From: Alphaproteobacteria bacterium | GTDB lineage: Bacteria > Pseudomonadota > Alphaproteobacteria > Ferrovibrionales > Ferrovibrionaceae | Direction: 5' to 3' | Assembly: GCA_947473805.1 (NCBI GenBank) | Contig: CANJGB010000010.1 | Span: forward strand, 1-64,000 | DNA length: 64,000 nt | In this document: one piece after another, positions 1-64,000 of the stretch | Layout: each line of letters opens with the position of its first letter | Numbering within the stretch: position 1 is the first letter of the stretch | The notes under the pieces: model-generated | The model's database searches: none | Seen by the model: the letters and a program-made list of their open reading frames with translations, nothing else | What the model was told of the DNA's origin: nothing | Program-made: the position numbers and the translations under genes

Positions 1-114
1 CGCCACTACAATACGGTGCGTCCGCATTCATCGCTGGGGTATCGGCCTCCGGCACCAGAGGCCATCGTCTGGCCAACGGCAAAACCGGTGGATCAAACGC
101 ATGCTCTAAACTAA
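1..114 (+). CDS. IS3-family transposase (OrfB/integrase), C-terminal end only
   Basis: The window opens inside this gene. Frame 1 gives 37 residues before TAA at 112-114, including YNTVRPHSSLGYRPPAPE, the conserved C-terminal signature of IS3-family DDE integrases. The catalytic DDE core lies upstream of the window. The IS end follows directly. The call rests on the motif and on the terminal repeat beside it; the IS subgroup cannot be decided from this piece. Confidence 0.88.
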   Translation, partial: RHYNTVRPHSSLGYRPPAPEAIVWPTAKPVDQTHALN

Positions 115-148
115 CATTCCAATCGGACCACTCAGTGGGGGACGGTCA
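1..148 (+). mobile_element. Right end of an IS3-family insertion sequence
   Basis: The tail of the transposase is followed by about 34 bp that, read inward from 148 on the minus strand, begin TGACCGTCCCCCACTGAG. This is the TG...CA-ended, C-run-containing terminus usual for IS3-family elements. The boundary is placed at 148 because the PRC-barrel reading frame next to it is intact up to 149 and stops inside the terminal TCA. The left end and its matching inverted repeat are outside the window. Confidence 0.75.
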
Positions 149-445
149 GATGTTCTTACCGCCAACGCCCAGGAACCCGCCGACCGAGATCACCGCAAAG
201 ACGACACGGTTGGTCCCGTCGCTTTTGATCAGCAGATCGTCCACGGTGCCGATCCGCTCGTTCTGATCGTTGACCACGGAGGCGCCGACGACCTTGGTCG
301 CGCGATGCGCCTGGACCAGGCCGGCGGGATCGATGCGAGTGATGGTGGCATTCTGGCTGACGCCCTGTGCGGCGGCCAGCTGGGCGAAACCGGCGGCCGA
401 CCCCGCGAAGACGAGGGCTGCCGGGATTTTACCGATGCTGTTCAT
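146..445 (-). pseudogene. PRC-barrel domain protein, 3' end removed by the IS insertion
   Basis: The 99 residues left comprise a signal-like N-terminus (hydrophobic stretch, Ala-rich, ending LAAAQG) and then the first part of a PRC-barrel (GASVVNDQNERIGTVDDLLI ... VGGFLGVGGKNI). In this family GGFLGVG-K is followed by a further strand beginning roughly AVPF. Here the frame ends in TGA formed by the last three bases of the IS, so the strand is missing. The start is ATG 443-445; the ORF stays open upstream but without domain similarity. Such proteins are usually exported or envelope-associated; this copy is probably non-functional or altered. Confidence 0.8.
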
Positions 446-512
446 GACGAAACCTTCCGGGTGCAACTGGGATAGGTGTGCAACGTCCCGGTGCGGCGCA
501 GGTTCCGCCGAC

Positions 513-1397
513 TCAGCGCACCCCCTTTGCCCGCATGAACGTTTCGATCGCGGCGGCGAGCCGCTCCGGCTGGTCATGGTGCACGTTGTGGCCGGCGCCA
601 GCCACGCGCTCCACGCCCTGCAGGCTTGCGATTGCCGACAGCCGCTCCTCGTATCCGCCGGGAACGCCCATGATGCGCTCGACATATTCGGACTCAGCGC
701 CTTCGACCCAGAACACCTCGGCGCGAATGCGGCGCAGGCAGGCGATCAGCTCATCGGCGCGGAACAATGTCGGCCGCAGCGCCTTGTGCGCCGGGTCGGC
801 CCGGCGGATCACGCCACCGTCCGCGGTCTCCGTGCCCCAATGCCGCGCCAGGTACAGCGCGCGCTCCCGCGTCAGGCGCGGATTTTCGGTGGCCATGCGC
901 TCGGCAAATTCTTCGAAACTGGCATAGGGGCGCTGGTCCTCGCCCCCGGCGATCTGCTGCATCCAGCGGGCCAGCCGCCGCGGCAGTTCGTCCGGCGGAT
1001 TATCTGGCGCCAAAAAGCCTTCAACGTTCAGCAGTCGCTGGACGCGGCCGGGAACGGCCCCGGCATAGAAGGATGCTGCCGTTCCACCCATGCTGTGCGC
1101 CACGATATCGACTGGCTCGTCGGGTTCGAAGTGGTCGAGAATCGCGTCGAGATCGCCCACCATGTCCTGCAGCCAGTAGGTGTCCTGCCCGCTCCACCCG
1201 CTCAGGCCATAGCCGCGCCAGTCCGGCGCGATCACGCGCCACCGTCCGGCCAGCGCATCGACGGTGAACTGCCACGATGCGGAATTGTCCTGGTAGCCGT
1301 GCAGGAAGAACAGCTTCGGATCACCCTCGTCTCCCCAGACGCGGCAATGATAGTCGATGCCGCGCACATCGATACGGACGGACTCGCTCGGCTTCAT
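513..1397 (-). CDS. Alpha/beta hydrolase
   Basis: A 294-residue alpha/beta-hydrolase-fold enzyme. Visible features are the oxyanion region LHGYQDNSASW, the nucleophile elbow AHSMGG (Ser of GxSxG), an acidic residue in the VEGAESEYV segment and the catalytic His in GAGHNVHHDQPE near the C-terminus. A GTG lies six bases further out (1401-1403), but ATG 1395-1397 has a GCAGGGG-type ribosome site at good spacing and is preferred. It is transcribed away from the NIPSNAP operon, so the two share a short divergent intergenic region. The substrate (ester, epoxide or other) cannot be told from sequence. Confidence 0.88.
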   Translation of the reverse strand: MKPSESVRIDVRGIDYHCRVWGDEGDPKLFFLHGYQDNSASWQFTVDALAGRWRVIAPDWRGYGLSGWSGQDTYWLQDMVGDLDAILDHFEPDEPVDIVAHSMGGTAASFYAGAVPGRVQRLLNVEGFLAPDNPPDELPRRLARWMQQIAGGEDQRPYASFEEFAERMATENPRLTRERALYLARHWGTETADGGVIRRADPAHKALRPTLFRADELIACLRRIRAEVFWVEGAESEYVERIMGVPGGYEERLSAIASLQGVERVAGAGHNVHHDQPERLAAAIETFMRAKGVR

Positions 1398-1509
1398 TTC
1401 CACCCCTGCAGACTTGTGTCGTCGGGCAAGCTAGCAGACCCCGGCGTGATTGACAGCCTTGCGCGCGCCCCCATACCTTGACGGCCAATAAATGGTTCGG
1501 GAGGAACCG

Positions 1510-1815
1510 GTGGCACACGAATTGCGCATCTATGAAGTACGCCCGGGCTGGATGGACGAGTGGATCAAGATTTTTGAATCCACTGTCATTCCCACGCATA
1601 GTGCCCAGGGTGTGAAGGTCTTTGCCGGCTGGCGCGATGACGCCAAGAATCAGTTTGTCTGGATCCGCGAATTCATCGACGGCGAGCGCGAGGCGGCCTT
1701 CGTCAAGGCGCTGATGGCGCAGCCGGCGATGCAGCCGGTGATGGATCCCGAAAAGATCGGCATCAAGGTCATCGATATCCGCCGGATGGACAGCGTCGTC
1801 CCGCCGCGCTTCTGA
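1510..1815 (+). CDS. NIPSNAP family protein
   Basis: A 101-residue protein beginning MAHELRIYEVRPGWMDEW, the usual opening of bacterial NIPSNAP proteins (dimeric ferredoxin-like alpha/beta-barrel fold, function unsettled). An ATG at 1492 is in frame, but the GGGAGG at 1499-1504 sits five bases before GTG 1510 and would be translated through if ATG were used, so GTG 1510 is chosen. Its stop overlaps the start of the next gene (TGATG). Neighbours are a CMD-like protein and an SDR, suggesting a small catabolic operon. Confidence 0.8.
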   Translation: MAHELRIYEVRPGWMDEWIKIFESTVIPTHSAQGVKVFAGWRDDAKNQFVWIREFIDGEREAAFVKALMAQPAMQPVMDPEKIGIKVIDIRRMDSVVPPRF

Positions 1816-2111
1816 TGCCGTTCGTCGGCGCAGTCGAACCCGAAGCGGCAACCGGCCTGCTCAAGGAACAGTACGCCCTGGTTCACCGCGTGCTGGGCGG
1901 GCACGCGAACCTGGCCCGCGCCTGGTCGCTGCAGCCGGAAATCGCTGATGCGTGGCTGAAACCCAGCAATGTGGCGCGCGAGAAGTCCGGCCTCGACATA
2001 CGGCAGTACGAAATCCTTCTGGTCGCTGACGCCATCGTGCCCAACGCGCTGGGGCCCGAGTTCGACAATTTCTCCGCCAACTTCCGCCGCGTCGCGAACT
2101 GGAAGGATTAG
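1815..2111 (+). CDS. Short carboxymuconolactone decarboxylase/AhpD-like protein without the CxxC site
   Basis: A 98-residue protein that resembles the N-terminal half of CMD/AhpD-related proteins (GLLKEQYALVHRVLGG, WSLQPEIADAW, IRQYEILLVAD). Where relatives carry the redox ExxxxxCxxCxxxH motif this one has VADAIVPNALGPEFDN and no cysteine at all, so alkylhydroperoxidase chemistry is unlikely. The start codon overlaps the NIPSNAP stop, so translation is probably coupled. It ends four bases before the SDR start. Family assignment is moderate; the missing motif is a direct observation. Confidence 0.6.
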   Translation: MPFVGAVEPEAATGLLKEQYALVHRVLGGHANLARAWSLQPEIADAWLKPSNVAREKSGLDIRQYEILLVADAIVPNALGPEFDNFSANFRRVANWKD

Positions 2112-2115
2112 TCAC

Positions 2116-2889
2116 ATGGAACTCGCGGGCAAGGTCGCCATCGTTGTTGGTGCCAGCCAGGGTATCGGCCGGGCCTATGCGCTGGCCCTTGCCCGCGCCG
2201 GTGCAACCGTGGTCGCGACTGCCCGCAATGTTGGCTCGTTGCCGGAACGGGGTACCTTGGCCGAGGTGGTGCAGGCCGGGAAGGGGGAGCCCGGCAACAT
2301 TATCGCGCTGGGCTGTGATGCCGAGGTGGAGGGCGATGTCATTCGCCTGGTCGAGACGACGCTCGCGAATTTCGGCCGCATCGACATCCTGGTGAACAAT
2401 GCGGCGATCTATCCGCACTACGACGCGCTGGCCATCGACACCGGCGAATGGGACCGCAACATGCGGGTCAACGTGCGTGGCCCCTACCTGCTCATGCGCC
2501 ACGTGGTGCCGCACATGAAGGCGCAAGGGGCGGGAAGTATCGTCAACATAACGTCGAAGTCGGCGGTGACGTCGGCGCGCGGGACGGCCGGGCATGTTGA
2601 CCTGATGCTCTACGGCGTCACCAAGGCGGCGCTGGATCGGATGACGACCTGGTTCGCCGAGGAATTGCAGCCGTTCGGCATCGCGGTTAACGGGCTTAGC
2701 CCTGGGGCGGTCCTGACCGACACCTGGCGAAGCATCGCTCCGGCCGATGCCGCCGCGGCCGAGGCGTCCGGCAGAGGCAAGCGTCCGGTGCCCGAGGTCA
2801 TGGGCCCGGCCTTGGTTTGGCTGGCAGGGCAGACCGTCCTGACCGGCCGCCTGCTGCATACCGACGAATTCAGGAATTCCTGGCCCTAA
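2116..2889 (+). CDS. SDR family NAD(P)-dependent oxidoreductase
   Basis: A 257-residue classical short-chain dehydrogenase/reductase. The Rossmann glycine motif is GASQGIGRAYAL near residue 12, NNAA marks the fourth strand, the catalytic Ser lies in NITSKS, and the Tyr/Lys pair is YGVTK. It starts at ATG 2116, four bases after the preceding stop; longer in-frame starts run back into the previous gene and lack the family N-terminus. Third gene of the NIPSNAP operon; the alcohol or ketone substrate is unknown. Confidence 0.9.
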   Translation: MELAGKVAIVVGASQGIGRAYALALARAGATVVATARNVGSLPERGTLAEVVQAGKGEPGNIIALGCDAEVEGDVIRLVETTLANFGRIDILVNNAAIYPHYDALAIDTGEWDRNMRVNVRGPYLLMRHVVPHMKAQGAGSIVNITSKSAVTSARGTAGHVDLMLYGVTKAALDRMTTWFAEELQPFGIAVNGLSPGAVLTDTWRSIAPADAAAAEASGRGKRPVPEVMGPALVWLAGQTVLTGRLLHTDEFRNSWP

Positions 2890-2970
2890 GCGCCTGTTTC
2901 TTTTCGCTGTTCGGGATGAAACCGGCTTTTCCGTGCGTTTACTCCTGATTGCGATCAAAGGGAGGAAACA

Positions 2971-3612
2971 ATGTCCAGTATGCCGCGTATGACTCTGCTT
3001 GCCGCCGTCGCCCTGGTTGCCCTGGGCGGGGTCGCCCAGGCCCAGCAGGCCAGCATGTCCTTTTTCGTCACCAGCGCCGGCTCCGGCAAGGGCGCCGATC
3101 TGGGCGGCCTCGACGGTGCCGACCGCCACTGCCAGACCCTGGCCAATGCGGCCGGCGCCGCCGGCAAGACCTGGCGCGCCTATCTGTCGACCCAGGCGGT
3201 CGGCACCAGCAAGGCGGTTAACGCCAAGGATCGCATCGGTCCCGGCCCGTGGCAGAATGCCAAGGGCGTCGTCATCGCCAAGGACGTCGCCGAACTGCAC
3301 AACACCAACAACCTTAACAAGCAGACGGCGCTGACCGAAAAGGGTGAGTTGGTGAATGGCCGTGGCGACACGCCGAACACCCACGACGTCCTGACCGGCA
3401 GCCAACCTGACGGCACCGCCTTTGCCGGCGATGCCGACATGACTTGCGGCAACTGGACCAAGAGCGGCGCCGAGGGCGCGGCGATGCTCGGCCATCACGA
3501 CCGCCTGGGCCTCGATGAGAGCGGCCCGGCCAAGTCCTGGAACTCGTCGCACGCCACCCGCGACAATCCGGCACGCCTCAATGGCGGAGTAACCCGGGCG
3601 CGGCCGTGTTAG
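2971..3612 (+). CDS. Secreted protein with lectin-like / DUF1554-like domain
   Basis: 213 residues with a signal peptide ending AQA (about residue 24) and a mature domain rich in G, N and D. The segment GGLDGADRHCQTLA...WRAYLST...NAKDRIGPGPW is the pattern of the DUF1554/endostatin-like lectin fold found in exported proteins of many alphaproteobacteria. Conserved cysteines (HCQ, MTCGNW, final RPC) could form disulfides in the periplasm. A strong GGGAGGAAACA site precedes ATG 2971. Ligand unknown; a structural or glycan-binding role is only a guess. Confidence 0.7.
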   Translation: MSSMPRMTLLAAVALVALGGVAQAQQASMSFFVTSAGSGKGADLGGLDGADRHCQTLANAAGAAGKTWRAYLSTQAVGTSKAVNAKDRIGPGPWQNAKGVVIAKDVAELHNTNNLNKQTALTEKGELVNGRGDTPNTHDVLTGSQPDGTAFAGDADMTCGNWTKSGAEGAAMLGHHDRLGLDESGPAKSWNSSHATRDNPARLNGGVTRARPC

Positions 3613-3640
3613 GTCCTCGTACGCTTTTCCGGAGGCAGTG

Positions 3641-4228
3641 ATGAGACGGGCGCTTGCAGCAATCGTGGGCGTTTTCGCCCTGCTTTTCGGCGGCGCTGCC
3701 TCGGCGCAGAACGTCAACATTCGCGGCACGCTCACCGCCTTCGACGGCAAGGTGATGTCGGTTCATGGGCGCGACGGCCGCGATGTCCGCATCGACCTGC
3801 CGGAAACCGTCAACGTCGCCAGTACCAGGCCTTTCAGCTTCGCCGACATTACGCCGGGCATGGTGCTGGGCGTGACCACGGTGAAGCGCGCCGACGGCGC
3901 CACCGTTGCGATCGACGTGCGTCCCATTCCGCCGACTGCCAACCAGGGCCTCTCGCCATTCGACCTGCAACCTGAATCGACCATGACCAATGCGGCATTC
4001 GAAGGGTCCGTGCAGACCAGCGGCGGCAATGAGATCACGCTGAACTACAAGACCGGCACGGTGAAGGTGCTGGTGCCGCCGGGCACCCCGATGTCGCAAT
4101 CGGCGCCCGGCAGCCGCGACGACCTGAAGCCCGGTGAGACGGTGTTCGTCTCTACCCGGCGCGAGGGCGATGCGCTGGTCGCCCAGCGCGTGCAGGTCAG
4201 CAAGAACGGCGTGAAGCCAACCCAATAG
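3641..4228 (+). CDS. Secreted DUF5666-like protein
   Basis: 195 residues: a signal peptide (MRRALAAIVGVFALLFGGAASAQ) and two or more short beta-rich repeats (VNIRGTLTAFDGKVMSVHG, GMVLGVTTVKRADG, EITLNYKTGTVKV). This resembles the OB-like DUF5666 type. ATG 3641 follows GGAGG at 3631-3635; a GTG three bases earlier is less well spaced. It lies 28 bp after the lectin-like gene on the same strand, so both may be one envelope-related transcript. No catalytic residues can be pointed to. Confidence 0.6.
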   Translation: MRRALAAIVGVFALLFGGAASAQNVNIRGTLTAFDGKVMSVHGRDGRDVRIDLPETVNVASTRPFSFADITPGMVLGVTTVKRADGATVAIDVRPIPPTANQGLSPFDLQPESTMTNAAFEGSVQTSGGNEITLNYKTGTVKVLVPPGTPMSQSAPGSRDDLKPGETVFVSTRREGDALVAQRVQVSKNGVKPTQ

Positions 4229-4237
4229 GACTGGGCG

Positions 4238-4864
4238 TCAGGTGGCGAAGGAATAGGGCCCGCCGCGTTCGATTGCCCGCTTATAGGCCGGCCGGGCCTG
4301 AATGCGCGCCACGAACGCCCTGAGGTTCGGCCGGTCTTTCAGCAGGCCGCGGGCATTGGCGGCCTCGACCACGAAGCTCAACTGGATATCCGCGCCGGTC
4401 AGGTCATTGCCCAGGAAGTACGGCTTCGTGCCCAGCTTTGCTTCCATGTAGTCGAGATGGTTGGCGATCTCGGCCTGGATGCGCGGCTGCAGCTGCGCGC
4501 CACCGTCGCCCAGCCGGCCCACATACAGGCCCAGCATCAGCGGCAGCATGGCCGAGCTTTCCGCGAAGTGCAGCCAGTGCAGGTAGTCGGCATAGGCCGG
4601 CCTGTCCGCGGCGGGTGCAAGGCGACCCTTGCCGTAGGTGAGGATCAGGTACTCCACGATGGTGCCGGATTCCGCCAGTGTGCGGTCGCCATCGACCACC
4701 ACCGGCGCCTTGCCCAGCGGATGGATCTCCTTCAACGACGGCGGGGCCAGGCGCGTGGTCGTGTCCCGCCAGTGCTGCACGATCTCGTAGGGCAGGGCCA
4801 GTTCCTCGAGCAGCCACAGGATGCGCTGCGAGCGTGAGTCGTTCAGGTGGTGCACAACGATCAT
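4238..4864 (-). CDS. Glutathione S-transferase family protein
   Basis: 208 residues with an N-terminal thioredoxin-like domain (VVHHLNDSRSQRILWLLEEL, cis-Pro in GKAPVVV, ESGTIVEYL binding the glutamyl part of glutathione) and an all-helical C-terminal domain (LTGADIQLSFVVEA). Start ATG 4862-4864 has GGAGA upstream; a TTG four codons earlier lacks a comparable site. Convergent with the DUF5666-like gene (9 bp apart). Likely cytosolic glutathione-dependent detoxification; substrate unknown. Confidence 0.88.
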   Translation of the reverse strand: MIVVHHLNDSRSQRILWLLEELALPYEIVQHWRDTTTRLAPPSLKEIHPLGKAPVVVDGDRTLAESGTIVEYLILTYGKGRLAPAADRPAYADYLHWLHFAESSAMLPLMLGLYVGRLGDGGAQLQPRIQAEIANHLDYMEAKLGTKPYFLGNDLTGADIQLSFVVEAANARGLLKDRPNLRAFVARIQARPAYKRAIERGGPYSFAT

Positions 4865-4950
4865 GGCTGTCTCCAATGCTTCCGCGACTCTAGCCTCTGC
4901 CAGCTTGCAAGTCAGTGGCGCCGATGCAGGTTCACCGCTAGACAGGCGGT

Positions 4951-6174
4951 ATGGATCGTATCGATGTGGCGGTGATCGGCGGCGGGCCGGCGGGTTTGAT
5001 GGCGGCAGAGGTGCTGGTCGGGCTGGGGCATGGGGTGCACCTGTTCGATTCCATGCCCTCGGTGGGCCGCAAGTTCCTGATGGCCGGCAAGGGCGGGCTG
5101 AATCTGACCCATGCCGAGCCGCAGGACGCGTTCCTGCAGCGCTACGGTGCGCACCAGGCCGATGTCGAGCCTTATCTGCGCGCCTTCAGCGCCGACGACC
5201 TGCGCGACTGGGCGACCGGCCTGGGTGTCGAGACCTTTGTCGGCACCTCGAACCGCGTCTTCCCGGTCGACTTCAAGGCCGCGCCCATGCTGCGCGCCTG
5301 GCTGCGCCGGTTGCGCGCCGCGGGGGTGCAGATGCATGTCCGCCATCGCTGGACCGGCTGGACCGAGAACGGCGAACTGTCGTTCGAGGCGCCCAACGGC
5401 GCGGTGACGGTACAGACCTCGGCCACGGTGCTGGCACTGGGCGGCGGCTCGTGGCCGAAGCTGGGTTCTGACGGGGCATGGGTGCCGCTGCTGCAGCAGC
5501 GCGGCGTGGCCATCGCGCCGCTACGTCCGGCGAACAGCGGTTTCGATGCGGCGTGGAGCGACCATTTCCGCGAGCGCGCGGCGGGTGAGCCGGTGAAGTC
5601 GGTGGTGCTGCGCTTTGCGGGACACGATCATCCGGGCGAGTTCATCGTCACCGCGACCGGCATCGAGGGTGGCGCGGTCTATACCCATTCGGCAGCGTTG
5701 CGCGATGCCATTGCGCGCGACGGGTCGGCGACGCTGGAGATCGACCTGCTGCCGGGGCGCGACCTGGAGCGCCTGACCCGCGAACTGTCGGCGCCGCGTG
5801 GCAGCCGATCGATGTCGACCCATATCCGCCGCACCACAGGACTGGAGGGCGCGAAGGCGGCGCTGCTGCGCGAGTGCCTGCCGGTCGAGGCGTTCGCTTT
5901 GCCTGCATTGCTTGCGGCCGGCATCAAGGCGCTGCCGCTGCGGCTCATCGCGCCGCGGCCATTGGCGGAGGCGATCAGCAGTGCCGGGGGCGTGTCGTTC
6001 AATGCGCTGGACGACGACCTGATGCTGCGCGACGTGCCGGGCCTGTTCTGCGCCGGCGAGATGCTGGACTGGGAAGCGCCGACCGGCGGCTACCTGCTGA
6101 CCGCGTGCTTCGCGTCGGGCCGCGCGGCGGGGCTGGGCGCGGCGCGCTGGCTTCAGGCACTGCGCCGCAGCTGA
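4951..6174 (+). CDS. TIGR03862-type NAD(P)/FAD-dependent flavoprotein (HI0933/BaiN family)
   Basis: 407 residues. FAD-binding VAVIGGGPAGLMAAE is at the N-terminus, followed by the hallmark GRKFLMAGKGGLNLTH of HI0933-like flavoproteins and a C-terminal FAD motif GEMLDWEAPTGGYLLT. Length and motif order match the TIGR03862 subgroup common in alphaproteobacteria. The physiological reaction of this subgroup is not established. Its 3' end overlaps the convergent EamA gene by 22 bp. Confidence 0.88.
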   Translation: MDRIDVAVIGGGPAGLMAAEVLVGLGHGVHLFDSMPSVGRKFLMAGKGGLNLTHAEPQDAFLQRYGAHQADVEPYLRAFSADDLRDWATGLGVETFVGTSNRVFPVDFKAAPMLRAWLRRLRAAGVQMHVRHRWTGWTENGELSFEAPNGAVTVQTSATVLALGGGSWPKLGSDGAWVPLLQQRGVAIAPLRPANSGFDAAWSDHFRERAAGEPVKSVVLRFAGHDHPGEFIVTATGIEGGAVYTHSAALRDAIARDGSATLEIDLLPGRDLERLTRELSAPRGSRSMSTHIRRTTGLEGAKAALLRECLPVEAFALPALLAAGIKALPLRLIAPRPLAEAISSAGGVSFNALDDDLMLRDVPGLFCAGEMLDWEAPTGGYLLTACFASGRAAGLGAARWLQALRRS

Positions 6175-7010
6175 TTCTCGCGATAGGCGGTGTAGAGGCC
6201 GGCCGCCGCGATCACCGCCATGCCGGCCAGTGTCGTCAGCGGCGGGGTGTCGCCGAACACGCTCCACGACACGATGGTCGCCCAGATCAGCGTCACATAG
6301 TTGAACGGCGCCAGCGTGGAGGCCGGCCCCAGCATGAAGGCCCGCGCCATGAAGTAGTGGCCAAGGCCGCCGCACAGGCCCGATGCCGCCATGCCGGCGT
6401 AGAGCCACCAGTGCATCGGCGTCACCCACACGAAGGGCAGCGCCACGGTCAGCGCGATCGTGCCGGTGAGGCAGACGAGGTACAGAGCCGCGACCGGATG
6501 CTCGTCCAGGCCCATGCGCCGGGTCATGATCAGGTACAAAGCCATTGACGTGGCGGCGCCCAGCATCAGCAGCATACCCAGAAAACTGCCGCCGCCACCC
6601 GGCTGCGCCACGATCAGCACGCCGGCAAAGCCGATCAACACGGCGGCCCAGCGGCGCGGGCCCACCTTCTCGCCCAGCAGCGGCACGCTGAGGATCACCA
6701 CCAATAGGGACTGCGTATTGGCAATGGCGATGGCGTCGGCCAGCGGCAACAGGCGCAGGCCGGCAATGGCGCACGTGCTGCTGACGACGATGGCCATGCC
6801 GCGCGCGAACTGCAACGCCGGCTTGCGGGTGCGCACCAGGCGCGCGCCCATGCGGGGCGCGAACACCACGGTCATCAGCACCAGCTGCGCCAGGGTGCGG
6901 CCCCAGCCCACCTCAACGGGCGGCAGGTAGCGCACGAATGTCTTGTTCATCGTGTCGAGCGCCATGAAAAACAGCGTCGCGGCGAGGATGCACAGGATGC
7001 CGCGCAGCAC
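6153..7010 (-). CDS. EamA/DMT-family transporter
   Basis: 285 residues with about ten hydrophobic segments in two EamA repeats (each with conserved P, G and small residues, e.g. PPVEVGWGRTLAQLVLM and GEKVGPRRWAAVLIGFAGVLI). This fits an inner-membrane drug/metabolite transporter. It lies 26 bp downstream of the cupin gene on the same strand, so they are probably co-transcribed. The 3' end overlaps the flavoprotein gene on the other strand. Substrate unknown. Confidence 0.87.
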   Translation of the reverse strand: MLRGILCILAATLFFMALDTMNKTFVRYLPPVEVGWGRTLAQLVLMTVVFAPRMGARLVRTRKPALQFARGMAIVVSSTCAIAGLRLLPLADAIAIANTQSLLVVILSVPLLGEKVGPRRWAAVLIGFAGVLIVAQPGGGGSFLGMLLMLGAATSMALYLIMTRRMGLDEHPVAALYLVCLTGTIALTVALPFVWVTPMHWWLYAGMAASGLCGGLGHYFMARAFMLGPASTLAPFNYVTLIWATIVSWSVFGDTPPLTTLAGMAVIAAAGLYTAYRENQLRRSA

Positions 7011-7036
7011 ATTGTTCGGCGCGGTTACGGGCGGCT

Positions 7037-7477
7037 TCAGGATTTTACGTTCCCACCCTCCGCCATCCCAAGACTGGCCGGCGGCTCATGCGTGCCGTAG
7101 CGCGCCGGCAGGTTGACGATCAGCACTTCGAAATCGTCGGAATGGTCCAGCACCTCGTGCACCATGCCATAGGGCTGGGTCCAGAAGCTGCCGGCCTCGA
7201 CCGTCACGCGACCGACGCCTTCGCCGAGGTCCAGCACCTGCCAGCCTTTCAGGCAGTACATCAGCTGCACGTCGAGGTCGTGCCAGTGCCGCCCGCCGGT
7301 ATCGCCGGGCACGGCCGGGCCGCCCGCCTTCGCCACGGCGACGCGGATATCGCCGCCGGTCGCCTCGGCCACGCCCAGGTCGCGCACATGCATGGCCCCG
7401 TGGCCGGGCCGGTGCGCGAACACGGCATCCTTCAGGTGGCTGATGACGAAGCCGTAGCGCGGTCTGCCCTCGGTCAT
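7037..7477 (-). CDS. Cupin domain protein
   Basis: 146 residues. The two cupin motifs are visible: a His-rich first motif (GGRHWHDLDVQLMYCLKGWQ) and a second motif around VEAGSFWTQPYGMVHEV, giving probable metal-binding His residues on a small beta-barrel. ATG 7475-7477 has GGAGGAG upstream. Followed by the EamA transporter. Could be a small-molecule-binding or isomerase-type cupin; no specific function is supported. Confidence 0.8.
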   Translation of the reverse strand: MTEGRPRYGFVISHLKDAVFAHRPGHGAMHVRDLGVAEATGGDIRVAVAKAGGPAVPGDTGGRHWHDLDVQLMYCLKGWQVLDLGEGVGRVTVEAGSFWTQPYGMVHEVLDHSDDFEVLIVNLPARYGTHEPPASLGMAEGGNVKS

Positions 7478-7546
7478 GCGCTCCTCCCCGCCCGGACTGT
7501 AGTGTCGCCACCGCCGCGGCGCCAGAATTCCGCTATATTGCCGCCC

Positions 7547-9079
7547 ATGAGCATTGCCGCCGAAACCCTGAGCCCCGCCGACCTTTCGCCCAGCCGCGCC
7601 CGCCGGGCGGAGTACCGCTATTACACCGCCATGCTGGCGCCGTTCGTGCTGGATATCGCCATCACGATCATCTTCGTCGCCGTGTCGGGCCGGCCCGACC
7701 TGCTGCTGCGCAACCTGGTGACATCGGTGCCGCTGCTGCTCGTCGGCCTGCATATCGGCGCACGCATCCGCTTCCGCCCGGTGCGCCGCTTCCTGGAGAC
7801 CGGCCAGGACTTCGCCGCCATCGAACGCACCCTGACGCAGCTGCCCATCCGCTCGGCGTTCCTGTCGGCCTATCTGTTCCTGCCGATCATGCTGTACCGT
7901 CTGGTCCTGCCGCTGGTGGCGCCCCCTTGGGTGCACGATCTCGTATTCGGCATGCAGCCCATGCTGCACCCGACCTGGACCGACGCCGTCCTCACCACGG
8001 TGATCGAGACCCTGTTCATTTTCGTGGTCGTCTATTTCCTTGTCAGCGAATATCTCGAGGGCCTGTGCCTGTTCATGTTCCGCCGCTATGGCGTGAACCT
8101 GAACCTGTTCTTCGGCAAGTTCCGGCGCAAGATCGTCATCGCCCTGGCCTTCGTTTCCGGCGGGCCGGTGCTGCTGATCCTCGGCGAACTGGTCAGTTAT
8201 CGCGGTGACCGCCTGGTCAACGAGATTTTGATCGACCTGGTCGCCTCGGTGTTCGGCCTGGGCGTCGCCCTGTTCTGGGTGATGCGGGCGCTGACCCGGC
8301 CGCTGGCCCGCCTCAGCACCGGCATCGAGCGCCTCAGCGCCGGCGACCTGACCGTTCGCCTGCCGGTGACCTCGAACGAGGAGGTGGGCGAACTTACGGC
8401 CCGCTTCAACACCATGGTCGAGGGCCTGCGCGAGCGGCAGCGCATCCGCGAGACATTCGGCAAATATGTCAGCGAAAGCGTGGCATCGGCCCTGATGCGC
8501 CAGACCGGCGACGGCCGCCTGCGCGGCCGCACGGCCGAGGCGACCCTGCTGTTCACCGACATCGAGGGCTTCACCACCTTGTCCGAGCATCTCGACCCCG
8601 AAGTGCTGATCGCGGTGCTGAACGAATATCTCGAAGTGGTGGTCGAGCCGATCCAGCGCCACGGCGGCGTGGTGAGCAGCTTCATCGGCGACGGCCTGTT
8701 CGCCAGCTTCAACCTGCCGCTGCCGAACGAGGCGCACGCGGCCAGCGCGGTGGCCGCCGCGGTGGACATCCAGCGCGCGCTGGCCAGCCGGGTCTTTACC
8801 GGCGGCGTGAAACTGGCCACCCGCATCGGCCTCAACACCGGCACGGTGATCGGCGGCACGATCGGTGCCGGCGACCGGCTGAGCTACACGCTGCTGGGCG
8901 ACGCGGTGAACACGGCGTCCCGCCTGCAGGAACTGAACAAGGTGCACGGCACCGCGATCCTCGCCACCGAGGCGACGTGCCACGCGGCCGGACCCGGTTT
9001 CACTTTCCGCCCCATCGGCGACGTGCCGATCCGCGGCCGCGAGGAGAGCCTGAGCATCTTCTGCGTGGAGTTCGAGTAA
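7547..9079 (+). CDS. Membrane-anchored HAMP - class III adenylate/guanylate cyclase
   Basis: 510 residues. Several transmembrane helices occupy about residues 30-245, then a HAMP linker (RPLARLSTGIERLSAGDLTV, about 251-300) and a class III cyclase domain (330-500). The two metal-binding Asp are D338 (LFTDIEGF) and D382 (FIGDG); transition-state residues N455 and R459 are in GDAVNTASRL. The Lys that usually specifies adenine (in VDKFIGD) is Ser378 here (VSSFIGD), so base specificity may be altered. It should convert ATP or GTP to the cyclic nucleotide in response to a signal sensed in or near the membrane. Confidence 0.88.
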   Translation: MSIAAETLSPADLSPSRARRAEYRYYTAMLAPFVLDIAITIIFVAVSGRPDLLLRNLVTSVPLLLVGLHIGARIRFRPVRRFLETGQDFAAIERTLTQLPIRSAFLSAYLFLPIMLYRLVLPLVAPPWVHDLVFGMQPMLHPTWTDAVLTTVIETLFIFVVVYFLVSEYLEGLCLFMFRRYGVNLNLFFGKFRRKIVIALAFVSGGPVLLILGELVSYRGDRLVNEILIDLVASVFGLGVALFWVMRALTRPLARLSTGIERLSAGDLTVRLPVTSNEEVGELTARFNTMVEGLRERQRIRETFGKYVSESVASALMRQTGDGRLRGRTAEATLLFTDIEGFTTLSEHLDPEVLIAVLNEYLEVVVEPIQRHGGVVSSFIGDGLFASFNLPLPNEAHAASAVAAAVDIQRALASRVFTGGVKLATRIGLNTGTVIGGTIGAGDRLSYTLLGDAVNTASRLQELNKVHGTAILATEATCHAAGPGFTFRPIGDVPIRGREESLSIFCVEFE

Positions 9080-9454
9080 GCGGCGCGAGCGTGCGCGCGC
9101 GCGAAAAAGTTTCGGTGCCCGGGGCTAAGTTGTTGATATCGCGAGGGCGTGTGGGCCGCGCGGTCCTTATCAGTCCTTATGGGAGCTTATTGGGGCTTAC
9201 TGGTCCTTATTCTTCGCTCTACGGCACGCCTGTAGCGCTTGTTGCGCACGACGGAATCATGCGTTCGGCCTTAGCGGTTTCGCTGCGCTGAGCGCATGCG
9301 TCGCCCTTCGCCCGTTCAAAAGTAGGGCGTCCATCCAACTGATTCACCGGACTAAAGAGCGCAACGCTGCGTAGCATGACGCAGTAAAAATGTCAAGTTT
9401 TTATTCCTATTAGACTAGATAGTGCTTCTAGCAGTTGAAGTGCATTCTTACACG
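9080..9454. other. Intergenic region, no supported gene
   Basis: This 375-base gap follows the cyclase gene. It begins with an alternating GC run (gcgcgagcgtgcgcgcgcgc), contains the 10-bp tandem units described separately, and becomes AT-richer towards 9400. One open frame from 8977 reads through it but continues the cyclase region in a wrong phase and has no protein-like character. It probably marks the edge of foreign DNA that carries the following orphan gene. Confidence 0.5.
9161..9210 (+). repeat. Five degenerate 10-bp tandem units ending in TTAT/TTAC
   Basis: The units are cggtccttat, cagtccttat, gggagcttat, tggggcttac, tggtccttat, with core (t/g)CcTTAT in the same phase each time. 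The 10-bp period equals one helical turn, so proteins binding each unit would lie on one face of the DNA. Whether it is a binding array, a replication slippage product or a recombination scar is unknown. Confidence 0.6.
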
Positions 9455-10150
9455 ATGCGAATCACTTGGAAGGCACTGCCTACTACGCTTCTTCTAGCGG
9501 GTGTGTTCCATTTGTCGCTGAAGCTTGTAGAAGACGCAGTGATTAGCTGGATCAACGGTCAAATTGCTGATCAGTTGGGGTTGACCGCCCCCACCGTTGC
9601 GGTGGTCGTGGAGACAGCGAGTTACGCTGTGCCAATTATCGCAGCCGCAGCAATTTTGGCCGCATACCATTATTGGATTTCGCGATCTCAAGTGGCCTTG
9701 AGCGCCTCGGCATATACGGATACTGAACGCGCCGGAGGCAACAAATCTAGACTGATGACTATCGTCGAGTTACGGAACGAAGCCAAAAGTGCAGGTTGGA
9801 ATTTTATTGACCCTAGCATCCAAATTCTCGACTTGGCGGACGCACTTAGGGAAGCTGGAAGTTTAGGTGATCTAGTGATCTTCGGCCGCAAAGATCAAAT
9901 GTTTGGAGATTTGCAAAGAAGACAGCCTTTGGTCGAAATTCCGGCAACGCATTGGTCAGAAAATTGGATTAATGCAGTTTTTCTCACCGACGAAAGCGGG
10001 AGGGATGACAATTATGATGTCCGTAGCTATTCGGTAGATACTAAAGGCTTTTGCGATTTGCACGTCGAGCGGCAGCAAGCTCTTAAGTGGTTACGCTTGG
10101 AAGCATCGCTTCATATAGGCCGCAATAGACCAAGAGGTAAGCTGGCGTAG
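9455..10150 (+). CDS. Hypothetical membrane protein, atypical composition
   Basis: 231 residues from ATG 9455 (a GTG at 9422 would add 11). Two hydrophobic segments (TTLLLAGVFHLSLKL and VPIIAAAAILAAYHYWI) are followed by a soluble domain of about 150 residues with no family I recognise. Base use is clearly more AT-rich than in the genes on either side, and no good ribosome site is visible. This points to horizontal acquisition. It could be a small sensor or an immunity-type protein, but nothing in the sequence decides this. Confidence 0.6.
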   Translation: MRITWKALPTTLLLAGVFHLSLKLVEDAVISWINGQIADQLGLTAPTVAVVVETASYAVPIIAAAAILAAYHYWISRSQVALSASAYTDTERAGGNKSRLMTIVELRNEAKSAGWNFIDPSIQILDLADALREAGSLGDLVIFGRKDQMFGDLQRRQPLVEIPATHWSENWINAVFLTDESGRDDNYDVRSYSVDTKGFCDLHVERQQALKWLRLEASLHIGRNRPRGKLA

Positions 10151-10170
10151 CTTTGTTATGCGGCAATACC

Positions 10171-10407
10171 CTATTTTCTCCGCCTGTCTCGCCACCAGCC
10201 GAATGCAAACGCGACCGCTGCCGGCAGCAGGATCGATGCGGCGATGTAGGCAATGTTGTAGAGCGCGCCGTCGTCCCACGGTTCGAGCGGCGAGGGGCCG
10301 CGCCACTGGATGATGACGTCGGCGGCGACGATGACGGCGCCGATAAAGGCCCAGGTCAGCGCCCAGCTGTAGCGGACGGGAATGTTCGGGTTGGTTTCTT
10401 CGGACAT
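10171..10407 (-). CDS. Small two-helix membrane protein
   Basis: 78 residues: polar start (MSEETNPNIPVRYSW), a transmembrane segment (LTWAFIGAVIVAADVIIQW), a short loop with acidic residues, a second segment (IAYIAASILLPAAVAFAFGWW) and a basic tail RDRRRK. A GGAAAG site precedes ATG 10405-10407. The tail composition predicts the C-terminus in the cytoplasm. No recognised family; convergent with the preceding orphan gene. Confidence 0.65.
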   Translation of the reverse strand: MSEETNPNIPVRYSWALTWAFIGAVIVAADVIIQWRGPSPLEPWDDGALYNIAYIAASILLPAAVAFAFGWWRDRRRK

Positions 10408-10435
10408 GGTCGGGCTTTCCGGCTCGGCCGCAAGT

Positions 10436-10474
10436 CGCGGTGAAAATCCGCAAGACCATCAGGCCTTGCGGATT
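10436..10474 (-). terminator. Rho-independent terminator of the F420-type LLM gene
   Basis: A perfect 10-bp inverted repeat, AATCCGCAAG (10445-10454) and CTTGCGGATT (10465-10474), encloses a 10-base loop. Read on the minus strand it lies 10 bases past the LLM stop and its second arm runs into TTTTCACC. The T run is short, so efficiency may be moderate. Confidence 0.7.
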
Positions 10475-10484
10475 CTTCGGTGTC

Positions 10485-11387
10485 CTACTTCTTCAGCGCG
10501 ACGAGGCGGTCGATGAAGGGGCCGATATCGGCCTTGGTCTTGCAGTAGGGGAAGGTGTGGGCGACGACGACGTCGGCGCCAGCGTCGAACAGTGACGGCA
10601 CCTCGGCGAACGGGTCCTTGATGCCGGCCTGTTCGGCGGTCACGCCCTCGCCCAGCAGCGTCAGCGCAGCGGTGACCTTCAATTCCTTCGGACTACGGCC
10701 GCGCTTGATGAACGCACCGCGCACCAGGTCGATGCCTTCCTTCAGTTCCGCCGCCGGCACCGGGTGCGGGAACCAGCCGTCGCCGACCTCGGCCATGCGC
10801 TCGAGGTTGCGCGGCGTGGGCGGCAGGCCGATGGAGATCGGCAGGCGCGCGCCCTGGACCGGCAGGGGCAGGGAGTAGAAATCCCTGAACTTCACATGCT
10901 GGCCATCGAAGCTGGCCGGCGCGCCGCCCCACAGGGCGCGGCACACCTTGATCTGCTCGATCATCATGCCGTAGCGACCCTCGAACGGAATGTTCGAGGC
11001 GTCGAACTCTTCCTTCTGCCAGCCGACGCCGAAGCCGATTTCGACCCGGCCGTTCGAGATGACGTCGAGGGTGGCGACCTGCTTGGCCAGGAGGATGGCC
11101 GGGCGCAGCGTGGCGATCATGATGTTGGTGGCCAGCTTCACGTTCTTGGTCACCGCGGCGACGGCGCTCAGTACGGCGATGGGCTCGTACCAGCCGGGGA
11201 AATCGAGGTCGTAGGGGAAGCCGACCTTCGCCGCGTGGCCGGCGGCGCTGATGGCGACGTGGTCGGAGATGTGCACCTCGTCCACGCCCTTGGCGTCGGC
11301 CAGCTTCGCCACTTCCAGCACGCCGGCGAAATCGCCGCCGTAAAGCTGCTGGACCTTCATCAAGTTCAGACCGACCTTCTTGACCAT
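10485..11387 (-). CDS. LLM class flavin/F420-dependent oxidoreductase
   Basis: 300 residues of luciferase-like monooxygenase type: N-terminal MVKKVGLNLMKVQQLYGG, IATLRPAILLAKQVATLDVISNGRVEIGFGVGW (the TLD-S-GR-ELG-G-GW signature) and LPISIGLPPTPRNLERMAEVGDGWF. The pattern is closest to the F420-dependent TIGR03619-like group. ATG 11385-11387 is preceded by GGGGAG five bases upstream; the frame extends further but only through the promoter side of the GST gene. Cytosolic; substrate unknown. Confidence 0.87.
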   Translation of the reverse strand: MVKKVGLNLMKVQQLYGGDFAGVLEVAKLADAKGVDEVHISDHVAISAAGHAAKVGFPYDLDFPGWYEPIAVLSAVAAVTKNVKLATNIMIATLRPAILLAKQVATLDVISNGRVEIGFGVGWQKEEFDASNIPFEGRYGMMIEQIKVCRALWGGAPASFDGQHVKFRDFYSLPLPVQGARLPISIGLPPTPRNLERMAEVGDGWFPHPVPAAELKEGIDLVRGAFIKRGRSPKELKVTAALTLLGEGVTAEQAGIKDPFAEVPSLFDAGADVVVAHTFPYCKTKADIGPFIDRLVALKK

Positions 11388-11504
11388 CACACTCCCCGGA
11401 AACATGTGTAGACCGTCGATTGCGCGACGCGGCCGGGATGTTAATCTGCCGGCCGGTGCCGCGCCAGCAAAGGCGTATCCAGCCTTGTGGAAAAAGGAGT
11501 TTTC

Positions 11505-12182
11505 GTGAAATACGAACTGATCAGCCACGAGCTTTGCCCCTTCGTGCAACGCGCCGCCATTGCGCTGTCCGAGAAGGGCGTCGCCTTCACGCGCACGAAC
11601 GTTGACCTGGAAAACAAGCCGGACTGGTTCCTGGCCATTTCGCCGCTGGGCAAGGTGCCGCTGCTGAAGGTGACGGACGATGCGGGCCAGACGCACGTGC
11701 TGTTCGAATCCGCGGTGATCTGCGAATACCTGGAAGAAACGCTGCCGAACCCGCTGCATCCGGCCGATGCGCTGCAGCGCGCGCAGCACCGGGCGTGGAT
11801 GGAATTCGGCTCGGCGGTGCTGGGCGACAACTGGACCTACAGCACGTCGAAGGACGCCGAGAAGGCGGGCAAGGCCGCCACTGCCTTGAAGGTGAAGTTC
11901 GCGCGGCTTGAGGACGCGCTGGGCGAGGGGCCGTTCTTCGGCGGGGCGACGTTCGCCCTGGTCGATGCGGTGTTCGGCCCGGTGTTCCGCTATTTTGACC
12001 TGTACGACAGGGTTGGCGCGCCGGACCTTCTGGCCGCGACGCCGAAGGTGGCGCGCTGGCGGAAGGCGCTGCTGGCGCGGCCCAGCGTGAAGGGCGCGGT
12101 CGCCGCCGACTATGCCGACAAGGTGCTGGCCAACTGGAAGAAGCAGGCGTCGCACCTGCTGGACCGGGCGAGGGCGGCATGA
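11505..12182 (+). CDS. Glutathione S-transferase family protein
   Basis: 225 residues. The thioredoxin-fold half contains LCPFVQRAAIALSEKGVAF (CPF-type active-site position), PLGKVPLL with the cis-Pro and FESAVICEYLEE; the helical half has FGGATFALVDAVFGP. GTG 11505 is chosen because AAAGGAG lies six bases upstream; GTG 11487 would place that site inside the gene. It overlaps the flavin reductase gene by four bases (ATGA), so the two are translationally coupled. Probably detoxifies or ring-opens a substrate processed by the neighbouring monooxygenases (inference). Confidence 0.9.
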   Translation: MKYELISHELCPFVQRAAIALSEKGVAFTRTNVDLENKPDWFLAISPLGKVPLLKVTDDAGQTHVLFESAVICEYLEETLPNPLHPADALQRAQHRAWMEFGSAVLGDNWTYSTSKDAEKAGKAATALKVKFARLEDALGEGPFFGGATFALVDAVFGPVFRYFDLYDRVGAPDLLAATPKVARWRKALLARPSVKGAVAADYADKVLANWKKQASHLLDRARAA

Positions 12183-12658
12183 GCGCGGTGGACCAGAAGA
12201 CGTTCTGGCGCACGCTGGGCGAACGGGCCACCGGCGTCACCGTCGTGACAGCGCAGGGGCCTGATGGGCCCGCCGGGTTCCTCGGCCTGTCGGCCACGCA
12301 TGTGAGCGCCGACCCGCCGATCCTCCTGGTGTCGATCGGCAAGACGACGCATGCACTTGGTGCCGTGCGCGCGGCGGGGCATTTCGCGATCAATTATTTG
12401 CCAGCGGGGGCGCAAGCGCTGGCCGACGCGTTCGGCGGCAAGTCGGCGGAGAGGGGCGCGGAACGCTTCAAGGCGGGTGAATGGCGCGTGCTGGAAACCG
12501 GCGCGCCGGTCTATGCCGCGGCACTGGGCGCGTTCGACTGCACGGTCGAGGAGATCATCGAGCGCGGCGACACTTCCATTGTCATCGGCCGCGCGGTGGC
12601 CAGCCTGGCGACCGGCACGGGCGAGCCGCTGATCTTCTTCCGCGGCGCGATGCGCTAG
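12179..12658 (+). CDS. Flavin reductase family protein
   Basis: 159 residues: TGVTVVTAQGPDGPAGFLGLSATHVSADPPILLVSIGK is the conserved FMN-binding split-barrel start of HpaC/DszD-like NAD(P)H:flavin oxidoreductases; GHFAINYLP and PLIFFRGAMR are also typical. Such enzymes hand reduced FMN to two-component monooxygenases. Gene order (reductase then NtaA/SnaA-type monooxygenase 80 bp downstream) fits that partnership. Confidence 0.9.
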   Translation: MSAVDQKTFWRTLGERATGVTVVTAQGPDGPAGFLGLSATHVSADPPILLVSIGKTTHALGAVRAAGHFAINYLPAGAQALADAFGGKSAERGAERFKAGEWRVLETGAPVYAAALGAFDCTVEEIIERGDTSIVIGRAVASLATGTGEPLIFFRGAMR

Positions 12659-12738
12659 GCGGGCCGGGCGCGACCCCGGAAAAGGGTGGCCTTCCGCGCC
12701 GCCGCGCGCCAGACTTGCGGGCGGGAGGATATTCGCGA

Positions 12739-14082
12739 ATGGCGAAGCGCACCATGAATCTGGTCGGGCATATGTGCATCGGCCCGACCATGCACCATGC
12801 CGGCAGCTGGCGGCACCCGGAGAGCGATTCCGAAAACTCGCTCGATCCCGCGCGCTACGAGCGGCTGGCCCGCATCTACGAGGCCGGGTTGTTCGACGCC
12901 CTGTTCCTCGTCGACTATCTGGGCATCACCGACTGGCAGCAGAACGCGCGCAGCGGCGTGCTGGAGCGGGGCGGCCAGATGACGATGCTGGACCCGCTGC
13001 AGATGCTGGCGGTCATGGCGCGGGTCACGAAACATGTCGGCCTCGCCGCCACGTTCAGCACGACCTACAACCACGCCTACCAGATCGCCCGGCAGTTCTC
13101 GACGCTGGATCACATCAGCAACGGGCGCGCCGGCTGGAACATCGTTACTTCGGGCCAAGTCGTGGAGGCGCGCAATCTCGGCCTCGAGCGGCCGCTCGAT
13201 CCGGTGCGGCGTTACGACCAGGCCGACGAGGTGATGGCGGCGTGCAACGCGCTGTGGGACAGCTGGGACGCGGATGCGGTGGTGGCCGACAAGCAGCGCG
13301 GCCTGTTTGTCGATCCCGACAAAGTGCATCACGTCGACTATGCCGGCGCGATGGTAAAGACGCAGGGCGCGCCGACCAGCCCGCGCTCGCCGCAGGGCCG
13401 GCCGGTGTTCATGCAGGCGGGCGCCTCGGATCGCGGGCGCGACTTCGCGGCGCGCTGGGCCGAAATCATCTTCGCGAACCGGTACGACAAGGCCGGCATG
13501 AAGGCGTTCCACGACGACATCAAGGGCCGCATGGCCGATATCGGCCGGTCGCCCGAGGCCTGCGCGGTGCTGCCGGCGATCGCGGTTATTGTCGCCGATA
13601 CCGAGGCGGAGGCGCAGGCGCGCGCCGAATATGTGGACAGCTTCACGACGCCGGAAATGGGCCTCGGCATGGTCGAAGTGTCTGTCGGCCGCAGCCTGAA
13701 GGGCTTTCCGCTCGACACGCCCATCGCCGATCTGCCGGTGGGGCCGAGCGGGCCACCGGCGCGCGGCGTCTATGACAACATGCTGGCGATGCGCAAGGAC
13801 GGCCGTGGCCTGACCCTGGCCGAGGTGGCGGTGCGCAAGGCCACGACGTGGGGCCTGCCGCGCTTCGTCGGCACGCCGGCAAGCGTGGTGGACCAGATGC
13901 AGGAGCTGTTCGACGAACGGTGCTGCGACGGTTTCATCGTCGCGCAGCCGCTGAGCCCCGGTGACCTGATCCTGTTCGTCGAGAAGATCGTGCCGGAGCT
14001 GCAGCGCCGCGGCCTGTACCGCACGGCCTATACGGGGCGGACGTTCCGCGAGAACCTCAAGAGCGCGCTGGGCGGCGCCTAG
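12739..14082 (+). CDS. NtaA/SnaA/DszA-type flavin-dependent monooxygenase
   Basis: 447 residues. The family markers MNLVGHMCIGPTMHHAGSWRHP (with H and W at the start), TTYNHAYQIARQFSTLDHIS and NGRAGWNIVTS are all present, as is VFMQAGASDRGRDFAA. Members use FMNH2 from a separate reductase to oxidise chelators, sulfones or similar compounds. Start ATG 12739 follows GGGAGG at 12722-12727. Its 3' end overlaps the convergent second monooxygenase by four bases. Substrate not deducible. Confidence 0.9.
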   Translation: MAKRTMNLVGHMCIGPTMHHAGSWRHPESDSENSLDPARYERLARIYEAGLFDALFLVDYLGITDWQQNARSGVLERGGQMTMLDPLQMLAVMARVTKHVGLAATFSTTYNHAYQIARQFSTLDHISNGRAGWNIVTSGQVVEARNLGLERPLDPVRRYDQADEVMAACNALWDSWDADAVVADKQRGLFVDPDKVHHVDYAGAMVKTQGAPTSPRSPQGRPVFMQAGASDRGRDFAARWAEIIFANRYDKAGMKAFHDDIKGRMADIGRSPEACAVLPAIAVIVADTEAEAQARAEYVDSFTTPEMGLGMVEVSVGRSLKGFPLDTPIADLPVGPSGPPARGVYDNMLAMRKDGRGLTLAEVAVRKATTWGLPRFVGTPASVVDQMQELFDERCCDGFIVAQPLSPGDLILFVEKIVPELQRRGLYRTAYTGRTFRENLKSALGGA

Positions 14083-15416
14083 TCTTGATGGCGCTTCGGC
14101 CGCGGCAGGCCAAGATTGTCGCGCAGCGTCGGGCCTTCATATCCGGTGCGGAACAGACCGCGGCGCTGCAGTTCGGGCACCACGAGGTCGACGAAATCGT
14201 TGAGGCCGCCGGGCAGGTGGGTGGGCTTCACGTTGAAGCCGTCGCACGCGCCCGACACAAACCATTCCTCCATCACGTCGGCGACCTGGGCGGGTGAGCC
14301 GGTTACGGTGAAATGGCCGTGGCCGGTGGCCATGCGCATGGCCAGCTGGCGGATGGTCAGGTTCTCCTTGCGCGCCACGCCCAGCAGCACCTTCTGGTGG
14401 CCCTGCGGACCGACTGCCTCGGGGATGTCGGGGATCGGCGCGTCGATGTCATAGGGCGAAAGGTCGAAGCCGCCGGTCGCCATCTGCGACATGACGGCAA
14501 CCGCAACGGAGGGATGGATCAACGCGCCCAGCGCGTCGGCCTTGGCGCGCGCCTCGGCCTCGCTGCGGCCGACGATGGGGACGAGGCCCGGCATGATCTT
14601 CACATGCTCCGCCTTGCGGCCGTGGCGAACGACGCGCGCCTTCACATCGGCGTAAAACGCCTGCGCCGCCGGCATTTCCTGCTGGATGGTGAAGATCATC
14701 TCGGCGGTTTCGGCGGCCAGTTCGCGGCCCGTGTCCGACTGACCCGCCTGCACGATGACCGGATGGCCCTGCGGCGGCCGGGCGAGGTTGAGCGGCCCGC
14801 GCACCTGGAAATGCTTGCCCTTGTGGTTCAGCGCGCGGCCCTTCGCCGGGTCGAAATAGACGCCGCTCGCCTTGTCGCGGACGAAGGCGTCGTCGTCCCA
14901 CGAATCCCACAGGCCCAGAACGATCGCGGCGAATTCGCGCGCGCGTTCGTAGCGGTCCTCGTGCGGAACATGCGCGCTGCGGCTGTAGTTGAAGGCCTCG
15001 GCGAAGTTGGACGAGGTGACCAGGTTCCAGCCGGCGCGGCCATTGCTGATATGATCCAGCGAGGCAAACAGGCGGGCCACATGGTACGGCTCGTTGTAGG
15101 TCGTCGTCATGGTGGCGACGAGGCCGATGCGCTGCGTTGCCATGGCGAGTGCGGAGAGCAGCGTCAGCGGCTCGAACAAGGCGAACCAGGCCGTGCGGCG
15201 GTCGGCCTCGACGCCGCTTTCCCAGGTGGCATTGCTGTCGGCGAAGAAGATGAGGTCGAAGAGGCCGCGCTCCGCCGTGCGGGCCAGTTCCACCTGGTGG
15301 GCGATATTGGTGCCGGCATCGGCCTGGGCGTCCGGATGGCGCCAGCCGGCCACGTGGCCGCCGGTGGCGTGCAGGAACGCGCCCAGCTTGATCTTGTCAG
15401 TCCGCTTCGCCACCAT
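14079..15416 (-). CDS. NtaA/SnaA/DszA-type flavin-dependent monooxygenase (second copy)
   Basis: 445 residues, same family as the convergent neighbour but clearly diverged: LGAFLHATGGHVAGWRHP, TTTYNEPYHVARLFASLDHIS, NGRAGWNLVTSSN, VIVQAGQSDTGRELAAETAE. Start ATG 15414-15416 has GGAGG upstream. It shares a 61-bp divergent region with a GST gene. The pairing of two family members with one flavin reductase suggests two related substrates or sequential steps. Confidence 0.9.
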   Translation of the reverse strand: MVAKRTDKIKLGAFLHATGGHVAGWRHPDAQADAGTNIAHQVELARTAERGLFDLIFFADSNATWESGVEADRRTAWFALFEPLTLLSALAMATQRIGLVATMTTTYNEPYHVARLFASLDHISNGRAGWNLVTSSNFAEAFNYSRSAHVPHEDRYERAREFAAIVLGLWDSWDDDAFVRDKASGVYFDPAKGRALNHKGKHFQVRGPLNLARPPQGHPVIVQAGQSDTGRELAAETAEMIFTIQQEMPAAQAFYADVKARVVRHGRKAEHVKIMPGLVPIVGRSEAEARAKADALGALIHPSVAVAVMSQMATGGFDLSPYDIDAPIPDIPEAVGPQGHQKVLLGVARKENLTIRQLAMRMATGHGHFTVTGSPAQVADVMEEWFVSGACDGFNVKPTHLPGGLNDFVDLVVPELQRRGLFRTGYEGPTLRDNLGLPRPKRHQD

Positions 15417-15477
15417 TTCCTCCGTGCGTGCGTCGCAAATCTATCGTGCTATCGTGCGGCACAACAGGGAGGCGTTG

Positions 15478-16188
15478 ATGATCGAACTTTTCGGCATGGG
15501 CAGTCCGAATGTGCTCAAGGTGCGGATCATGCTGGAGGAATGCGGCCTGCCGTGGCGTTTCACCCATGTGAACGTGTTCGGGTCGGGCCAGTTCGACCCT
15601 GCCTTCACCGCGCTGAACCCGAACGCCAAGGTGCCAGTCATCACCGACCACGACGCGGCGAACGGACAGCCCTATACGCTGTTCGAGTCAGGCGCGATCC
15701 TGCTGTACCTGGCCGAGAAGACGGGCAAGTTCCTGCCGAAGGACCTGGCCGGCCGGTTCGACACCATTAAATGGCTGATGCTGCAAATGGCCAGCGTCGG
15801 GCCAATGCTGGGCCAGCTCAACCATTTCCAGCGCGCCGCGCCGCCCAGTGCGGAATATGGCCTGGTGCGCTATCGCAACGAGGCGCGGCGGCTGTACGAT
15901 TTGCTGGATAAACGACTGGGCGAATCGGAATTTATCGCCGGGCCCGACTACAGCATCGCCGACATGGCGATCTTTCCCTGGGCCCTGTACCAGCCCGTCC
16001 ACGGGTTCGAGGCGGCGGAGCGGCCAAATCTTGGCCGCTGGACGGCGCTTGTCGGCGCGCGCCCGGCGGTGGCGCGTGCGCAAGGGGAGTATGCCGAGAT
16101 ACAGGCGGTCGACCGCGACTTCCGCGCCAAGGCAAGCCCCGCGGATATCGACCGCTTCTACAACCGGGTGACGCCTACTTCCCTGTAA
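15478..16188 (+). CDS. Glutathione S-transferase family protein
   Basis: 236 residues with a YfcG/UreGST-like layout: MIELFGMGSPNVLKVRIMLEE, NPNAKVPVI, ESGAILLYLAEKTGKF, then IADMAIFPWALYQPVHGF in the helical domain. GGGAGG lies about seven bases before ATG 15478. It is divergent from the second NtaA-type monooxygenase and its end overlaps the convergent TIGR03621-type gene by 14 bp. YfcG relatives act as disulfide reductases, so redox rather than conjugation chemistry is possible. Confidence 0.88.
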   Translation: MIELFGMGSPNVLKVRIMLEECGLPWRFTHVNVFGSGQFDPAFTALNPNAKVPVITDHDAANGQPYTLFESGAILLYLAEKTGKFLPKDLAGRFDTIKWLMLQMASVGPMLGQLNHFQRAAPPSAEYGLVRYRNEARRLYDLLDKRLGESEFIAGPDYSIADMAIFPWALYQPVHGFEAAERPNLGRWTALVGARPAVARAQGEYAEIQAVDRDFRAKASPADIDRFYNRVTPTSL

Positions 16189-17113
16189 GCCGCTGCACAA
16201 TGCCGCGGAACATGCTGGAGTGGCGGTAGCTGACGGTGAAGTAGGAAATGCCCAGTTCCTCGCGCGTGCGCAAGATCTGCGCCTCGATCTCCGCCTCGGT
16301 GCCGAGGAACACGAACGGCGAGGTGAGCAGTTCCTCGACTGTCGGCGTCACCGCACCGGTCGGACTGGGCGTTGCGGCAATGCGTTTCGCGGCGGTCACG
16401 CGGTCGGCCTCCACCGCCACGGCGGCGAGGCGGATGTTCAGTTCCAGGTCGTTGAAACGCGCGCCGGCGGCGTCGCGCACCCACTTCACCTGCTCGGCGA
16501 CCTCGGCGCGGGCATAGCCCGATGTCTCGCGCGGGCGCGAGCCCAGCGCGATGCCGACGATATCGGCGTTGCGCGCGGCCACGCCCAGCATCTTCGGGCC
16601 CCCGCCGCCCATCAGGATCGGCACCGGCTGCTGCACCGGGCGCGGGCGAATGCTGAGATTCTCCATCGTGTAGTGCTTGCCGGCGAACGAAACCTTGTCC
16701 TCGGCCAGCGCGCGGCGGATGACGGTCACGGACTCCGCCAGCCGTTCGATTCGCTTGCCGGCATTGTCGAACTGGATACCCAGCGCCTTGTATTCCGGGC
16801 CGTCCCAGCCGGCGCCGATGCCGAGTTCCACCCGGCCCGCCGACAGCACATCCAGTGTCGCGATTTCCTTGGCCAGCATGCCGGGATTGCGCAGGTCGTT
16901 GGCCAGCACGAAATTGCTGAAGCGGATCTTCGAGGTCACCGCCGCCGCGGCGGCCAGCCCGATCAGCGGCGCAAACTGGTCGCCCAGATGGTCGGGCAGG
17001 GACAGGACGGCGAAGCCATCAGCCTCGGCCTGCCGCGCCATGTCGAGCCATTCCTTGCCGGTTGCGGCATGGGTCATCTGCACGGCAAAGCGGAACTTGC
17101 GACTATGGGCCAC
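16175..17113 (-). CDS. TIGR03621-type LLM class F420-dependent oxidoreductase
   Basis: 312 residues: KFRFAVQMTHAATGKEW, IRFSNFVLANDLRNPGMLAKE, IATLDVLSAGRVELGIGAGW and PVPILMGGGGPKMLGVAARNADIVGI match this luciferase-like subgroup closely. GTG 17111-17113 has AAGGAAG upstream. Fourth luciferase-like enzyme of the 10485-17113 stretch. Whether the host makes F420 cannot be judged here; if not, FMN would be the cofactor. Confidence 0.87.
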   Translation of the reverse strand: MAHSRKFRFAVQMTHAATGKEWLDMARQAEADGFAVLSLPDHLGDQFAPLIGLAAAAAVTSKIRFSNFVLANDLRNPGMLAKEIATLDVLSAGRVELGIGAGWDGPEYKALGIQFDNAGKRIERLAESVTVIRRALAEDKVSFAGKHYTMENLSIRPRPVQQPVPILMGGGGPKMLGVAARNADIVGIALGSRPRETSGYARAEVAEQVKWVRDAAGARFNDLELNIRLAAVAVEADRVTAAKRIAATPSPTGAVTPTVEELLTSPFVFLGTEAEIEAQILRTREELGISYFTVSYRHSSMFRGIVQRLTGK

Positions 17114-17248
17114 GGCGCTTCCTTTCGTTTCTTGTGGATGAATTTGTAGCAGATGAATCAGGTCCAGCGCACGTCAACCGGCGTTTGCCGGTTGCGCAAT
17201 CCGCCGCCCGCGGACGATGATGGGGCAGGGGCTGGGGGAAGGAACGCC

Positions 17249-18679
17249 ATGGACCGCCGCGACTTCGACGTGGCCATTATCGGGGCGGGGGCGGTCGGCA
17301 TCGGCGCGGTCGAGGCGCTGATAAAATCTGGCTACAGCGTGGTGCTGATCGACCGTGGCGATTTCGCGTCCGGTACCAGCAGCCGGTCCAGCCGCGTGAT
17401 GAATTGCGGCCTGCAATACCTGGCGCCGAACAACAGCACGATGGGCCAGATGCTGAAACAGCCGCGCGTTCTGGCCACGGGCCTGCGCCAGGCGCGCGCC
17501 TTCATGCGGGCGCGCAGCGGCTTTGTCCGCGAGTTTCCCGACCGCAGCCGCACCGCGACCTCGTGCTACCCCATCTGGCGGGGCGACCGCTATGCCGGCT
17601 GGCAGGTCGATCTGGCCTTTGCGGCGTTGCGCATGGTCGATGTCGGCGGCGCGCCGCTGAACTATCGCCGCGTGCCGGCGGACCGCGCAAAGAAAATTCC
17701 GCTGGTGAAGTGGCTGCGCGATGCCGAGAAGCTGCACGCCGTCGCCACCTATACCGAGGTGCTGATGGACTGGCCCGAGCGCGTGCTGGTCGATTCCGTC
17801 CTGTCATCTGAAGCGCGCGGCGCCACCGTGCTGAACCACACGATCATCGAGGCGGTCACGCCGCAGGGCGACGGCAGCTGGACCTTGCGCGTGCGGCGAG
17901 ACGAGACGGTGGATGAACTGCATGCCCGCCTGTTGGTCAATGCGGCCGGTCCGTGGATTGACGAGGTGTTGGCGCGGACGCCTGTCACAGCCCCGCGCAA
18001 GATTGCCGCGTCGAAGGGCACGCACATCATGGTGCGGCTGCCACCGGAATGCGCGCAGTTCGGCATCGTGACCCTGAACCGCAAGGGCCAGCCCTATACC
18101 ATCCTGCCACTGCGTGGCCTGCACTGCCTCGGCCCCACCTGGGACCCGTATAGCGGTGGACCCGATGACGCGGTGCCGCTGGAAAGCGAGATCGCCGCGC
18201 TGCTGGACGAGGCGCGCTACATCCTGCCGGGCCTCAGCCTGGCGCGGCAGGATGTCGCCTTCGCCTGGTCGGGCCTGCGCCCCTATGCCTTTCATCCGGA
18301 TTTCCCGCAAGGCAAACGCGGCCTGGAGTTTCACGACATGGCCGAGGCGGGTTTGCCGAACATGCTCGCGGTGACGGGCTCTCCGCTCGGCACCTATCGC
18401 GTCACCGGCGCAGCGGTGGCGGCGCAGGTTGCCACGCGGCTGGCACCCTCGTCGCGCGGAACGGCAGCGCAATCGGCGCCACTTGAACATGCGCGCACGC
18501 TGGTCGACCTGCTGTTCCGCCGCACGGGCGAGGGCTGGGACGAGCGCCTGGGCCTCGATGTGGCGGAAGCGGCCGCGCGCAGGGCGGCACTTACCCTCGG
18601 CTGGGACGAGGCGGGCATACAGGCGGAATTCGCGGCATATCGCGCCCATGTGGCGCGGCAACATCTGGTTGGGGCGTAG
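17249..18679 (+). CDS. FAD-dependent oxidoreductase, glycerol-3-phosphate-dehydrogenase-like
   Basis: 476 residues. FAD motif VAIIGAGAVGIGAVEALIKSG, then FASGTSSRSSRVMNCGLQYL, which is the GlpD signature (SS-R-S-R...GLRYL), a substrate-domain core with YTILPLRGLHCLGPTWD, and TGSPLGTYRVTG near the FAD-binding C-terminus. The GlpD-like C-terminal region is shorter than in E. coli GlpD, so the substrate may be another hydroxy acid or polyol phosphate. Start ATG 17249 is preceded by GGGGGAAGGA. Followed 9 bp later by an SDR, probably one operon. Confidence 0.85.
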   Translation: MDRRDFDVAIIGAGAVGIGAVEALIKSGYSVVLIDRGDFASGTSSRSSRVMNCGLQYLAPNNSTMGQMLKQPRVLATGLRQARAFMRARSGFVREFPDRSRTATSCYPIWRGDRYAGWQVDLAFAALRMVDVGGAPLNYRRVPADRAKKIPLVKWLRDAEKLHAVATYTEVLMDWPERVLVDSVLSSEARGATVLNHTIIEAVTPQGDGSWTLRVRRDETVDELHARLLVNAAGPWIDEVLARTPVTAPRKIAASKGTHIMVRLPPECAQFGIVTLNRKGQPYTILPLRGLHCLGPTWDPYSGGPDDAVPLESEIAALLDEARYILPGLSLARQDVAFAWSGLRPYAFHPDFPQGKRGLEFHDMAEAGLPNMLAVTGSPLGTYRVTGAAVAAQVATRLAPSSRGTAAQSAPLEHARTLVDLLFRRTGEGWDERLGLDVAEAAARRAALTLGWDEAGIQAEFAAYRAHVARQHLVGA

Positions 18680-18688
18680 GAGAGCGGC

Positions 18689-19432
18689 ATGTTCAGGCAG
18701 GACGGACGGGTGGCGCTGGTGACCGGCGCGGGGCAGACCATCGGCCAGGGTATTGCGCGCGAACTGGCCAAGGCTGGCGCCCATGTGCTGGTCAACGACA
18801 TCGTGGCCGAGCGGGCCGAGGCGGTGGCGCAGGCACTGCGTGACGCCGGCGGCCAGGCCAGCGCCCTGCCGTTCGACGTCGCCGATTTCGACCAGGTGGC
18901 GACAGCGGTGCGCGACGCGGGCCAGATCGACATCCTGGTCAACAATGCCGGCAAGGGTGGCACCGATGGCCTGCTGAGCAAGCCGTTCATGGAATCAGGG
19001 CCCGAGGAATGGGCCGGGCCGCTGGCAATGAACCTGCACAGCGTGCTGTTCTGCACCCACGCGGTGCTGCCCGGCATGACGGCGCGCGGCTGGGGTCGCA
19101 TCATCACCATTTCGTCCGATGCCGGACGGGTCGGCATGTCCATCGGCGTGTCGATCTATGGCGCGGCCAAGGCGGGCGCGGCACATTTCATGCGCCACCT
19201 GGCGCTCGAACTGGGCGAGAAGGGCGTCACCGCCAATTCGATTGCCCTGGGCCTGATGAACAGCGCGCGGCCGAACGAGCAGATCAAGGAGCGCTTCCTG
19301 CAACATGCGGCGATCAAGCGCGTCGGCACGCCCGATGACGTCGCCGCCGCCGTGCTCTATCTCGCGTCCGACGAGGCCGCTTGGGTCACCGGCCAGAACA
19401 TGGTGGTGAACGGCGGCCAGTACATTTTCTGA
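18689..19432 (+). CDS. SDR family NAD(P)-dependent oxidoreductase
   Basis: 247 residues, FabG/PhaB-like: VTGAGQTIGQGIARELAKAG, VNNAG, ITISSDAG with catalytic Ser, YGAAK catalytic Tyr/Lys, and a C-terminal GQNMVVNGGQYIF. The first glycine motif reads TGAGQTIG rather than TGxxxGIG, which is tolerated in the family. Co-oriented and 9 bp after the FAD enzyme, so both may act on the same carbon skeleton. Reaction not deducible. Confidence 0.88.
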   Translation: MFRQDGRVALVTGAGQTIGQGIARELAKAGAHVLVNDIVAERAEAVAQALRDAGGQASALPFDVADFDQVATAVRDAGQIDILVNNAGKGGTDGLLSKPFMESGPEEWAGPLAMNLHSVLFCTHAVLPGMTARGWGRIITISSDAGRVGMSIGVSIYGAAKAGAAHFMRHLALELGEKGVTANSIALGLMNSARPNEQIKERFLQHAAIKRVGTPDDVAAAVLYLASDEAAWVTGQNMVVNGGQYIF

Positions 19433-19435
19433 ATT

Positions 19436-20458
19436 TCAGGCGGCGGGGTTGGCGCGCTTCAGTGCCAGGGCCAGCAGGCGGTTGAGCAGGTCCGGATAGG
19501 TGATGCCGTCATGCAGCGCGGCGGAGGCAAATTCCTCGCGCCGCGCAATTTCCGGATTCGGGTTGGCCTCGAGGAAATACAGTACGCCTTCGGCTGACAT
19601 GCGGAAATCCACCCGCGCATAACCGTCCAGCGCGAGCGTGCGGCAGATGCGCTTGGCGGTCTGGCCGATGCGGTTGCGCTGTTCCGGTGTCAGGTTCTCG
19701 GCGGGGCCCAGGATGATGCCATGGCGCGACTGGTAGTCCAGGTCGTGCTTCACCCGCTCGGTCGCGATGCGGTTGTCGCCCTGGCCCATCTTGCCGAAGT
19801 CGAGTTCCCAGACCGGCAGGGTGCGCAGCCGGTCATTGCCGACCACGCCGATATAAAGTTCGCGACCCTCGATATATTGCTCGGCGATGGCCGCGGTACC
19901 GATGCGCTCGTGGATGAAGGTCACGCGCTCGGCCAGTTTCTCGTCGCTGTCCACCAATGAGGCCTGGGCGATGCCGACGGAGGAATCCTCGCTGAGGCTC
20001 TTCACGATCAGCGGCAGGGCCAGGCGCGTCGGCCGCTTGACCTTGCGCCCGATGGGGAACACGGCAAAGGCCGGCACGGCGATACGGTGATACGAGACCA
20101 GCTTTTTCGACAGGTCCTTGCCGCGCGCCAGCATCAGGCCACGCGGATTGCAGCCGGTATAGGGCACGCGCAGCAGTTCCAGGTAGCTGGCGACGTTCTG
20201 GTCGTAGGCGGTCTCGCCGTGGAACTGTTCCAGCAGGTTGAACACAACGTGCGGCTTCCAGTTCTCGATCTCGTCGCGGATCGGCTTCAGCTCGTGCTGC
20301 ACGCCGAGTGGACGCACGTCATGGCCCGAGGTACGCAGCGTGCTGACCACGTCGTACTCGGTTTTCCAAGTATGTATTTCCTGGGCGCTGTGGCCCTTGA
20401 GCGAGTCGGGCGGCACGAGATCGGGGTGCATCAGCACCAGCACGCGCAGCTTCTTCAT
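19436..20458 (-). CDS. D-Ala-D-Ala ligase-like ATP-grasp enzyme
   Basis: 340 residues with the D-Ala-D-Ala ligase order: N-terminal RVLVLMHPDLVPPDSL, PHVVFNLLEQFHGE, VPYTGCNPRGLMLARGKDLSKK, ATP-binding LIVKSLSEDSSVGI, EQYIEGRELYIGV, and metal-binding DGYARVDFRMS...EANPNPEI. Compared with Ddl it lacks the usual D-Ala recognition HG-GEDG segment. It overlaps the metallopeptidase by the four bases ATGA and should be translated with it. Family members join a carboxylate to an amine; a cell-wall role is not shown here because this is not in a mur/dcw context. Confidence 0.85.
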   Translation of the reverse strand: MKKLRVLVLMHPDLVPPDSLKGHSAQEIHTWKTEYDVVSTLRTSGHDVRPLGVQHELKPIRDEIENWKPHVVFNLLEQFHGETAYDQNVASYLELLRVPYTGCNPRGLMLARGKDLSKKLVSYHRIAVPAFAVFPIGRKVKRPTRLALPLIVKSLSEDSSVGIAQASLVDSDEKLAERVTFIHERIGTAAIAEQYIEGRELYIGVVGNDRLRTLPVWELDFGKMGQGDNRIATERVKHDLDYQSRHGIILGPAENLTPEQRNRIGQTAKRICRTLALDGYARVDFRMSAEGVLYFLEANPNPEIARREEFASAALHDGITYPDLLNRLLALALKRANPAA

Positions 20459-21480
20459 AGGGCGATCCACTCCCGCCGCGAGGGGCTGTAAAGCGAATGC
20501 ACAGTCTTGGCCGTCAGCAGCACGGCAAAATCCATCATCAACTGTTTTTCCGGGCCGGCGGCCCTCAATTTCAGTTCGCGGCAGCGGACTATCATGGCGT
20601 CGAGCACCGCGTCCAGCGTGAGCTGGTACTCGCCGGTCCATTTCGACACCATGCGGCGGATCTTGGCGCGGTTCTGCCGCAGGAAGGTCGAGGCCGAGGG
20701 TGCGTTGCCGCGCAACGGTGCATCCGTGAAGATGCGCTGCAGGTCGCGGTCGTAGGTGCGCGGCGTATCGACGACGTACAGAGCCTGCTTCTTCTCGTAG
20801 TGATCAGCCAGCGTGCGGCTGATGCGGGTCAGCGGATCGACCTTCAGGCGCGGCGCCGGCAATGGGCGCTCGGTCGCGATCTCGGCCATCAGCTCGTCGA
20901 CATATTCCAGCTTCTTCAGGGCCGGCCAGCCGGCGTAGCGGCGGCGCCAGTCGGAGCGCGGGCGCAGCCACACGGCGAACGTCTCGGCAAAATCCTCGTC
21001 CGGATGGCTTTGCGCGTACCACAGGCGCAGGTGCTGCACGTAGTTCTTGCTGGCCGGTTTGGGCCGGTAATAGCTGGGATAGCGCGTAGACGAGCGACCG
21101 AACAGTTCCTGCCAGCGCCGCCGGCGCTGCAGTGCATAGGCGTGCTGCACCACATGGCCGGCCTCGTGCCGCAGGATGCGCATGCACTCGCGCTCGGTGC
21201 CGCCCTCGACATCGAGGATCTTCTTGCGCTCCAGCCGCATCAGGCGCGGATGGGCCAGGTAGAACGGGATGGCGATGCCAGGCGTGTTATCGGGGCTGAA
21301 CCATTCGTCGGACAGCCAGGCATGGGGCCGGACGCGCAGGCCGCGCTGGTCGAGCTCCTCGTACAGGTTGTCGAGGCAGGCCTCCAGCCACGTGCCCTCG
21401 ATGGCGATCTTGAGGTCCTTGAGACGAAGCTGGAGAAGCTGCTCGTCCGGCAGCGAAGCCCAAGCAAAGCGGCGGGCCAT
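20455..21480 (-). CDS. Putative zinc metallopeptidase (HEAGH)
   Basis: 341 residues. Residues 105-109 are HEAGH, a zinc-binding HExxH site, and DEDFAETFAVW near residue 161-171 supplies a likely third ligand (E166), the layout seen in PF15887-type putative zinc-binding metallopeptidases. No signal peptide, so it is probably cytoplasmic; the many Arg/Lys/Tyr residues suggest a basic surface. ATG 21478-21480 follows GAGGTG. First gene of a two-gene operon with the ATP-grasp enzyme. Protein substrate unknown. Confidence 0.75.
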   Translation of the reverse strand: MARRFAWASLPDEQLLQLRLKDLKIAIEGTWLEACLDNLYEELDQRGLRVRPHAWLSDEWFSPDNTPGIAIPFYLAHPRLMRLERKKILDVEGGTERECMRILRHEAGHVVQHAYALQRRRRWQELFGRSSTRYPSYYRPKPASKNYVQHLRLWYAQSHPDEDFAETFAVWLRPRSDWRRRYAGWPALKKLEYVDELMAEIATERPLPAPRLKVDPLTRISRTLADHYEKKQALYVVDTPRTYDRDLQRIFTDAPLRGNAPSASTFLRQNRAKIRRMVSKWTGEYQLTLDAVLDAMIVRCRELKLRAAGPEKQLMMDFAVLLTAKTVHSLYSPSRREWIAL

Positions 21481-21920
21481 GACACCTCGAAAGCGGGAAG
21501 AAACGGCTGCCCGGATGGTGTCATGGGGGACGGCGGTGGGCAAGGGCTGGGCGGCCGTGGTCAGGCTTTCGAACTCGGTGGCCTCGATCTACCTTGGCAA
21601 CCAACCTAGGGACTGCTCGCCCGGCCGTCACGCTTTCGATCAGCAGCTTGACGCCCGGAATTGCCGCCAATTCAGAATGCTTGATGAAGTTGCATCAGCC
21701 TGTTCTGAAGGCCCTCTTCCGCCGCGAATTCCTAAAAACCCGCACAAACGCGCCATTTTCTGGCTTATTTGCTCGGATCGGCCTCAAAAATAACAGGCCG
21801 GGAACAGGCTAATAACAGGCCGGGATCAGGCGGCGATCAGGGTCGGATAGCCGCATTATCAGGTGTGTAACAGCGAGTAAGTGCAGTGGTGATGCGTTCG
21901 GTGTGCGGCCTGCTGGAGGG
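21481..21920. other. Intergenic region at the left edge of the accessory island
   Basis: 440 bases. Short open frames exist on the plus strand (21594-21812 and others) but contain no recognisable domain and shift with the repeats. Composition falls towards AT from about 21700. The direct repeat at 21789-21825 lies here. No tRNA fold was found that could be an integration target. Confidence 0.5.
21789..21825 (+). repeat. 15-bp direct repeat, two copies, 22-bp period
   Basis: AATAACAGGCCGGGA occurs at 21789-21803 and again at 21811-21825. The shorter core ATAACAGG recurs at about 26700 and 28863 inside the island. The spacing of two helical turns between the tight copies would suit a protein-binding site or recombination accessory site; function is not established. 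Confidence 0.6.
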
Positions 21921-22574
21921 CTAGCGTCTTCCGCGCGGAAATCTGACTCGGATATACATTTGATACGGATGAGTCTCGGTCCCATCCGGCCGTCGCATGT
22001 CCTTGCGCTTGGAAGCCGATGAGAGTTGAGCGAGTGCGGGGAGGTCCCATCTGATCGGCTGCATCTTATAAGTCTCAATCCGATAGCGTCGATTTGCGCC
22101 ACCTGTTGTGACGAGGCGTTTGCCAAACCGCGTGCGTATCTTTGCGGAGAGCAGTGCGCGAACGGAATGGACCTGCCATCCCGTGGCAGCGGTTAGTTCC
22201 ACGATGGAGGCGCCCCGGCGCCGCCGGAGCAGGCGCACGACGGTGGCGGTTCGGGAGCGGGGCCGGATCGGCGGCAGGTCCTTAACGCGGCGGGCGTCGG
22301 CTACAACCGGTTTATCTGGCAACGGTCTTGCACCGAAAGATGGATGCCGAGTCAGCGTTCGCCAGAAGGCCCAGGCAGTAAGATCCCTCGTGCGGAGGCG
22401 TTGCCGCAGGGGAGTGCCACCATGTCGCGAGATCCACCGCGCCATGGCCTCAACTGACAGGGGGCTGGCGGCGATATCGACCTGCGAGCGGATCGGGCGC
22501 AGGAAGCTGGGAAGCGGCTCGGGCGGGTGCAGGACGACACGAACGCGATTCCGGGCGTCCAAGAACGCAGGCAT
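21921..22574 (-). CDS. DUF3489 domain protein
   Basis: 217 residues, strongly basic. Residues about 105-170 (RPRSRTATVVRLLRRRRG, ASIVELTAATGWQVHSVRAL) match the DUF3489 winged-helix-like domain, which normally reads ALI-LL-R-GATI-E-ATGWQ-HTVR. The N-terminal 100 residues are not recognised. These genes are frequent on alphaproteobacterial mobile elements beside recombinases, though none is seen here. Start ATG 22572-22574 directly follows the stop of the upstream small secreted protein, so translation is likely coupled. Confidence 0.7.
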   Translation of the reverse strand: MPAFLDARNRVRVVLHPPEPLPSFLRPIRSQVDIAASPLSVEAMARWISRHGGTPLRQRLRTRDLTAWAFWRTLTRHPSFGARPLPDKPVVADARRVKDLPPIRPRSRTATVVRLLRRRRGASIVELTAATGWQVHSVRALLSAKIRTRFGKRLVTTGGANRRYRIETYKMQPIRWDLPALAQLSSASKRKDMRRPDGTETHPYQMYIRVRFPRGRR

Positions 22575-22901
22575 TCAGTTATTCCGCAAAGGGGGCCGAC
22601 CCTCAGCGTCGAGTTTCCCGACTCTTTTGCCATCGGGACTGCGAATCTGCTGTCGACCGAGGACGTCCGGCTCCACCCGATAGCGGACATAGCCATTCCT
22701 GTCCCGAACGATCAGCCGTCCAAGGACATCGGTACCCGTGCGGGCGACGACCTTACCGTCGACGCTGCGGATGGTGCCTCTATGTCTTTCCTGCGCCAGG
22801 GCGGATGTTGCTCCGCAACAGATCATGGCGCAGAAGGGGCCTATACAGACGGCACGGTAGCCTGCTCGTGAAAACCAATTCGATTTGAGCCCAGGCCTCA
22901 T
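22575..22901 (-). CDS. Small putative secreted protein
   Basis: 108 residues. A basic start, a hydrophobic stretch (AVCIGPFCAMICCGATSALA) with a possible cleavage site after ALA, and a mature part dominated by charged and Gly residues (RHRGTIRSVDGKVVARTG, DVLGRLIVRDRNGYVRYRV) that looks like short beta repeats. Could be periplasmic. It touches the DUF3489 gene with no gap and starts two bases after the nuclease-like gene ends, so three minus-strand genes form a unit. Confidence 0.5.
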   Translation of the reverse strand: MRPGLKSNWFSRAGYRAVCIGPFCAMICCGATSALAQERHRGTIRSVDGKVVARTGTDVLGRLIVRDRNGYVRYRVEPDVLGRQQIRSPDGKRVGKLDAEGRPPLRNN

Positions 22902-22903
22902 TG

Positions 22904-23473
22904 TCAGATCCCGAACAGCTTGAGCGCCACACCGTCAATATCGGCCACTCTCTCGAACGCGCCGCCGTTCAGCAGGCGGATCGCGGTCCGAAGGCCCTTC
23001 GCGCCGGTACGATCCCCTTTGGTATGTCTGGCAATCTTCTCGCCCAAATTCGGCAAGGGCGACCCGGGCACATCCCCGAACCAGCGGAACGGCCCCAATT
23101 GCATGGTTGTCGGGTCGTAATCGATCCAGATCACGCAGCCGGATGCCTTACGGCTGAGGGCGGTATTGATCTTCTGCTTTGCGGTGGTGGAGCCGGCAAA
23201 GCTGGCCTTCAGCTGGATGTGCCGTATAAAGCCGTTGCACTCGATAACCAGGTCATAGCCGTAGCTATCGACATCGACCCGCAGGACTTCCACGTCGCGA
23301 CGGCCCTTGCGCCAGAGCGCGCGCAGCAGTTCGCCGAGGAACAGGTACTCGATGACCTTCTCAAGAGGGGAGGAGACGTGGTTCCACGGTGCGGGACCTC
23401 GGTCGAGGCCGCGATTCGCGGCGGGTTCCGGCTGAAAGCCGGGGGCGGGCGGCGTATCCATGGCCCAAGTCAT
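22904..23473 (-). CDS. Putative PD-(D/E)XK-like nuclease with QxK variant
   Basis: 189 residues. The core EVLRVDVDSYGYDLVIE ... RHIQLKAS fits the restriction-endonuclease fold in which an acidic residue, then D (YGYD) and Q-x-K (IQLKAS) make the metal site. An upstream E (SPLEKVIEYL) could be the first acid. The rest (FVWIDYDP-like strand, basic C-terminus) is unassigned. GGAG precedes ATG 23471-23473. Divergent from the XRE regulator, which suggests controlled expression. DNA cleavage or a defence role is inference only. Confidence 0.55.
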   Translation of the reverse strand: MTWAMDTPPAPGFQPEPAANRGLDRGPAPWNHVSSPLEKVIEYLFLGELLRALWRKGRRDVEVLRVDVDSYGYDLVIECNGFIRHIQLKASFAGSTTAKQKINTALSRKASGCVIWIDYDPTTMQLGPFRWFGDVPGSPLPNLGEKIARHTKGDRTGAKGLRTAIRLLNGGAFERVADIDGVALKLFGI

Positions 23474-23554
23474 TGCTCCGCAGGCGGCGCAAGTCCAGTA
23501 AAATGAGACTCATAGGCTGTAGATCAAAAGTCATCAAAATTGCCCCCTCGGGGC
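23474..23554. promoter_or_regulatory. Divergent control region between nuclease-like gene and XRE regulator
   Basis: An 81-bp region serving both directions. It contains the perfect palindrome ATGAG-A-CTCAT at 23503-23513, a plausible half-turn operator for the small HTH protein encoded next to it, and AT-rich hexamers around 23525-23540. No consensus sigma-70 boxes are clear. The operator role is inferred from position and symmetry. Confidence 0.35.
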
Positions 23555-23770
23555 ATGGACATTCGGCTTCTCGTTGGCAAAAACGTTAAAAAATTCCGGA
23601 AAGAACGCGGCTTCTCGCAAGAGGTCCTCGCATTTGAATGTGAGGTACACCGTACCTATATCAGCGGCGTGGAACGTGGTGTGCGCAACCCGACCGTCGT
23701 CGTGCTGGAGAAAATTGCCAATGCGCTCAAAATTACGCCTGATCTACTCCTGGCAAAGCCAAAGCGTTAA
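23555..23770 (+). CDS. XRE-family helix-turn-helix regulator
   Basis: 71 residues, essentially one HTH_3 domain: VGKNVKKFRKERGFSQEVLAFE is helix 1-2, CEVHRTYISGVERGVRNPT the recognition helix with the usual R-Y-IS-ERG-RNP motif, and LEKIANALKITPDLLL helix 5. ATG 23555 is favoured over an upstream TTG (23540). Proteins this short commonly repress their own operon or a divergent gene, here the nuclease-like gene. Confidence 0.85.
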   Translation: MDIRLLVGKNVKKFRKERGFSQEVLAFECEVHRTYISGVERGVRNPTVVVLEKIANALKITPDLLLAKPKR

Positions 23771-23784
23771 GTGGGCGTGCTATT

Positions 23785-24150
23785 TTGCCAGCCGCTGAAA
23801 AAGTCTCTGGCAATAATGCCGAACGGGCATCGCTACGAGCGGGCCTGAGGCTTCATGAGATATTCCAGCCTCCGTCCCGGCGCACGCGCGGTCGTCCACC
23901 GGCCGGCGCCAGGTCACTCCTGATTCGCCACGTGATCGCGGCCCGGTACCGGACATTCTCTGAATGGCTGATAAAACACAGGAACGATCCGCGGCTGGAT
24001 CGTCTGGCAAGGCTCTATGGCTTTGACCAGGCCGATTGGTGGAACGGTCCGCGGCACGAACGCGCGGCGCGGATGGTTCAACGCGCGTTGCAGCGCGGAA
24101 GACGGACAGTGACGACGGCGCATATCCGCAATACCGCGGCGAAATTCTAG
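23785..24150 (+). CDS. Hypothetical Arg-rich protein
   Basis: Up to 121 residues; only TTG 23785 or an internal GTG near 23932 can serve as start, which weakens the call. The second half (YRTFSEWLIKHRNDPRLDRLARLYGFDQADWW, HERAARMVQRALQRG) reads like a helical basic protein and keeps a coding-like composition. It lies 14 bp after the XRE gene. No family recognised; it may be a truncated element gene. Confidence 0.35.
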   Translation: MPAAEKVSGNNAERASLRAGLRLHEIFQPPSRRTRGRPPAGARSLLIRHVIAARYRTFSEWLIKHRNDPRLDRLARLYGFDQADWWNGPRHERAARMVQRALQRGRRTVTTAHIRNTAAKF

Positions 24151-24282
24151 CCGATCCTTGAGCGCTGAACTCCCGACCATTTTAATATGAAGGAATCTGC
24201 GCCCGCCGTGGCGTAGATCAATTGCCTCTCTACGAGAGCGCGTTGGCAAGCAGCCATCGTGAATTCGAGCGATGAGGTAATG

Positions 24283-25608
24283 ATGACAAAGCTACTCGAA
24301 GGCCTTCAGGTCGAATACCTGCCGGTCGGTGCATTGGTGCCGCGGGCCCGGAATGCCCGTTTACACCCCAAGGAACAGATTCGGGAACTCGCCCGGATTA
24401 TCGAGAACACCGGCGTGATTACGCCGATCCTGGTCGATGAAAACAACATCATCGCCGCCGGGCACGGGCGCCTGGCAGCGGCCAAGCTGCTTGGACGCGA
24501 CAAGGTACCAGTTATCCGACTGTCCGGGCTGGCGCCGGCCCAGATCCGCGCCTTTGTGCTGGCTGACAACAAGATCGCCGAAAAGGCCGGCTGGGATCAG
24601 GGCATGCTAACCATAGAGTTCGAAGCACTGTCGATCGAACTACCCGGACTCGATCTGACGTTGACCGGCTTCGAGACCGCCGAGATCGACCTGGCGCTAG
24701 CCGGCCCCGCGCAGAAGGCCATTACGGAAAAGCCGGTCCCGCCGGTCGCTTCCGGCCCGGCAGTAAGCCAGCCGGGCGACGTATGGCTGTTGGGCGAGCA
24801 CCGGCTGCTCTGCGGCGATGCCACCGATGCCGGCGCCTATGAGTCGGTAATGGACGGTCAGCGTGCGCAGATGGTCTTCACCGATCCGCCTTACAATGTG
24901 CCGATCGATGGTCACGTCTCGGGCAATGGCCAGGTAAAGCACGCCGAGTTCGCCATGGCATCCGGCGAAATGGACGAGGCGGCCTTCACCGACTTCCTCC
25001 GCACCGTGTTCGCTCACCTAGCCGCGAACAGCACTGACGGCTCGATGCACTTCGTCGCCATGGACTGGCGCCACATGTACGAGGTGCTGCAGGCCGGGCG
25101 GGCGGCGTATGCGGAAATGAAGAATCTGTGCGTCTGGAACAAGACCAACGGCGGCATGGGCAGCCTCTACCGCTCCAAGCACGAGCTGTTCTTCGTGTTC
25201 AAGCAGGGCAAGGCGGCGCACGTGAACAATGTCAGCCTCGGCCGCCACGGGCGGAACCGGAGCAATGTGTGGGACTATGCGGGGGCGAACACGTTCCGCA
25301 AGGGCCGGGCTAAGGACCTGGCGGATCACCCCACAGTCAAACCGGTGGATCTGGTGGCTGATGCCATCCTCGACTGCTCGACCCGCAATGGCATCGTGCT
25401 GGACCCGTTCTGCGGCAGCGGTACGACGCTCCTCGCCGCCGAGAAGACGGGCCGGCGGGCGTTCGCGATCGAGCTCGAGCCGAAGTACGTCGATGTCGCC
25501 ATACGGCGCTGGCAGGAAGCGACGGGCTACCGCGCGATGCTCGAAGGCCTCGGCGACACGTTCGAGACGCTGGAAGCAGCTCAGAAGAAGGAGATTGCCA
25601 ATGGCTGA
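24283..25608 (+). CDS. ParB-like domain fused to beta-class DNA methyltransferase
   Basis: 441 residues. The N-terminal ParB/sulfiredoxin domain (YLPVGALVPRARNARLHPKEQ, GVITPILVDENNIIAAGHGR, ADNKIAEKAGWD, about 1-120) leads into a site-specific methyltransferase with the catalytic TDPPYN first and SAM-binding DPFCGSGTTLLAAE last, the beta-class order of N6-adenine or N4-cytosine enzymes. HPTVKPVDL is also typical. GAGG at 24274-24277 suits ATG 24283; GTG 24259 and ATG 24280 are alternatives. Such orphan methylases occur in prophages. No partner restriction enzyme is adjacent. Overlaps the next gene by 8 bp. Confidence 0.9.
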   Translation: MTKLLEGLQVEYLPVGALVPRARNARLHPKEQIRELARIIENTGVITPILVDENNIIAAGHGRLAAAKLLGRDKVPVIRLSGLAPAQIRAFVLADNKIAEKAGWDQGMLTIEFEALSIELPGLDLTLTGFETAEIDLALAGPAQKAITEKPVPPVASGPAVSQPGDVWLLGEHRLLCGDATDAGAYESVMDGQRAQMVFTDPPYNVPIDGHVSGNGQVKHAEFAMASGEMDEAAFTDFLRTVFAHLAANSTDGSMHFVAMDWRHMYEVLQAGRAAYAEMKNLCVWNKTNGGMGSLYRSKHELFFVFKQGKAAHVNNVSLGRHGRNRSNVWDYAGANTFRKGRAKDLADHPTVKPVDLVADAILDCSTRNGIVLDPFCGSGTTLLAAEKTGRRAFAIELEPKYVDVAIRRWQEATGYRAMLEGLGDTFETLEAAQKKEIANG

Positions 25609-26197
25609 CGCACCCAGCGGAAAGAAGCGTAAGGGAAACAGCGGCAGCTACAAGAAAGGGCAGTCCGGTAATCTCAAGGGCAGGCCGCGGAAGTTCGCCA
25701 GGTTCGACACGCCGCAGAGCATTGAGGGGGCCAGGCTGCGGTTCGAGCTGACGATGGACCACATCAAGCCGTTCAAGATCGGCGGCAAGACGATGAACAT
25801 TAGCGGTCTTGAAGCAGTGAACAAGCTCCTCCTGGCCATGGCGCTCAACGGGAATCTCGGGGCGATCAAGTATCTGAAGGAGGAGTACAACCGCATTCAG
25901 GCGGAAAAGCAGAAGGTCCGGGATGCCGATATCGGGCTCGCGATGGACCTGGACCTGGTGCGCGGCATGAGCCAGGAGGAGTTCATCATCAAGTGGCGCG
26001 ACCCCGAGAAGTACTTCCGGGAGAAGGCCGAGGCCCGAGACGAACGCAAGGCGGCCGAGGCATACGAACGGTCCCGGAAAAAGGCTGAAGAATCGTCTTC
26101 CGCTAAATCGGCTGCTGCATCTGACGATGACGCAAGGGCGGGAACTTACCCCGCGTCGGGCGGCATCCGGCCCGATGACGATCCGATGTTGCACTAG
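25601..26197 (+). CDS. DUF5681 domain protein
   Basis: 198 residues. The opening GKKRKGNSGSYKKGQSGNLKGRPRKF is the DUF5681 signature (KGQSGNPKGRP). The middle is helical (NKLLLAMALNGNLGAIKYLKEEYNRIQAEKQ) and the C-terminus is a charged, probably coiled, tail. These genes are commonly found beside phage terminases and ParB-type methylases; the function is unknown, perhaps a small-terminase-like DNA-binding role. It starts within the methylase gene, so it is coupled to it. The expected terminase gene is absent downstream. Confidence 0.8.
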   Translation: MADAPSGKKRKGNSGSYKKGQSGNLKGRPRKFARFDTPQSIEGARLRFELTMDHIKPFKIGGKTMNISGLEAVNKLLLAMALNGNLGAIKYLKEEYNRIQAEKQKVRDADIGLAMDLDLVRGMSQEEFIIKWRDPEKYFREKAEARDERKAAEAYERSRKKAEESSSAKSAAASDDDARAGTYPASGGIRPDDDPMLH

Positions 26198-26252
26198 GAC
26201 TGGACTTCGTCGCTGAACGGAGCGTCCCTTGCCGGGTTGCAGGGGGCGCTCC

Positions 26253-26477
26253 ATGAGACCGGATCAACGCGAACTAGCCAACCGGCTTTTTACGATCATC
26301 ACCGAGGTGCTGGAAGATTCTGCCGTGTGTGCTGTTAAAGGGCAAAGCGCGAAAATTACCGCCGGACAGGCACATACGCTTGCGCGCGAAATACGCAGTG
26401 CCGGACAGAATATCATCGCCTGTGCCGATGCAGCCCTGGTGGTTATTGGCCGTAGCAAGCAGACTTATCGACCCTGA
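26253..26477 (+). CDS. Hypothetical protein
   Basis: 74 residues from ATG 26253 with AGGGGG upstream: RPDQRELANRLFTIITEVLEDSA, AGQAHTLAREIRSAG, IACADAALVVIG. Helical, no transmembrane segment and no recognised family. The coding-like composition and good ribosome site support a real small element gene. About 280 bp of unclear sequence follow before the next supported frame. Confidence 0.45.
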   Translation: MRPDQRELANRLFTIITEVLEDSAVCAVKGQSAKITAGQAHTLAREIRSAGQNIIACADAALVVIGRSKQTYRP

Positions 26478-26755
26478 AACCTGTTTTGATCCGTTGCGTG
26501 GCATAAGGTTCGAACGTGTCGGAACGGCAGACCCATTCGTTGCTGGAATGACAGCAAAAACGCCATGGGATTATCGGCAAATCCACTCGACTGTGGCGGC
26601 GAACGGAGCGTCAGTGTCCATCCCGTAACCGAGGAATGGGTGCTGGAATGTATGCGTGTCGTCGATGGCCACAGGGCCGTTACTGGTGGCCGGAACTGGA
26701 TAACAGGCGGTCTGGGGGAGATACAGGTGGCGAGCCCGAGCCGCACCCTGTGGCG

Positions 26756-27025
26756 ATGGCGCGGCGGATTGTGGCAGCGAACGCGGTAGAATCGCTACAC
26801 GATGGCATGACAGGCGCGGTACAGGTCTTCGTATCGTTGTTCGAGCCGCGTACATACAAGCGCCGCGCCGCTGAGACCCTCCTCTACCTCCGCCATAATC
26901 GCGCGGCCTGCCGCCGGCTCGGAATCAACCACCACCCCGCCGATGCCCGGCTTCTCGCCCATGCCGCCGCATTGCGCCGGCGAGCGGCCGAACTCGGCAG
27001 GCAGGACAGGGAGGTGCGGCCATGA
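26756..27025 (+). CDS. Hypothetical small helical protein upstream of the RecE-like nuclease
   Basis: 89 residues: ARRIVAANAVESLHDGMTGAVQ, then a basic helix-rich part (YKRRAAETLLYLRHNRAACRR) and RAAELGRQDREVRP. Its stop overlaps the nuclease start as ATGA, strong evidence that the end is right. The start is not settled: the frame stays open back to an ATG at 26636, but the added residues are low in coding character. No family recognised. Confidence 0.5.
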   Translation: MARRIVAANAVESLHDGMTGAVQVFVSLFEPRTYKRRAAETLLYLRHNRAACRRLGINHHPADARLLAHAAALRRRAAELGRQDREVRP

Positions 27026-28212
27026 GCGACCGCACGGTGCCCGCCGGTCCGGTCCTGCCGCTCAGGCCCCATCCTCGCCGCAACCGGTCCCTCCCGCGGT
27101 TGGGACGGGCACTGCGGGAGAGTCCGCTGCTGCGGCAGACCCTGACGGAAGCAATCGGATCAGCGAAGGCCGGAACAGGGTTCCAGCCCGGGATCGCCTT
27201 CGACATGCCCGAGGACGAGTACCATGCGGTGCCGGCCCTCTCCTATTCAGGCATCCGCAATCTCCTGATCTCGCCGCTGGACTTCTACCTGCGCTGCCGC
27301 TGGCTGAACCCGGACTTCCGGGATGAGCCGACCGACGCCATGAGCCTCGGCAAAGCCTATCACTGCCGGATCGTCGAAGGCCGGGAGGCGTTTGACCGGC
27401 GGTATGCCGCCGCCCTGGATCCGGCGGACTTTCCACGGGCACTCCGCACGCTGGAGGATATCCGGGCCGCGCTGCCGGAGGAGGGGAGCAAGGGCGGGAC
27501 CAAGACAGCGCTGATCGCCCGGCTGTTTGAACACCGTCCCGACGCCATGGTCTGGGACACGCTGGTGGCCGCCCACGAGGCGCTGAACGCGGACAAGATC
27601 CTGCTGCCGCCGGCGGTGGTGCGGAAGATCGAACTGGCCGCGGCCATGATTGAAAAGCACCCCTATCTCGGAGGCTCGTTCAGCGATGGTCTGCCGGAGG
27701 TATCGGTGTTCTGGACCGATCCCGAACTCGGCCTGCCGATGAAGATGCGGTGCGACTATCTGAAGGCCACCGAGATCGTCGAACTGAAGACCTTCGGCAA
27801 CCCGTTCAACAAATCCATCGACCGGGCTGTGACCTCGGCCATGGCGGCCGGGCGCTACCACGTCCAGGCGATGGTTTATCAGGAGGGCATCGGTGCGGCG
27901 AAGGCCATGATCCGGCAAAGAGGCAGGAAAGGTGTAAGGGGAGAAATCGATCGCTGCTGGCTGGCCCGGTTTGCGGCGACGGAAGCGCATTCTTTCCTGT
28001 TCATCTTCCAGAGCAATGGCCTGGCGCCGGTGGCCCGGGGCTACCGCTACCCGGCGGGACTGAACCAGGAGGCGGCGAAGCTCACCATCAGTCTGGCGAA
28101 GCGGAGCTTTGCCGAACATCGGGACAGGTTCGGAAAGGGTCTCTGGTTAGATGTCGAGCCGATCCGGGACTTCGATGATGCTGAGTTCCCGCTCTGGATG
28201 ACCGAGGCATGA
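27022..28212 (+). CDS. RecE-like PD-(D/E)XK exonuclease (PF12684/DUF3799 type)
   Basis: 396 residues. After a basic N-terminal extension, YHAVPALSYSGIRNLLISPLDFY and MSLGKAYHCRIVE match the phage/plasmid exonuclease family related to RecE. The active-site set is visible: E in LPEVSVFWTD, D in PMKMRCDYLK, and E-x-K in IVELKTF; QAMVYQEG follows as usual. These enzymes resect double-stranded ends for annealing-type recombination. A RecT-like annealing protein is not next to it. Coupled to the small upstream gene (ATGA). Confidence 0.85.
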   Translation: MSDRTVPAGPVLPLRPHPRRNRSLPRLGRALRESPLLRQTLTEAIGSAKAGTGFQPGIAFDMPEDEYHAVPALSYSGIRNLLISPLDFYLRCRWLNPDFRDEPTDAMSLGKAYHCRIVEGREAFDRRYAAALDPADFPRALRTLEDIRAALPEEGSKGGTKTALIARLFEHRPDAMVWDTLVAAHEALNADKILLPPAVVRKIELAAAMIEKHPYLGGSFSDGLPEVSVFWTDPELGLPMKMRCDYLKATEIVELKTFGNPFNKSIDRAVTSAMAAGRYHVQAMVYQEGIGAAKAMIRQRGRKGVRGEIDRCWLARFAATEAHSFLFIFQSNGLAPVARGYRYPAGLNQEAAKLTISLAKRSFAEHRDRFGKGLWLDVEPIRDFDDAEFPLWMTEA

Positions 28213-28270
28213 AAATGCCAGTACCTTGGAATCGATCGCCAGCCGATAGTCTGAACCTCTGGCCACGCAC

Positions 28271-28645
28271 ATGACTCGACGTGTCGTCTGGGCACCGCCG
28301 AATCGGCCCCGGCGCCGAAAGATCGGCCTGCCGAGGGTGAGGGAGCGGCGACAGCTTCGTTCACCTGCCCATCTGAAATGGGTCCGTGGACATGAGTGCT
28401 GCATCGCAGGACGTAACGGGCATCAGTGTCAGGGCCGTATCGAGGCTATGCATGTCCGCACGGGCACTGACGGCGGAATGGGCGTGAAGCCGTCAGATAA
28501 CTGGGCTGTGCCCGGGTGTTCGGCAGCGCACGCAGAGCAGCATAGGATCGGAGAAATAGCGTTTGAGAGGAAATATGAGATCAATTTGAAGATATTGTCG
28601 GCACTCATATGCTCCGCCTCAGCGGTACTCGGCCGAATTCGATGA
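28271..28645 (+). CDS. DUF968/HNH-like phage nuclease protein, C-terminus possibly altered
   Basis: 124 residues. The core HLKWVRGHECCIAGR...CQGRIEAMHVRTG, GVKPSDNWAVPGCSAAHAEQH, IGEIAFERKY has the Cys/His layout of DUF968 and related HNH-fold proteins of lambdoid-like phages (metal-binding C-x-H and a late H-x-x-x-H). The last 15 residues (LSALICSASAVLGRIR) do not look like family termini, so a frameshift near the end is possible. No clear ribosome site before ATG 28271. Confidence 0.65.
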   Translation: MTRRVVWAPPNRPRRRKIGLPRVRERRQLRSPAHLKWVRGHECCIAGRNGHQCQGRIEAMHVRTGTDGGMGVKPSDNWAVPGCSAAHAEQHRIGEIAFERKYEINLKILSALICSASAVLGRIR

Positions 28646-29021
28646 CGGACCATTCTGATTGGGACCAGTGATACTCACGCTGTGCATTGGCCGCTCTCAA
28701 ATGGCAACGATAGAAAGGTTCAGCGCTTCCCACCACATCGTGCCAAGCGAAAGTGCCGGTTTGCGACATTGTGAATAGAAATGTAATGGTGGTCCTTAAG
28801 AAGCTAATCGATGACGCTGTTCTTGTTCTTCGGTGTTTTCTGTTGTTGGTTGGCCATGAGCCATAACAGGATCGCGGATCGTGGTTTGACACCAGTGATG
28901 CAAAGACCACACTCTGTTGCCGCATAAGTCGCAATGCTGACGATGCGACTCGAATTCCCGACGCGATATATGAAGACTATAAATCCCTCAATGTGCTGAT
29001 GATTTTGTCGTGCGTATTAAC
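28646..29021. other. AT-richer intergenic region at the right edge of the island
   Basis: 376 bases between the DUF968-like gene and the 3' end of the glycan operon. A minus-strand open frame (28605-28934) has no domain, an odd amino-acid mix and overlaps the preceding gene, so it is not called. One ATAACAGG copy lies at 28863. No terminator-grade hairpin, tRNA or promoter is obvious. Confidence 0.45.
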
Positions 29022-31106
29022 CTACCGGGTAAATAGACGGTCCCGCAGCAATGGTCGGCGGTAATCCAGATGCATCGTATTCGTCCCGGCCGGGACATCG
29101 AGCGCCATCTGGATCAGGTTCGCTGGCTGGATGGCAATGTTCGTGTTGCCGGTCCGCGCACTCCACCACGGCAGGTAGGGTATATTCACGAGCAGCAGGC
29201 CGCCTTGCCATCCCGAGAGTTCCACCGCCACTCCGTCGCCAGTCCAGCGGGCGCGTACGCTAGCATCGGTGGACGCTTCTGCCGCGGGTAAACTTGGGAG
29301 AACCGACGCTGCCATCACCGCCTTGCCGACCAGGGCTTCACGCTTCAGGACCTCGGTCAATGCTGGGAGGGGGATGTCATCCGGTACCGAGATCACGCCA
29401 GTTGCGGCATAGGCAAGCGGGAAGGGATTTGTCAGGCGGTAGACGAAGGCCGGTGTCGCGGGGCGCAAGATCTGGTCAAGGATCGAGGGCTTCGTCTGCG
29501 TGGCGGGGCCCGAGACTTGGGTTAGCAGATCGGAGCGGAGCGCCCGGTAACTGACGATGTAGCCGACATTGGCGAGGCGCAGCAGGTCGAGATCGGCGAT
29601 GGGCGACATGTCCAGCGGGATGCAGCAGTCCTGGAACGCCGCGTGTTGCCCAAAGCCGGCGATCTCGCGCGTTGGTTTCGGTCCCTGCAGGACGATACCG
29701 TGGGACCAAAAAGCCTGCAGATCGTGATGAATTAGGGTAGCGCCACCGTCGAGCGTCGAGAGACCGGCGCTGGCGAGTCCGTTGGGGTCGATCCGCGAGG
29801 GGATGCCGACGACTCGAGCGGCCGGGTTTTCCCGCCAATCCTGTTCGACCGCATTGGGAATTGAGACCAGGGTGGACAGGTTGCCGCGGGTCACGGTCAG
29901 CAACAGTATCTGCACCTTGAACACGAACAGCATTGCGACGGCGAGGCCGATCGCGCCGCCAACGACGATCCGCGGGATGTGCCACCGTCCGGTCTGTAGG
30001 ATCGCGCAGGCCCGTGCCCCGGCAAATAGCGCGAGCGCGAAGGCGCCGTATTCCCAGTACCAGCGATAGCTGGCGAAGAATGGCAGGCCGAGGCGCGTCC
30101 ATGGCACGGTGGCGAGGAACGGCGGGGCCAGGCCGACGACCAGCGCCGCGCTGGCGGCAAACAGCGAAGTCCGGTCGCGGTACACGGCACCGGCGATAAG
30201 TGCCGCCGCCACGGGCAACACGAAAAGCGGGCCGCCATGGTTGTAGCCGATGGTCGGGCCCAGCATCCAGTCGAGGTGCGGTTTCACCGCCTCCAGCAAC
30301 GTTTGCGAAGGCGCGCCGCCGCGGGCGGACCAGGGCAGCATGTCGGCAAAGGCCAACAGCATCTCGGCATAGTTCGCGACCCACACAACAGAAAGGGCAA
30401 GGAGCGCGAGGAACGCGCGCAGGTCGGACGCGGGACGCGTCCAGAGGCGCAGCGAGAGCGCGCTGACCCAGAGCAGTGGCAGCCAGTAGATCGGGTCGGC
30501 GGTGCCGATATAGAGCGCGCCGAAAGCGGCGAAGAGCGCCCAGCGGCGCGCGAACAGCGCGTAGAGCAGCAGCGGCATGCCGGCCAGCGAGAAGCCGTAC
30601 AGGAAGGTGACGGTGGCCGTGAAGTCGAACCCGACAGCGAACAGCATGCCCAGCGCGAAGGCCACCTCTGCCGTTGCGCCGATTTGGCGGCGGCAGAACA
30701 GATACATGCCCGCGAGTGCCACACCCGATACCGCGAAGCGCAATAGGACGGTCAGCGCCCAGAGCGGCATGACGTGCAGCAGCAGCAGGCGGACGGAGAA
30801 GTATTCGCCGCCGATCCGCCCCAGAGCGTAGCGGTCCACGCCGCCCATGATATCCGGCAGGAAGCGCTGGTTCGCATGCTCGGCGAGATAGGGGAAATAG
30901 CCCTGGAACAGGCGTTCGCCGTCGCCCCATTCGAGCCGGGCCAGCGGGCCGAGCAGGCTTTCGCCCTGGACCAACAGGATCCATAGCACGCCCAGCCTGA
31001 ACAGGACGCCGGCTGAAAACGCGCGTCCTCGCATCGCCCATGCGGCGGCGCCCCAGGCGAGCAGGAAGATCGCCCAAGGCCCCACTGTCAGCAGCAGGGA
31101 GATCAC
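29022..31106 (-). CDS. Large polytopic membrane protein (YfhO/DUF6044-like)
   Basis: 694 residues. About 12 transmembrane helices fill the first two thirds, starting at once with ISLLLTVGPWAIFLLAWGAAAWA, and an extracytoplasmic C-terminal domain with beta-rich sequence (VAVELSGWQGGLLLVNIPYLPWW) follows. The layout recalls YfhO and DUF6044 membrane proteins implicated in glycan modification or lipid-linked sugar transfer. GTG 31104-31106 overlaps the nucleotidyltransferase stop (GTGA), so it is the last gene of the minus-strand operon. Likely transfers or polymerises the sugar at the membrane (inference). Confidence 0.7.
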   Translation of the reverse strand: MISLLLTVGPWAIFLLAWGAAAWAMRGRAFSAGVLFRLGVLWILLVQGESLLGPLARLEWGDGERLFQGYFPYLAEHANQRFLPDIMGGVDRYALGRIGGEYFSVRLLLLHVMPLWALTVLLRFAVSGVALAGMYLFCRRQIGATAEVAFALGMLFAVGFDFTATVTFLYGFSLAGMPLLLYALFARRWALFAAFGALYIGTADPIYWLPLLWVSALSLRLWTRPASDLRAFLALLALSVVWVANYAEMLLAFADMLPWSARGGAPSQTLLEAVKPHLDWMLGPTIGYNHGGPLFVLPVAAALIAGAVYRDRTSLFAASAALVVGLAPPFLATVPWTRLGLPFFASYRWYWEYGAFALALFAGARACAILQTGRWHIPRIVVGGAIGLAVAMLFVFKVQILLLTVTRGNLSTLVSIPNAVEQDWRENPAARVVGIPSRIDPNGLASAGLSTLDGGATLIHHDLQAFWSHGIVLQGPKPTREIAGFGQHAAFQDCCIPLDMSPIADLDLLRLANVGYIVSYRALRSDLLTQVSGPATQTKPSILDQILRPATPAFVYRLTNPFPLAYAATGVISVPDDIPLPALTEVLKREALVGKAVMAASVLPSLPAAEASTDASVRARWTGDGVAVELSGWQGGLLLVNIPYLPWWSARTGNTNIAIQPANLIQMALDVPAGTNTMHLDYRRPLLRDRLFTR

Positions 31107-31918
31107 GGCTTGCGCGCGGCTACGAGCGTGTCGAAAGCGTCGCTCAGCTTGGCGGCCAGGGCCAGCGTGCCTTCGGAACGTGAATCGCCATGTTGTCGTG
31201 AATTGGCGATATCGAGGTCCTTCGGCGTGTCGATGGCGAACCAGAAGCCGTCGATCGGATGGTGCCGTGCCTTGTCCCGGGCAATCAGCGCCTGGTACAG
31301 CTCGATCTCGAAGTTCTGTGTTTTTGCCAGATCGACGGCGTCTAGCGCCGATTTGCGGATCAGCGCGATGCCGGCGTTGACGCGCGCCGGCAGGGCGGCG
31401 CCGCCGGGGCGGGTGGCGACCTGGAAGCCCTGGACGATCGAGTCGCGCGTGAAGCCGACGACTTTCTCGTCCTGCAACACCAGCAGGCCGAACTGCGAGA
31501 CGACTTCGCACGAGGTGAGCGTCACGTCGGCGCCGCTGGCGTCATGCCGGTCGGCCATGCCCGCCACGTCGAAATCGAACAGGGTGTCGCCGTTCACCAG
31601 CAGGAAGCTGTCGTCGGGCAGCAGGTGGCGGACGCGGTCGAGGCGGAGGCCGACCTCGGTCTCCTCGCCGGTCGGGATGGCGTCGATCCGCATGTCGAAA
31701 TCGGTCAGGCTGTTGTCGATAAAGCCCTGAATCAGGTGGCCGCGATAGCCGAGCGGCAGCACGAAATGGCGAAAGCCCTCGGCATAGAGCCGCATGAAGA
31801 TGTACCAGAGGATCGGCTTGCCATGCACGTTGACCAGCGTCTTGGGCATCTGGTCGCCGATGCTGCCCAGGCGCTTGCCTCGTCCCCCGCAGAGTATGAC
31901 CGCCGTGCGTTCTTTCAT
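31103..31918 (-). CDS. Sugar-1-phosphate nucleotidyltransferase (RfbF/HddC-like)
   Basis: 271 residues. The NTP-binding GGRGKRLGSIGDQMPK, sugar-binding GKPILWYIFMRLYAEG and metal-binding NGDTLFDFD are all present. GKPILWxI together with LGYRGHLI is closest to glucose-1-phosphate cytidylyltransferase (RfbF), and a CDP-glucose-dehydratase-like gene lies in the same operon. HddC-type heptose guanylyltransferase is the main alternative. It would activate the sugar at the start of this branch. Confidence 0.8.
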   Translation of the reverse strand: MKERTAVILCGGRGKRLGSIGDQMPKTLVNVHGKPILWYIFMRLYAEGFRHFVLPLGYRGHLIQGFIDNSLTDFDMRIDAIPTGEETEVGLRLDRVRHLLPDDSFLLVNGDTLFDFDVAGMADRHDASGADVTLTSCEVVSQFGLLVLQDEKVVGFTRDSIVQGFQVATRPGGAALPARVNAGIALIRKSALDAVDLAKTQNFEIELYQALIARDKARHHPIDGFWFAIDTPKDLDIANSRQHGDSRSEGTLALAAKLSDAFDTLVAARKP

Positions 31919-31921
31919 GGC

Positions 31922-32860
31922 CTAACCCAGCAGCAAGTCCGCCATCATCGCGACGATGCGCGTACTGTACGCCGGCTCCCCCGTCATAGCGCGCCCCGCG
32001 CGCGCGGTAGCGATAGCTTCCTGGATCGAGGCGCTCATCGGATTGGCCACCTCGACCCGCTTGCCCGCAAAGGCCAGGAATACCCTGAAGCCATTGCCGG
32101 CGGCCTCCTGCTCGCGCCGGATCTCGACGCCATTGACCGCGAACGCGAGTTCCGAACCAGCCAGCGCCGGGTCCTGGGAGAATTCGAAGCGGCAGTGAAC
32201 CGGGCCGAAGTTGGCGTCGAGGTGCCACTGGTCGTCGCCGCGGCGAATATCGATCTTCGTGGGCATGCCGATTTCGGTGCCGGATTTGGCGCCGAGGGTC
32301 AGCAGCAAGGAGAGGGCATGGGGCAACAGATCGACGGCGATCATCTCGCCCTTGTAACCGCCGCGCGTGCGATAGCGGAACACTAACTGCTTCAACGGGC
32401 CGTGCCAGTTGGCGACATCGGCGTAGTTCGCGCCCAGCAATCCAGTGGGATGGTTCACGGCCAGTCGGCCGTCCGCCGCGTCGAACAGGCTCTTTGCCAG
32501 GTCGACAATCGCCTGGCGCGACAGGCCCTGCTGCCAGAGCATCGGCTTCTCGACCAAGATGAACGCGCCGCTGGCGCCTAGCTGCCGGCAATGTTCGGCA
32601 TGCAACTCGGTTGGCGAGCAGATGCTGATAAAAGCCGGACGCTGCGCCGCGAGACCGGCAAGATCGGCCGCGGCGTGAACGGGTATGGCGCATGGCCGGG
32701 CCAGCCGTTCTGCAGTCTCCTGAGCGGATGCAATGGTGCGACCGGTAACGAAAAGTTCGGTACAGCCGCCAGCGGCGATTTCACGGGCATGGACAGCGCC
32801 AATGCCCCGCGCGCCGACGACGCCGGCACTCCACGCCGTAGACAGGTCTGCGCGGGTCAA
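31922..32860 (-). CDS. Gfo/Idh/MocA-like oxidoreductase
   Basis: 312 residues: Rossmann start AGVVGARGIGAVHAREIAAGG, ISICSPTELHAEH and the family EKP motif in FILVEKPM. The C-terminal half is the usual alpha/beta dehydrogenase domain. Start TTG 32858-32860 is the only one compatible with the N-terminus and lies 13 bp past the radical SAM stop. Members oxidise or reduce sugar ring hydroxyls with NAD(P); here probably on the nucleotide sugar or its glycan. Confidence 0.8.
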   Translation of the reverse strand: MTRADLSTAWSAGVVGARGIGAVHAREIAAGGCTELFVTGRTIASAQETAERLARPCAIPVHAAADLAGLAAQRPAFISICSPTELHAEHCRQLGASGAFILVEKPMLWQQGLSRQAIVDLAKSLFDAADGRLAVNHPTGLLGANYADVANWHGPLKQLVFRYRTRGGYKGEMIAVDLLPHALSLLLTLGAKSGTEIGMPTKIDIRRGDDQWHLDANFGPVHCRFEFSQDPALAGSELAFAVNGVEIRREQEAAGNGFRVFLAFAGKRVEVANPMSASIQEAIATARAGRAMTGEPAYSTRIVAMMADLLLG

Positions 32861-32873
32861 ATCGCCTGCCGCG

Positions 32874-34040
32874 TCACGATGGCCGGTCGAATGCCGACTG
32901 GAAGACGCGGTTCACCGTGTGCTCCTTGCGGTCGCAACGACAGTCGTTCTTGATCATCTTCTCGTGCTGGCGCTCAAGGGTGGCCCAGAAATCCGTGGTG
33001 TCGTAGTCGTAGAACGCGTCCCAGAAGTCGCGGGTCTGCATGTTGCCCAGCGCCATGTCGCGGAAATGCGGCGCGCCGGACTGCGAGCAGTTCGATAGGT
33101 AGCCGTCATAGGCGATCGCCGGATAGATGAAGCGGGCGAAGCAGGGCAGGGTGCGCCGTTCGGAAATGCCCTGCTCGCCATCATAGTCCATCAGCACGAC
33201 CTTGGTCTTTTCGCCGACGAATGAGTCGATGATCGGCTTCAGGCGGCTGGTGATCTCGATCACCTCGCGCCGCGTCGGGACGATGGTGCCGACCTCGTCC
33301 TCGTGGCCGCGCGGCACCTGCGGGAAGGAAAAGCGGATCGAGTCCACGCCGGCGCCGATCAAGTCGCGGATGCCCTTTTCAACCACGGCGGAATCGTTGT
33401 TCACACGGGTGACGAGATAGTTGGTGGCAAGATCCAGCGGTACGCCGCGCTCGTTGCGGCTGCGGGTCAGGCGGGCAATGTTCTCGACAACCTTGTCGTA
33501 CAAGTTGGCCTTGCTCTTGATGCTGTGGGTGGCGTTGTAGCTTTCCGGCGTGCCGGCATCGACGCTGACGGTGACGTAGTTGGTGTCGCGGTTGCCCGGC
33601 CGGGTCAGCACATCGACCAGCCGGTCGCTGATGCGGAGCAGTTTTGAGTGCACGCCGATCACCTGGTTCAACACGCGAGACGTGTCCATCAGGTCGTCAA
33701 TGAACTCGTAGTTCAGCGGATCGGTCGCATAGCCGGCGAAGATCATCTTGTCGACGCGGCCGTGCGGCCCGTTGGCAGTCTGGTTGATGATGTCGACGTA
33801 ACGTTCCGGCGTCAGACGTTCGCCGGTGTTTTCGGACGAGCCGCCATAGCAATACGAGCAGGGCATCCAGCACAGCTCGCGCCCCTTGATACGACCTGGC
33901 TGCACCTCGACCTGGTAGGGCACCACGGTCTTTGCCAGGATCTTTTCGACTAGTTCGTACGGGTCGTCGAAGTAACGGGTCTTGTAGGCGATACGCGCGC
34001 CCAGATCCTCGGCCGTGGCAGGGGCGGGAGCGACGGTCAT
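32874..34040 (-). CDS. Radical SAM protein in a sugar operon
   Basis: 388 residues. C57, C61 and C64 (LCWMPCSYCYGG) form the CxxxCxxC [4Fe-4S] site, followed by the partial TIM barrel (MIFAGYATDPLNYEF, VTVSVDAGTPESYNATH). Further cysteines occur late (LPCFARF, LSNCSQ, NDCRCDRKEH), the arrangement of SPASM/twitch-type auxiliary clusters. It overlaps the methyltransferase stop by ATGA. In this setting it may catalyse dehydration, epimerisation or C-C chemistry on an activated sugar; no characterised relative can be named from sequence alone. Confidence 0.8.
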   Translation of the reverse strand: MTVAPAPATAEDLGARIAYKTRYFDDPYELVEKILAKTVVPYQVEVQPGRIKGRELCWMPCSYCYGGSSENTGERLTPERYVDIINQTANGPHGRVDKMIFAGYATDPLNYEFIDDLMDTSRVLNQVIGVHSKLLRISDRLVDVLTRPGNRDTNYVTVSVDAGTPESYNATHSIKSKANLYDKVVENIARLTRSRNERGVPLDLATNYLVTRVNNDSAVVEKGIRDLIGAGVDSIRFSFPQVPRGHEDEVGTIVPTRREVIEITSRLKPIIDSFVGEKTKVVLMDYDGEQGISERRTLPCFARFIYPAIAYDGYLSNCSQSGAPHFRDMALGNMQTRDFWDAFYDYDTTDFWATLERQHEKMIKNDCRCDRKEHTVNRVFQSAFDRPS

Positions 34041-35299
34041 TCGGAAATGATCCGCAGTTCCGGCAGCGGCATGACCAGCTTGGACTTCAGGCCCCGGCGG
34101 CGCAGGTCCTCGGTGATCGGCTGGCCGTAGTGCCAGGCCAGCATCACGACATAGTCGGGCTGCTCCTCGAACAGGATCTTGTTGTTGACCACCGGGATGT
34201 GCTTGCCGGGCAGGTGCAGGCCCAGCTTCAGCGAGGTCGGCTGCTCGGCGATGTAGGGCATCAGTTCGCGGTCGATGCCGACATAGTTCAGCAGGGTAGA
34301 GCAGCGGCCAGGGCACGAATTGCCGACGAAACGCTCGCCCTTGCGTTCGGCGTCCACTGCCAGCTTGTACAGGCCGCGCTTCGTCTGCAGCACCTTGTTG
34401 CGGAAGGCGGTATAGGTTTCGGTGTCGTACAGCTTCGCCTGCTTTTCCTCGGCGATGAGGTTGCTGAGCGAGGGCGAAGCCGGTTTGCCACGGCCCTTCG
34501 CGACATAGACGCGGATCGAGCCGCCGTAGCTGGCGACGCGATATGCATCGACGACGCTGAGGTCGTAATAGTCGAACAGCTGCACCAGCGGCTTCATCGA
34601 GTAGGAGCGCAGGTGCTCGTGGTAGATCGAGTCGTACTGCAGCTGCTCGATGATGTTGAGCAGGTAATGGTTCTCGATCACGAAAACGCCATCGTCGTCC
34701 AGCAGGCGTTCGACGCCGCGGATGACCTGGCCCAGCGTCGCCATGTGGGCGAACACGTTGGTGGCGGTGATGATCTTCGCCTTGCCGTGCTGCTTGACGA
34801 TCTCGTCGGCAACGGTGTCCGAGAAGAAGCTCTGGATCGTTTCGATGCCGTCGGCGACCGCGAACCGCGCCACGTTGGTCGGCTCGATGCCGACCACGCG
34901 CATGCCCTGGCGCTTGAACCCCTTGAGCAGGGTGCCGTCATTGCTGCCGATATCGACGACCAGCGAATCCGCCGGCGTATGCTGGCGCCGCACCAGGTCG
35001 ATGCTGAGCCGGTGGTGGTGGTCGGCCAGTTCCTTGGTGATCCCGGAGCGGTAAGGATACTCCTGATGGTAGACCTTGCTGCCATCGACGACGTGGTCGA
35101 TCTGCACTAGGCCACAATCAGTGCAGCGGATCATCCGCAGGGGGTAGGTTGCCTCAGGCTCGTTGAGTTGTGCGGGGGTCAGAAGCGAATCGCACGGCGG
35201 CTGGTGACCGAGGTCGAGCACCACTTCCAGCCTGGCCGAATTGCAGACCTGGCACATTTCCAGATGGCCCGGTTCGAAGTCGTGGATCGGTCGCTTCAT
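34037..35299 (-). CDS. Zinc-type nucleotide-sugar C-methyltransferase
   Basis: 420 residues in the three-domain TylC3/NovU plan: N-terminal zinc site from C16/C19 (MCQVC) and C57/C60 (RCTDC), a class I SAM domain (SLVVDIGSNDGTLL near 113; IEPTN), then a C-terminal Rossmann-like domain (NNKILFEEQPDYVVMLAWHYG). ENHYLLNIIEQLQYDSIYHEH contains the Tyr-His-Glu/His cluster typical of the active site. Such enzymes put a methyl on C3 (or C5) of a 4-keto-6-deoxy NDP-sugar, so the operon product is probably a branched sugar. The radical SAM gene follows by ATGA overlap. Confidence 0.88.
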   Translation of the reverse strand: MKRPIHDFEPGHLEMCQVCNSARLEVVLDLGHQPPCDSLLTPAQLNEPEATYPLRMIRCTDCGLVQIDHVVDGSKVYHQEYPYRSGITKELADHHHRLSIDLVRRQHTPADSLVVDIGSNDGTLLKGFKRQGMRVVGIEPTNVARFAVADGIETIQSFFSDTVADEIVKQHGKAKIITATNVFAHMATLGQVIRGVERLLDDDGVFVIENHYLLNIIEQLQYDSIYHEHLRSYSMKPLVQLFDYYDLSVVDAYRVASYGGSIRVYVAKGRGKPASPSLSNLIAEEKQAKLYDTETYTAFRNKVLQTKRGLYKLAVDAERKGERFVGNSCPGRCSTLLNYVGIDRELMPYIAEQPTSLKLGLHLPGKHIPVVNNKILFEEQPDYVVMLAWHYGQPITEDLRRRGLKSKLVMPLPELRIISE

Positions 35300-35378
35300 C
35301 GTTCATAAACCGCTTTTGGAGATCGCAACTGAGGGTCGCTTAAGGACGGGGGCCGTGCCTGTCAAGCCGGAGACGTGT

Positions 35379-36374
35379 TCAAACCAGCGATTCTATATGT
35401 CGTTGTATCCGCAGGCCATCGGCAAAAGACGGTCTGAGCTGCTCGCCGGCGCGGATGGCCGCGAGAAACCGCCTAGCTATACGCGAGATCGGCGCAACGC
35501 GCGGATCGGTGCCCGCCGCCAGCGGAGGCCCGTCGGCCGGCAGGGTTGGGCGAGTCGGCGCGGCGTCCGCGCGGCCCTGCAGTTCCAGCGTGAAATCGAC
35601 CGGATCGGCTGAGGCGTTGACGAGGGCAATGGCGCCGGCATCGCCGAACAGCCTGATGGCGTGGCCGTCGCCATGGGGGGCCGCGTTGCAGATTGTCGCC
35701 GCCACGCCCGATCCGCCGGCCGTGCGGGCATGCAGGCTGACCAGGCTGTCGCCTATGCCGCCCGGCCAGGACGAGGTTGCGCCTGCCACGTCGGCCAGGG
35801 GGCCACAGAGCCACTCAAGATAGTACAGAACGTGCGAGCCGAAATGGCGCAGCGCGCCACCTCCCCGCTGGGGATCGGTCTTCCAGCCCTTCAGGCCGTG
35901 GCGGTGGTCGTAGCTTTCGAAATTCCAGGCGACCGTTACGTGCCGCAACGCGCCGATGGCGCCGTCCTCGAGCAGTTCCTTGGCGGCGCGCCAGGCCGGC
36001 AGTTCCGGGAACAGGAAGTCGATGGCGGTGGGCAGGCCCTTGTGCGCGGCGAGGTTTGCCAGCGCTTCGACCTCGGCCAACGAGGCGCCGAGCGGCTTTT
36101 CCGCGAAGACGGGCAGCCCGCTCTCCAGCGCCCAGGTGGCTATGGCCGTCTGCCGGTCGGGCGGCACGGCGATCGCGACGGCGTCGATCCGGGTCAGCGC
36201 CGCGAGGCTGGCGAGGTCGGTCGCAGTGTGCGGAATGCCCAGCGCCGCCGCCGTGCGGTCGCGACGTTCGGCGGATGGGGCGCACAGGCCCACCACCGTG
36301 GCGCCCGCTCGCTGGAACGCCGGCGCCAGGCCGTAGCTGCCATAGCCGGCGCCGACCACGGCGACGTTGACCAT
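35379..36374 (-). CDS. Gfo/Idh/MocA-like oxidoreductase
   Basis: 331 residues. NAD-binding VAVVGAGYGSYGLAPAF, AVAIAVPPDRQTAIA, FAEKPLG and the second domain with GWKTDPQRGGGALRHFGSH, where His may be catalytic. One base after the GT2 stop, same strand. The 79-bp gap to the methyltransferase downstream is the widest in this operon and could hold a second ribosome entry or promoter. Likely reduces or oxidises a keto-sugar intermediate. Confidence 0.85.
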   Translation of the reverse strand: MVNVAVVGAGYGSYGLAPAFQRAGATVVGLCAPSAERRDRTAAALGIPHTATDLASLAALTRIDAVAIAVPPDRQTAIATWALESGLPVFAEKPLGASLAEVEALANLAAHKGLPTAIDFLFPELPAWRAAKELLEDGAIGALRHVTVAWNFESYDHRHGLKGWKTDPQRGGGALRHFGSHVLYYLEWLCGPLADVAGATSSWPGGIGDSLVSLHARTAGGSGVAATICNAAPHGDGHAIRLFGDAGAIALVNASADPVDFTLELQGRADAAPTRPTLPADGPPLAAGTDPRVAPISRIARRFLAAIRAGEQLRPSFADGLRIQRHIESLV

Positions 36375-36375
36375 A

Positions 36376-37338
36376 TCAGGCGTCCTTGGCTGGCGTGGGT
36401 GCGAAGTTGATCCGCTCCGCCTCGATCACTCGTCCGCCGAAGCGAACCTGTTGGTGGATTGCGGCGATGTATTCGCCGAGCAAGCCCAGGAACAGCAACT
36501 GCACGCCCGAGAAGAAGAAGATCGCGACGATGAGGGTCGCGATACCCGGCTGGATCGAGCCCTCGTGGCTGAACAGGACGATCAGCAGGTTGACAATGGC
36601 GTAGATGAAACTGACGCCGGCAAGGACAAGGCCGACAATGCTCAGCAGGCGGATCGGCACCTTGGTGAAGGACAGCAGGCCGTTCATGCCGATATCGATC
36701 AGCATCAGGAAGCGGTTCTTCGACAGGCCGCGCTTGCGGGCGCGCCAGACATAGGGGACGCCATACGGCTTGAAGCCGGTATGGGCGATCAGGCCGCGGA
36801 TATAGGGATCGTGGTCGTCGTATCCGCGCAGCGCGTCCAGCACCTGGCGGTCGATCAGCTGGAATTCACCGACATCGTTGGGCACGTCGATATTGGCCAT
36901 GGACTTGACCGCGCGATAGTACGCCCAGCGGGTGGTGCGCATGACTACGCCTTCTTCGCGCTTGATGCGGACGCCCTGGACGACCTTGTGGCCGTTCTCC
37001 CAGTGCTTCACGAACTCGGCGATGAGTTCCGGCGGATCCTGCAGGTCCACCGCCATCATGACAAGCGTGGCGTCGCCGGTCGAGGCCTTGAGCGCGTTGA
37101 AGGTCGAGCGCAGAACGCCGACATTGCGCGCATTGACGATGATCCGCGTGCCCGGGTCGGTCGCCGCGATCTCGCGCAGCACCGCAACCGTCTGGTCAGT
37201 CGAGGCGTTGTCGGCAAAGATATGCTCGCGCTCGTAGCCCTGCAGCGGGCCGTCGAACAACGCCTTGATCGCCTCGTGGCAGATGCGGACGTTGTTGGCC
37301 TCGTTGTAGCAGGGCGAAATGATGGTGATGCGCTTCAT
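36376..37338 (-). CDS. GtrB/DPM1-like family 2 glycosyltransferase
   Basis: 320 residues. GT-A domain with ISPCYNEANNV, ADNASTDQT, MMAVDLQDPPEL (metal-binding D-x-D equivalent) and FQLIDRQVLDAL, then two C-terminal transmembrane helices (LSIVGLVLAGVSFIYAIVNLL and TLIVAIFFFSGVQLLFLGLLGEY). This is the plan of polyprenyl-phosphate sugar transferases such as GtrB and ArnC. It probably loads the operon sugar on undecaprenyl phosphate for the large membrane protein. Confidence 0.9.
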   Translation of the reverse strand: MKRITIISPCYNEANNVRICHEAIKALFDGPLQGYEREHIFADNASTDQTVAVLREIAATDPGTRIIVNARNVGVLRSTFNALKASTGDATLVMMAVDLQDPPELIAEFVKHWENGHKVVQGVRIKREEGVVMRTTRWAYYRAVKSMANIDVPNDVGEFQLIDRQVLDALRGYDDHDPYIRGLIAHTGFKPYGVPYVWRARKRGLSKNRFLMLIDIGMNGLLSFTKVPIRLLSIVGLVLAGVSFIYAIVNLLIVLFSHEGSIQPGIATLIVAIFFFSGVQLLFLGLLGEYIAAIHQQVRFGGRVIEAERINFAPTPAKDA

Positions 37339-37357
37339 CGCCGTGGCCTCCGCGCCT

Positions 37358-38362
37358 TCAGCGCTTGCTGTTTTTTGCCAGATAGTCCCGATACCACGCG
37401 ACAGTCGCCGCCAGCGCGGCGTCGAAGTCGAACCGCGGCTGCCACCCCAACATCTGGCGTGCCTTGTCCGAGTTCACCTGCATGAAGCGGATTTCCGCCT
37501 GTGCCGTGGCGTTGATCTGCGGCTCGCCGCGATAGTCCATCAGGTCACACAGCCGGCGCACGATGGCGAGGATCTCGATATCGACCTCGTGCGAGAAATT
37601 GAACGCCTCGCCGCGCAGGGCGGGATTCGTTGGCAAGTGCTGGGTCAGGATCAGCTGCGTATCGACGGCGTCCTCGATGTACAGGAAGTCGCGCGTGAAC
37701 TTGCCGTCCGAACGCAGCGTGACCTGCTCGCCGGCCATGATACTGCGGATCGTGCCGGGAATAATCCGGTGCCAGTTGAAGTCCCAGCCACCGAAATAGT
37801 TCGCGCAACGCGTCACCGCCACCGGTAGGCCATAGACCTTGCCGTGGCTCTGGGTCATCAGGTCCTGTGCCGCCTTGGCCACCTCGTAGGGATGGCGAGG
37901 CGCCAGGTTCTTTGATTCCCGATAGGGCACTTCCTGCGGGCCATAGGCCTTGTCCGAGGACGAGGTGACCACGGCGCAGTGCGGTTGCGACGTGCGCACG
38001 ACTTCGAGCAGGTTCAGCGTGCTGTCGATGGCGCTGCGATAGCTCTCGGCGGGAAACTTGTAGGCGTGCTCGACGTCGGAATCGGCGGCGAGGTGGAACG
38101 CGGCGTCGACGCGGCCGCCATCGAATGCCGCCTGTACGGTTTCCTTCGCTGCCGCGTCGCCAGCGACGATCCGGCACTGACCGCGCAGTCCCGCCAGGTC
38201 GAACTGGCTTTCCGGCCGTTCGCGCCGGACGATGGCGGTGACTTTCGTACCGTAGCCCAGCAACCGCGCCGCCAACCAGCCACCGAGAAAGCCTGTCGCG
38301 CCGGTGATAACGACGTGCTTGCCGGCCCAGTATGCCGGATCGACGACGGCTTTCTCAGCCAT
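37358..38362 (-). CDS. NAD-dependent dehydratase/epimerase, CDP-glucose 4,6-dehydratase-like
   Basis: 334 residues. VVITGATGFLGGWLAARLLGYG is the NAD site; TSSSDKAYGPQ carries the SDK motif typical of CDP-glucose 4,6-dehydratase (RfbG), and the catalytic Tyr/Lys are in HPYEVAK. ANYFGGWDFNWHRIIPG and KFTRDFLYIED are also RfbG-like. ATG 38360-38362 overlaps the upstream gene by 8 bp; a TTG at 38389 is weaker. With the RfbF-like enzyme it would give CDP-4-keto-6-deoxyglucose. Confidence 0.82.
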   Translation of the reverse strand: MAEKAVVDPAYWAGKHVVITGATGFLGGWLAARLLGYGTKVTAIVRRERPESQFDLAGLRGQCRIVAGDAAAKETVQAAFDGGRVDAAFHLAADSDVEHAYKFPAESYRSAIDSTLNLLEVVRTSQPHCAVVTSSSDKAYGPQEVPYRESKNLAPRHPYEVAKAAQDLMTQSHGKVYGLPVAVTRCANYFGGWDFNWHRIIPGTIRSIMAGEQVTLRSDGKFTRDFLYIEDAVDTQLILTQHLPTNPALRGEAFNFSHEVDIEILAIVRRLCDLMDYRGEPQINATAQAEIRFMQVNSDKARQMLGWQPRFDFDAALAATVAWYRDYLAKNSKR

Positions 38363-39398
38363 GGTCAGTCCAGCGAAAGTCCGCGTCAATTCTGCCGCTG
38401 GAGCGCAGCGTCTGGATGCGCTTCAGGCGGATATAGCGTTCGCCCAGCAGGTCGTCCGCGTCGGGCTTGTGCAGCTTGAGCCAGGCCAGCAGTTCGGCCG
38501 CGCCCTTTTCCAGGTTCCACTGCGGGTCGAAGCCCGGCAGTTCGGTGAGGGCGCGGGTGAAATCGACCTTGTAGCTTCGCGGATCGCCGCCGGTTTCTCC
38601 GGTGATCTCGATGCGGCAGCCGGGCAGAGCGGCGGCGGCGATCTCGGCGATCTCGCGCACCGTGTAATTGCAGTTGCGGCCGCCCACATTGAATACCGTG
38701 TGCTTCAGCCCGCCGACCGGCGCCTGGGCGGCACAGAGAGCGGCGCGGCTGATGTCCTCGATATGGACCATCGGGCGGCACGGCGTGCCATCCGACAGCA
38801 CGCGGATCACGCCGGTCGTGTAGCCATAGGCCATCAGGTTGTTCAGCACGAGGTCGAGCCGCGTGCGCGCGCTGACGCCGTAGGCGGTCGCGTTGCGCAG
38901 CAGGACCGGCTCGAAGTCCTTGTCGGCCAGGGCCTGCAAAGCTGCTTCGCCATCAACCTTCGAGCGCGCATAGGCCGAGACCGGTGCGAACGGCGCACTT
39001 TCGTCGAGCGCGCCCGCACTGGCGCCCGAGGCGCCGTAGAGCGAGCAGGACGAGGCCATGACGAAACGGCGCACGCCGGCCTTCTTCGCCATGGCACCGC
39101 AGCGGCCGGTGCCGCCGGTATTGATATCGTCGGTCTTGGCCGCGACGATGTCGCCCATGGGGTCGTTCGACAGGGCGGCGAGATGCACCACGGCATCGAT
39201 CCCGCGAAAGGCGGCTTCATCGATGTTGCGGATGTCGCCAGCGATTTCTCGATCGGGATGGCAGTCCTTTGACGCGTCCTCGATCTGGTCCCGGAAATAC
39301 CCGGTGTCGTAGCCCACTACCTCATGCCCGGCCTGGTGGAACAGGCGAATCATGACGGGGCCGATATAGCCGCAATGTCCGGTAATCAGAACGCGCAT
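38355..39398 (-). CDS. NAD-dependent sugar epimerase/dehydratase
   Basis: 347 residues of extended-SDR type: VLITGHCGYIGPVMIRLFHQ, VVHLAALSNDP, ASSCSLYG and catalytic YARSK, and a C-terminal NDP-sugar domain with RPMVHIEDISRA. AAGGAA lies eight bases before ATG 39396-39398. First gene of the minus-strand operon, whose upstream region is shared with the divergent pse operon. The exact reaction (C4 epimerisation, 4-keto reduction) is undetermined. Confidence 0.82.
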   Translation of the reverse strand: MRVLITGHCGYIGPVMIRLFHQAGHEVVGYDTGYFRDQIEDASKDCHPDREIAGDIRNIDEAAFRGIDAVVHLAALSNDPMGDIVAAKTDDINTGGTGRCGAMAKKAGVRRFVMASSCSLYGASGASAGALDESAPFAPVSAYARSKVDGEAALQALADKDFEPVLLRNATAYGVSARTRLDLVLNNLMAYGYTTGVIRVLSDGTPCRPMVHIEDISRAALCAAQAPVGGLKHTVFNVGGRNCNYTVREIAEIAAAALPGCRIEITGETGGDPRSYKVDFTRALTELPGFDPQWNLEKGAAELLAWLKLHKPDADDLLGERYIRLKRIQTLRSSGRIDADFRWTDHG

Positions 39399-39521
39399 AC
39401 TTAATTCCTTGCGTAGACGCGGGCGTGCCCGACGATTCGCGCTGTCTAGATATGGGCGCTTATACCGGGGGCTTTGATTAGGCGCCACAGTCGAACCGCC
39501 ACTTGGCCTCCCGTAGTAACC

Positions 39522-39550
39522 TTGACCGTCTTTGGCGTTCACGTTATGAA
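39522..39550 (+). promoter_or_regulatory. Sigma-70-like promoter of the nonulosonic acid operon
   Basis: TTGACC (39522-39527) and TATGAA (39545-39550) are separated by exactly 17 bases, a near-consensus housekeeping promoter. It lies about 50 bp before the pseB start in the 208-bp region between the two divergent glycan operons. The match was found by eye; no transcript data exist here. Confidence 0.6.
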
Positions 39551-39606
39551 CATTGGACTTACGGACGGGCCTTCACCCGCCGTGCGGTAGCATTGGTAAT
39601 AGATTT

Positions 39607-40683
39607 ATGATCGCCACAAAGACGCGAGACTTCAATCCTAATAAAGTGACCTTGGCAGGCCAGTCGGTTCTTGTTACCGGCGGTACCGGCTCGTTTGGTA
39701 AGGCTTTCGTTCGTACAGTACTGAATGAAAAAGCGCCTCCACGCCGCCTCCTCGTTTTTTCGCGGGACGAACAGAAGCAAGAGGAGATGGCGCGCGAATT
39801 TCCTGTCAGCCAGTACCCGATGATCCGTTATTTCATCGGTGACGTGCGTGACGCGGACCGGTTGGAACTGGCGATGAACGGCGTCGACTGCGTCGTCCAC
39901 GCCGCCGCACTCAAGATCGTCCCGACGGCCGAATACAACCCGTTCGAGTGCATCAAGACCAATGTTCATGGTGCGGAGAACGTGGTCAAGGCGAGCCTGC
40001 GGGCGAAAGTTAAAAAGGTAATCGCGCTATCTACCGACAAGGCGGCGAACCCGGTCAATCTGTATGGTGCCAGCAAGCTTGCAGCCGACAAGATATTCGT
40101 TGCCGCCAACAACCTTGCCGGCGAGGAAGGCGCCGATTTTGCGATTGTGCGTTACGGCAACGTTGTGGGCTCGCGCGGTTCGGTAGTGCCGTTCTTCTAT
40201 GAACTGGTGGCGCGGGGCGCGCAGGAAGTGCCGATCACCGATCCCCGCATGACCCGCTTCTGGATCACGCTGGAACAGGGTGTGCAGTTCGTCCTGTCCT
40301 CCCTGGCGATGATGCGAGGCGGCGAGATATTTGTGCCGAAGATTCCGAGCATGAAGCTTGTCGATTTGGCAACGACAGTGGCTCCTGGCCTGCAGCAAAA
40401 GACCGTCGGCATTCGTCCCGGCGAGAAACTGCACGAAGTGATGATTACCGAGGACGACGCGCGCTCAACGCTCGAGCTTGATGACCGCTACGTCATCTGC
40501 CCGAATTTTGGCAGTTTCGACATCTCCGGCTACACCAAGGCGGGCGGACGACAGGTTGCGGAAGAATTCCGCTACGCCAGTGACACTAATTCCGAATGGC
40601 TTGATTCCATGAGCCTTGAAGGCATGTTGGGTGCAAAGGGCGAGGCCGCCGTTGTGCGACCGGGGCATGGAGACCGGAAATGA
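39607..40683 (+). CDS. pseB: UDP-N-acetylglucosamine 4,6-dehydratase (inverting), PseB
   Basis: 358 residues. The NAD site GGTGSFG (25-31), FSRDEQKQEEMAREFP, HAAALKIVPTAEYNP, STDKAANPVNLYGASK with the catalytic Thr/Asp/Lys and Tyr/Lys, and YGNVVGSRGSVVPFF are diagnostic for PseB/FlaA1. It converts UDP-GlcNAc to UDP-4-keto-2-acetamido-2,6-dideoxy-L-arabino-hexose, step one of pseudaminic acid synthesis. ATG 39607 is used; an upstream in-frame start at 39553 overlaps the promoter. Ends by ATGA overlap with the amidotransferase gene. Confidence 0.93.
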   Translation: MIATKTRDFNPNKVTLAGQSVLVTGGTGSFGKAFVRTVLNEKAPPRRLLVFSRDEQKQEEMAREFPVSQYPMIRYFIGDVRDADRLELAMNGVDCVVHAAALKIVPTAEYNPFECIKTNVHGAENVVKASLRAKVKKVIALSTDKAANPVNLYGASKLAADKIFVAANNLAGEEGADFAIVRYGNVVGSRGSVVPFFYELVARGAQEVPITDPRMTRFWITLEQGVQFVLSSLAMMRGGEIFVPKIPSMKLVDLATTVAPGLQQKTVGIRPGEKLHEVMITEDDARSTLELDDRYVICPNFGSFDISGYTKAGGRQVAEEFRYASDTNSEWLDSMSLEGMLGAKGEAAVVRPGHGDRK

Positions 40684-41888
40684 AAAGTTGCAGCAGTTGC
40701 GTGATGCCCGAGACGGCCGAAACGCTGAGCTACGATAACAAGGGCGTGTGTTCCGTTTGCCGTCAGATCGAATTCAAGCAGGAAGGCATAGATTGGAAGC
40801 AGCGCAGCGTCGATCTTGACGGGTTGCTCGCCGACTCGCGTGGCCAGAGTGACTATGACTGCATTCTGCCTTTTTCCGGCGGCAAAGATTCGACCTACAC
40901 GCTCTGGTACGTGGTCAAGAAGCTTAAGCTGAAGCCGCTCGTCGTGTGCTTCGACCACGGTTTTATGCGGTCGACGTTGCTGGAAAACAACTTGCGCACC
41001 TTCCGGCTGCTGGGCGTCGATGTGGTGAACTTCACGCCCAACTGGCAAGTGGTGCGCAAGCTGATGTTCGAGGCGTTGCGCCGCCGCGGAGATTTCTGCT
41101 GGCACTGTCATACAGGCATCTTCGCGTACCCGATGTGGGTTGCGCTGGAAAAGAAGATTCCGCTGGTGATATGGGGCGAACCTTCGGCCGAGTATTCCTC
41201 GTTCTATGGCTATGACGAAGAAGAGGAAGTCGACGAGCGCCGCTTCAATACGATCGTGAACCTGGGCATCAACGCCGAAGACATGCTCGGTATGCTCGAC
41301 AACACCATCTCCGACTACCCCGTCACGGCGCGGGACCTGAAGCCGTTTACTTATCCGCCATCGTCAGAACTGCGCAAACTGCGCATGCGGTCGATTTGCC
41401 TCGGGTCCTATATTCCCTGGGACGTGAAGAAGCAGGTGGAGCTGATCCGCAAGGAACTTGGCTGGCGCGGTGACGAGGTCGAGGGCGTGCCGCCGGAATA
41501 CGACTACGAGAAAATCGAATGCTTCATGCAGGGCGTTCGTGACTACCTGAAATATCTCAAGAGAGGCTTTGGCCGTACCACGCACCTAGTATCAATCGAC
41601 ATCCGTAACGGCCGCAAGACCCGTGAGGAGGGCGCGGCGCTGGTCGCTGAATACGACGGGAAACGTCCGGGTTCGCTGGACCTGTTTCTGGACTTCCTCG
41701 GTATCGACGAAGAGACCCTGATGAAGCTTGTGGAGCCGCATATTGTGGCCCCACAGCAGCCGCTCGATGTCGAATGGGCGCAGAGCCACCGCATGAACCA
41801 GAAGCCGTGGGATGCGGATCAGTGGTCGCGCACCGGGCGTGGCAAGGACGCAAGCATACAGTCGACAGATGCGAATTCACGTCGTTGA
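40680..41888 (+). CDS. N-acetyl sugar amidotransferase (WbpG/PseA-like)
   Basis: 402 residues. Two CxxC pairs at the N-terminus (C4/C7, C24/C27) probably bind zinc, and SGGKDS (66-71) is the PP-loop ATP-pyrophosphatase motif. FCWHCHTGIF and VIWGEPSAEY are family-specific. With ammonia from HisH/HisF-type partners, WbpG-family enzymes turn an N-acetyl group into an acetamidino group on aminosugars or nonulosonic acids. Coupled on both sides (ATGA before; 20-bp overlap with hisH). Confidence 0.92.
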   Translation: MKSCSSCVMPETAETLSYDNKGVCSVCRQIEFKQEGIDWKQRSVDLDGLLADSRGQSDYDCILPFSGGKDSTYTLWYVVKKLKLKPLVVCFDHGFMRSTLLENNLRTFRLLGVDVVNFTPNWQVVRKLMFEALRRRGDFCWHCHTGIFAYPMWVALEKKIPLVIWGEPSAEYSSFYGYDEEEEVDERRFNTIVNLGINAEDMLGMLDNTISDYPVTARDLKPFTYPPSSELRKLRMRSICLGSYIPWDVKKQVELIRKELGWRGDEVEGVPPEYDYEKIECFMQGVRDYLKYLKRGFGRTTHLVSIDIRNGRKTREEGAALVAEYDGKRPGSLDLFLDFLGIDEETLMKLVEPHIVAPQQPLDVEWAQSHRMNQKPWDADQWSRTGRGKDASIQSTDANSRR

Positions 41889-42492
41889 CTATGGCGCGGG
41901 TAACGTCAAATCGGTATGCGTTGCTCTTGAACGCATTGGGGCCGCCCCTTTTCTGACGGCGAATCCATCTGATCTAGCCGGGGCTGACCGTATTATTCTA
42001 CCAGGCGTGGGCGCGGCGGGGCATGCAATTCAGAGCCTCCGCCGAAGCGGCTTTGCCGATGCACTCGAGCGGCGCGTGCGCCGCGACGGTGTGCCGATGC
42101 TCGGTATCTGCGTCGGCATGCAGGTTCTGGCGGAGAGGCTGTTTGAACTTGGTGAGCACAAAGGCTTGGGCTGGGTGGCCGGCGATGTGCGGGCATTGAG
42201 CAATCTCGGTGTTTCCAAACTCCGGATTCCGCACACAGGCTGGAACGATATTCTTCCCGCCGCCGAGAATGATGCCGCGTTGGGGCGGTCGACGCGTGAG
42301 CGTCTTTTCTATTTCAATCACGGTTTCGCGCTGCATGCCGACGATTGCACCGTTTCTGCCCGGGTCGAATACGGCCAGAAATTGGTGGCGGCGTTACGAT
42401 TCGACAGTATCTGGGCGGTTCAATTCCACCCGGAAAAAAGCCAACAGAACGGTCTGCGACTGCTCGCGGCCTTTGCCGACTGGCAGCCCTGA
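41869..42492 (+). CDS. hisH: HisH-type glutamine amidotransferase subunit serving the sugar amidotransferase
   Basis: 207 residues of class I glutaminase with the complete triad: C81 (GICVGMQ), H187 and E189 (QFHPEKSQ). IHVVDYGAGNVKSV and LPGVGAAGHAI are HisH-like. It sits between the amidotransferase and a modified hisF and away from any his operon gene, so it most likely releases ammonia from glutamine for amidino-group formation, as the WbpG/HisH2/HisF2 set does in Pseudomonas O-antigen clusters. ATG 41869 lies within the previous gene. Confidence 0.88.
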   Translation: MRIHVVDYGAGNVKSVCVALERIGAAPFLTANPSDLAGADRIILPGVGAAGHAIQSLRRSGFADALERRVRRDGVPMLGICVGMQVLAERLFELGEHKGLGWVAGDVRALSNLGVSKLRIPHTGWNDILPAAENDAALGRSTRERLFYFNHGFALHADDCTVSARVEYGQKLVAALRFDSIWAVQFHPEKSQQNGLRLLAAFADWQP

Positions 42493-42495
42493 GAC

Positions 42496-43251
42496 ATGTT
42501 GCGAAACAGGCTCATCCCCAGTCTGCTTATTTCGCGTCGCCGGTTGGTAAAGGGTGTTCGCTTTGCCGATCACCGCGATGCCGGGTCACCGGGCACCACC
42601 GCGAGGGCCCACAGTGCGCAAGGCGCCGATGAACTGCTGGTCCTCGATATCGACGCCGACCGCGAGGGGCGTGGTCCCGATCTTTCCGCGTTGGCGGACG
42701 TTGTGACAGAGGTGCAGGTACCGTTGACGGTTGGTGGCGGCATTCGAGACGAACGGGCTGCCGCCGCCTGTTTTGAGGCGGGGGCCGACAAAATCTGTCT
42801 AACCACGACGGCGCTCGATCAGCCCGATCTGATCGACCGGCTGGCCAAGGTTTACGGCGCGCAGGCGGTCATGGTCGGTATCGACCTGTATGAGAACGAT
42901 GACGGACATCAGCTCTACGACTATCGGGCTAAGGCCTGCATGCCGGGCAGAAACTGGCTCTCATGGCTCGACGAGGCGGTAGACCGGGGAGCCGGTGAAA
43001 TACACCTTGCGTCGGTCAATCGCGAGGGCACGCGCGCGGGCTACGATCTTGCCGCTCACGGGAAGGCGCGCGATCGCGTGGTGGTGCCGCTGATTCTGGA
43101 CGGCGGGGCCGGTACCCTAGATCACCTGGCCGAGGCGATGGGGGCCGGAGCCGATGCGCTGGCCATGGGCACGATGCTGGTCTTTTCTGACAACAACATC
43201 GTCAAACTGAAGCGCTTTCTGGCCGGCGCTGGCTTTCCGATGCGTATCTGA
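42496..43251 (+). CDS. hisF: HisF-type cyclase homologue lacking the histidine-pathway aspartates
   Basis: 251 residues of (beta/alpha)8 HisF fold with VGGGIRDERAA and LILDGGAGTLDHL. In HisF, D11 and D130 are catalytic. Position 11 is Leu here (LIPSLLIS for the usual IACLDV), D130 is kept (VGIDLYE) and the D176 equivalent is Asn175 (SVNREGTRAGYD). The barrel can probably still dock HisH and channel ammonia but not make IGP. Three bases after hisH, and its stop overlaps the next start (TGATG). Confidence 0.85.
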   Translation: MLRNRLIPSLLISRRRLVKGVRFADHRDAGSPGTTARAHSAQGADELLVLDIDADREGRGPDLSALADVVTEVQVPLTVGGGIRDERAAAACFEAGADKICLTTTALDQPDLIDRLAKVYGAQAVMVGIDLYENDDGHQLYDYRAKACMPGRNWLSWLDEAVDRGAGEIHLASVNREGTRAGYDLAAHGKARDRVVVPLILDGGAGTLDHLAEAMGAGADALAMGTMLVFSDNNIVKLKRFLAGAGFPMRI

Positions 43252-43781
43252 TGCTGCCGGAACTCGTTACGCCACGCATGATCCTCCGGCAAATCGTTCC
43301 GGCTGATGCCGCGGGGCCGTACTTACAATGGATGAACGATATTGAAGTCGTACGCTGGCTGGAGGCGCGGGGGCGCGTCTACACGAGGGATGACTTGATT
43401 TCATTCATCCGCATCCATACCGAGGACCGACGCTTTCACTTCTTCGCCATGACATTGCGAGACGGCCATTCGCATATCGGCAACATCAAGCTGGGTCCGG
43501 TGGATTCGGTCAATCGGCGCGCAGACCTCGGCATAATTGTGGGCGAGCGTGCAGCCTGGGGCCGCGGCTATGCCCGTGAGGCGATCAGCGCGGTGACGGA
43601 CTATGCTTTCGGCAAGCTGGGCCTGCACAAGGTCACGGCCGGATGCTACGGCGCGAACGAGGGCTCGCGCCGGGCCTTCCTGGCGGCTGGGTTCACCCAC
43701 GAAGGTACCCGTAAAGGCCAGTTCTGGGATGGCCCTGCGTGGCAGGACGAATTGTTGTTCGGACGGCTGGCCGCGCAATGA
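43251..43781 (+). CDS. GNAT N-acetyltransferase (RimJ/RimL type)
   Basis: 176 residues. LVTPRMILRQIVPADA, HIGNIKLGPVDSVNRRADLGI and GRGYAREAISAVTDYAFGKLGLHKV (with the pyrophosphate-binding loop) and NEGSRRAFLAAGF are typical. In a nonulosonic acid cluster it is a good candidate for the PseH step (4-amino acetylation), although PseG also carries a GNAT domain here. Acyl donor could also be formyl-free acetyl-CoA only; other acyl groups cannot be excluded. Overlaps both neighbours. Confidence 0.85.
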   Translation: MLPELVTPRMILRQIVPADAAGPYLQWMNDIEVVRWLEARGRVYTRDDLISFIRIHTEDRRFHFFAMTLRDGHSHIGNIKLGPVDSVNRRADLGIIVGERAAWGRGYAREAISAVTDYAFGKLGLHKVTAGCYGANEGSRRAFLAAGFTHEGTRKGQFWDGPAWQDELLFGRLAAQ

Positions 43782-44743
43782 CGGAAGCGGTTGCCGTTCT
43801 GGGCTTGGGTTCCATCGGCTTGCGGCACGCGCGCAACCTGCGGTCTCTTGGGGTATCCGTCATTGGCTTCGATCCGCTACCTGCGCGCCGCGATCTTGTC
43901 GCCGCCGAGGGCATGGCGACGGCTCGCAGCCGGGATGAGGCCATCGACGGTTCGCGCGCCGTGGTGGTTGCAACACCCAATCTGCTTCATCTCACCGATC
44001 TTGCCGCTGCGGTGGACGCAGGCCGGCACGTATTCATCGAGAAGCCGCTGGCGCACACGACCGTTGGAGTGGCAGATATTTTGGCGCGGGCTCGCGCGAA
44101 GCACCTTGTCGTCTTCGCTGGGCTCATGTTGCGTTGGCACCCCGCCGTGACCTGGGCCGCGGCGCGCATCAATGACGGCGCGTTGGGAGAGCTCCTTTGG
44201 GGGCGCTCGATCTGCGCCAGCCATTTGCCGTCTTGGCGGCCGGGGCAGGATCATCGCGTAGGCTACGCGTCCGATCAGAAGACCGGCGGCGTACTATTCG
44301 ACGTGATCCATGAATTCGACCTGCTGCACCATCTGCTGGGTGCCTATCGGGTGGCCACATGTACAGTCCGATGTACGGGTCGCCTCGGCATTCCGAGCGA
44401 CGACCTTGCTGATGCCGTTCTTGCGCACGCGGGCGGCGCGCAGTCGTCGCTTCATGTCGACTACTTGACCCCGGTGCCTGTCCGCGTCACCGACGTGACT
44501 GGAACGCTGGGGCGTCTTTCCATCGACCTGATCGCGCGTAGTGCGACGTTTTGGCGCGCCGGTAGCGTCCCTGAATTGACCAACTTCGTCGGCAGCTATG
44601 ATGAAGATTACGTTGCCGAGATGCGCGATTTCATGGCCTGCATGGCCGGAGAAAAAGTACCCCGCTGCAGTGGAGAAGAGGCGTTGACCGTGTTGGAACA
44701 GATCGTCGATGCGCGGCGTATCGCCACGCTGCCCGCGGCATGA
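43778..44743 (+). CDS. Gfo/Idh/MocA-like oxidoreductase
   Basis: 321 residues. VAVLGLGSIGLRHARNLRSLG, VVVATPNLLHLTDLAAA, FIEKPLAHT, and GGVLFDVIHEFDLLHHLLG in the second domain with its conserved D-x-x-H equivalent. ATG 43778 overlaps the GNAT stop (ATGA); the next gene overlaps in the same way. Probably forms or removes a keto group on a sugar before transamination by the fused enzyme encoded next. Confidence 0.85.
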   Translation: MTEAVAVLGLGSIGLRHARNLRSLGVSVIGFDPLPARRDLVAAEGMATARSRDEAIDGSRAVVVATPNLLHLTDLAAAVDAGRHVFIEKPLAHTTVGVADILARARAKHLVVFAGLMLRWHPAVTWAAARINDGALGELLWGRSICASHLPSWRPGQDHRVGYASDQKTGGVLFDVIHEFDLLHHLLGAYRVATCTVRCTGRLGIPSDDLADAVLAHAGGAQSSLHVDYLTPVPVRVTDVTGTLGRLSIDLIARSATFWRAGSVPELTNFVGSYDEDYVAEMRDFMACMAGEKVPRCSGEEALTVLEQIVDARRIATLPAA

Positions 44744-46773
44744 CTACCGTCGCCATCATCCAGGCGCGGATGGGGTCCTCACGCCTTCCCGGCAAGGTGC
44801 TGCGCCTGCTGAGAGGCCGGCCTGTACTCGAGTGGGTCGTCAGTGCCGCGCGCGCTGCGCCCGGTGTAGATAAGGTGGTCGTTGCAACATCTGTGTCAGC
44901 CGCTGACGACGCGGTCCAAGGCTGGGCCGATGGGCAGGGCGTTGCCTGTTTCCGCGGTTCGGAAGGAGATGTTCTTGACCGCTTTCTTGGTGCGGCCCGT
45001 GCGGCTTCCGCGACGGTTGTCGTCCGTCTCACCGCGGATTGTCCGCTGCTTGATCCTGCGGTCATCGGGCAGGTGGTCTTGCGCCTCGAACAGGGCAGTT
45101 CCGATTATGTCAGCAACTGCGACCCACCGACCTGGCCCGATGGTCTCGATGTAGAGGCATTCACCATGGCGGCTTTGGAAGAAGCCGCGCGAGATGCCAC
45201 CCGCGCATCAGACCGCGAACATGTAACACCATTTCTGCGCAACAATCGCACTCGTTTCAGGGTCGATAACCTGACCTGTCCCGTTCCCCATCTTGAGGGG
45301 CTGCGGTGGACGCTTGACGACGAGGCGGACTGGAGGCGCATCAGCGCGATCGTTGAGCGACTTGCGTCTGACAGCCCACCAGGTTTCGTCGCGACCGCGC
45401 GCGCTGCCGCTGGCGTGCCGCCCGAAGTTGCGGCGCTGCGTAACGAGGGACTGGCCGCGTCAATCGCTGCCGACCAGCCGCTCGCGACGACCTCATTTGA
45501 TCGTTCGACCGCGCTGCTTGCCCGCGCCGAACAGGTGATACCCCTGGGCTCGCAGACGTTTTCGAAAAGCCGAATTCAGTATCCGGTCGGCGCCGCGCCG
45601 CTCTTCCTCACTCACGGCCACAGGGGCCGGGTGTGGGATGTGGACGGCAATGAGTATGTCGATCTTGTTAGTGGGCTTTTGCCAGTGGTGCTCGGATACC
45701 GGGACCCGGACGTCGACTACGCCATCCGCCAGCAGCTCGACCGTGGCATATCGTTCAGTCTGGCGACCGACCTCGAAGTTGAGCTTGCGGAGCGCCTGCG
45801 ACGACACATTCCGTGCGCCGAGATGGTGCGTTACGGAAAGAACGGCACCGATGCAACTAGCGCCGCGGTTCGCCTCGCCCGTGCCTACACCGGGCGCGAA
45901 CGGGTGGCGGTCTGCGGCTATCATGGGTGGCAGGATTGGTATATCGGTTCAACGACGCGGCATCTCGGCGTTCCGAATGCGGTGCGCGAGCTGACTGACG
46001 TCCTTCCCTATGGCGACTTGGCGTCCGTCGAGCGGTTGCTTGAAACGCGCAAGGGAGAGATCGCGGCGCTGGTCATAGAACCGACCAATGTCGTGGCGCC
46101 GCCTGATGGCTATCTGGCGGGCTTGCGTGATTTGTTGCACCGGCATGGCGCGCTCCTGGTTTTTGACGAGGTCATCACGGGATTCCGTTGGTCGCTCGGC
46201 GGCGCGCAGGTTGTCTACGGCGTAACGCCCGACCTTGCCGCATTCGGCAAGGCGATGGGAAACGGCATGCCGATTTCGGCGGTGGTCGGCCGAGCCGATA
46301 TCATGCGCCGAATGGAGGACATCTTCTTTTCGGGGACCTTTGGCGGCGAGGCTCTCTCGCTTGCCGCTTCGATAGCCACGATCGACAAGCTCGAGCGCGA
46401 GCATGTCATTGAGTACCTCTGGTTCTACGGCGCTCGATTGCAGCAGGCGACGCAGGAGCGGATAGACGCGCATGGCCTCGCGAACGTTATCGAGCATGTC
46501 GGGCAGTCGCCGTGGCACATCCTGAATATAAAGGACCATGAAAGCGCCCCCAAGGAAGCGATAAAAACCCTGTTCCTGCAGGAAATATTCTGTGGTGGCG
46601 TGCTGATGAGTGGCGGCCACAACGTGTGCTGGGCACATGACGAGCGCGATCTCGCGCGTACTGTAGCCGCCTATGACCGCGCTTGCGCTGCGGTGGCCGA
46701 GGCGCTGAAGTGCGGCGGCTTGGCCGAACGGCTGGGCAACCGCATACTGCGACCCGTTTTCTCGGTGCGTTGA
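44740..46773 (+). CDS. Fusion: SpsF-type cytidylyltransferase + class III PLP aminotransferase
   Basis: 677 residues. Residues 1-240 are an SpsF/CMP-NeuAc-synthetase-like nucleotidyltransferase (IIQARMGSSRLPGKVL, FRGSEGDVLDRF, TADCPLLDP). Residues about 255-677 are a glutamate-1-semialdehyde-aminomutase-like aminotransferase: YHGW (394-397), D476 in FDEVITGFR binding the PLP nitrogen, and Schiff-base K504 in AFGKAMGNGMP. The frame is continuous with no internal stop. These activities are normally on separate proteins. The fusion may couple amination of a sugar to its nucleotide activation. Confidence 0.88.
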   Translation: MTTVAIIQARMGSSRLPGKVLRLLRGRPVLEWVVSAARAAPGVDKVVVATSVSAADDAVQGWADGQGVACFRGSEGDVLDRFLGAARAASATVVVRLTADCPLLDPAVIGQVVLRLEQGSSDYVSNCDPPTWPDGLDVEAFTMAALEEAARDATRASDREHVTPFLRNNRTRFRVDNLTCPVPHLEGLRWTLDDEADWRRISAIVERLASDSPPGFVATARAAAGVPPEVAALRNEGLAASIAADQPLATTSFDRSTALLARAEQVIPLGSQTFSKSRIQYPVGAAPLFLTHGHRGRVWDVDGNEYVDLVSGLLPVVLGYRDPDVDYAIRQQLDRGISFSLATDLEVELAERLRRHIPCAEMVRYGKNGTDATSAAVRLARAYTGRERVAVCGYHGWQDWYIGSTTRHLGVPNAVRELTDVLPYGDLASVERLLETRKGEIAALVIEPTNVVAPPDGYLAGLRDLLHRHGALLVFDEVITGFRWSLGGAQVVYGVTPDLAAFGKAMGNGMPISAVVGRADIMRRMEDIFFSGTFGGEALSLAASIATIDKLEREHVIEYLWFYGARLQQATQERIDAHGLANVIEHVGQSPWHILNIKDHESAPKEAIKTLFLQEIFCGGVLMSGGHNVCWAHDERDLARTVAAYDRACAAVAEALKCGGLAERLGNRILRPVFSVR

Positions 46774-46774
46774 G

Positions 46775-47968
46775 GTGAACAAGCCGGTGTTCCTGCCGTA
46801 CGGTCGTCAGTGGATCGAGGATGACGACGTTGCGGCCGTGGCCAAGGTGCTTACCGGCGAATTTCTGACGACGGGACCGGCGGTCGCAAGCTTCGAGGCG
46901 GCCTTCGCCAGCAAGGTAGGGGCGCCCTACGCGGCGAGCTGTTCGTCGGGAACTGCCGGTCTCCACCTTGCAATGCTCGCGCTGGGTATAGGCGCGGGGG
47001 ACGTGGTAATTTCGCCGGCGATAACCTTCGTCGCGACCGCCAATGCCGCGCGCTATGTCGGGGCCGATGTCGTTTTTGCCGATTGCGATCCGGAAACCGG
47101 ACTTATGCGTCCGCAAGATCTATCCGACGCGCTTCGCAGAGTGCCTGCCAACCGGCGTGCACGATGCGTGAATGTCGTCCACATGTGCGGTCAGCCGGCC
47201 GACATGGGCGCAATCGCCGATTTGGCCAGAAAGCACGGCCTGTATATCGTCGAGGATGCGTGCCACGCGATCGGTGCGCGCTTCGGCGACCACCTTGTAG
47301 GTGCCTGCCACGTGTCGGATATGGCGGTATTCTCGCTGCATCCCGTTAAATTGATCGCAATGGGCGAAGGTGGCGTTGTGACGACGCGAGATCCCGAACT
47401 GCACCGGCGCCTGAAACTGCTGTCCAGCCATGGCTTGGTGCGTGACCCCGCGCATTTTGAGGACGCGGCGGGGTTCGACGCTTCCGGTTCGCCAAATCCC
47501 TGGTATTACGAAATGCCAGAGATCGGCTTCAATTACCGAGCCCCGGATATCCTTTGCGCGCTGGGTGAGTCCCAGCTTAAAAAGACCGAACGCTTCCTTG
47601 AGCGTCGCGAAACGCTGGCGCGTCGCTATGACCGCGCGCTGTCGCCGCTTTCCGCGTTGATACGGCCACTAGAACGGCTGGCCGGCCGCTCGTCGGGCTG
47701 GCACCTGTATGCGGTTTTGATCGACTTTCAGCGCTTGGAACTCTCTCGCGCACAACTGATGGCCCGACTGCGCGACGACTATGGCGTCGGTACCCAGGTT
47801 CACTACATTCCAGTAAACCGACAGCCCTACTACCGGTCGCTTTACGGCTACGACCCGCTGCCGGGCGCGGAAAGCTACTATGCGCGAACGCTTTCATTGC
47901 CATTGTTTCCCGCCATGCATGACCGCGACGTGGATCGTGTCGTCGATGCCCTCAAACAGTGTCTATGA
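46775..47968 (+). CDS. pseC: UDP-4-amino-4,6-dideoxy-N-acetyl-altrosamine transaminase, PseC
   Basis: 397 residues of DegT/DnrJ/EryC1 type. FLPYGRQWIEDDDVAAV, the PLP-phosphate SGTAGLHLA, VEDACHAIGA and Schiff-base K192 in FSLHPVKLIAMGEGG match PseC closely. It aminates C4 of the PseB product with glutamate as donor. Start GTG 46775 lies one base after the fused gene stop (TGAGGTG). The stop overlaps the pseG start. Confidence 0.9.
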   Translation: MNKPVFLPYGRQWIEDDDVAAVAKVLTGEFLTTGPAVASFEAAFASKVGAPYAASCSSGTAGLHLAMLALGIGAGDVVISPAITFVATANAARYVGADVVFADCDPETGLMRPQDLSDALRRVPANRRARCVNVVHMCGQPADMGAIADLARKHGLYIVEDACHAIGARFGDHLVGACHVSDMAVFSLHPVKLIAMGEGGVVTTRDPELHRRLKLLSSHGLVRDPAHFEDAAGFDASGSPNPWYYEMPEIGFNYRAPDILCALGESQLKKTERFLERRETLARRYDRALSPLSALIRPLERLAGRSSGWHLYAVLIDFQRLELSRAQLMARLRDDYGVGTQVHYIPVNRQPYYRSLYGYDPLPGAESYYARTLSLPLFPAMHDRDVDRVVDALKQCL

Positions 47969-49401
47969 CGCTATCCGCAGTACTACGCTGCGCGGCATCG
48001 CCATCGACGGGTGGGGGGCACGTCATCCGCTGCCTCGCGATTGCGGAACTAGCGGCGCACATGGGGTGGGAGTGCTCATTCCTCTCGCCGCCGGAATCTG
48101 CTGCCGTGGTGCCGCAGATGCGGTCGTTCCGCCGGATCGACGCGCCCCCCTCGCATGCCGATATTGTAGTGGTGGACGATTATCAGACAGGCCTTCTCTG
48201 GGAAAGTTCATCCCGCGCCTGGGCCGGGCGCGTTGTCGTGATCGATGATTTCGCCGTGCGGAAACACGACTGTGACCTACTTGTCGATTCGAGCCCGATC
48301 CGCAACCCCTTTGACTACGGTCCGTGGGTGCCGGCAGGGACAAGAGTAATGACGGGTCCGGCGTTCGCGCCGTTGCGTGACCAGTATCGGCGGGCGCGAC
48401 CGGGGGCCCTGCATCGGCGCCAGAGCGCCGGAATTCGCAACGTACTCATAAACTTCGGTGCCAGCGATCCCTTGGGGCGGGCGGTGCTGGCTGCGCAGGC
48501 GACGCTCTCGGCGCTCCCTGATGCGACGGTTACCGTAGTCGCTGGTGCCGGTTCGCCGCACCGTCGGGCACTGGACGATATTGCGGCGGAGGCGCCGGCG
48601 CGGTTTCGCATCCTAGATGCCGTAGCGGACATGGCGGCACTTATGGCGGAGGCAGACGTGGCAATTGGGGCGGCGGGGCACAGTTCGTGGGAACGTTGTG
48701 CTCTCGGTCTGCCGACAATCGTACTGCCGACCGCCGACAATCAGCGCGACAACCTTAAGGCGCTGGTGTCGGCAGGCGCGGCTGAGCATGTCGATGATGC
48801 GCATGTTTCCGTCGACGGGATCGCACGGAAACTGAAGGTTTTAGCGGGAGATCCCGAGCGATTGACGGCGCTCTCCAGGAACGCTGCGCAACTTTGCGAT
48901 GGCCGTGGCGCTATCCGCATCGTCGTTGCTGCACTGTCTGCCAGACAGTCGGCCCGAAATGGAAAGTTCGTTGCGCTCAGGCCGGCGGAGGCCGCCGACG
49001 CAAAGCAGTTGTTTGCGTGGCAGACCGACGAGCAAACGCGCCGGTTCTTCCGGAATCCACGGGCACCCACTTGGAGCGAACACGAGCTCTGGCTTGGGCA
49101 AGTGTTGGAGGACCCGTCGCAATTTCTTTTTCTCGTTGAGTGCGGCGGCCTCCCTGCCGGTTCTGTTCGGCTGGTGGAAATTCCCCGCGGATTGAGTGAG
49201 GTGTCAATTTATGTCGCGCCTGGGATGTATCGCGGTGGAATAGGCAAGGCGGCTCTGAACCTGCTTCGTCGCCTGTTTCCCCGCAAGATATTCAGCGCGG
49301 ACGTTCTCGCTGGCAACGATGCATCCGCGGCACTCTTTCTGGGCTCGGGATATTGCCGGGAAAGCAGCGGCATGTACGTGCAACACCCGCCACAGGGTTG
49401 A
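47965..49401 (+). CDS. pseG: PseG UDP-sugar hydrolase fused to GNAT acetyltransferase
   Basis: 478 residues. The N-terminal GT-B-like PseG part (1-330) has STGGGHVIRCLAIAELA with the catalytic-type H19, VVVDDYQTG, FGASDPLG and GAAGHSSWERCALGLP. From about 335 a GNAT domain follows (FVALRPAEAADAKQLFAWQ, GMYRGGIGKAALNLL, NDASAALFLGSGY), replacing a separate PseH. PseG removes UDP from the altrosamine derivative. ATG 47965 overlaps the pseC stop (ATGA); GTG 47959 is a weaker choice. Confidence 0.9.
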   Translation: MTLSAVLRCAASPSTGGGHVIRCLAIAELAAHMGWECSFLSPPESAAVVPQMRSFRRIDAPPSHADIVVVDDYQTGLLWESSSRAWAGRVVVIDDFAVRKHDCDLLVDSSPIRNPFDYGPWVPAGTRVMTGPAFAPLRDQYRRARPGALHRRQSAGIRNVLINFGASDPLGRAVLAAQATLSALPDATVTVVAGAGSPHRRALDDIAAEAPARFRILDAVADMAALMAEADVAIGAAGHSSWERCALGLPTIVLPTADNQRDNLKALVSAGAAEHVDDAHVSVDGIARKLKVLAGDPERLTALSRNAAQLCDGRGAIRIVVAALSARQSARNGKFVALRPAEAADAKQLFAWQTDEQTRRFFRNPRAPTWSEHELWLGQVLEDPSQFLFLVECGGLPAGSVRLVEIPRGLSEVSIYVAPGMYRGGIGKAALNLLRRLFPRKIFSADVLAGNDASAALFLGSGYCRESSGMYVQHPPQG

Positions 49402-50081
49402 CCTTGCTTTTTGCCGTCGCGACCATAAAACCGTGGAACGTTGCTCAGTTTCATCGCCGGGTGCCGGAATTTCCCGGCGAATGGCGGTTGCTGGAGACGC
49501 CGGCGGCGCTCGAGGCATTCGCGGCCAGCGAACGGCCACGGTATATTTTCTTTCCCCACTGGTCATGGCGTGTGCCGGCGGCGCTGCTGAACCAGCATAA
49601 CTGCGTTTGTTTTCACATGACGGATCTGCCTTTCGGGCGTGGCGGCAGCCCGTTGCAGAACCTGATCGCGACCGGGCGACGGGAAACGAAGATTTCGGCG
49701 CTTAGAATGGTCGAGGAGCTCGACGCCGGCGACATTTACCTAAAGCGCCCTCTCGATCTTTCGGGCTCGGCGCAGCAGATCTACGAGCGCGCGGCGGGGA
49801 TTGTGTATGAGATGATTGGTGAAATGGCCCGGACCGACCCAGCACCAATACCCCAGTTGGGCGAGGTGACGACGTTCCACCGACGCCGCCCGGAGCAAAG
49901 CCTCCTGCCGGACAGCGGTGAACTTGGCCGCCTATACGACCACATACGCATGCTCGACGCCGAAACCTACCCACATGCTTTCGTCGAACACGGTGAGTTT
50001 CGCCTAGAGTTTTCCGACGCCGAACTTGAAGACGGCAGATTGAGTGCGAAGGTGACGATGAGCCGCAGGCCGCAGCGATGA
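49398..50081 (+). CDS. Formyltransferase-like enzyme
   Basis: 227 residues with a divergent Fmt/sugar N-formyltransferase core: NCVCFHMTDLPFGRGGSPLQNLI supplies the N...H pair and LDAGDIYLKRPLDLSGSAQ the Asp. The usual HPSLLP loop is replaced by HMTDLPFG, as in a subset of glycan-associated members. Start TTG 49398 overlaps the pseG stop (TTGA). The C-terminal part (FRLEFSDAELEDGRLSAKVTM) is a short beta domain. Likely N-formylates an amino group on the nonulosonic acid precursor. Confidence 0.72.
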   Translation: MTLLFAVATIKPWNVAQFHRRVPEFPGEWRLLETPAALEAFAASERPRYIFFPHWSWRVPAALLNQHNCVCFHMTDLPFGRGGSPLQNLIATGRRETKISALRMVEELDAGDIYLKRPLDLSGSAQQIYERAAGIVYEMIGEMARTDPAPIPQLGEVTTFHRRRPEQSLLPDSGELGRLYDHIRMLDAETYPHAFVEHGEFRLEFSDAELEDGRLSAKVTMSRRPQR

Positions 50082-50764
50082 CCGACGTGCAAAAGGACAG
50101 GATACTTGTCGTGGCGGCTCATCCCGACGACGAGGTTCTAGGCTGTGGAGGCGCCGTCGCACGCCATGTCGACGAGGGATGCACCGTCGATGTTGTCATC
50201 GTCGCGGAGGGTGCCCTGTCGCGGGCCGATGCGACTTCCGCCGATGTCGAAAGCCTGAAACTGGCGGCGGCCAAAGCGGCGCACTTGCTGGGGGCCAACG
50301 GGCCGACGTTCCTCGGACTGCCGGACAATCGGCTGGATACGGTGCCGCTGCTCGACGTAGTTCAACACGTCGAGCGAATTGTAGGCGAGTTGAGACCGAC
50401 GATTGTTTACACCCATCACGCTGGCGATCTGAACATCGATCATCAGGTTGTACATCGTGCCGTCGTTTCGGCCTGCCGTCCGATACCCGGGCAATCAATC
50501 AGAACGATCCGGACATTCGAAACGGTGTCCAGTACGGAATGGTCGTTCGGAGTCGGCCTGCCCTTTGTGCCGACACTGTTTGTGGATATATCAGCAGCGC
50601 TTGAACGAAAACTGGCCGCACTCGAAGCCTATCACAGCGAGATGAGGGATTTCCCACATCCTCGCTCGGCAGATAATGTCAGAGCCTTGGCCCATCTTCG
50701 TGGCGCGACGGCAGGACTGCGAGCGGCCGAGGCGTTCATGACGGTGAGGGACGTGATCAGATGA
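50078..50764 (+). CDS. PIG-L family N-deacetylase
   Basis: 228 residues. AAHPDDEVLGCGG (metal-binding HPDDE at 15-19) and THHAGDLNIDHQVVH provide the zinc ligands and catalytic Asp of the LmbE/PIG-L fold. SADNVRALAHLRGATAGLRAAEAF is the usual C-terminal helix. These enzymes remove acetyl from GlcNAc-type amines. Placed directly after a formyltransferase (ATGA overlap) it suggests that an acetyl is replaced by formyl. Confidence 0.88.
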   Translation: MTDVQKDRILVVAAHPDDEVLGCGGAVARHVDEGCTVDVVIVAEGALSRADATSADVESLKLAAAKAAHLLGANGPTFLGLPDNRLDTVPLLDVVQHVERIVGELRPTIVYTHHAGDLNIDHQVVHRAVVSACRPIPGQSIRTIRTFETVSSTEWSFGVGLPFVPTLFVDISAALERKLAALEAYHSEMRDFPHPRSADNVRALAHLRGATAGLRAAEAFMTVRDVIR

Positions 50765-51816
50765 CGGCGCCATTTGATATTGCCGGTCGGCAGATCGGGA
50801 TTGGGCACCCGCCATACGTAATCGCCGAGATGTCTGCCAACCACAATGGCGATATCAGGCGCGCCTACGATTTGCTGGAAGCGGCGAAAAAGGCTGGCGC
50901 CGACGCCGTCAAGTTGCAGACTTATACTGCGGACACGATGACGATCGATCATGCCGGCCGGGAATTCACTATCGAGGGCGGTCTGTGGGACGGGCGGCAG
51001 TTGTACGACCTCTATACCGAGGCATCGACTCCGTGGGAGTGGCATCGGCAATTGTTCGAGCGGGGGCGCGCTCTCGGACTGCACGTCTTCAGCACGCCCT
51101 TCGACTCGACGGCGGTGGATTTTCTCGAGGAACTGCAGGCTCCGGCATACAAGATCGCCTCGTTTGAACTGCTCGACCTGCCACTCATTCAACGTGTTGC
51201 GGCTACCGGCAAACCCATCATCATGTCGACCGGGATGGCCGACCGCGCCGAAATCGCCGAGGCCGTCGCCGCGGCGAGAACTGCGGGCGCCACTAGTCTG
51301 GCTCTATTGCACTGCGTCAGTGGCTATCCGGCGCCCGTGGAAGAGGCCAACCTGCGTACCATCGCTGACATGACGGCTGCGTTTGGCTGTACTGTCGGCC
51401 TGTCGGACCATACGCTTGGATCGGATGTCGCGATCGCCGCAGTGGCTGTTGGTGCGTCGATGATCGAGAAACATGTAACGCTGGCGCGCGCCGATGGTGG
51501 GCCGGACTCCGCCTTTTCACTCGAGCCCGACGAACTCGCGCGTCTTTGCGGCGGTGTCGCTACGGCATGGCGGTCGCTTGGCTACGTTACCTATGAGCGG
51601 CAACCAAGCGAGGTGCAGAATCTGCAGTTCCGTCGCTCCATTTATGTAGTCGAGGATATCCGGGCCGGTGAGACATTGAGCGAACGTAATGTGCGCGCGA
51701 TCCGCCCCGGGTTCGGGCTGCCGCCGAAGCATATGCCCGACCTTCTGGGTCGGGTTGCAGAAGTCGATATTAAGCGCGGCACGGCGATGCGTTTCGAATT
51801 TCTCAAGCCGAGATAA
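50761..51816 (+). CDS. pseI: Pseudaminic acid synthase, PseI (NeuB family)
   Basis: 351 residues. YVIAEMSANHNGDIRRAYDLLEAA, AVKLQTYTADTMT, FSTPFDSTAVDFLE, KIASFELLDLPLI and GLSDHTLGSDVAIAAVA are strongly PseI-like, with a C-terminal SAF/antifreeze-like domain (RSIYVVEDIRAGETLSERNVRAIRPG). It condenses the PseG product with phosphoenolpyruvate to pseudaminic acid. Overlaps the deacetylase by ATGA. Confidence 0.93.
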   Translation: MTAPFDIAGRQIGIGHPPYVIAEMSANHNGDIRRAYDLLEAAKKAGADAVKLQTYTADTMTIDHAGREFTIEGGLWDGRQLYDLYTEASTPWEWHRQLFERGRALGLHVFSTPFDSTAVDFLEELQAPAYKIASFELLDLPLIQRVAATGKPIIMSTGMADRAEIAEAVAAARTAGATSLALLHCVSGYPAPVEEANLRTIADMTAAFGCTVGLSDHTLGSDVAIAAVAVGASMIEKHVTLARADGGPDSAFSLEPDELARLCGGVATAWRSLGYVTYERQPSEVQNLQFRRSIYVVEDIRAGETLSERNVRAIRPGFGLPPKHMPDLLGRVAEVDIKRGTAMRFEFLKPR

Positions 51817-51834
51817 GTGAAGGGGACCGTTGCC

Positions 51835-53112
51835 GTGAGCAAGCTTGCGCTGCTGGGTGGGCCATCTTCCGTGACCGCACCGCTTCCGTTGTTCCGGACT
51901 ATCGGAAGGCGCGAGCGTGAGTTGGTAAACGAGGTGCTCGACAATGGACTTTTGTCGGGCTTTTTCGGATCTTGGAGTCCCGAGTTCTACGGCGGCGCCA
52001 TGGTGCGTCGGCTGGAGGAGCACTGGGCGACCATGTTCGGCGCCCGTCACGCCGTGTCCATGAATTCCGCGACGTCCGGGCTAATTGCGGCAATGGGGGC
52101 AATAGGCATTGGGCCCGGGGACGAGGTAATCGTCCCGCCGTACACCATGTCGGCAACCGCTATCGCGCCGCTTTTCTACGGCGGGATTCCCGTGTTCGCT
52201 GACATCGAGGCACAGACCTTTTGCCTAGATCCGGCAAAGGTTGCGGCGCTAGTAAGTCCGCGTACTAAGGCGATCATTGCCGTGAACCTGTTCGGCCACC
52301 CGGCGCCGCTTGCCGAGTTGCGCGCGCTTGCCGACAAGCATGGAATCTCCCTGGTCGAAGACAACGCGCAGGGCATTCTGGCGCGGGAGAGCGGGCGGTA
52401 TGCCGGCACCATTGGGCACATCGGGGTTTTCAGCCTGAATGTGCACAAGCATATCCAGGCCGGCGAGGGCGGCATCTGCACGACTGACGACCCCGCGCTG
52501 GCGTTGCGCCTGCAGGCGATCAGGAACCACGGCGAGAACGTGGTGAATGCCGCCGGCATCACCGACTTGACCAACATGGTGGGTTTCAATTTCCGTATGA
52601 CCGAACTATCGGCCGCGGTCGGCCTTGCCCAGCTTGAAAAGGTCGAGGACCTGGTCGCCGGACGCCAGGCGCTTGCTCGCGATTTGAGCGCAGGTCTAAC
52701 CGGCCTCCCCGGCGTTACGCCGCCAGAGGTCCGCGCCGGCTGCGAGCACGTATATTATGTTCTGGCCTTGCGCATCGACGAAGGCGCACTCGGGTTGAGC
52801 CGAGACCTGTTCGTGAAGGCGGTTGAGGCCGAGGGCATTCCCCTCTACGCCGGCTACATCAACCCGCTCTACCGGCTGCCCATGTTTCAGCAGCGCATTG
52901 CCATTGGGGGCGGTGGTTTTCCGTTTAGTCTCGATCCAGGCAGAACCTATGCGGACGGCCTGTGCCCGGTGACCGAGCGCATGCATGATGAGCAGTTCGT
53001 CGGCTACGAAATCTGCGCCTACGATCCGACGCCCGAACAGGTGGCCCAGATGGTGGCCGGCGTTCGGAAAGTGGTCGAGAACCGCCGCGAATTGAGTGAG
53101 CGGGCCGCCTGA
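51835..53112 (+). CDS. DegT/DnrJ/EryC1-family aminotransferase
   Basis: 425 residues. KLALLGGPSSVTAPLPLF, NSATSGLIAAMGAIGIGPGD, VEDNAQGILA and the Schiff-base Lys in FSLNVHKHIQAGEGG. GTG 51835 is chosen because AAGGGG lies about ten bases upstream; GTG 51817 would add six residues. A second DegT-type enzyme besides PseC, so either another amino sugar is made or an alternative position is aminated. Followed by an SpsF-type gene, the same partnership as in the upstream fusion. Confidence 0.85.
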   Translation: MSKLALLGGPSSVTAPLPLFRTIGRRERELVNEVLDNGLLSGFFGSWSPEFYGGAMVRRLEEHWATMFGARHAVSMNSATSGLIAAMGAIGIGPGDEVIVPPYTMSATAIAPLFYGGIPVFADIEAQTFCLDPAKVAALVSPRTKAIIAVNLFGHPAPLAELRALADKHGISLVEDNAQGILARESGRYAGTIGHIGVFSLNVHKHIQAGEGGICTTDDPALALRLQAIRNHGENVVNAAGITDLTNMVGFNFRMTELSAAVGLAQLEKVEDLVAGRQALARDLSAGLTGLPGVTPPEVRAGCEHVYYVLALRIDEGALGLSRDLFVKAVEAEGIPLYAGYINPLYRLPMFQQRIAIGGGGFPFSLDPGRTYADGLCPVTERMHDEQFVGYEICAYDPTPEQVAQMVAGVRKVVENRRELSERAA

Positions 53113-53113
53113 A

Positions 53114-53857
53114 ATGCAGCGTGTCGTCGCCAGCATAGAGGCTCGCATGGGTTCGTCGCGTTTTCCGGGCAAGGTCTTGGCCGATGTCGGCGGCCGGGCC
53201 GCGCTCGATCACCTGCTGGATCGCCTGCGGGCCTGTCAGCGTTTGGATGACATTGTACTGGCGACCACAACCGATGCCCGCGACGACGCACTGGAAACCT
53301 GGGCGGCGCGCGTTGGTGTCGCCTGTTTTCGCGGCAGCGAGGATGATGTATTGGCTCGTGTGGTCGGCGCCCAACGCCTGGTAGGCGGCGAGGTTGTGGT
53401 CGAAGTGACCGGTGATTGCACATTGCTTTGTCCCGAGATTATCGATCTCGGCGTCGATACTTTCTTCGCTAACCGCTGTGACGTGGTGAGCAACTGCGGC
53501 GCGGTGCAGACCTTTCCCATGGGGGCCGATGTACAGGTCTTTCCGCTGGCGCTGCTGGAGGAGGTCGAGCGTACCATCACAGATCCGGCTGTCCGCGAGC
53601 ATGTTTCGTTGCACTTCTACCGGCATCCGGAGCGTTACCGGATTCACTACTTGCTGGCGCCCGCACCCTGGCGGGAGCCATCGTGGCGCCTACAACTCGA
53701 CTATCCCGAGGATCTTGTTTTTATTAACGCTGTCTACGCCGCGCTTGTCCCGGATCACGGGCCGGTATTCGGTTTGGCGGAGATCGTTGGCCTTTTGCGC
53801 CGCCGGCCGGAACTTCTCGCGATCAATGCCCACTGTCAGGAAACCGTGGTGCAGTGA
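53114..53857 (+). CDS. SpsF-type cytidylyltransferase (candidate CMP-nonulosonate synthetase)
   Basis: 247 residues. ASIEARMGSSRFPGKVLADVGG, FRGSEDDVLARVVGA and EVTGDCTLLCPEIIDLG are homologous to the N-terminal half of the upstream fusion protein and to SpsF/CMP-sugar synthetases. No separate PseF is seen, so this enzyme or the fused copy is the best candidate to make CMP-pseudaminic acid. ATG 53114 starts two bases after the previous stop. Confidence 0.82.
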   Translation: MQRVVASIEARMGSSRFPGKVLADVGGRAALDHLLDRLRACQRLDDIVLATTTDARDDALETWAARVGVACFRGSEDDVLARVVGAQRLVGGEVVVEVTGDCTLLCPEIIDLGVDTFFANRCDVVSNCGAVQTFPMGADVQVFPLALLEEVERTITDPAVREHVSLHFYRHPERYRIHYLLAPAPWREPSWRLQLDYPEDLVFINAVYAALVPDHGPVFGLAEIVGLLRRRPELLAINAHCQETVVQ

Positions 53858-54852
53858 CCAAGCCTTTAGTCGCGGCGCTGGTCGGGTGCGGAAAAATGGG
53901 CGCGACATATGTCGATGACCCACTGCTTAAAAGCTATTTCCGCTATGCCTCGCATGCCGAGGTTCTGTCGGCCCATCCACAAATCGACTGGCGCGCCGCC
54001 GTCGATATAGACGCGGAAAGTGCCAAGTCCGTTGCAACCCGCTGGAATGTTCCGGAATGGTCGATACGTGCAGCCGACCTGCCGTCGCGCGATGAGATCA
54101 CGTTTGCGGTCCTCGCGGTTCCGCCCGGACAACGGCGCGCGGTGCTCGAGCAACTGCCAGCACTCCGCGCCATCATCCTTGAAAAGCCCTTGGATGACGA
54201 TGATCTGCTCGACTTGTGCGCACGGCGGGGCATCGCAGTACAGGTCAACCTGCTTCGCCGCGCCGACCGAACCTGCCGTGAACTGGCCGCCGGTGGGCTT
54301 GCCGCCCGGATCGGCCTGCCGCAGGCCGCATCGGTTTTCTATGGCAACGGCATTTGCAACAACGGTATCCACATGATGGACCTTGTGCGCATGCTTCTGG
54401 GCGAGGTCGAGTTGGTTTCTGCGCTGGGGCCGGGTGTCAAAACAGGGCCGGTCGTCGGCGACATCCAAGTTCCCTTCGCTTGCCGCATGGCTAGCGGCCT
54501 CGTCGTTACAGGTCATCCGCTGGACTTCGGGTTCTACCGCGAAAATGCGCTCGAGATCTGGGGCGACAACGGCTGGCTTGGGCTTGTGCTCGAAGGTCTG
54601 CAGTTGCATATGGCTCCCCGCCTTTCCAGTCGGACAACTTCCCGTGCAAGTGAATTGTCCAGGGATGCTTCGACGGTTGAGGCGACCGGCCTCGGAGAGG
54701 CCTTGTACGACATGCACGACAGCTTGATACGCCATGTGGATGAAGGCGCGCCATTGTTGTCGCCCGCGTCTTCTGCGGTGTGCAGTACTGCCGTCGTCCA
54801 CGCCATAGTCCGCTCAGCCCGAATGGGTGGCGGTTGGATAAAGCCGAATTGA
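53854..54852 (+). CDS. Gfo/Idh/MocA-like oxidoreductase
   Basis: 332 residues. AALVGCGKMGATYVDDP is a modified Rossmann start; AVLAVPPGQRRAVLEQ, IILEKPLDDD and GNGICNNGIHMMDLVRMLLG follow the family plan. GTG 53854 overlaps the SpsF stop (GTGA). Fifth member of this family in the two glycan operons counting both strands is not reached (four seen), implying several keto-sugar redox steps. Substrate unknown. Confidence 0.78.
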   Translation: MTKPLVAALVGCGKMGATYVDDPLLKSYFRYASHAEVLSAHPQIDWRAAVDIDAESAKSVATRWNVPEWSIRAADLPSRDEITFAVLAVPPGQRRAVLEQLPALRAIILEKPLDDDDLLDLCARRGIAVQVNLLRRADRTCRELAAGGLAARIGLPQAASVFYGNGICNNGIHMMDLVRMLLGEVELVSALGPGVKTGPVVGDIQVPFACRMASGLVVTGHPLDFGFYRENALEIWGDNGWLGLVLEGLQLHMAPRLSSRTTSRASELSRDASTVEATGLGEALYDMHDSLIRHVDEGAPLLSPASSAVCSTAVVHAIVRSARMGGGWIKPN

Positions 54853-55958
54853 ACGGAAAAAAACTGCTCGGCTTCGTCGAAGATCCTGGCGCCGCCAATT
54901 GGTTTGTTCCTCTCGCCCCTGCTTTGCGGGCGAGGGGCTACGACCTCGACCTTTGTGGCGCCGGAACCGCCTTGGCGTATCTGGCCGAACGTGAGACGCC
55001 TGTGCGGGACGCCGACGGGGCATCGATCATGCAATCGATCAGCGAAGGCAGCTACGCGGCGTTGCTGGTCGGAACCGCGGAGAACCCGGATACTCTGGGC
55101 CATCGGCTGGTTGATACGGCGCGCGCTTGTACATTGCCGAGCATTGGAATTATCGACCTCGCAGTAAATGCCGCCCACCGTTTTCGCGGGAATGGCGGTC
55201 GACCGCTGGAGCACGCCCCCGACTTTCTTGTCGTCCCCGACCGAGAGGCTGCGTCGGCCTTTAGCGCCCTTGGATTTGCGGTCAATAGAATCGCGACAGT
55301 GGGGCAGGTTCACTTGGAATCGATTCTAAGATCGGCGAAATCTATCTCACCCATGAGGCGCGCGAAGGCGCGTCAGTTTGCAGCGCCAGGCATTCCCGCG
55401 GATCGTCCTCTCTGGGTATTTGTATCCGAGGTGGGCTATGCTTTCGATGATCCCCATGATGCCAGCGGAGCGGATTTCAGCTTGCGCGGACGGGGCAATA
55501 CTCATTACCGAACGGCTGTGGTCCTCGAAGAACTTATCGAGGTGATGAAAGAATTAGATCCGGCCCCGTGGCTGGTCGTGCGCCTGCACCCCAAGAACAA
55601 GAGGGTGGAATTTGACCTCTATCGCAGTGAAATCCAGGGCCTGAGCCAATTTGGAGATCCAGTCCCACTCATCATGGCGGCTGATGCCGTTGTTGGTATG
55701 ACGTCGATGCTGATGGAAGAAGCAGCCGCGCTCGGGCGCCCGACCTTGTCGATTTTGCCCCGTCCAGCCGAACGCGATTGGCTTCCGGGACTGGCTGACG
55801 GAAAAATACCGGTCGCAACGACGCGAGAAGAAGTGCGGATGGCAGTCGCCGAACTGGCCCGCCGCACGCCTTCGCTCGCGACCAGTTTCGATGGCGCACT
55901 CGACAATGCAGTGTCGGCGATTTCTGCGGTCGTTTCACTTGGCGAGTTGCCACGATGA
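54849..55958 (+). CDS. GT-B-like protein of surface glycan synthesis
   Basis: 369 residues. KLLGFVEDPGAANWFVPLAPALRARGY opens a Rossmann-like half and VVRLHPKNKRVEFD...AADAVVGMTSMLMEEAAALGRPTLSILP closes it, the pattern of GT-B enzymes and UDP-GlcNAc-epimerase-like folds (RxHPK then S-x-x-x-EA-ALG-P). Start TTG 54849 overlaps the previous stop. Could be a glycosyltransferase or a nucleotide-sugar-binding protein; the donor is not evident. Confidence 0.65.
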   Translation: MNGKKLLGFVEDPGAANWFVPLAPALRARGYDLDLCGAGTALAYLAERETPVRDADGASIMQSISEGSYAALLVGTAENPDTLGHRLVDTARACTLPSIGIIDLAVNAAHRFRGNGGRPLEHAPDFLVVPDREAASAFSALGFAVNRIATVGQVHLESILRSAKSISPMRRAKARQFAAPGIPADRPLWVFVSEVGYAFDDPHDASGADFSLRGRGNTHYRTAVVLEELIEVMKELDPAPWLVVRLHPKNKRVEFDLYRSEIQGLSQFGDPVPLIMAADAVVGMTSMLMEEAAALGRPTLSILPRPAERDWLPGLADGKIPVATTREEVRMAVAELARRTPSLATSFDGALDNAVSAISAVVSLGELPR

Positions 55959-56656
55959 ACAAGATCGGTGTGCTTGGAACGTGGGATGGTATCCTCCTGG
56001 GCCATTTCGTGCAGGCCTTACTCGATGCCGGTGTCGGCATTGATTGCATTCTGCTTGATTCCAAACCGACATCCCCGCGAGATTTCTCGATTCATGAAGA
56101 GAGGACCCGTGGTGCGTTGCCGCCCATTTCCCTTCATGAGTTTGCCAGTGCGCACATTCCCTGTTTTCCGGTCGAGGATCACAATGGTCGCGTGGCGGTC
56201 GATATCGTATGCGAACGTGGGCTGGACATTCTGGTGAATGGTGGGACGCCTCGGATCTTGCGGACGGAAATGCTCACCGCGCCGTCATTGGGAGTCGTTA
56301 ACTGCCACCCGGGGCTTTTGCCCAGCTATCGCGGTGCGAGCTGCGTAGAATGGGCCCTTTTCAATGGCGACCCGGTCGGTAACAGCATACACTTGATGTC
56401 TGCCGGTATCGATGAAGGTAAGCTCCTACGCACAGCTGCCGTGCCGGTTCCGCAAAATGCGTCCTACACGTCAATCCGGATTGCGGTTTATCGCGCCGGC
56501 TTCCGCTTGATGGCCGAGGCTTGCTTGTCCCTTCAGGCTGGAACGGTCACCGAATGCAGTTTCGTGGAGCAGGGTGCCGGACACTACTTTAAGCCGATAG
56601 ATGCCGATTCGATGAAAATCGTCCTCGCGCGCTATCCCGAGGCGAGGCCGGCTTGA
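55955..56656 (+). CDS. Formyltransferase family protein
   Basis: 233 residues. KIGVLGTWDGILLGHFVQALLDAG, NCHPGLLPSYRGASCVEWALFNGD and HLMSAGIDEGKLL give the N-H-D catalytic set and the family loop exactly. Methionyl-tRNA formyltransferase is excluded by length (no tRNA-binding domain) and by context. It is the second formyltransferase in this operon, probably acting on a different amino group. ATGA overlap before, TTGA overlap after. Confidence 0.85.
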   Translation: MNKIGVLGTWDGILLGHFVQALLDAGVGIDCILLDSKPTSPRDFSIHEERTRGALPPISLHEFASAHIPCFPVEDHNGRVAVDIVCERGLDILVNGGTPRILRTEMLTAPSLGVVNCHPGLLPSYRGASCVEWALFNGDPVGNSIHLMSAGIDEGKLLRTAAVPVPQNASYTSIRIAVYRAGFRLMAEACLSLQAGTVTECSFVEQGAGHYFKPIDADSMKIVLARYPEARPA

Positions 56657-57575
56657 TTGCCTCCGCTATCCGCGGCCTGCGCGCCATTATCGGTGACTGG
56701 TTGTGGCTGCGAACCCTGCGACGGCATCATAGCCGTATGGGTCGGGTGGATGCGCCACGCTATACACGTCATCTTGAGCGTTGCCGCGCCATCTCAGGCG
56801 GGGGTTTATCGGTCTTGCCAGCTGATGTCGAGCGTGCGAGGCACTTCTCCGAACGTGGTTTCGTCTCGTTTTCGAGCCTTGAGTTGCTGAAGACAGCGCG
56901 CGCCATCGGTAGCCGTGTGAGAAACTTGGAACAGCAAGGCGAACTGCACTGGCAAAGCAATGGGCGTTTCGAAGGTAATTTGGCGACGACGTTCCCGGAA
57001 CTGGAGACGGTTTTCACTGGTGAGGTGGCCGGATTTGCCAAGGCCTATTACGGTGCCAATTTCCGTATCTACTTTGGCCTTCTTTATAAATCGGAACGCG
57101 TGTTCGACGACCCGCGAGGGTCGCAGTTGTGGCATGCCGACGGCGGCCCGGGGACATGCATCAACCTTATGTTTTTATAAGTGACGCCACCTCCCGGAAC
57201 GGCGCAATGGAATGCTTGCCGTGGAATGAAACCTTGTCTGTCTTCGAACAGGAGAGGGCGGCAATCAGGCGCCAGCGACCTTCTGCGATGGTTCCAGACA
57301 AGGAATCAGAGCGTGATCGGCGATGTGCTTGGTATGCCGCACATATCGATCGAGCCCACGCATCAGAAGTCGTACAGCCGGTGGGCGAGCCTGGCCTGGT
57401 TCTGGCGTTCCGCAACAACCTGTTGCACAAGGGCGGGTTTCCGGAACCTGGCGAGTCGAGGATGGTATTCGTGTTTCATCTTTATCCCGGCGAAACAGCT
57501 TTCGATTTCAAAGACTATGTAAATGGAGGGATGGGCAAAACCGACTCCTATCCTCGTGATCCAGCACAATGGTAG
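56653..57575 (+). pseudogene. PhyH-type Fe(II)/2-oxoglutarate dioxygenase, frameshifted
   Basis: Two overlapping frames make one PhyH-like protein. Frame 1 (56653-57180, 175 residues) ends QLWHADGGPGTCINLMFL just after the iron-binding H161-x-D163. The -1 frame continues at once with ISDATSRNGAMECLPW and later NNLLHKGGFPEPGESRMV, the distal His and the Arg for 2-oxoglutarate. The break is at the T5 run 57172-57176; one more T would restore the frame. This may be a real mutation, a sequencing error in a homopolymer or, less likely, programmed slippage. Start TTG 56653 overlaps the formyltransferase stop. Confidence 0.82.
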
Positions 57576-58921
57576 ATAAGTTGCCCGATATTCGCGTCTT
57601 TGGCAGAGAGTCCGCATGGGACAATGCATGGTTTCCCGCCATGTTTGTCGGCGGTCTTGAGCGTGATGGACTCGAAAGCCGCCTCGCTGGCGTTCTTTTG
57701 GATATATTCAGCGCGTTGAAGCCTGAGTCAATTACGGCGTTGCAACAGGCTGTGACGGAAAGCACCGTCATCGACGATGCCGACAAGGCCGCGCTCGGCG
57801 CCGCGCTGGAGCGGACGCAGCGACAGGCCGAATTCAATGCCCGCTGCTATGCGCGCTCCTCGCCCGAGGACGAGCGGGTCGTGGCATGGCCCAACAATCC
57901 ACGCACCAAGGCAGCAGATCCTGATTTCTACTTCGACATTTTCGAGGATCTGCCCTACCGGGATGTCTATCCGATCCTCACGTCCGCGACCCCGATCGGA
58001 AGTGCGGGCTCGTGCTTTGCATTGCGGATCGCCCATCAACTACAGAGTTGGGGCTACAACTATGTCATCGAAGAAGATGATCTTCCCCCTGGCTTTCCCG
58101 TTGATCGTTTGGCCAGCACGTCCTACCGCATGGCTCCGGCACGCATGGGCACCCTGTTCAATGTGCCGAGCATGCGGCAGATGGTCGAGCGCGCCTTCGG
58201 CGTGATGCAACCGGAAAAAATACTCGTGCAGGACGATCGGCGCCTCGTCGATCCATTTCGAAGCATACAGCCGCTATACAATGATCTGGCCGGATTTTCT
58301 GGGGATTATCAGCAGCACAACGAGGCGCTTCGCAGGGCGTTGCTCAAGTGCGAGGTATTCGTTCTCACGCTTGGTCTCACCGAGGCGTGGCGCTTTGCTC
58401 ATTCAGGTGAGTACGCCAGTCTGTCGCCGTGGCGCATTGATCCATCGCTTTTGCGCCCACACCAGCTCTCGGTCGCGGAGAATGTCGCTGAACTCGAACG
58501 CCTTTTCGAGGTCTACACGAAGTTCCGCCCGGGCATAAAGTTGATTGTCAGTGTTTCGCCAGTGCCGCTTAACAAGACGTTCTCGACCTCACAGCACGTC
58601 GTGGCGGCGAATGCCCTGTCGAAAGCGACGCTGCGCGTTGCAGCGGACGAATTCTGCCGCAACCATTCGGGGCAGGCGTTTTACTTCCCGTCATACGAAG
58701 TCGTTATGTCCTGCACCCGGGAGCCGTGGGAGTCGGATATGCGGCATGTGTCGCCGGCGGCCGTCGAGCGAGTGATGAAGCTTTTTCGACGCATGTTTTT
58801 CGTCGATCAGTCGCATGCCGTCCCCGTTCTCCACCACGATGTTGTCGACACTTCACCCGACGTCATGACGCTCGCAAAAGGCCGGGCGAAGAAATTGCTG
58901 AGAAAATTGGGGCTACGTTGA
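57569..58921 (+). CDS. GSCFA domain protein
   Basis: 450 residues with the signature GSAGSCFALRIA (GSCFA at 147-151) and further family blocks (VLTLGLTEAWRF, VSPVPLNKTF, SKATLRVAADEF, YFPSYEVVMSCTREPWESDMRHVS). The pattern G-S-C...S-P-V-P...D-x-R-H resembles an SGNH-like hydrolase/acyltransferase arrangement with Ser/Cys and a late D-x-x-H. The first 130 residues are family-unassigned. It overlaps the PhyH gene by seven bases. Possible glycan O-acyl transferase or esterase (inference). Confidence 0.85.
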   Translation: MVDKLPDIRVFGRESAWDNAWFPAMFVGGLERDGLESRLAGVLLDIFSALKPESITALQQAVTESTVIDDADKAALGAALERTQRQAEFNARCYARSSPEDERVVAWPNNPRTKAADPDFYFDIFEDLPYRDVYPILTSATPIGSAGSCFALRIAHQLQSWGYNYVIEEDDLPPGFPVDRLASTSYRMAPARMGTLFNVPSMRQMVERAFGVMQPEKILVQDDRRLVDPFRSIQPLYNDLAGFSGDYQQHNEALRRALLKCEVFVLTLGLTEAWRFAHSGEYASLSPWRIDPSLLRPHQLSVAENVAELERLFEVYTKFRPGIKLIVSVSPVPLNKTFSTSQHVVAANALSKATLRVAADEFCRNHSGQAFYFPSYEVVMSCTREPWESDMRHVSPAAVERVMKLFRRMFFVDQSHAVPVLHHDVVDTSPDVMTLAKGRAKKLLRKLGLR

Positions 58922-58954
58922 GCCGATGGCTCAATCCTGCGCCGGAGGATGACA

Positions 58955-60559
58955 ATGCCTGGCGTTGTTGATCGTGTGATCGCGCGAACCGGTGCGGCGG
59001 CACGTAGGCTGATCGTTCCGGCGCGCAACGATCTGCGCCGACAAGTGGAGCAGAAACTTGGCGATCTTGCCGGCGCCGCCGCGCCTGTGGTGACGGGGCC
59101 TGTGTTGATCGATGCCATGTGGGACAACCCGAATTACTGGTTGCGCCTGGCCTTGGCGCGCGCAGCCCTGGGGACGGCGGCGCTGAAGGAAGTCGGCTTG
59201 GTCGGACGGTGGCGTCGTGCTGAATGTGCTGGAACATTGCGGCGGTTCGGCATCGAGGTGACAGGGCCGGAGGCGTTCGACCTCGCGGACGACTTCGCTG
59301 TCGCCGCGCGCGCGCTGGTCACGCCCCTGCGGGAGGTTAGCGAAATCCTAGGCTGGCAACTGCCTGAAGAGTTTCCGGCAGCGATTTTTTATGACGCGAT
59401 CCTGAAGCGCCAGCGTGCCGCGATGGTCGACATCCGTGATCCTAATCTCGTCAGGCATGTGGCTGAGGGGCTGGAGGCTATCGCCCTCGCGGTTCGAGTC
59501 ATCGGCGACGTCGCGCCCGGCCTGGTTTTGCTCAGCCATGCCGTCAATTTTCACTACGCCGCTCTTGCATGGGTCGCCGCGCGCCACGGTATCCCTGTCA
59601 TTGTGCTGTTCGGCAACTACGGCACGCCGCGTTTCTGGCGCATCAGCAAGCCTGCCGACGTGTTTGAGTGTGTCGATCGCCCTTATGAACCGGATATCGC
59701 CGCGTTGACGCCCGCTGGCGCTGATATGCTCGCGTCCCGCGGGCGGCAATACCTCGAGCGCCGCCGCGGCGGCCAGACCCGTGACCTGGGCGCCCAGCAA
59801 GCCTTTGCGCTGCGGCGCGGGCTGGTGGACCGGGACACAATGGCGTCGCGGTTTGGCCGTTCGCGCGACGTGCAGATCGTCGCGGTTTACGCCTCTAACT
59901 GGTTCGATTTTCCGCATGCCTGCGGTATGACGCAATTTCGCGACTTTCTGGACTGGCTCGATGCGACAGTCTCGGTCGCCAAGCAGAACACGGACGTCAA
60001 CTGGCTATTCAAACCGCATCCCTGCGATGAATGGTACGGCGGGATCACCTTGAAGGATCTGCTGCCTGGCGACATAGCTCCGCATATCAGGTTGGCCGAG
60101 CCTGACTGGAACGGTGCCGCGGTGACGGACGCCGTCGACGCCATCGTCACCTATCATGGCACGGTGGGAATCGAGGCAGCGGCGATCGGCAAGCCCGTGC
60201 TCGCGGCGGACCGCGGCTGGTATGACGATTGTGGCTTCGTCTTTCGGCCGTTGAATCGTCAGGCCTATCTGGCTGCGTTGGGCGGAGAATGGTGGCGAGG
60301 CATTGATCTTGCTCATGCCCGCCGGCGTGCCGAAATATTCGCCGGTTGGTATTTCGAGCCACCAAATTGGCAGGATGGCTTCGTCACCGGTGACGATTCG
60401 GAGCAGTTCGGCCTTTATCAGGGTCACATACAGGTGCTGGCCCGGAACGGTCCGGAGATTGCGCGCGAGGTGGCGCTGCTACGTGAATGGTATGCTTCCG
60501 GCCAGCCATTTTATCATACCTATAAGGTAGGCGCCTGGGTGCGCGGTGGGTGTTCGTGA
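58955..60559 (+). CDS. Capsule-biosynthesis-like GT-B protein
   Basis: 534 residues. The second half (NWLFKPHPCDEWYGG, VDAIVTYHGTVGIEAAAIGKPVLAADRGWY) is the capsular-polysaccharide/GT-B signature. The first half contains PVLIDAMWDNPNYWLRLALARAALG and LLSHAVNFHYAALAWVAARHGIPVIVL. GGAGG sits six bases before ATG 58955; an ATG at 58949 is too close. Likely a cytosolic glycosyltransferase acting before export by the ABC transporter encoded next, with which it overlaps (GTGA). Confidence 0.75.
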   Translation: MPGVVDRVIARTGAAARRLIVPARNDLRRQVEQKLGDLAGAAAPVVTGPVLIDAMWDNPNYWLRLALARAALGTAALKEVGLVGRWRRAECAGTLRRFGIEVTGPEAFDLADDFAVAARALVTPLREVSEILGWQLPEEFPAAIFYDAILKRQRAAMVDIRDPNLVRHVAEGLEAIALAVRVIGDVAPGLVLLSHAVNFHYAALAWVAARHGIPVIVLFGNYGTPRFWRISKPADVFECVDRPYEPDIAALTPAGADMLASRGRQYLERRRGGQTRDLGAQQAFALRRGLVDRDTMASRFGRSRDVQIVAVYASNWFDFPHACGMTQFRDFLDWLDATVSVAKQNTDVNWLFKPHPCDEWYGGITLKDLLPGDIAPHIRLAEPDWNGAAVTDAVDAIVTYHGTVGIEAAAIGKPVLAADRGWYDDCGFVFRPLNRQAYLAALGGEWWRGIDLAHARRRAEIFAGWYFEPPNWQDGFVTGDDSEQFGLYQGHIQVLARNGPEIAREVALLREWYASGQPFYHTYKVGAWVRGGCS

Positions 60560-62415
60560 GGCTCGAAAAGCCCAGGCGCTCGCGAACCTTGCCGTCGTCC
60601 CTGCACGCGGCATTGGCGCTCATGTCACCTGCGGAGCGACGCTACGGGGCGGCGGTCATGTGCCTTGTGGTACTCTCCAGTCTCTTGGACACAGTGGCAA
60701 TGGCGTCCGTCCTGCCGTTCGTCAATCTTGTCGTTGATCCTGCGGTGCTCGATGGCACCGGTCGCATCGCCGCGCTCCACAGGGCGCTGGGCGAGCCAGA
60801 ACATGGAACGTTTGTCGTGATCGCCGGTCTGGCGAGCACCGCCGCGGTGGTTTTGTCCTCGCTGGCCTCCATGCTGTCACAGGCGCTAGCAACCCGGTTC
60901 TCGGCAACCTGCCAGGAAAGATTGGGCAGCGACCTCATCCGGCTTTGCCTTTCTGCGCCTTATGCGTGGTTTCTGGGCCAGAATGCACAACTTCTGGCGC
61001 GTTACTTTCACAACCACCTCGTCGTGTGGTCGCGCGACGTCATCCGCCGAATTTTCCTTATTGTGAACCAGGCGTTTCTCGTCCTGCTTCCGGCCGCGCT
61101 GCTGCTGGTCTTCGCACCAGCGCTCGGCGCCGCCGTGCTCGCTGGGGTCGTCGTTTTGACAGGGGCGCTGCTTGCGTTCGTTCGCCAGCGCACACGCCGA
61201 TTCATCGCCCTCAAGGGCGAGGCGGAGGACCGCAGCACGATGTTGGCCTCGGAAACCATGGCCGGCATCAAGGACATCAAGCTGTCGTCACGTGAGCGCG
61301 TGTTCGCCGGCTTGTTTACCCGCAGCTATCACATGTTCGCCCGCGCCAATGCGCGCGCCAATATCTGGAGCCTGCTGCCGGTCGGCGTTGCCGTTCTGCT
61401 GGGACAGTTGACACTGATCCTGGTCGCCTACCTGTTCTGGCACGCCGGCCTGTCGCCGGGCGAGATCACGGCGCAGATCGCGCTGGTTGTACTGGTCACA
61501 TCGCGCATCGTGCCGGCCAGCAACCAGCTGTCGGCGTCGATCCTGTCGTTGTGGGGCATGATCCCGTGGACCGACGCGCTATATGACCTGCACCGTACGC
61601 TGGTTCAGGCGGGCGGTGGTATGCTGGAACAGGACGTCGTTCGCGCGGCGCCGTGGCGGGCCGTGGCGTTTCACGGCGTGTCCTTCCATTACCCCGAGAA
61701 CCGTTTTCCGGCCGTGCGCGACCTGTCGTTTCGCCTGGAGCAGGGCAGGGCCTACGCCTTTGTGGGTCCGTCTGGCGCGGGCAAGAGTACGGCCATCGAT
61801 ATCCTGCTCGGTCTTCTTGTGCCGTCCGACGGTCAGGTGCAGGTCGATGGCCGGCCGCTGGCCGAGTTCGGCGCCAAGGCGTGGCAGGCGGGTATCGGCT
61901 ACGTGCCGCAAAGTCCGTTCGTCGCTGACGATACGATCCGCGCCAATGTCGCCTTCGGCGTGAAGCCCGAGGATATCGACGATGCCACGGTGTCTCGCTG
62001 CCTTGAAATGGCAATGCTAGGCGAGACCCTGCGGGGCCTGCCCGACGGGCTCGACACCCGGCTGGGCGACCGCGGAACGCGCCTGTCCGGTGGTCAGCGG
62101 CAGCGTGTGGCGATTGCGCGTGCCCTGTACAATAAGCCGGACCTGCTGGTTCTCGACGAGGCGACGAGCGCGTTGGACTCGATCAGCGAGGCGGGCATTC
62201 GCGATGCCATTGCCGCGCTGGCCGGCCGGGTCACCACGGTCACCATCGCACACCGGCTCAGCACTGTGCGGCATTGCGATGCCATCTTCCTGATGTCGGA
62301 CGGTCATGTTGTGGCGGTCGGCACGTGGGATGAACTGCACCGCAGCAGTTCGCTGTTCCGCCAGCTTGCTGCATCGGGCGATGACGCTGTGACGGCAGGG
62401 GAGGCGGCGCAATGA
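60556..62415 (+). CDS. ABC transporter, fused permease and ATPase (PglK-like flippase candidate)
   Basis: 619 residues. About six transmembrane helices (residues 35-330) precede an ATPase with Walker A GPSGAGKST, Q-loop YVPQSPF, signature LSGGQRQR, Walker B LLVLDEATSALD and the switch His in IAHRLS. This is the half-transporter form of lipid-linked oligosaccharide flippases and lipid exporters, active as a dimer. GTG 60556 overlaps the previous stop; GTG 60550 is an alternative. It probably moves the lipid-linked glycan across the inner membrane. Confidence 0.9.
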   Translation: MRLEKPRRSRTLPSSLHAALALMSPAERRYGAAVMCLVVLSSLLDTVAMASVLPFVNLVVDPAVLDGTGRIAALHRALGEPEHGTFVVIAGLASTAAVVLSSLASMLSQALATRFSATCQERLGSDLIRLCLSAPYAWFLGQNAQLLARYFHNHLVVWSRDVIRRIFLIVNQAFLVLLPAALLLVFAPALGAAVLAGVVVLTGALLAFVRQRTRRFIALKGEAEDRSTMLASETMAGIKDIKLSSRERVFAGLFTRSYHMFARANARANIWSLLPVGVAVLLGQLTLILVAYLFWHAGLSPGEITAQIALVVLVTSRIVPASNQLSASILSLWGMIPWTDALYDLHRTLVQAGGGMLEQDVVRAAPWRAVAFHGVSFHYPENRFPAVRDLSFRLEQGRAYAFVGPSGAGKSTAIDILLGLLVPSDGQVQVDGRPLAEFGAKAWQAGIGYVPQSPFVADDTIRANVAFGVKPEDIDDATVSRCLEMAMLGETLRGLPDGLDTRLGDRGTRLSGGQRQRVAIARALYNKPDLLVLDEATSALDSISEAGIRDAIAALAGRVTTVTIAHRLSTVRHCDAIFLMSDGHVVAVGTWDELHRSSSLFRQLAASGDDAVTAGEAAQ

Positions 62416-63461
62416 GCGGCACGTTCAAGATCGGCGCGAAGAGGGTGGGGCCGGGAGCACCCGCCTTCATCATCGCGGAGGTCGCCCAGGCCCATGAAGG
62501 CTCGCTCGGTCTGGCGCATTCGTTCATCGACGCCGCGGCCAGCGCCGGCGCTGATGCGGTGAAATTCCAGTCCCATATCGCGAGCGCGGAATCGACCCTC
62601 GACGAGCCGTTCCGCGTCCGCTTCACGTCGCAGGATGCGACCCGTTACGACTATTGGCGCCGGATGGAGTTTTCCGCCGTTCAGTGGGCGGAACTTGCCA
62701 ACCATGCGGCCGAGAAAAAGCTGGTATTTCTCAGTTCGGCGTTTTCGATCGAGGCGATTGAACTGCTGACCGGGCTCGGCATGGCGGCCTGGAAGGTCGC
62801 CAGCGGCGAGGTCGATTCCTACCCGCTGCTCGATGCCATGGCCGCGACCGGCGCGCCGTTCATCGTCTCCACGGGCATGAGCCCGTGGTCGGAAATCGCC
62901 GCCATCGCCGATTATGTCCAGGGCAAGGGGCGCGGCCTGGCGCTGCTCCAGTGCACCAGCAAGTATCCGACCACGCTGGAGCAGATCGGCCTGAATGTGA
63001 TCGGCGAACTGCGCCGCCGCTTCAACTGCCCAGCGGGCCTGTCGGACCATTCCGGCTCGGTTTTTCCGCCGCTGGCCGCGCTGGCCCAGGGTGCCGATGT
63101 GCTTGAGGTCCACCTGGCGTTCGACCGCAGCATGTTCGGCCCCGACGCGAAGGCGTCCCTCACCGTTGCCGAACTGCGCCAGGTCGTCGCCGCGCGCGAC
63201 GCCTTTGCCGCCATCGCTGTCCATCCGGTCGACAAGGATGCCGCTGCGGCCGACGCGGCGCCGATGCGCTCGCTATTCATGCGCAGCGTCGCGCCGGTGC
63301 GGGAACTGCCGGCCGGAGCCGTGTTGACCCGTGATATGCTCGCGCTGAAAAAGCCCGGCACAGGCATACCTGCCGCCGACTTGCCCAAGCTTGTGGGGCA
63401 AAAATTGAAGCGGGACGTTCTGCCCAACCGTCTTTTGAAATGGGATGATATCGGTGATTAG
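62412..63461 (+). CDS. NeuB-family nonulosonic acid synthase (second synthase, SpsE/legionaminic type)
   Basis: 349 residues. FIIAEVAQAHEGSLGLAHSFIDAA, AVKFQSHIASAESTLDEPFR, WKVASGEVDSYPLLDAMA, LLQCTSKYPTTLEQIGLN and GLSDHSGSVFPPLAAL are NeuB-like but differ from PseI (which has FSTPFD and KIASFE). A SAF domain closes the protein (AGAVLTRDMLALKKPGTGIPA). ATGA overlap with the ABC gene. Paired with a NeuC-type epimerase it would make a sialic- or legionaminic-type acid. Confidence 0.88.
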   Translation: MSGTFKIGAKRVGPGAPAFIIAEVAQAHEGSLGLAHSFIDAAASAGADAVKFQSHIASAESTLDEPFRVRFTSQDATRYDYWRRMEFSAVQWAELANHAAEKKLVFLSSAFSIEAIELLTGLGMAAWKVASGEVDSYPLLDAMAATGAPFIVSTGMSPWSEIAAIADYVQGKGRGLALLQCTSKYPTTLEQIGLNVIGELRRRFNCPAGLSDHSGSVFPPLAALAQGADVLEVHLAFDRSMFGPDAKASLTVAELRQVVAARDAFAAIAVHPVDKDAAAADAAPMRSLFMRSVAPVRELPAGAVLTRDMLALKKPGTGIPAADLPKLVGQKLKRDVLPNRLLKWDDIGD

Positions 63462-64000
63462 ATCGGCTCCGCGGAAAGTGTGCGTGGTTGTCAACAGCCG
63501 CGCGAACTACGGCCGCATCAAATCCGTGTTGCGGGCGATCAACGAGGACCCGCGCCTGGAGCTGCAACTTGTCATTGGCGCCTCTGCCGTGCTGTACCGC
63601 TTCGGCAACGTGCGCGCCATTATGGAAGAGGACGGCTTTACGCCGACCGCAACGGTTTATACCATCGTCGAGGGCGAGACGCCGACCACGATGGCGAAAT
63701 CGACGGGCATGGCGATCATGGAGCTCGCCACCCTGTTCGAGAACCTCAAGCCCGACATCGTCCTCACCGTTGCCGACCGGTTCGAGACCATGGCGACCGC
63801 GGTGGCGGCCAGCTACATGAACATTCCCCTGGCCCATACCCAGGGCGGTGAAGTGACGGGCTCAATCGACGAGAGCGTGCGCCACGCAGTGACCAAGCTT
63901 TCGCATCTGCATTTTCCGGCGACGAAGCATTCGGCGGAGAACCTGATCCGCATGGGCGAAGACCCGGCCACGGTCCACATGACCGGTTGCCCCTCTATCG
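63454..64000 (+). CDS. neuC: UDP-N-acetylglucosamine 2-epimerase (hydrolysing), NeuC type, partial
   Basis: The gene runs off the right edge; 182 codons are visible. KVCVVVNSRANYGRIKSVLRAIN is the NeuC/hydrolysing epimerase opening (xxSRANYGR), followed by VLTVADRFETMATAVAASYMNIPLAHTQGGEVTGSIDESVRHAVTKLSHLHF, in which the D-R-FE and GGE-TG-ID-R-A-TK blocks are conserved. It supplies the ManNAc-type sugar for the adjacent synthase. GTG 63454 overlaps the synthase stop by eight bases. Confidence 0.87.
   Translation, partial: MIRSAPRKVCVVVNSRANYGRIKSVLRAINEDPRLELQLVIGASAVLYRFGNVRAIMEEDGFTPTATVYTIVEGETPTTMAKSTGMAIMELATLFENLKPDIVLTVADRFETMATAVAASYMNIPLAHTQGGEVTGSIDESVRHAVTKLSHLHFPATKHSAENLIRMGEDPATVHMTGCPSI

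Follow-up and report, generated by a model that had tools for sequence, protein, structure and literature searches.

A predicted SpsF-class III aminotransferase fusion enzyme in a pseudaminic acid operon and its recurrence in bacteria and archaea

In the window analysed here (the whole stretch of 64,000 nucleotides from a Ferrovibrionaceae genome), one gene joins an SpsF-type cytidylyltransferase to a class III PLP aminotransferase (AT). Judged by its sequence, the product is a real, recurrent and uncharacterised enzyme, predicted to be bifunctional, in an otherwise recognisable pathway. The fusion gene is part of a complete operon for pseudaminic acid (Pse), where it lies between a dehydrogenase gene and that of PseC. 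We propose, with slightly better than even confidence, that it is a two-step enzyme for late tailoring and activation in Pse biosynthesis, the amine being placed most likely at C8. With confidence just short of even, we also suggest that the fusion marks a widespread, undescribed bacterial and archaeal branch of nonulosonic acid biosynthesis, in which a repeatedly fused module of oxidoreductase, SpsF, GNAT and AT makes CMP-8-amino-8-deoxy-pseudaminic acid derivatives. Bacterial nonulosonic acids are carried by flagella, capsules and O-antigens; if the proposal is true, it supplies the missing genes for the 8-amino nonulosonates, permits an amino-nonulosonate sugar to be predicted from genome sequence, and provides, in a single bifunctional enzyme, a tool ready for the production of CMP-amino-nonulosonates.

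The fused protein and its genomic surroundings

The gene is one uninterrupted frame, 677 codons long without its stop (Table 1), as the initial annotation had read it, and Pfam finds both of the domains named there: CTP_transf_3 (PF02348) at residues 4-174 (E 3.6e-33) and Aminotran_3 (PF00202) at residues 286-572 (E 1.1e-48). The active sites had been described as intact on the grounds of K504 and D476; this numbering is right, and the PLP lysine K504 and the PLP-ring aspartate D476 show no variation across 109 aligned relatives. With the PF00202 fold, the lysine and the ring aspartate all present, the protein has the defining features of a class III PLP aminotransferase. In the CTP_transf_3 domain, the QAR-GS-R-PGK loop and the acidic residues of the SpsF type are kept, and an alignment of 15 fusions shows no variation at Q8, A9, R10, S13, R15, P17, K19, D100 and D193. 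By its loop, residues and gene context, the N-terminal domain is predicted to be an SpsF-type CMP-nonulosonate synthetase. The canonical PseF model (TIGR03584) gives the fusion 29 bits over 48 positions, which is below the cut-off of 205.7, and no PseF above cut-off was found by this model anywhere in the genome.

The AlphaFold model of the fusion, built with the family alignment as input, has a mean pLDDT of 88 and a pTM of 0.82, and Foldseek matches it best to class III enzymes of the GSAM (glutamate-1-semialdehyde aminomutase) type, with a TM-score of about 0.85 when scaled to target length. Because the closest solved structures are GSAMs, the AT could be thought an aminomutase of this kind, shifting an amine that is already present to another carbon of the nonulosonate chain. 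We hold this to be very improbable: the GSAM loop around VKAGSGALTLGQPNSPG (VKAGSGALTLG) is about 11 residues shorter than in E. coli HemL, the "FEAGF" stretch of the E. coli enzyme, which contains the catalytic Glu, is cut down to "HN" in the fusion AT family, and the strong dehydrogenase link described below agrees better with a keto substrate supplied from outside. The presence of hemL among the best-scoring named families might suggest a heme-pathway GSAM that was misannotated and acquired its N-terminal domain by accident, but this is hardly credible, as the fusion recurs in Pse operons. HemL identity itself was ruled out by TIGR00713 (268-270 bits against a cut-off of 527.3) and by the shortening of the GSAM loop and the FEAGF stretch; moreover, the genome encodes an ALA synthase (666 bits, above cut-off), so that GSAM is not needed for heme. 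A phosphonate PntC-AEPT protein was ruled out too, the domains of the fusion being PF02348 and PF00202 and not LicC/PntC-type NTP_transf_3 and an AEP transaminase; neither Ppm nor Ppd was found among the neighbours scanned.

The fusion start overlaps the stop of the Gfo/Idh gene and PseC begins 2 bases after the fusion stop, therefore we read these genes as one operon. The pathway calls in Table 1 are scores above the curated NCBIfam cut-offs. The GNAT encoded upstream of the Gfo/Idh gene is a candidate acylase for the new amine, and formyltransferase-like and PIG-L-type genes beside PseG/PseI recur in AT-containing Pse clusters. Elsewhere in the window, a minus-strand sugar-type cluster (31925-36374) encodes a radical SAM protein, two Gfo/Idh-type proteins and a C-methyltransferase, and is adjoined by two SDR genes (37358-39542).

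Table 1. Features of the window around the fusion gene (bit scores are followed by the cut-off)
Feature	Position	Strand	Basis or remark
PseB, UDP-GlcNAc 4,6-dehydratase (inverting)	39553-40683	+	TIGR03589, 507.8 bits (407.75)
WbuX (N-acetyl sugar amidotransferase), HisH-like and HisF-like proteins, amidine-forming set	40680-43251	+	WbuX: TIGR03573, 341.8 bits (203.2)
GNAT N-acetyltransferase	43251-43781	+	Weak PseH match, below cut-off
Gfo/Idh/MocA dehydrogenase	43739-44743	+	Stop overlaps fusion ATG by 4 nt
SpsF-class III aminotransferase fusion, 677 aa	44740-46773	+	Pfam, alignments, AlphaFold model
SpsF-type cytidylyltransferase part of fusion	residues about 1-245
GSAM-like class III aminotransferase part of fusion	residues about 250-677
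PseC aminotransferase	46775-47968	+	TIGR03588, 474.3 bits (423.5)
PseG hydrolase with C-terminal PseH-like GNAT domain	47959-49401	+	TIGR03590, 190.7 bits (153.55); C-terminal domain: weak TIGR03585 match
Formyltransferase-like protein	49353-50081	+
Deacetylase-model match, labelled PIG-L	50078-50764	+
PseI pseudaminic acid synthase	50761-51816	+	TIGR03586, 501.3 bits (340.25)
DegT aminotransferase	51817-53112	+
SpsF2, unfused	53096-53857	+
Gfo/Idh of SpsF2 cassette	53854-54852	+
Protein with weak epimerase similarity	54780-55958	+
Second NeuB-type synthase	62412-63458

Downstream of PseI, SpsF2 lies next to a DegT aminotransferase gene, which had been taken for the same pairing occurring twice. 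The adjacency is real, but the pairing is not the same, because DegT belongs to another aminotransferase family and SpsF2 to a distinct clade (in the SpsF tree the path from SpsF2 to the fused SpsF is 2.24, against only 0.88 for the nearest fused relative). The cassette of DegT, SpsF2, Gfo/Idh and the epimerase-like protein (51817-55958), kept as a block at three loci (L042, L043 and L044), thus repeats the logic of dehydrogenase, cytidylyltransferase and aminotransferase with other families. The second NeuB-type synthase and a PseF-like gene 1.5 kb past the window end (contig positions 65466-66134; L205:9452-10135; 106 bits, below cut-off) suggest that the same locus probably encodes a second nonulosonate pathway. 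With SpsF2 and the PseF-like gene nearby, the cluster of the window need not rely on the fusion for CMP transfer.

Distribution of the fusion and of the conserved module

The search for other such fusions revealed 37 loci with intact SpsF-AT fusions in diverse genomes, some of them archaeal. Full-length fused relatives with 49-61% identity occur in many other genomes, which rules out an assembly or frameshift artefact; the nearest relative (L115) shares 71% identity over the AT domain. More than a dozen of 385 alphaproteobacterial genomes have full-length fusions, while in others the AT is a separate gene. With one genome taken per species, fusions or neighbouring pairs were found in Acidobacteriota, Bacteroidota, Myxococcota, Chloroflexota, Aquificota and archaea, among others. 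For example, a Pseudosulfitobacter plasmid has the order pseB, pseC, AKR (aldo-keto reductase), GNAT, hypothetical gene, fusion, pseG and pseI, and on a haloarchaeal plasmid SpsF and AT are adjacent genes behind a Gfo/Idh gene. In one fused relative (L055:8983-10869, the same protein as L172), the AT half has lost the PLP lysine and other active-site motifs; this half looks degenerate, and the SpsF half is intact. Carriers grown in the laboratory include Paramagnetospirillum marisnigri (L117), Terasakiella sp. PR1 (L121) and, with the genes unfused, Bacillus litorisediminis (L143).

In the AT tree, the label "fused" or "unfused" takes 15 changes, at least 8 of which are forced by well-supported branches, so that the SpsF and AT genes must have been joined or separated more than once; a Colwellia strain (L132), for instance, is fused while nested in an unfused Colwellia group. 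The many unfused SpsF/AT neighbour pairs show that fusion, and channelling with it, is not obligatory.

To characterise the neighbourhood, about 20 kb was annotated around each AT locus, and the PseI surroundings in the same genomes served as a control. Of the 21 alphaproteobacterial Pse loci with AT, 18 have an AKR or Gfo/Idh gene no more than 10 kb from PseI, compared with 3 of the 39 without AT (Fisher P = 1.5e-9, a value that overstates independence because Pse loci share descent, while the contrast itself is large). AKR alone is found in 10/21 against 0/39 of these loci, and a PIG-L-type gene in 8/21 against 2/39. Among 94 nonulosonate-linked AT loci, 25 lack an AKR or Gfo/Idh gene in the nearest 10.5 kb or so; some of these are at contig ends and some have a different layout (e.g. 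a Bacteroidota/Ignavibacteriota group). Several lineages, Bacillus and Colwellia among them, keep the order PseB-PseC-AKR-(GNAT)-SpsF-AT-PseG-PseI, and variants of it occur in Lachnospiraceae and in a methanogen. In the conserved module, SpsF and the class III AT are accompanied by an oxidoreductase of the AKR or Gfo/Idh type and often by a GNAT.

Parts of this module are fused in several other ways. A triple Gfo/Idh-SpsF-AT protein of 1028 residues is encoded in Acidobacteriaceae (L122:8957-12040, plus strand), and we also found Gfo-AT (L060:2083-4326), GNAT-AT (L059:8789-10573), SpsF-GNAT (L067:4112-5407 and L145:10001-11194) and PseC-AKR (L127:6959-9157) fusions. Together with the published SpsF-AKR proteins (PMC12053666, PMC7371886), these fusions link oxidoreductase, AT, N-acetyltransferase and cytidylyltransferase as one route. 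SpsF, PseG and GNAT share one frame in Pse clusters without AT (L087, L088, L092 and L107).

No other SpsF/NeuA-like gene was detected within about 10 kb in at least 19 of the 22 fusion clusters that have PseB, DegT, PseG and PseI nearby (L044 is left out of the 19, as SpsF2 is present there). In the SpsF tree, the fused SpsF groups with the SpsF of AT-less Pse clusters, including SpsF-PseG fusions. From both observations, the fused SpsF may most simply be regarded as a CMP-Pse-type synthetase. In B. subtilis, where SpsF is a stand-alone protein, cells with spsF deleted still made legionaminic acid but did not transfer it, which is what loss of the CMP step should cause (PMC7439481).

Proposed pathway and its alternatives

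The usual exchange of a hydroxyl for an amine on sugars is performed by a Gfo/Idh or AKR enzyme and then by a PLP aminotransferase (WlbA/WlbC, KdnB/KdnA). We suppose that PseB, PseC, PseG/H and PseI of the operon would build Pse, after which the Gfo/Idh protein (AKR in many relatives) would oxidise a post-PseI hydroxyl, most likely C8-OH, and the class III AT of the fusion would convert the ketone into an amine, using PLP and an amino-acid donor. The new amine would possibly be acylated or amidinated by GNAT, the formyltransferase or the WbuX/HisH/HisF set, and the SpsF domain would put the sugar on CMP, giving a CMP-8-amino-8-deoxy-pseudaminic acid derivative as the end product. Catalytic activity, the C8 position, the order of amination and CMP transfer, and the coupling of the domains are what we infer here.

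Through PseI, hexose C1 becomes C4 of the nonulosonate and hexose C5 becomes C8, and neither C4-OH nor C8-OH exists before the PseI condensation. An amine could therefore be introduced at these positions only late, close to CMP transfer, in agreement with the fusion to SpsF. The same pathway and two-step logic would hold if the amine were introduced at C4, which bears the other hydroxyl created by PseI, or if it were placed on the CMP-activated sugar and not on the free acid; sequence cannot distinguish C4 from C8 or the order of the steps, and all the context evidence fits equally. We nevertheless consider this variant rather unlikely, and we know of no 4-amino nonulosonate. By contrast, 8-amino nonulosonates are natural, the O-polysaccharide of Flexibacter maritimus containing 8-amino-3,5,7,8,9-pentadeoxynonulosonic acid (PMC3210612), and redox chemistry at C8 with an SpsF fusion is documented for EpaA/EpaB, which alter C8 of Pse (PMC12053666); this is why C8 is favoured. 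An O-antigen gene cluster is not described in the genome paper of Tenacibaculum (Flexibacter) maritimum. In the literature searched, we found no description of an enzyme for 8-amino nonulosonates, though such sugars are known chemically.

A further alternative is that the AT acts not on a sugar carbon but on a substituent, such as an amino-acyl group destined for Pse, which it would make or modify; the fusion would then merely co-produce two enzymes of one glycan. This would agree with the acceptance of many small ketones by class III aminotransferases and with the ATP-grasp, formyltransferase, GNAT and deacetylase genes that also occur in the clusters. However, the fusion partners (cytidylyltransferase, sugar-type dehydrogenase and N-acetyltransferase) are those to be expected for the oxidation, amination, acylation and activation of a sugar, which makes the substituent explanation improbable.

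Amination of the sugar itself and its activation thus remain our preferred reading, which is close to the early suggestion that the fusion may channel an amino sugar acid straight to its CMP form. The conversion is supported by the context, since one nonulosonic-acid pathway is involved and the AT tracks the oxidoreductase, and an amino-bearing CMP sugar acid is a likely outcome; direct channelling between the domains is possible. One annotated record of the fusion has only a generic aminotransferase name, and no literature naming both Pfam families together was found. We are not aware of an activity, a product or a glycan structure established for any organism that carries the fusion.

Comparison with known systems

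A similar chemical logic is that of Shewanella Kdo8N, where C8 of a ketosugar acid is oxidised by the dehydrogenase KdnB and then aminated by the aminotransferase KdnA before CMP activation. This route differs from that of the fusion in the eight-carbon Kdo, in its unrelated enzyme families and in having no fusion.

EpaA of Acinetobacter baumannii prophages resembles the protein described here in that an N-terminal CTP_transf_3 domain is joined to a tailoring enzyme; together with EpaB, EpaA changes C8 of Pse (PMC12053666). However, EpaA, which we compare by its description, has an aldo-keto reductase as the fused partner and serves C8 epimerisation, whereas here the partner is a class III AT: Pfam finds no C-terminal Aldo_ket_red domain in the fusion and Aminotran_3 in its place, so that the protein is not of the EpaA type. 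In the phage collection, nothing matched the fused SpsF domain. The nab clusters of Vibrionaceae and Moritella are similar as well, with an SpsF-aldo-keto reductase protein in a Pse-type cluster without NeuA/PseF (PMC7371886); unlike the fusion, this protein is without an aminotransferase domain and its function is only predicted.

The unfused counterpart of the module is seen in the group I polar flagellin glycosylation islands of Aeromonas, where pseC is followed, in this order, by genes for a reductase, PseF and a class III aminotransferase and by pseG (PMC7874193, the one paper found to mention such an aminotransferase in Pse islands); the genes are separate there and, as far as the available part of that paper goes, the class III aminotransferase has no specific assigned role. 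SpsF of Bacillus subtilis, which gives the SpsF type its name, represents the CMP step of a nonulosonate pathway but is a stand-alone protein serving legionaminic acid (PMC7439481). Finally, in Tde1415, a PntC-AEPT of Treponema denticola, a cytidylyltransferase is N-terminal and a PLP aminotransferase C-terminal, both activities having been shown; in contrast to the fusion, its domains are a LicC-like NTP_transf_3 and an AEP transaminase, and its substrate is a phosphonate (PMC6697681). The principle of fusing a cytidylyltransferase to an aminotransferase is therefore already precedented, by Tde1415 in different protein families (PMC6697681).
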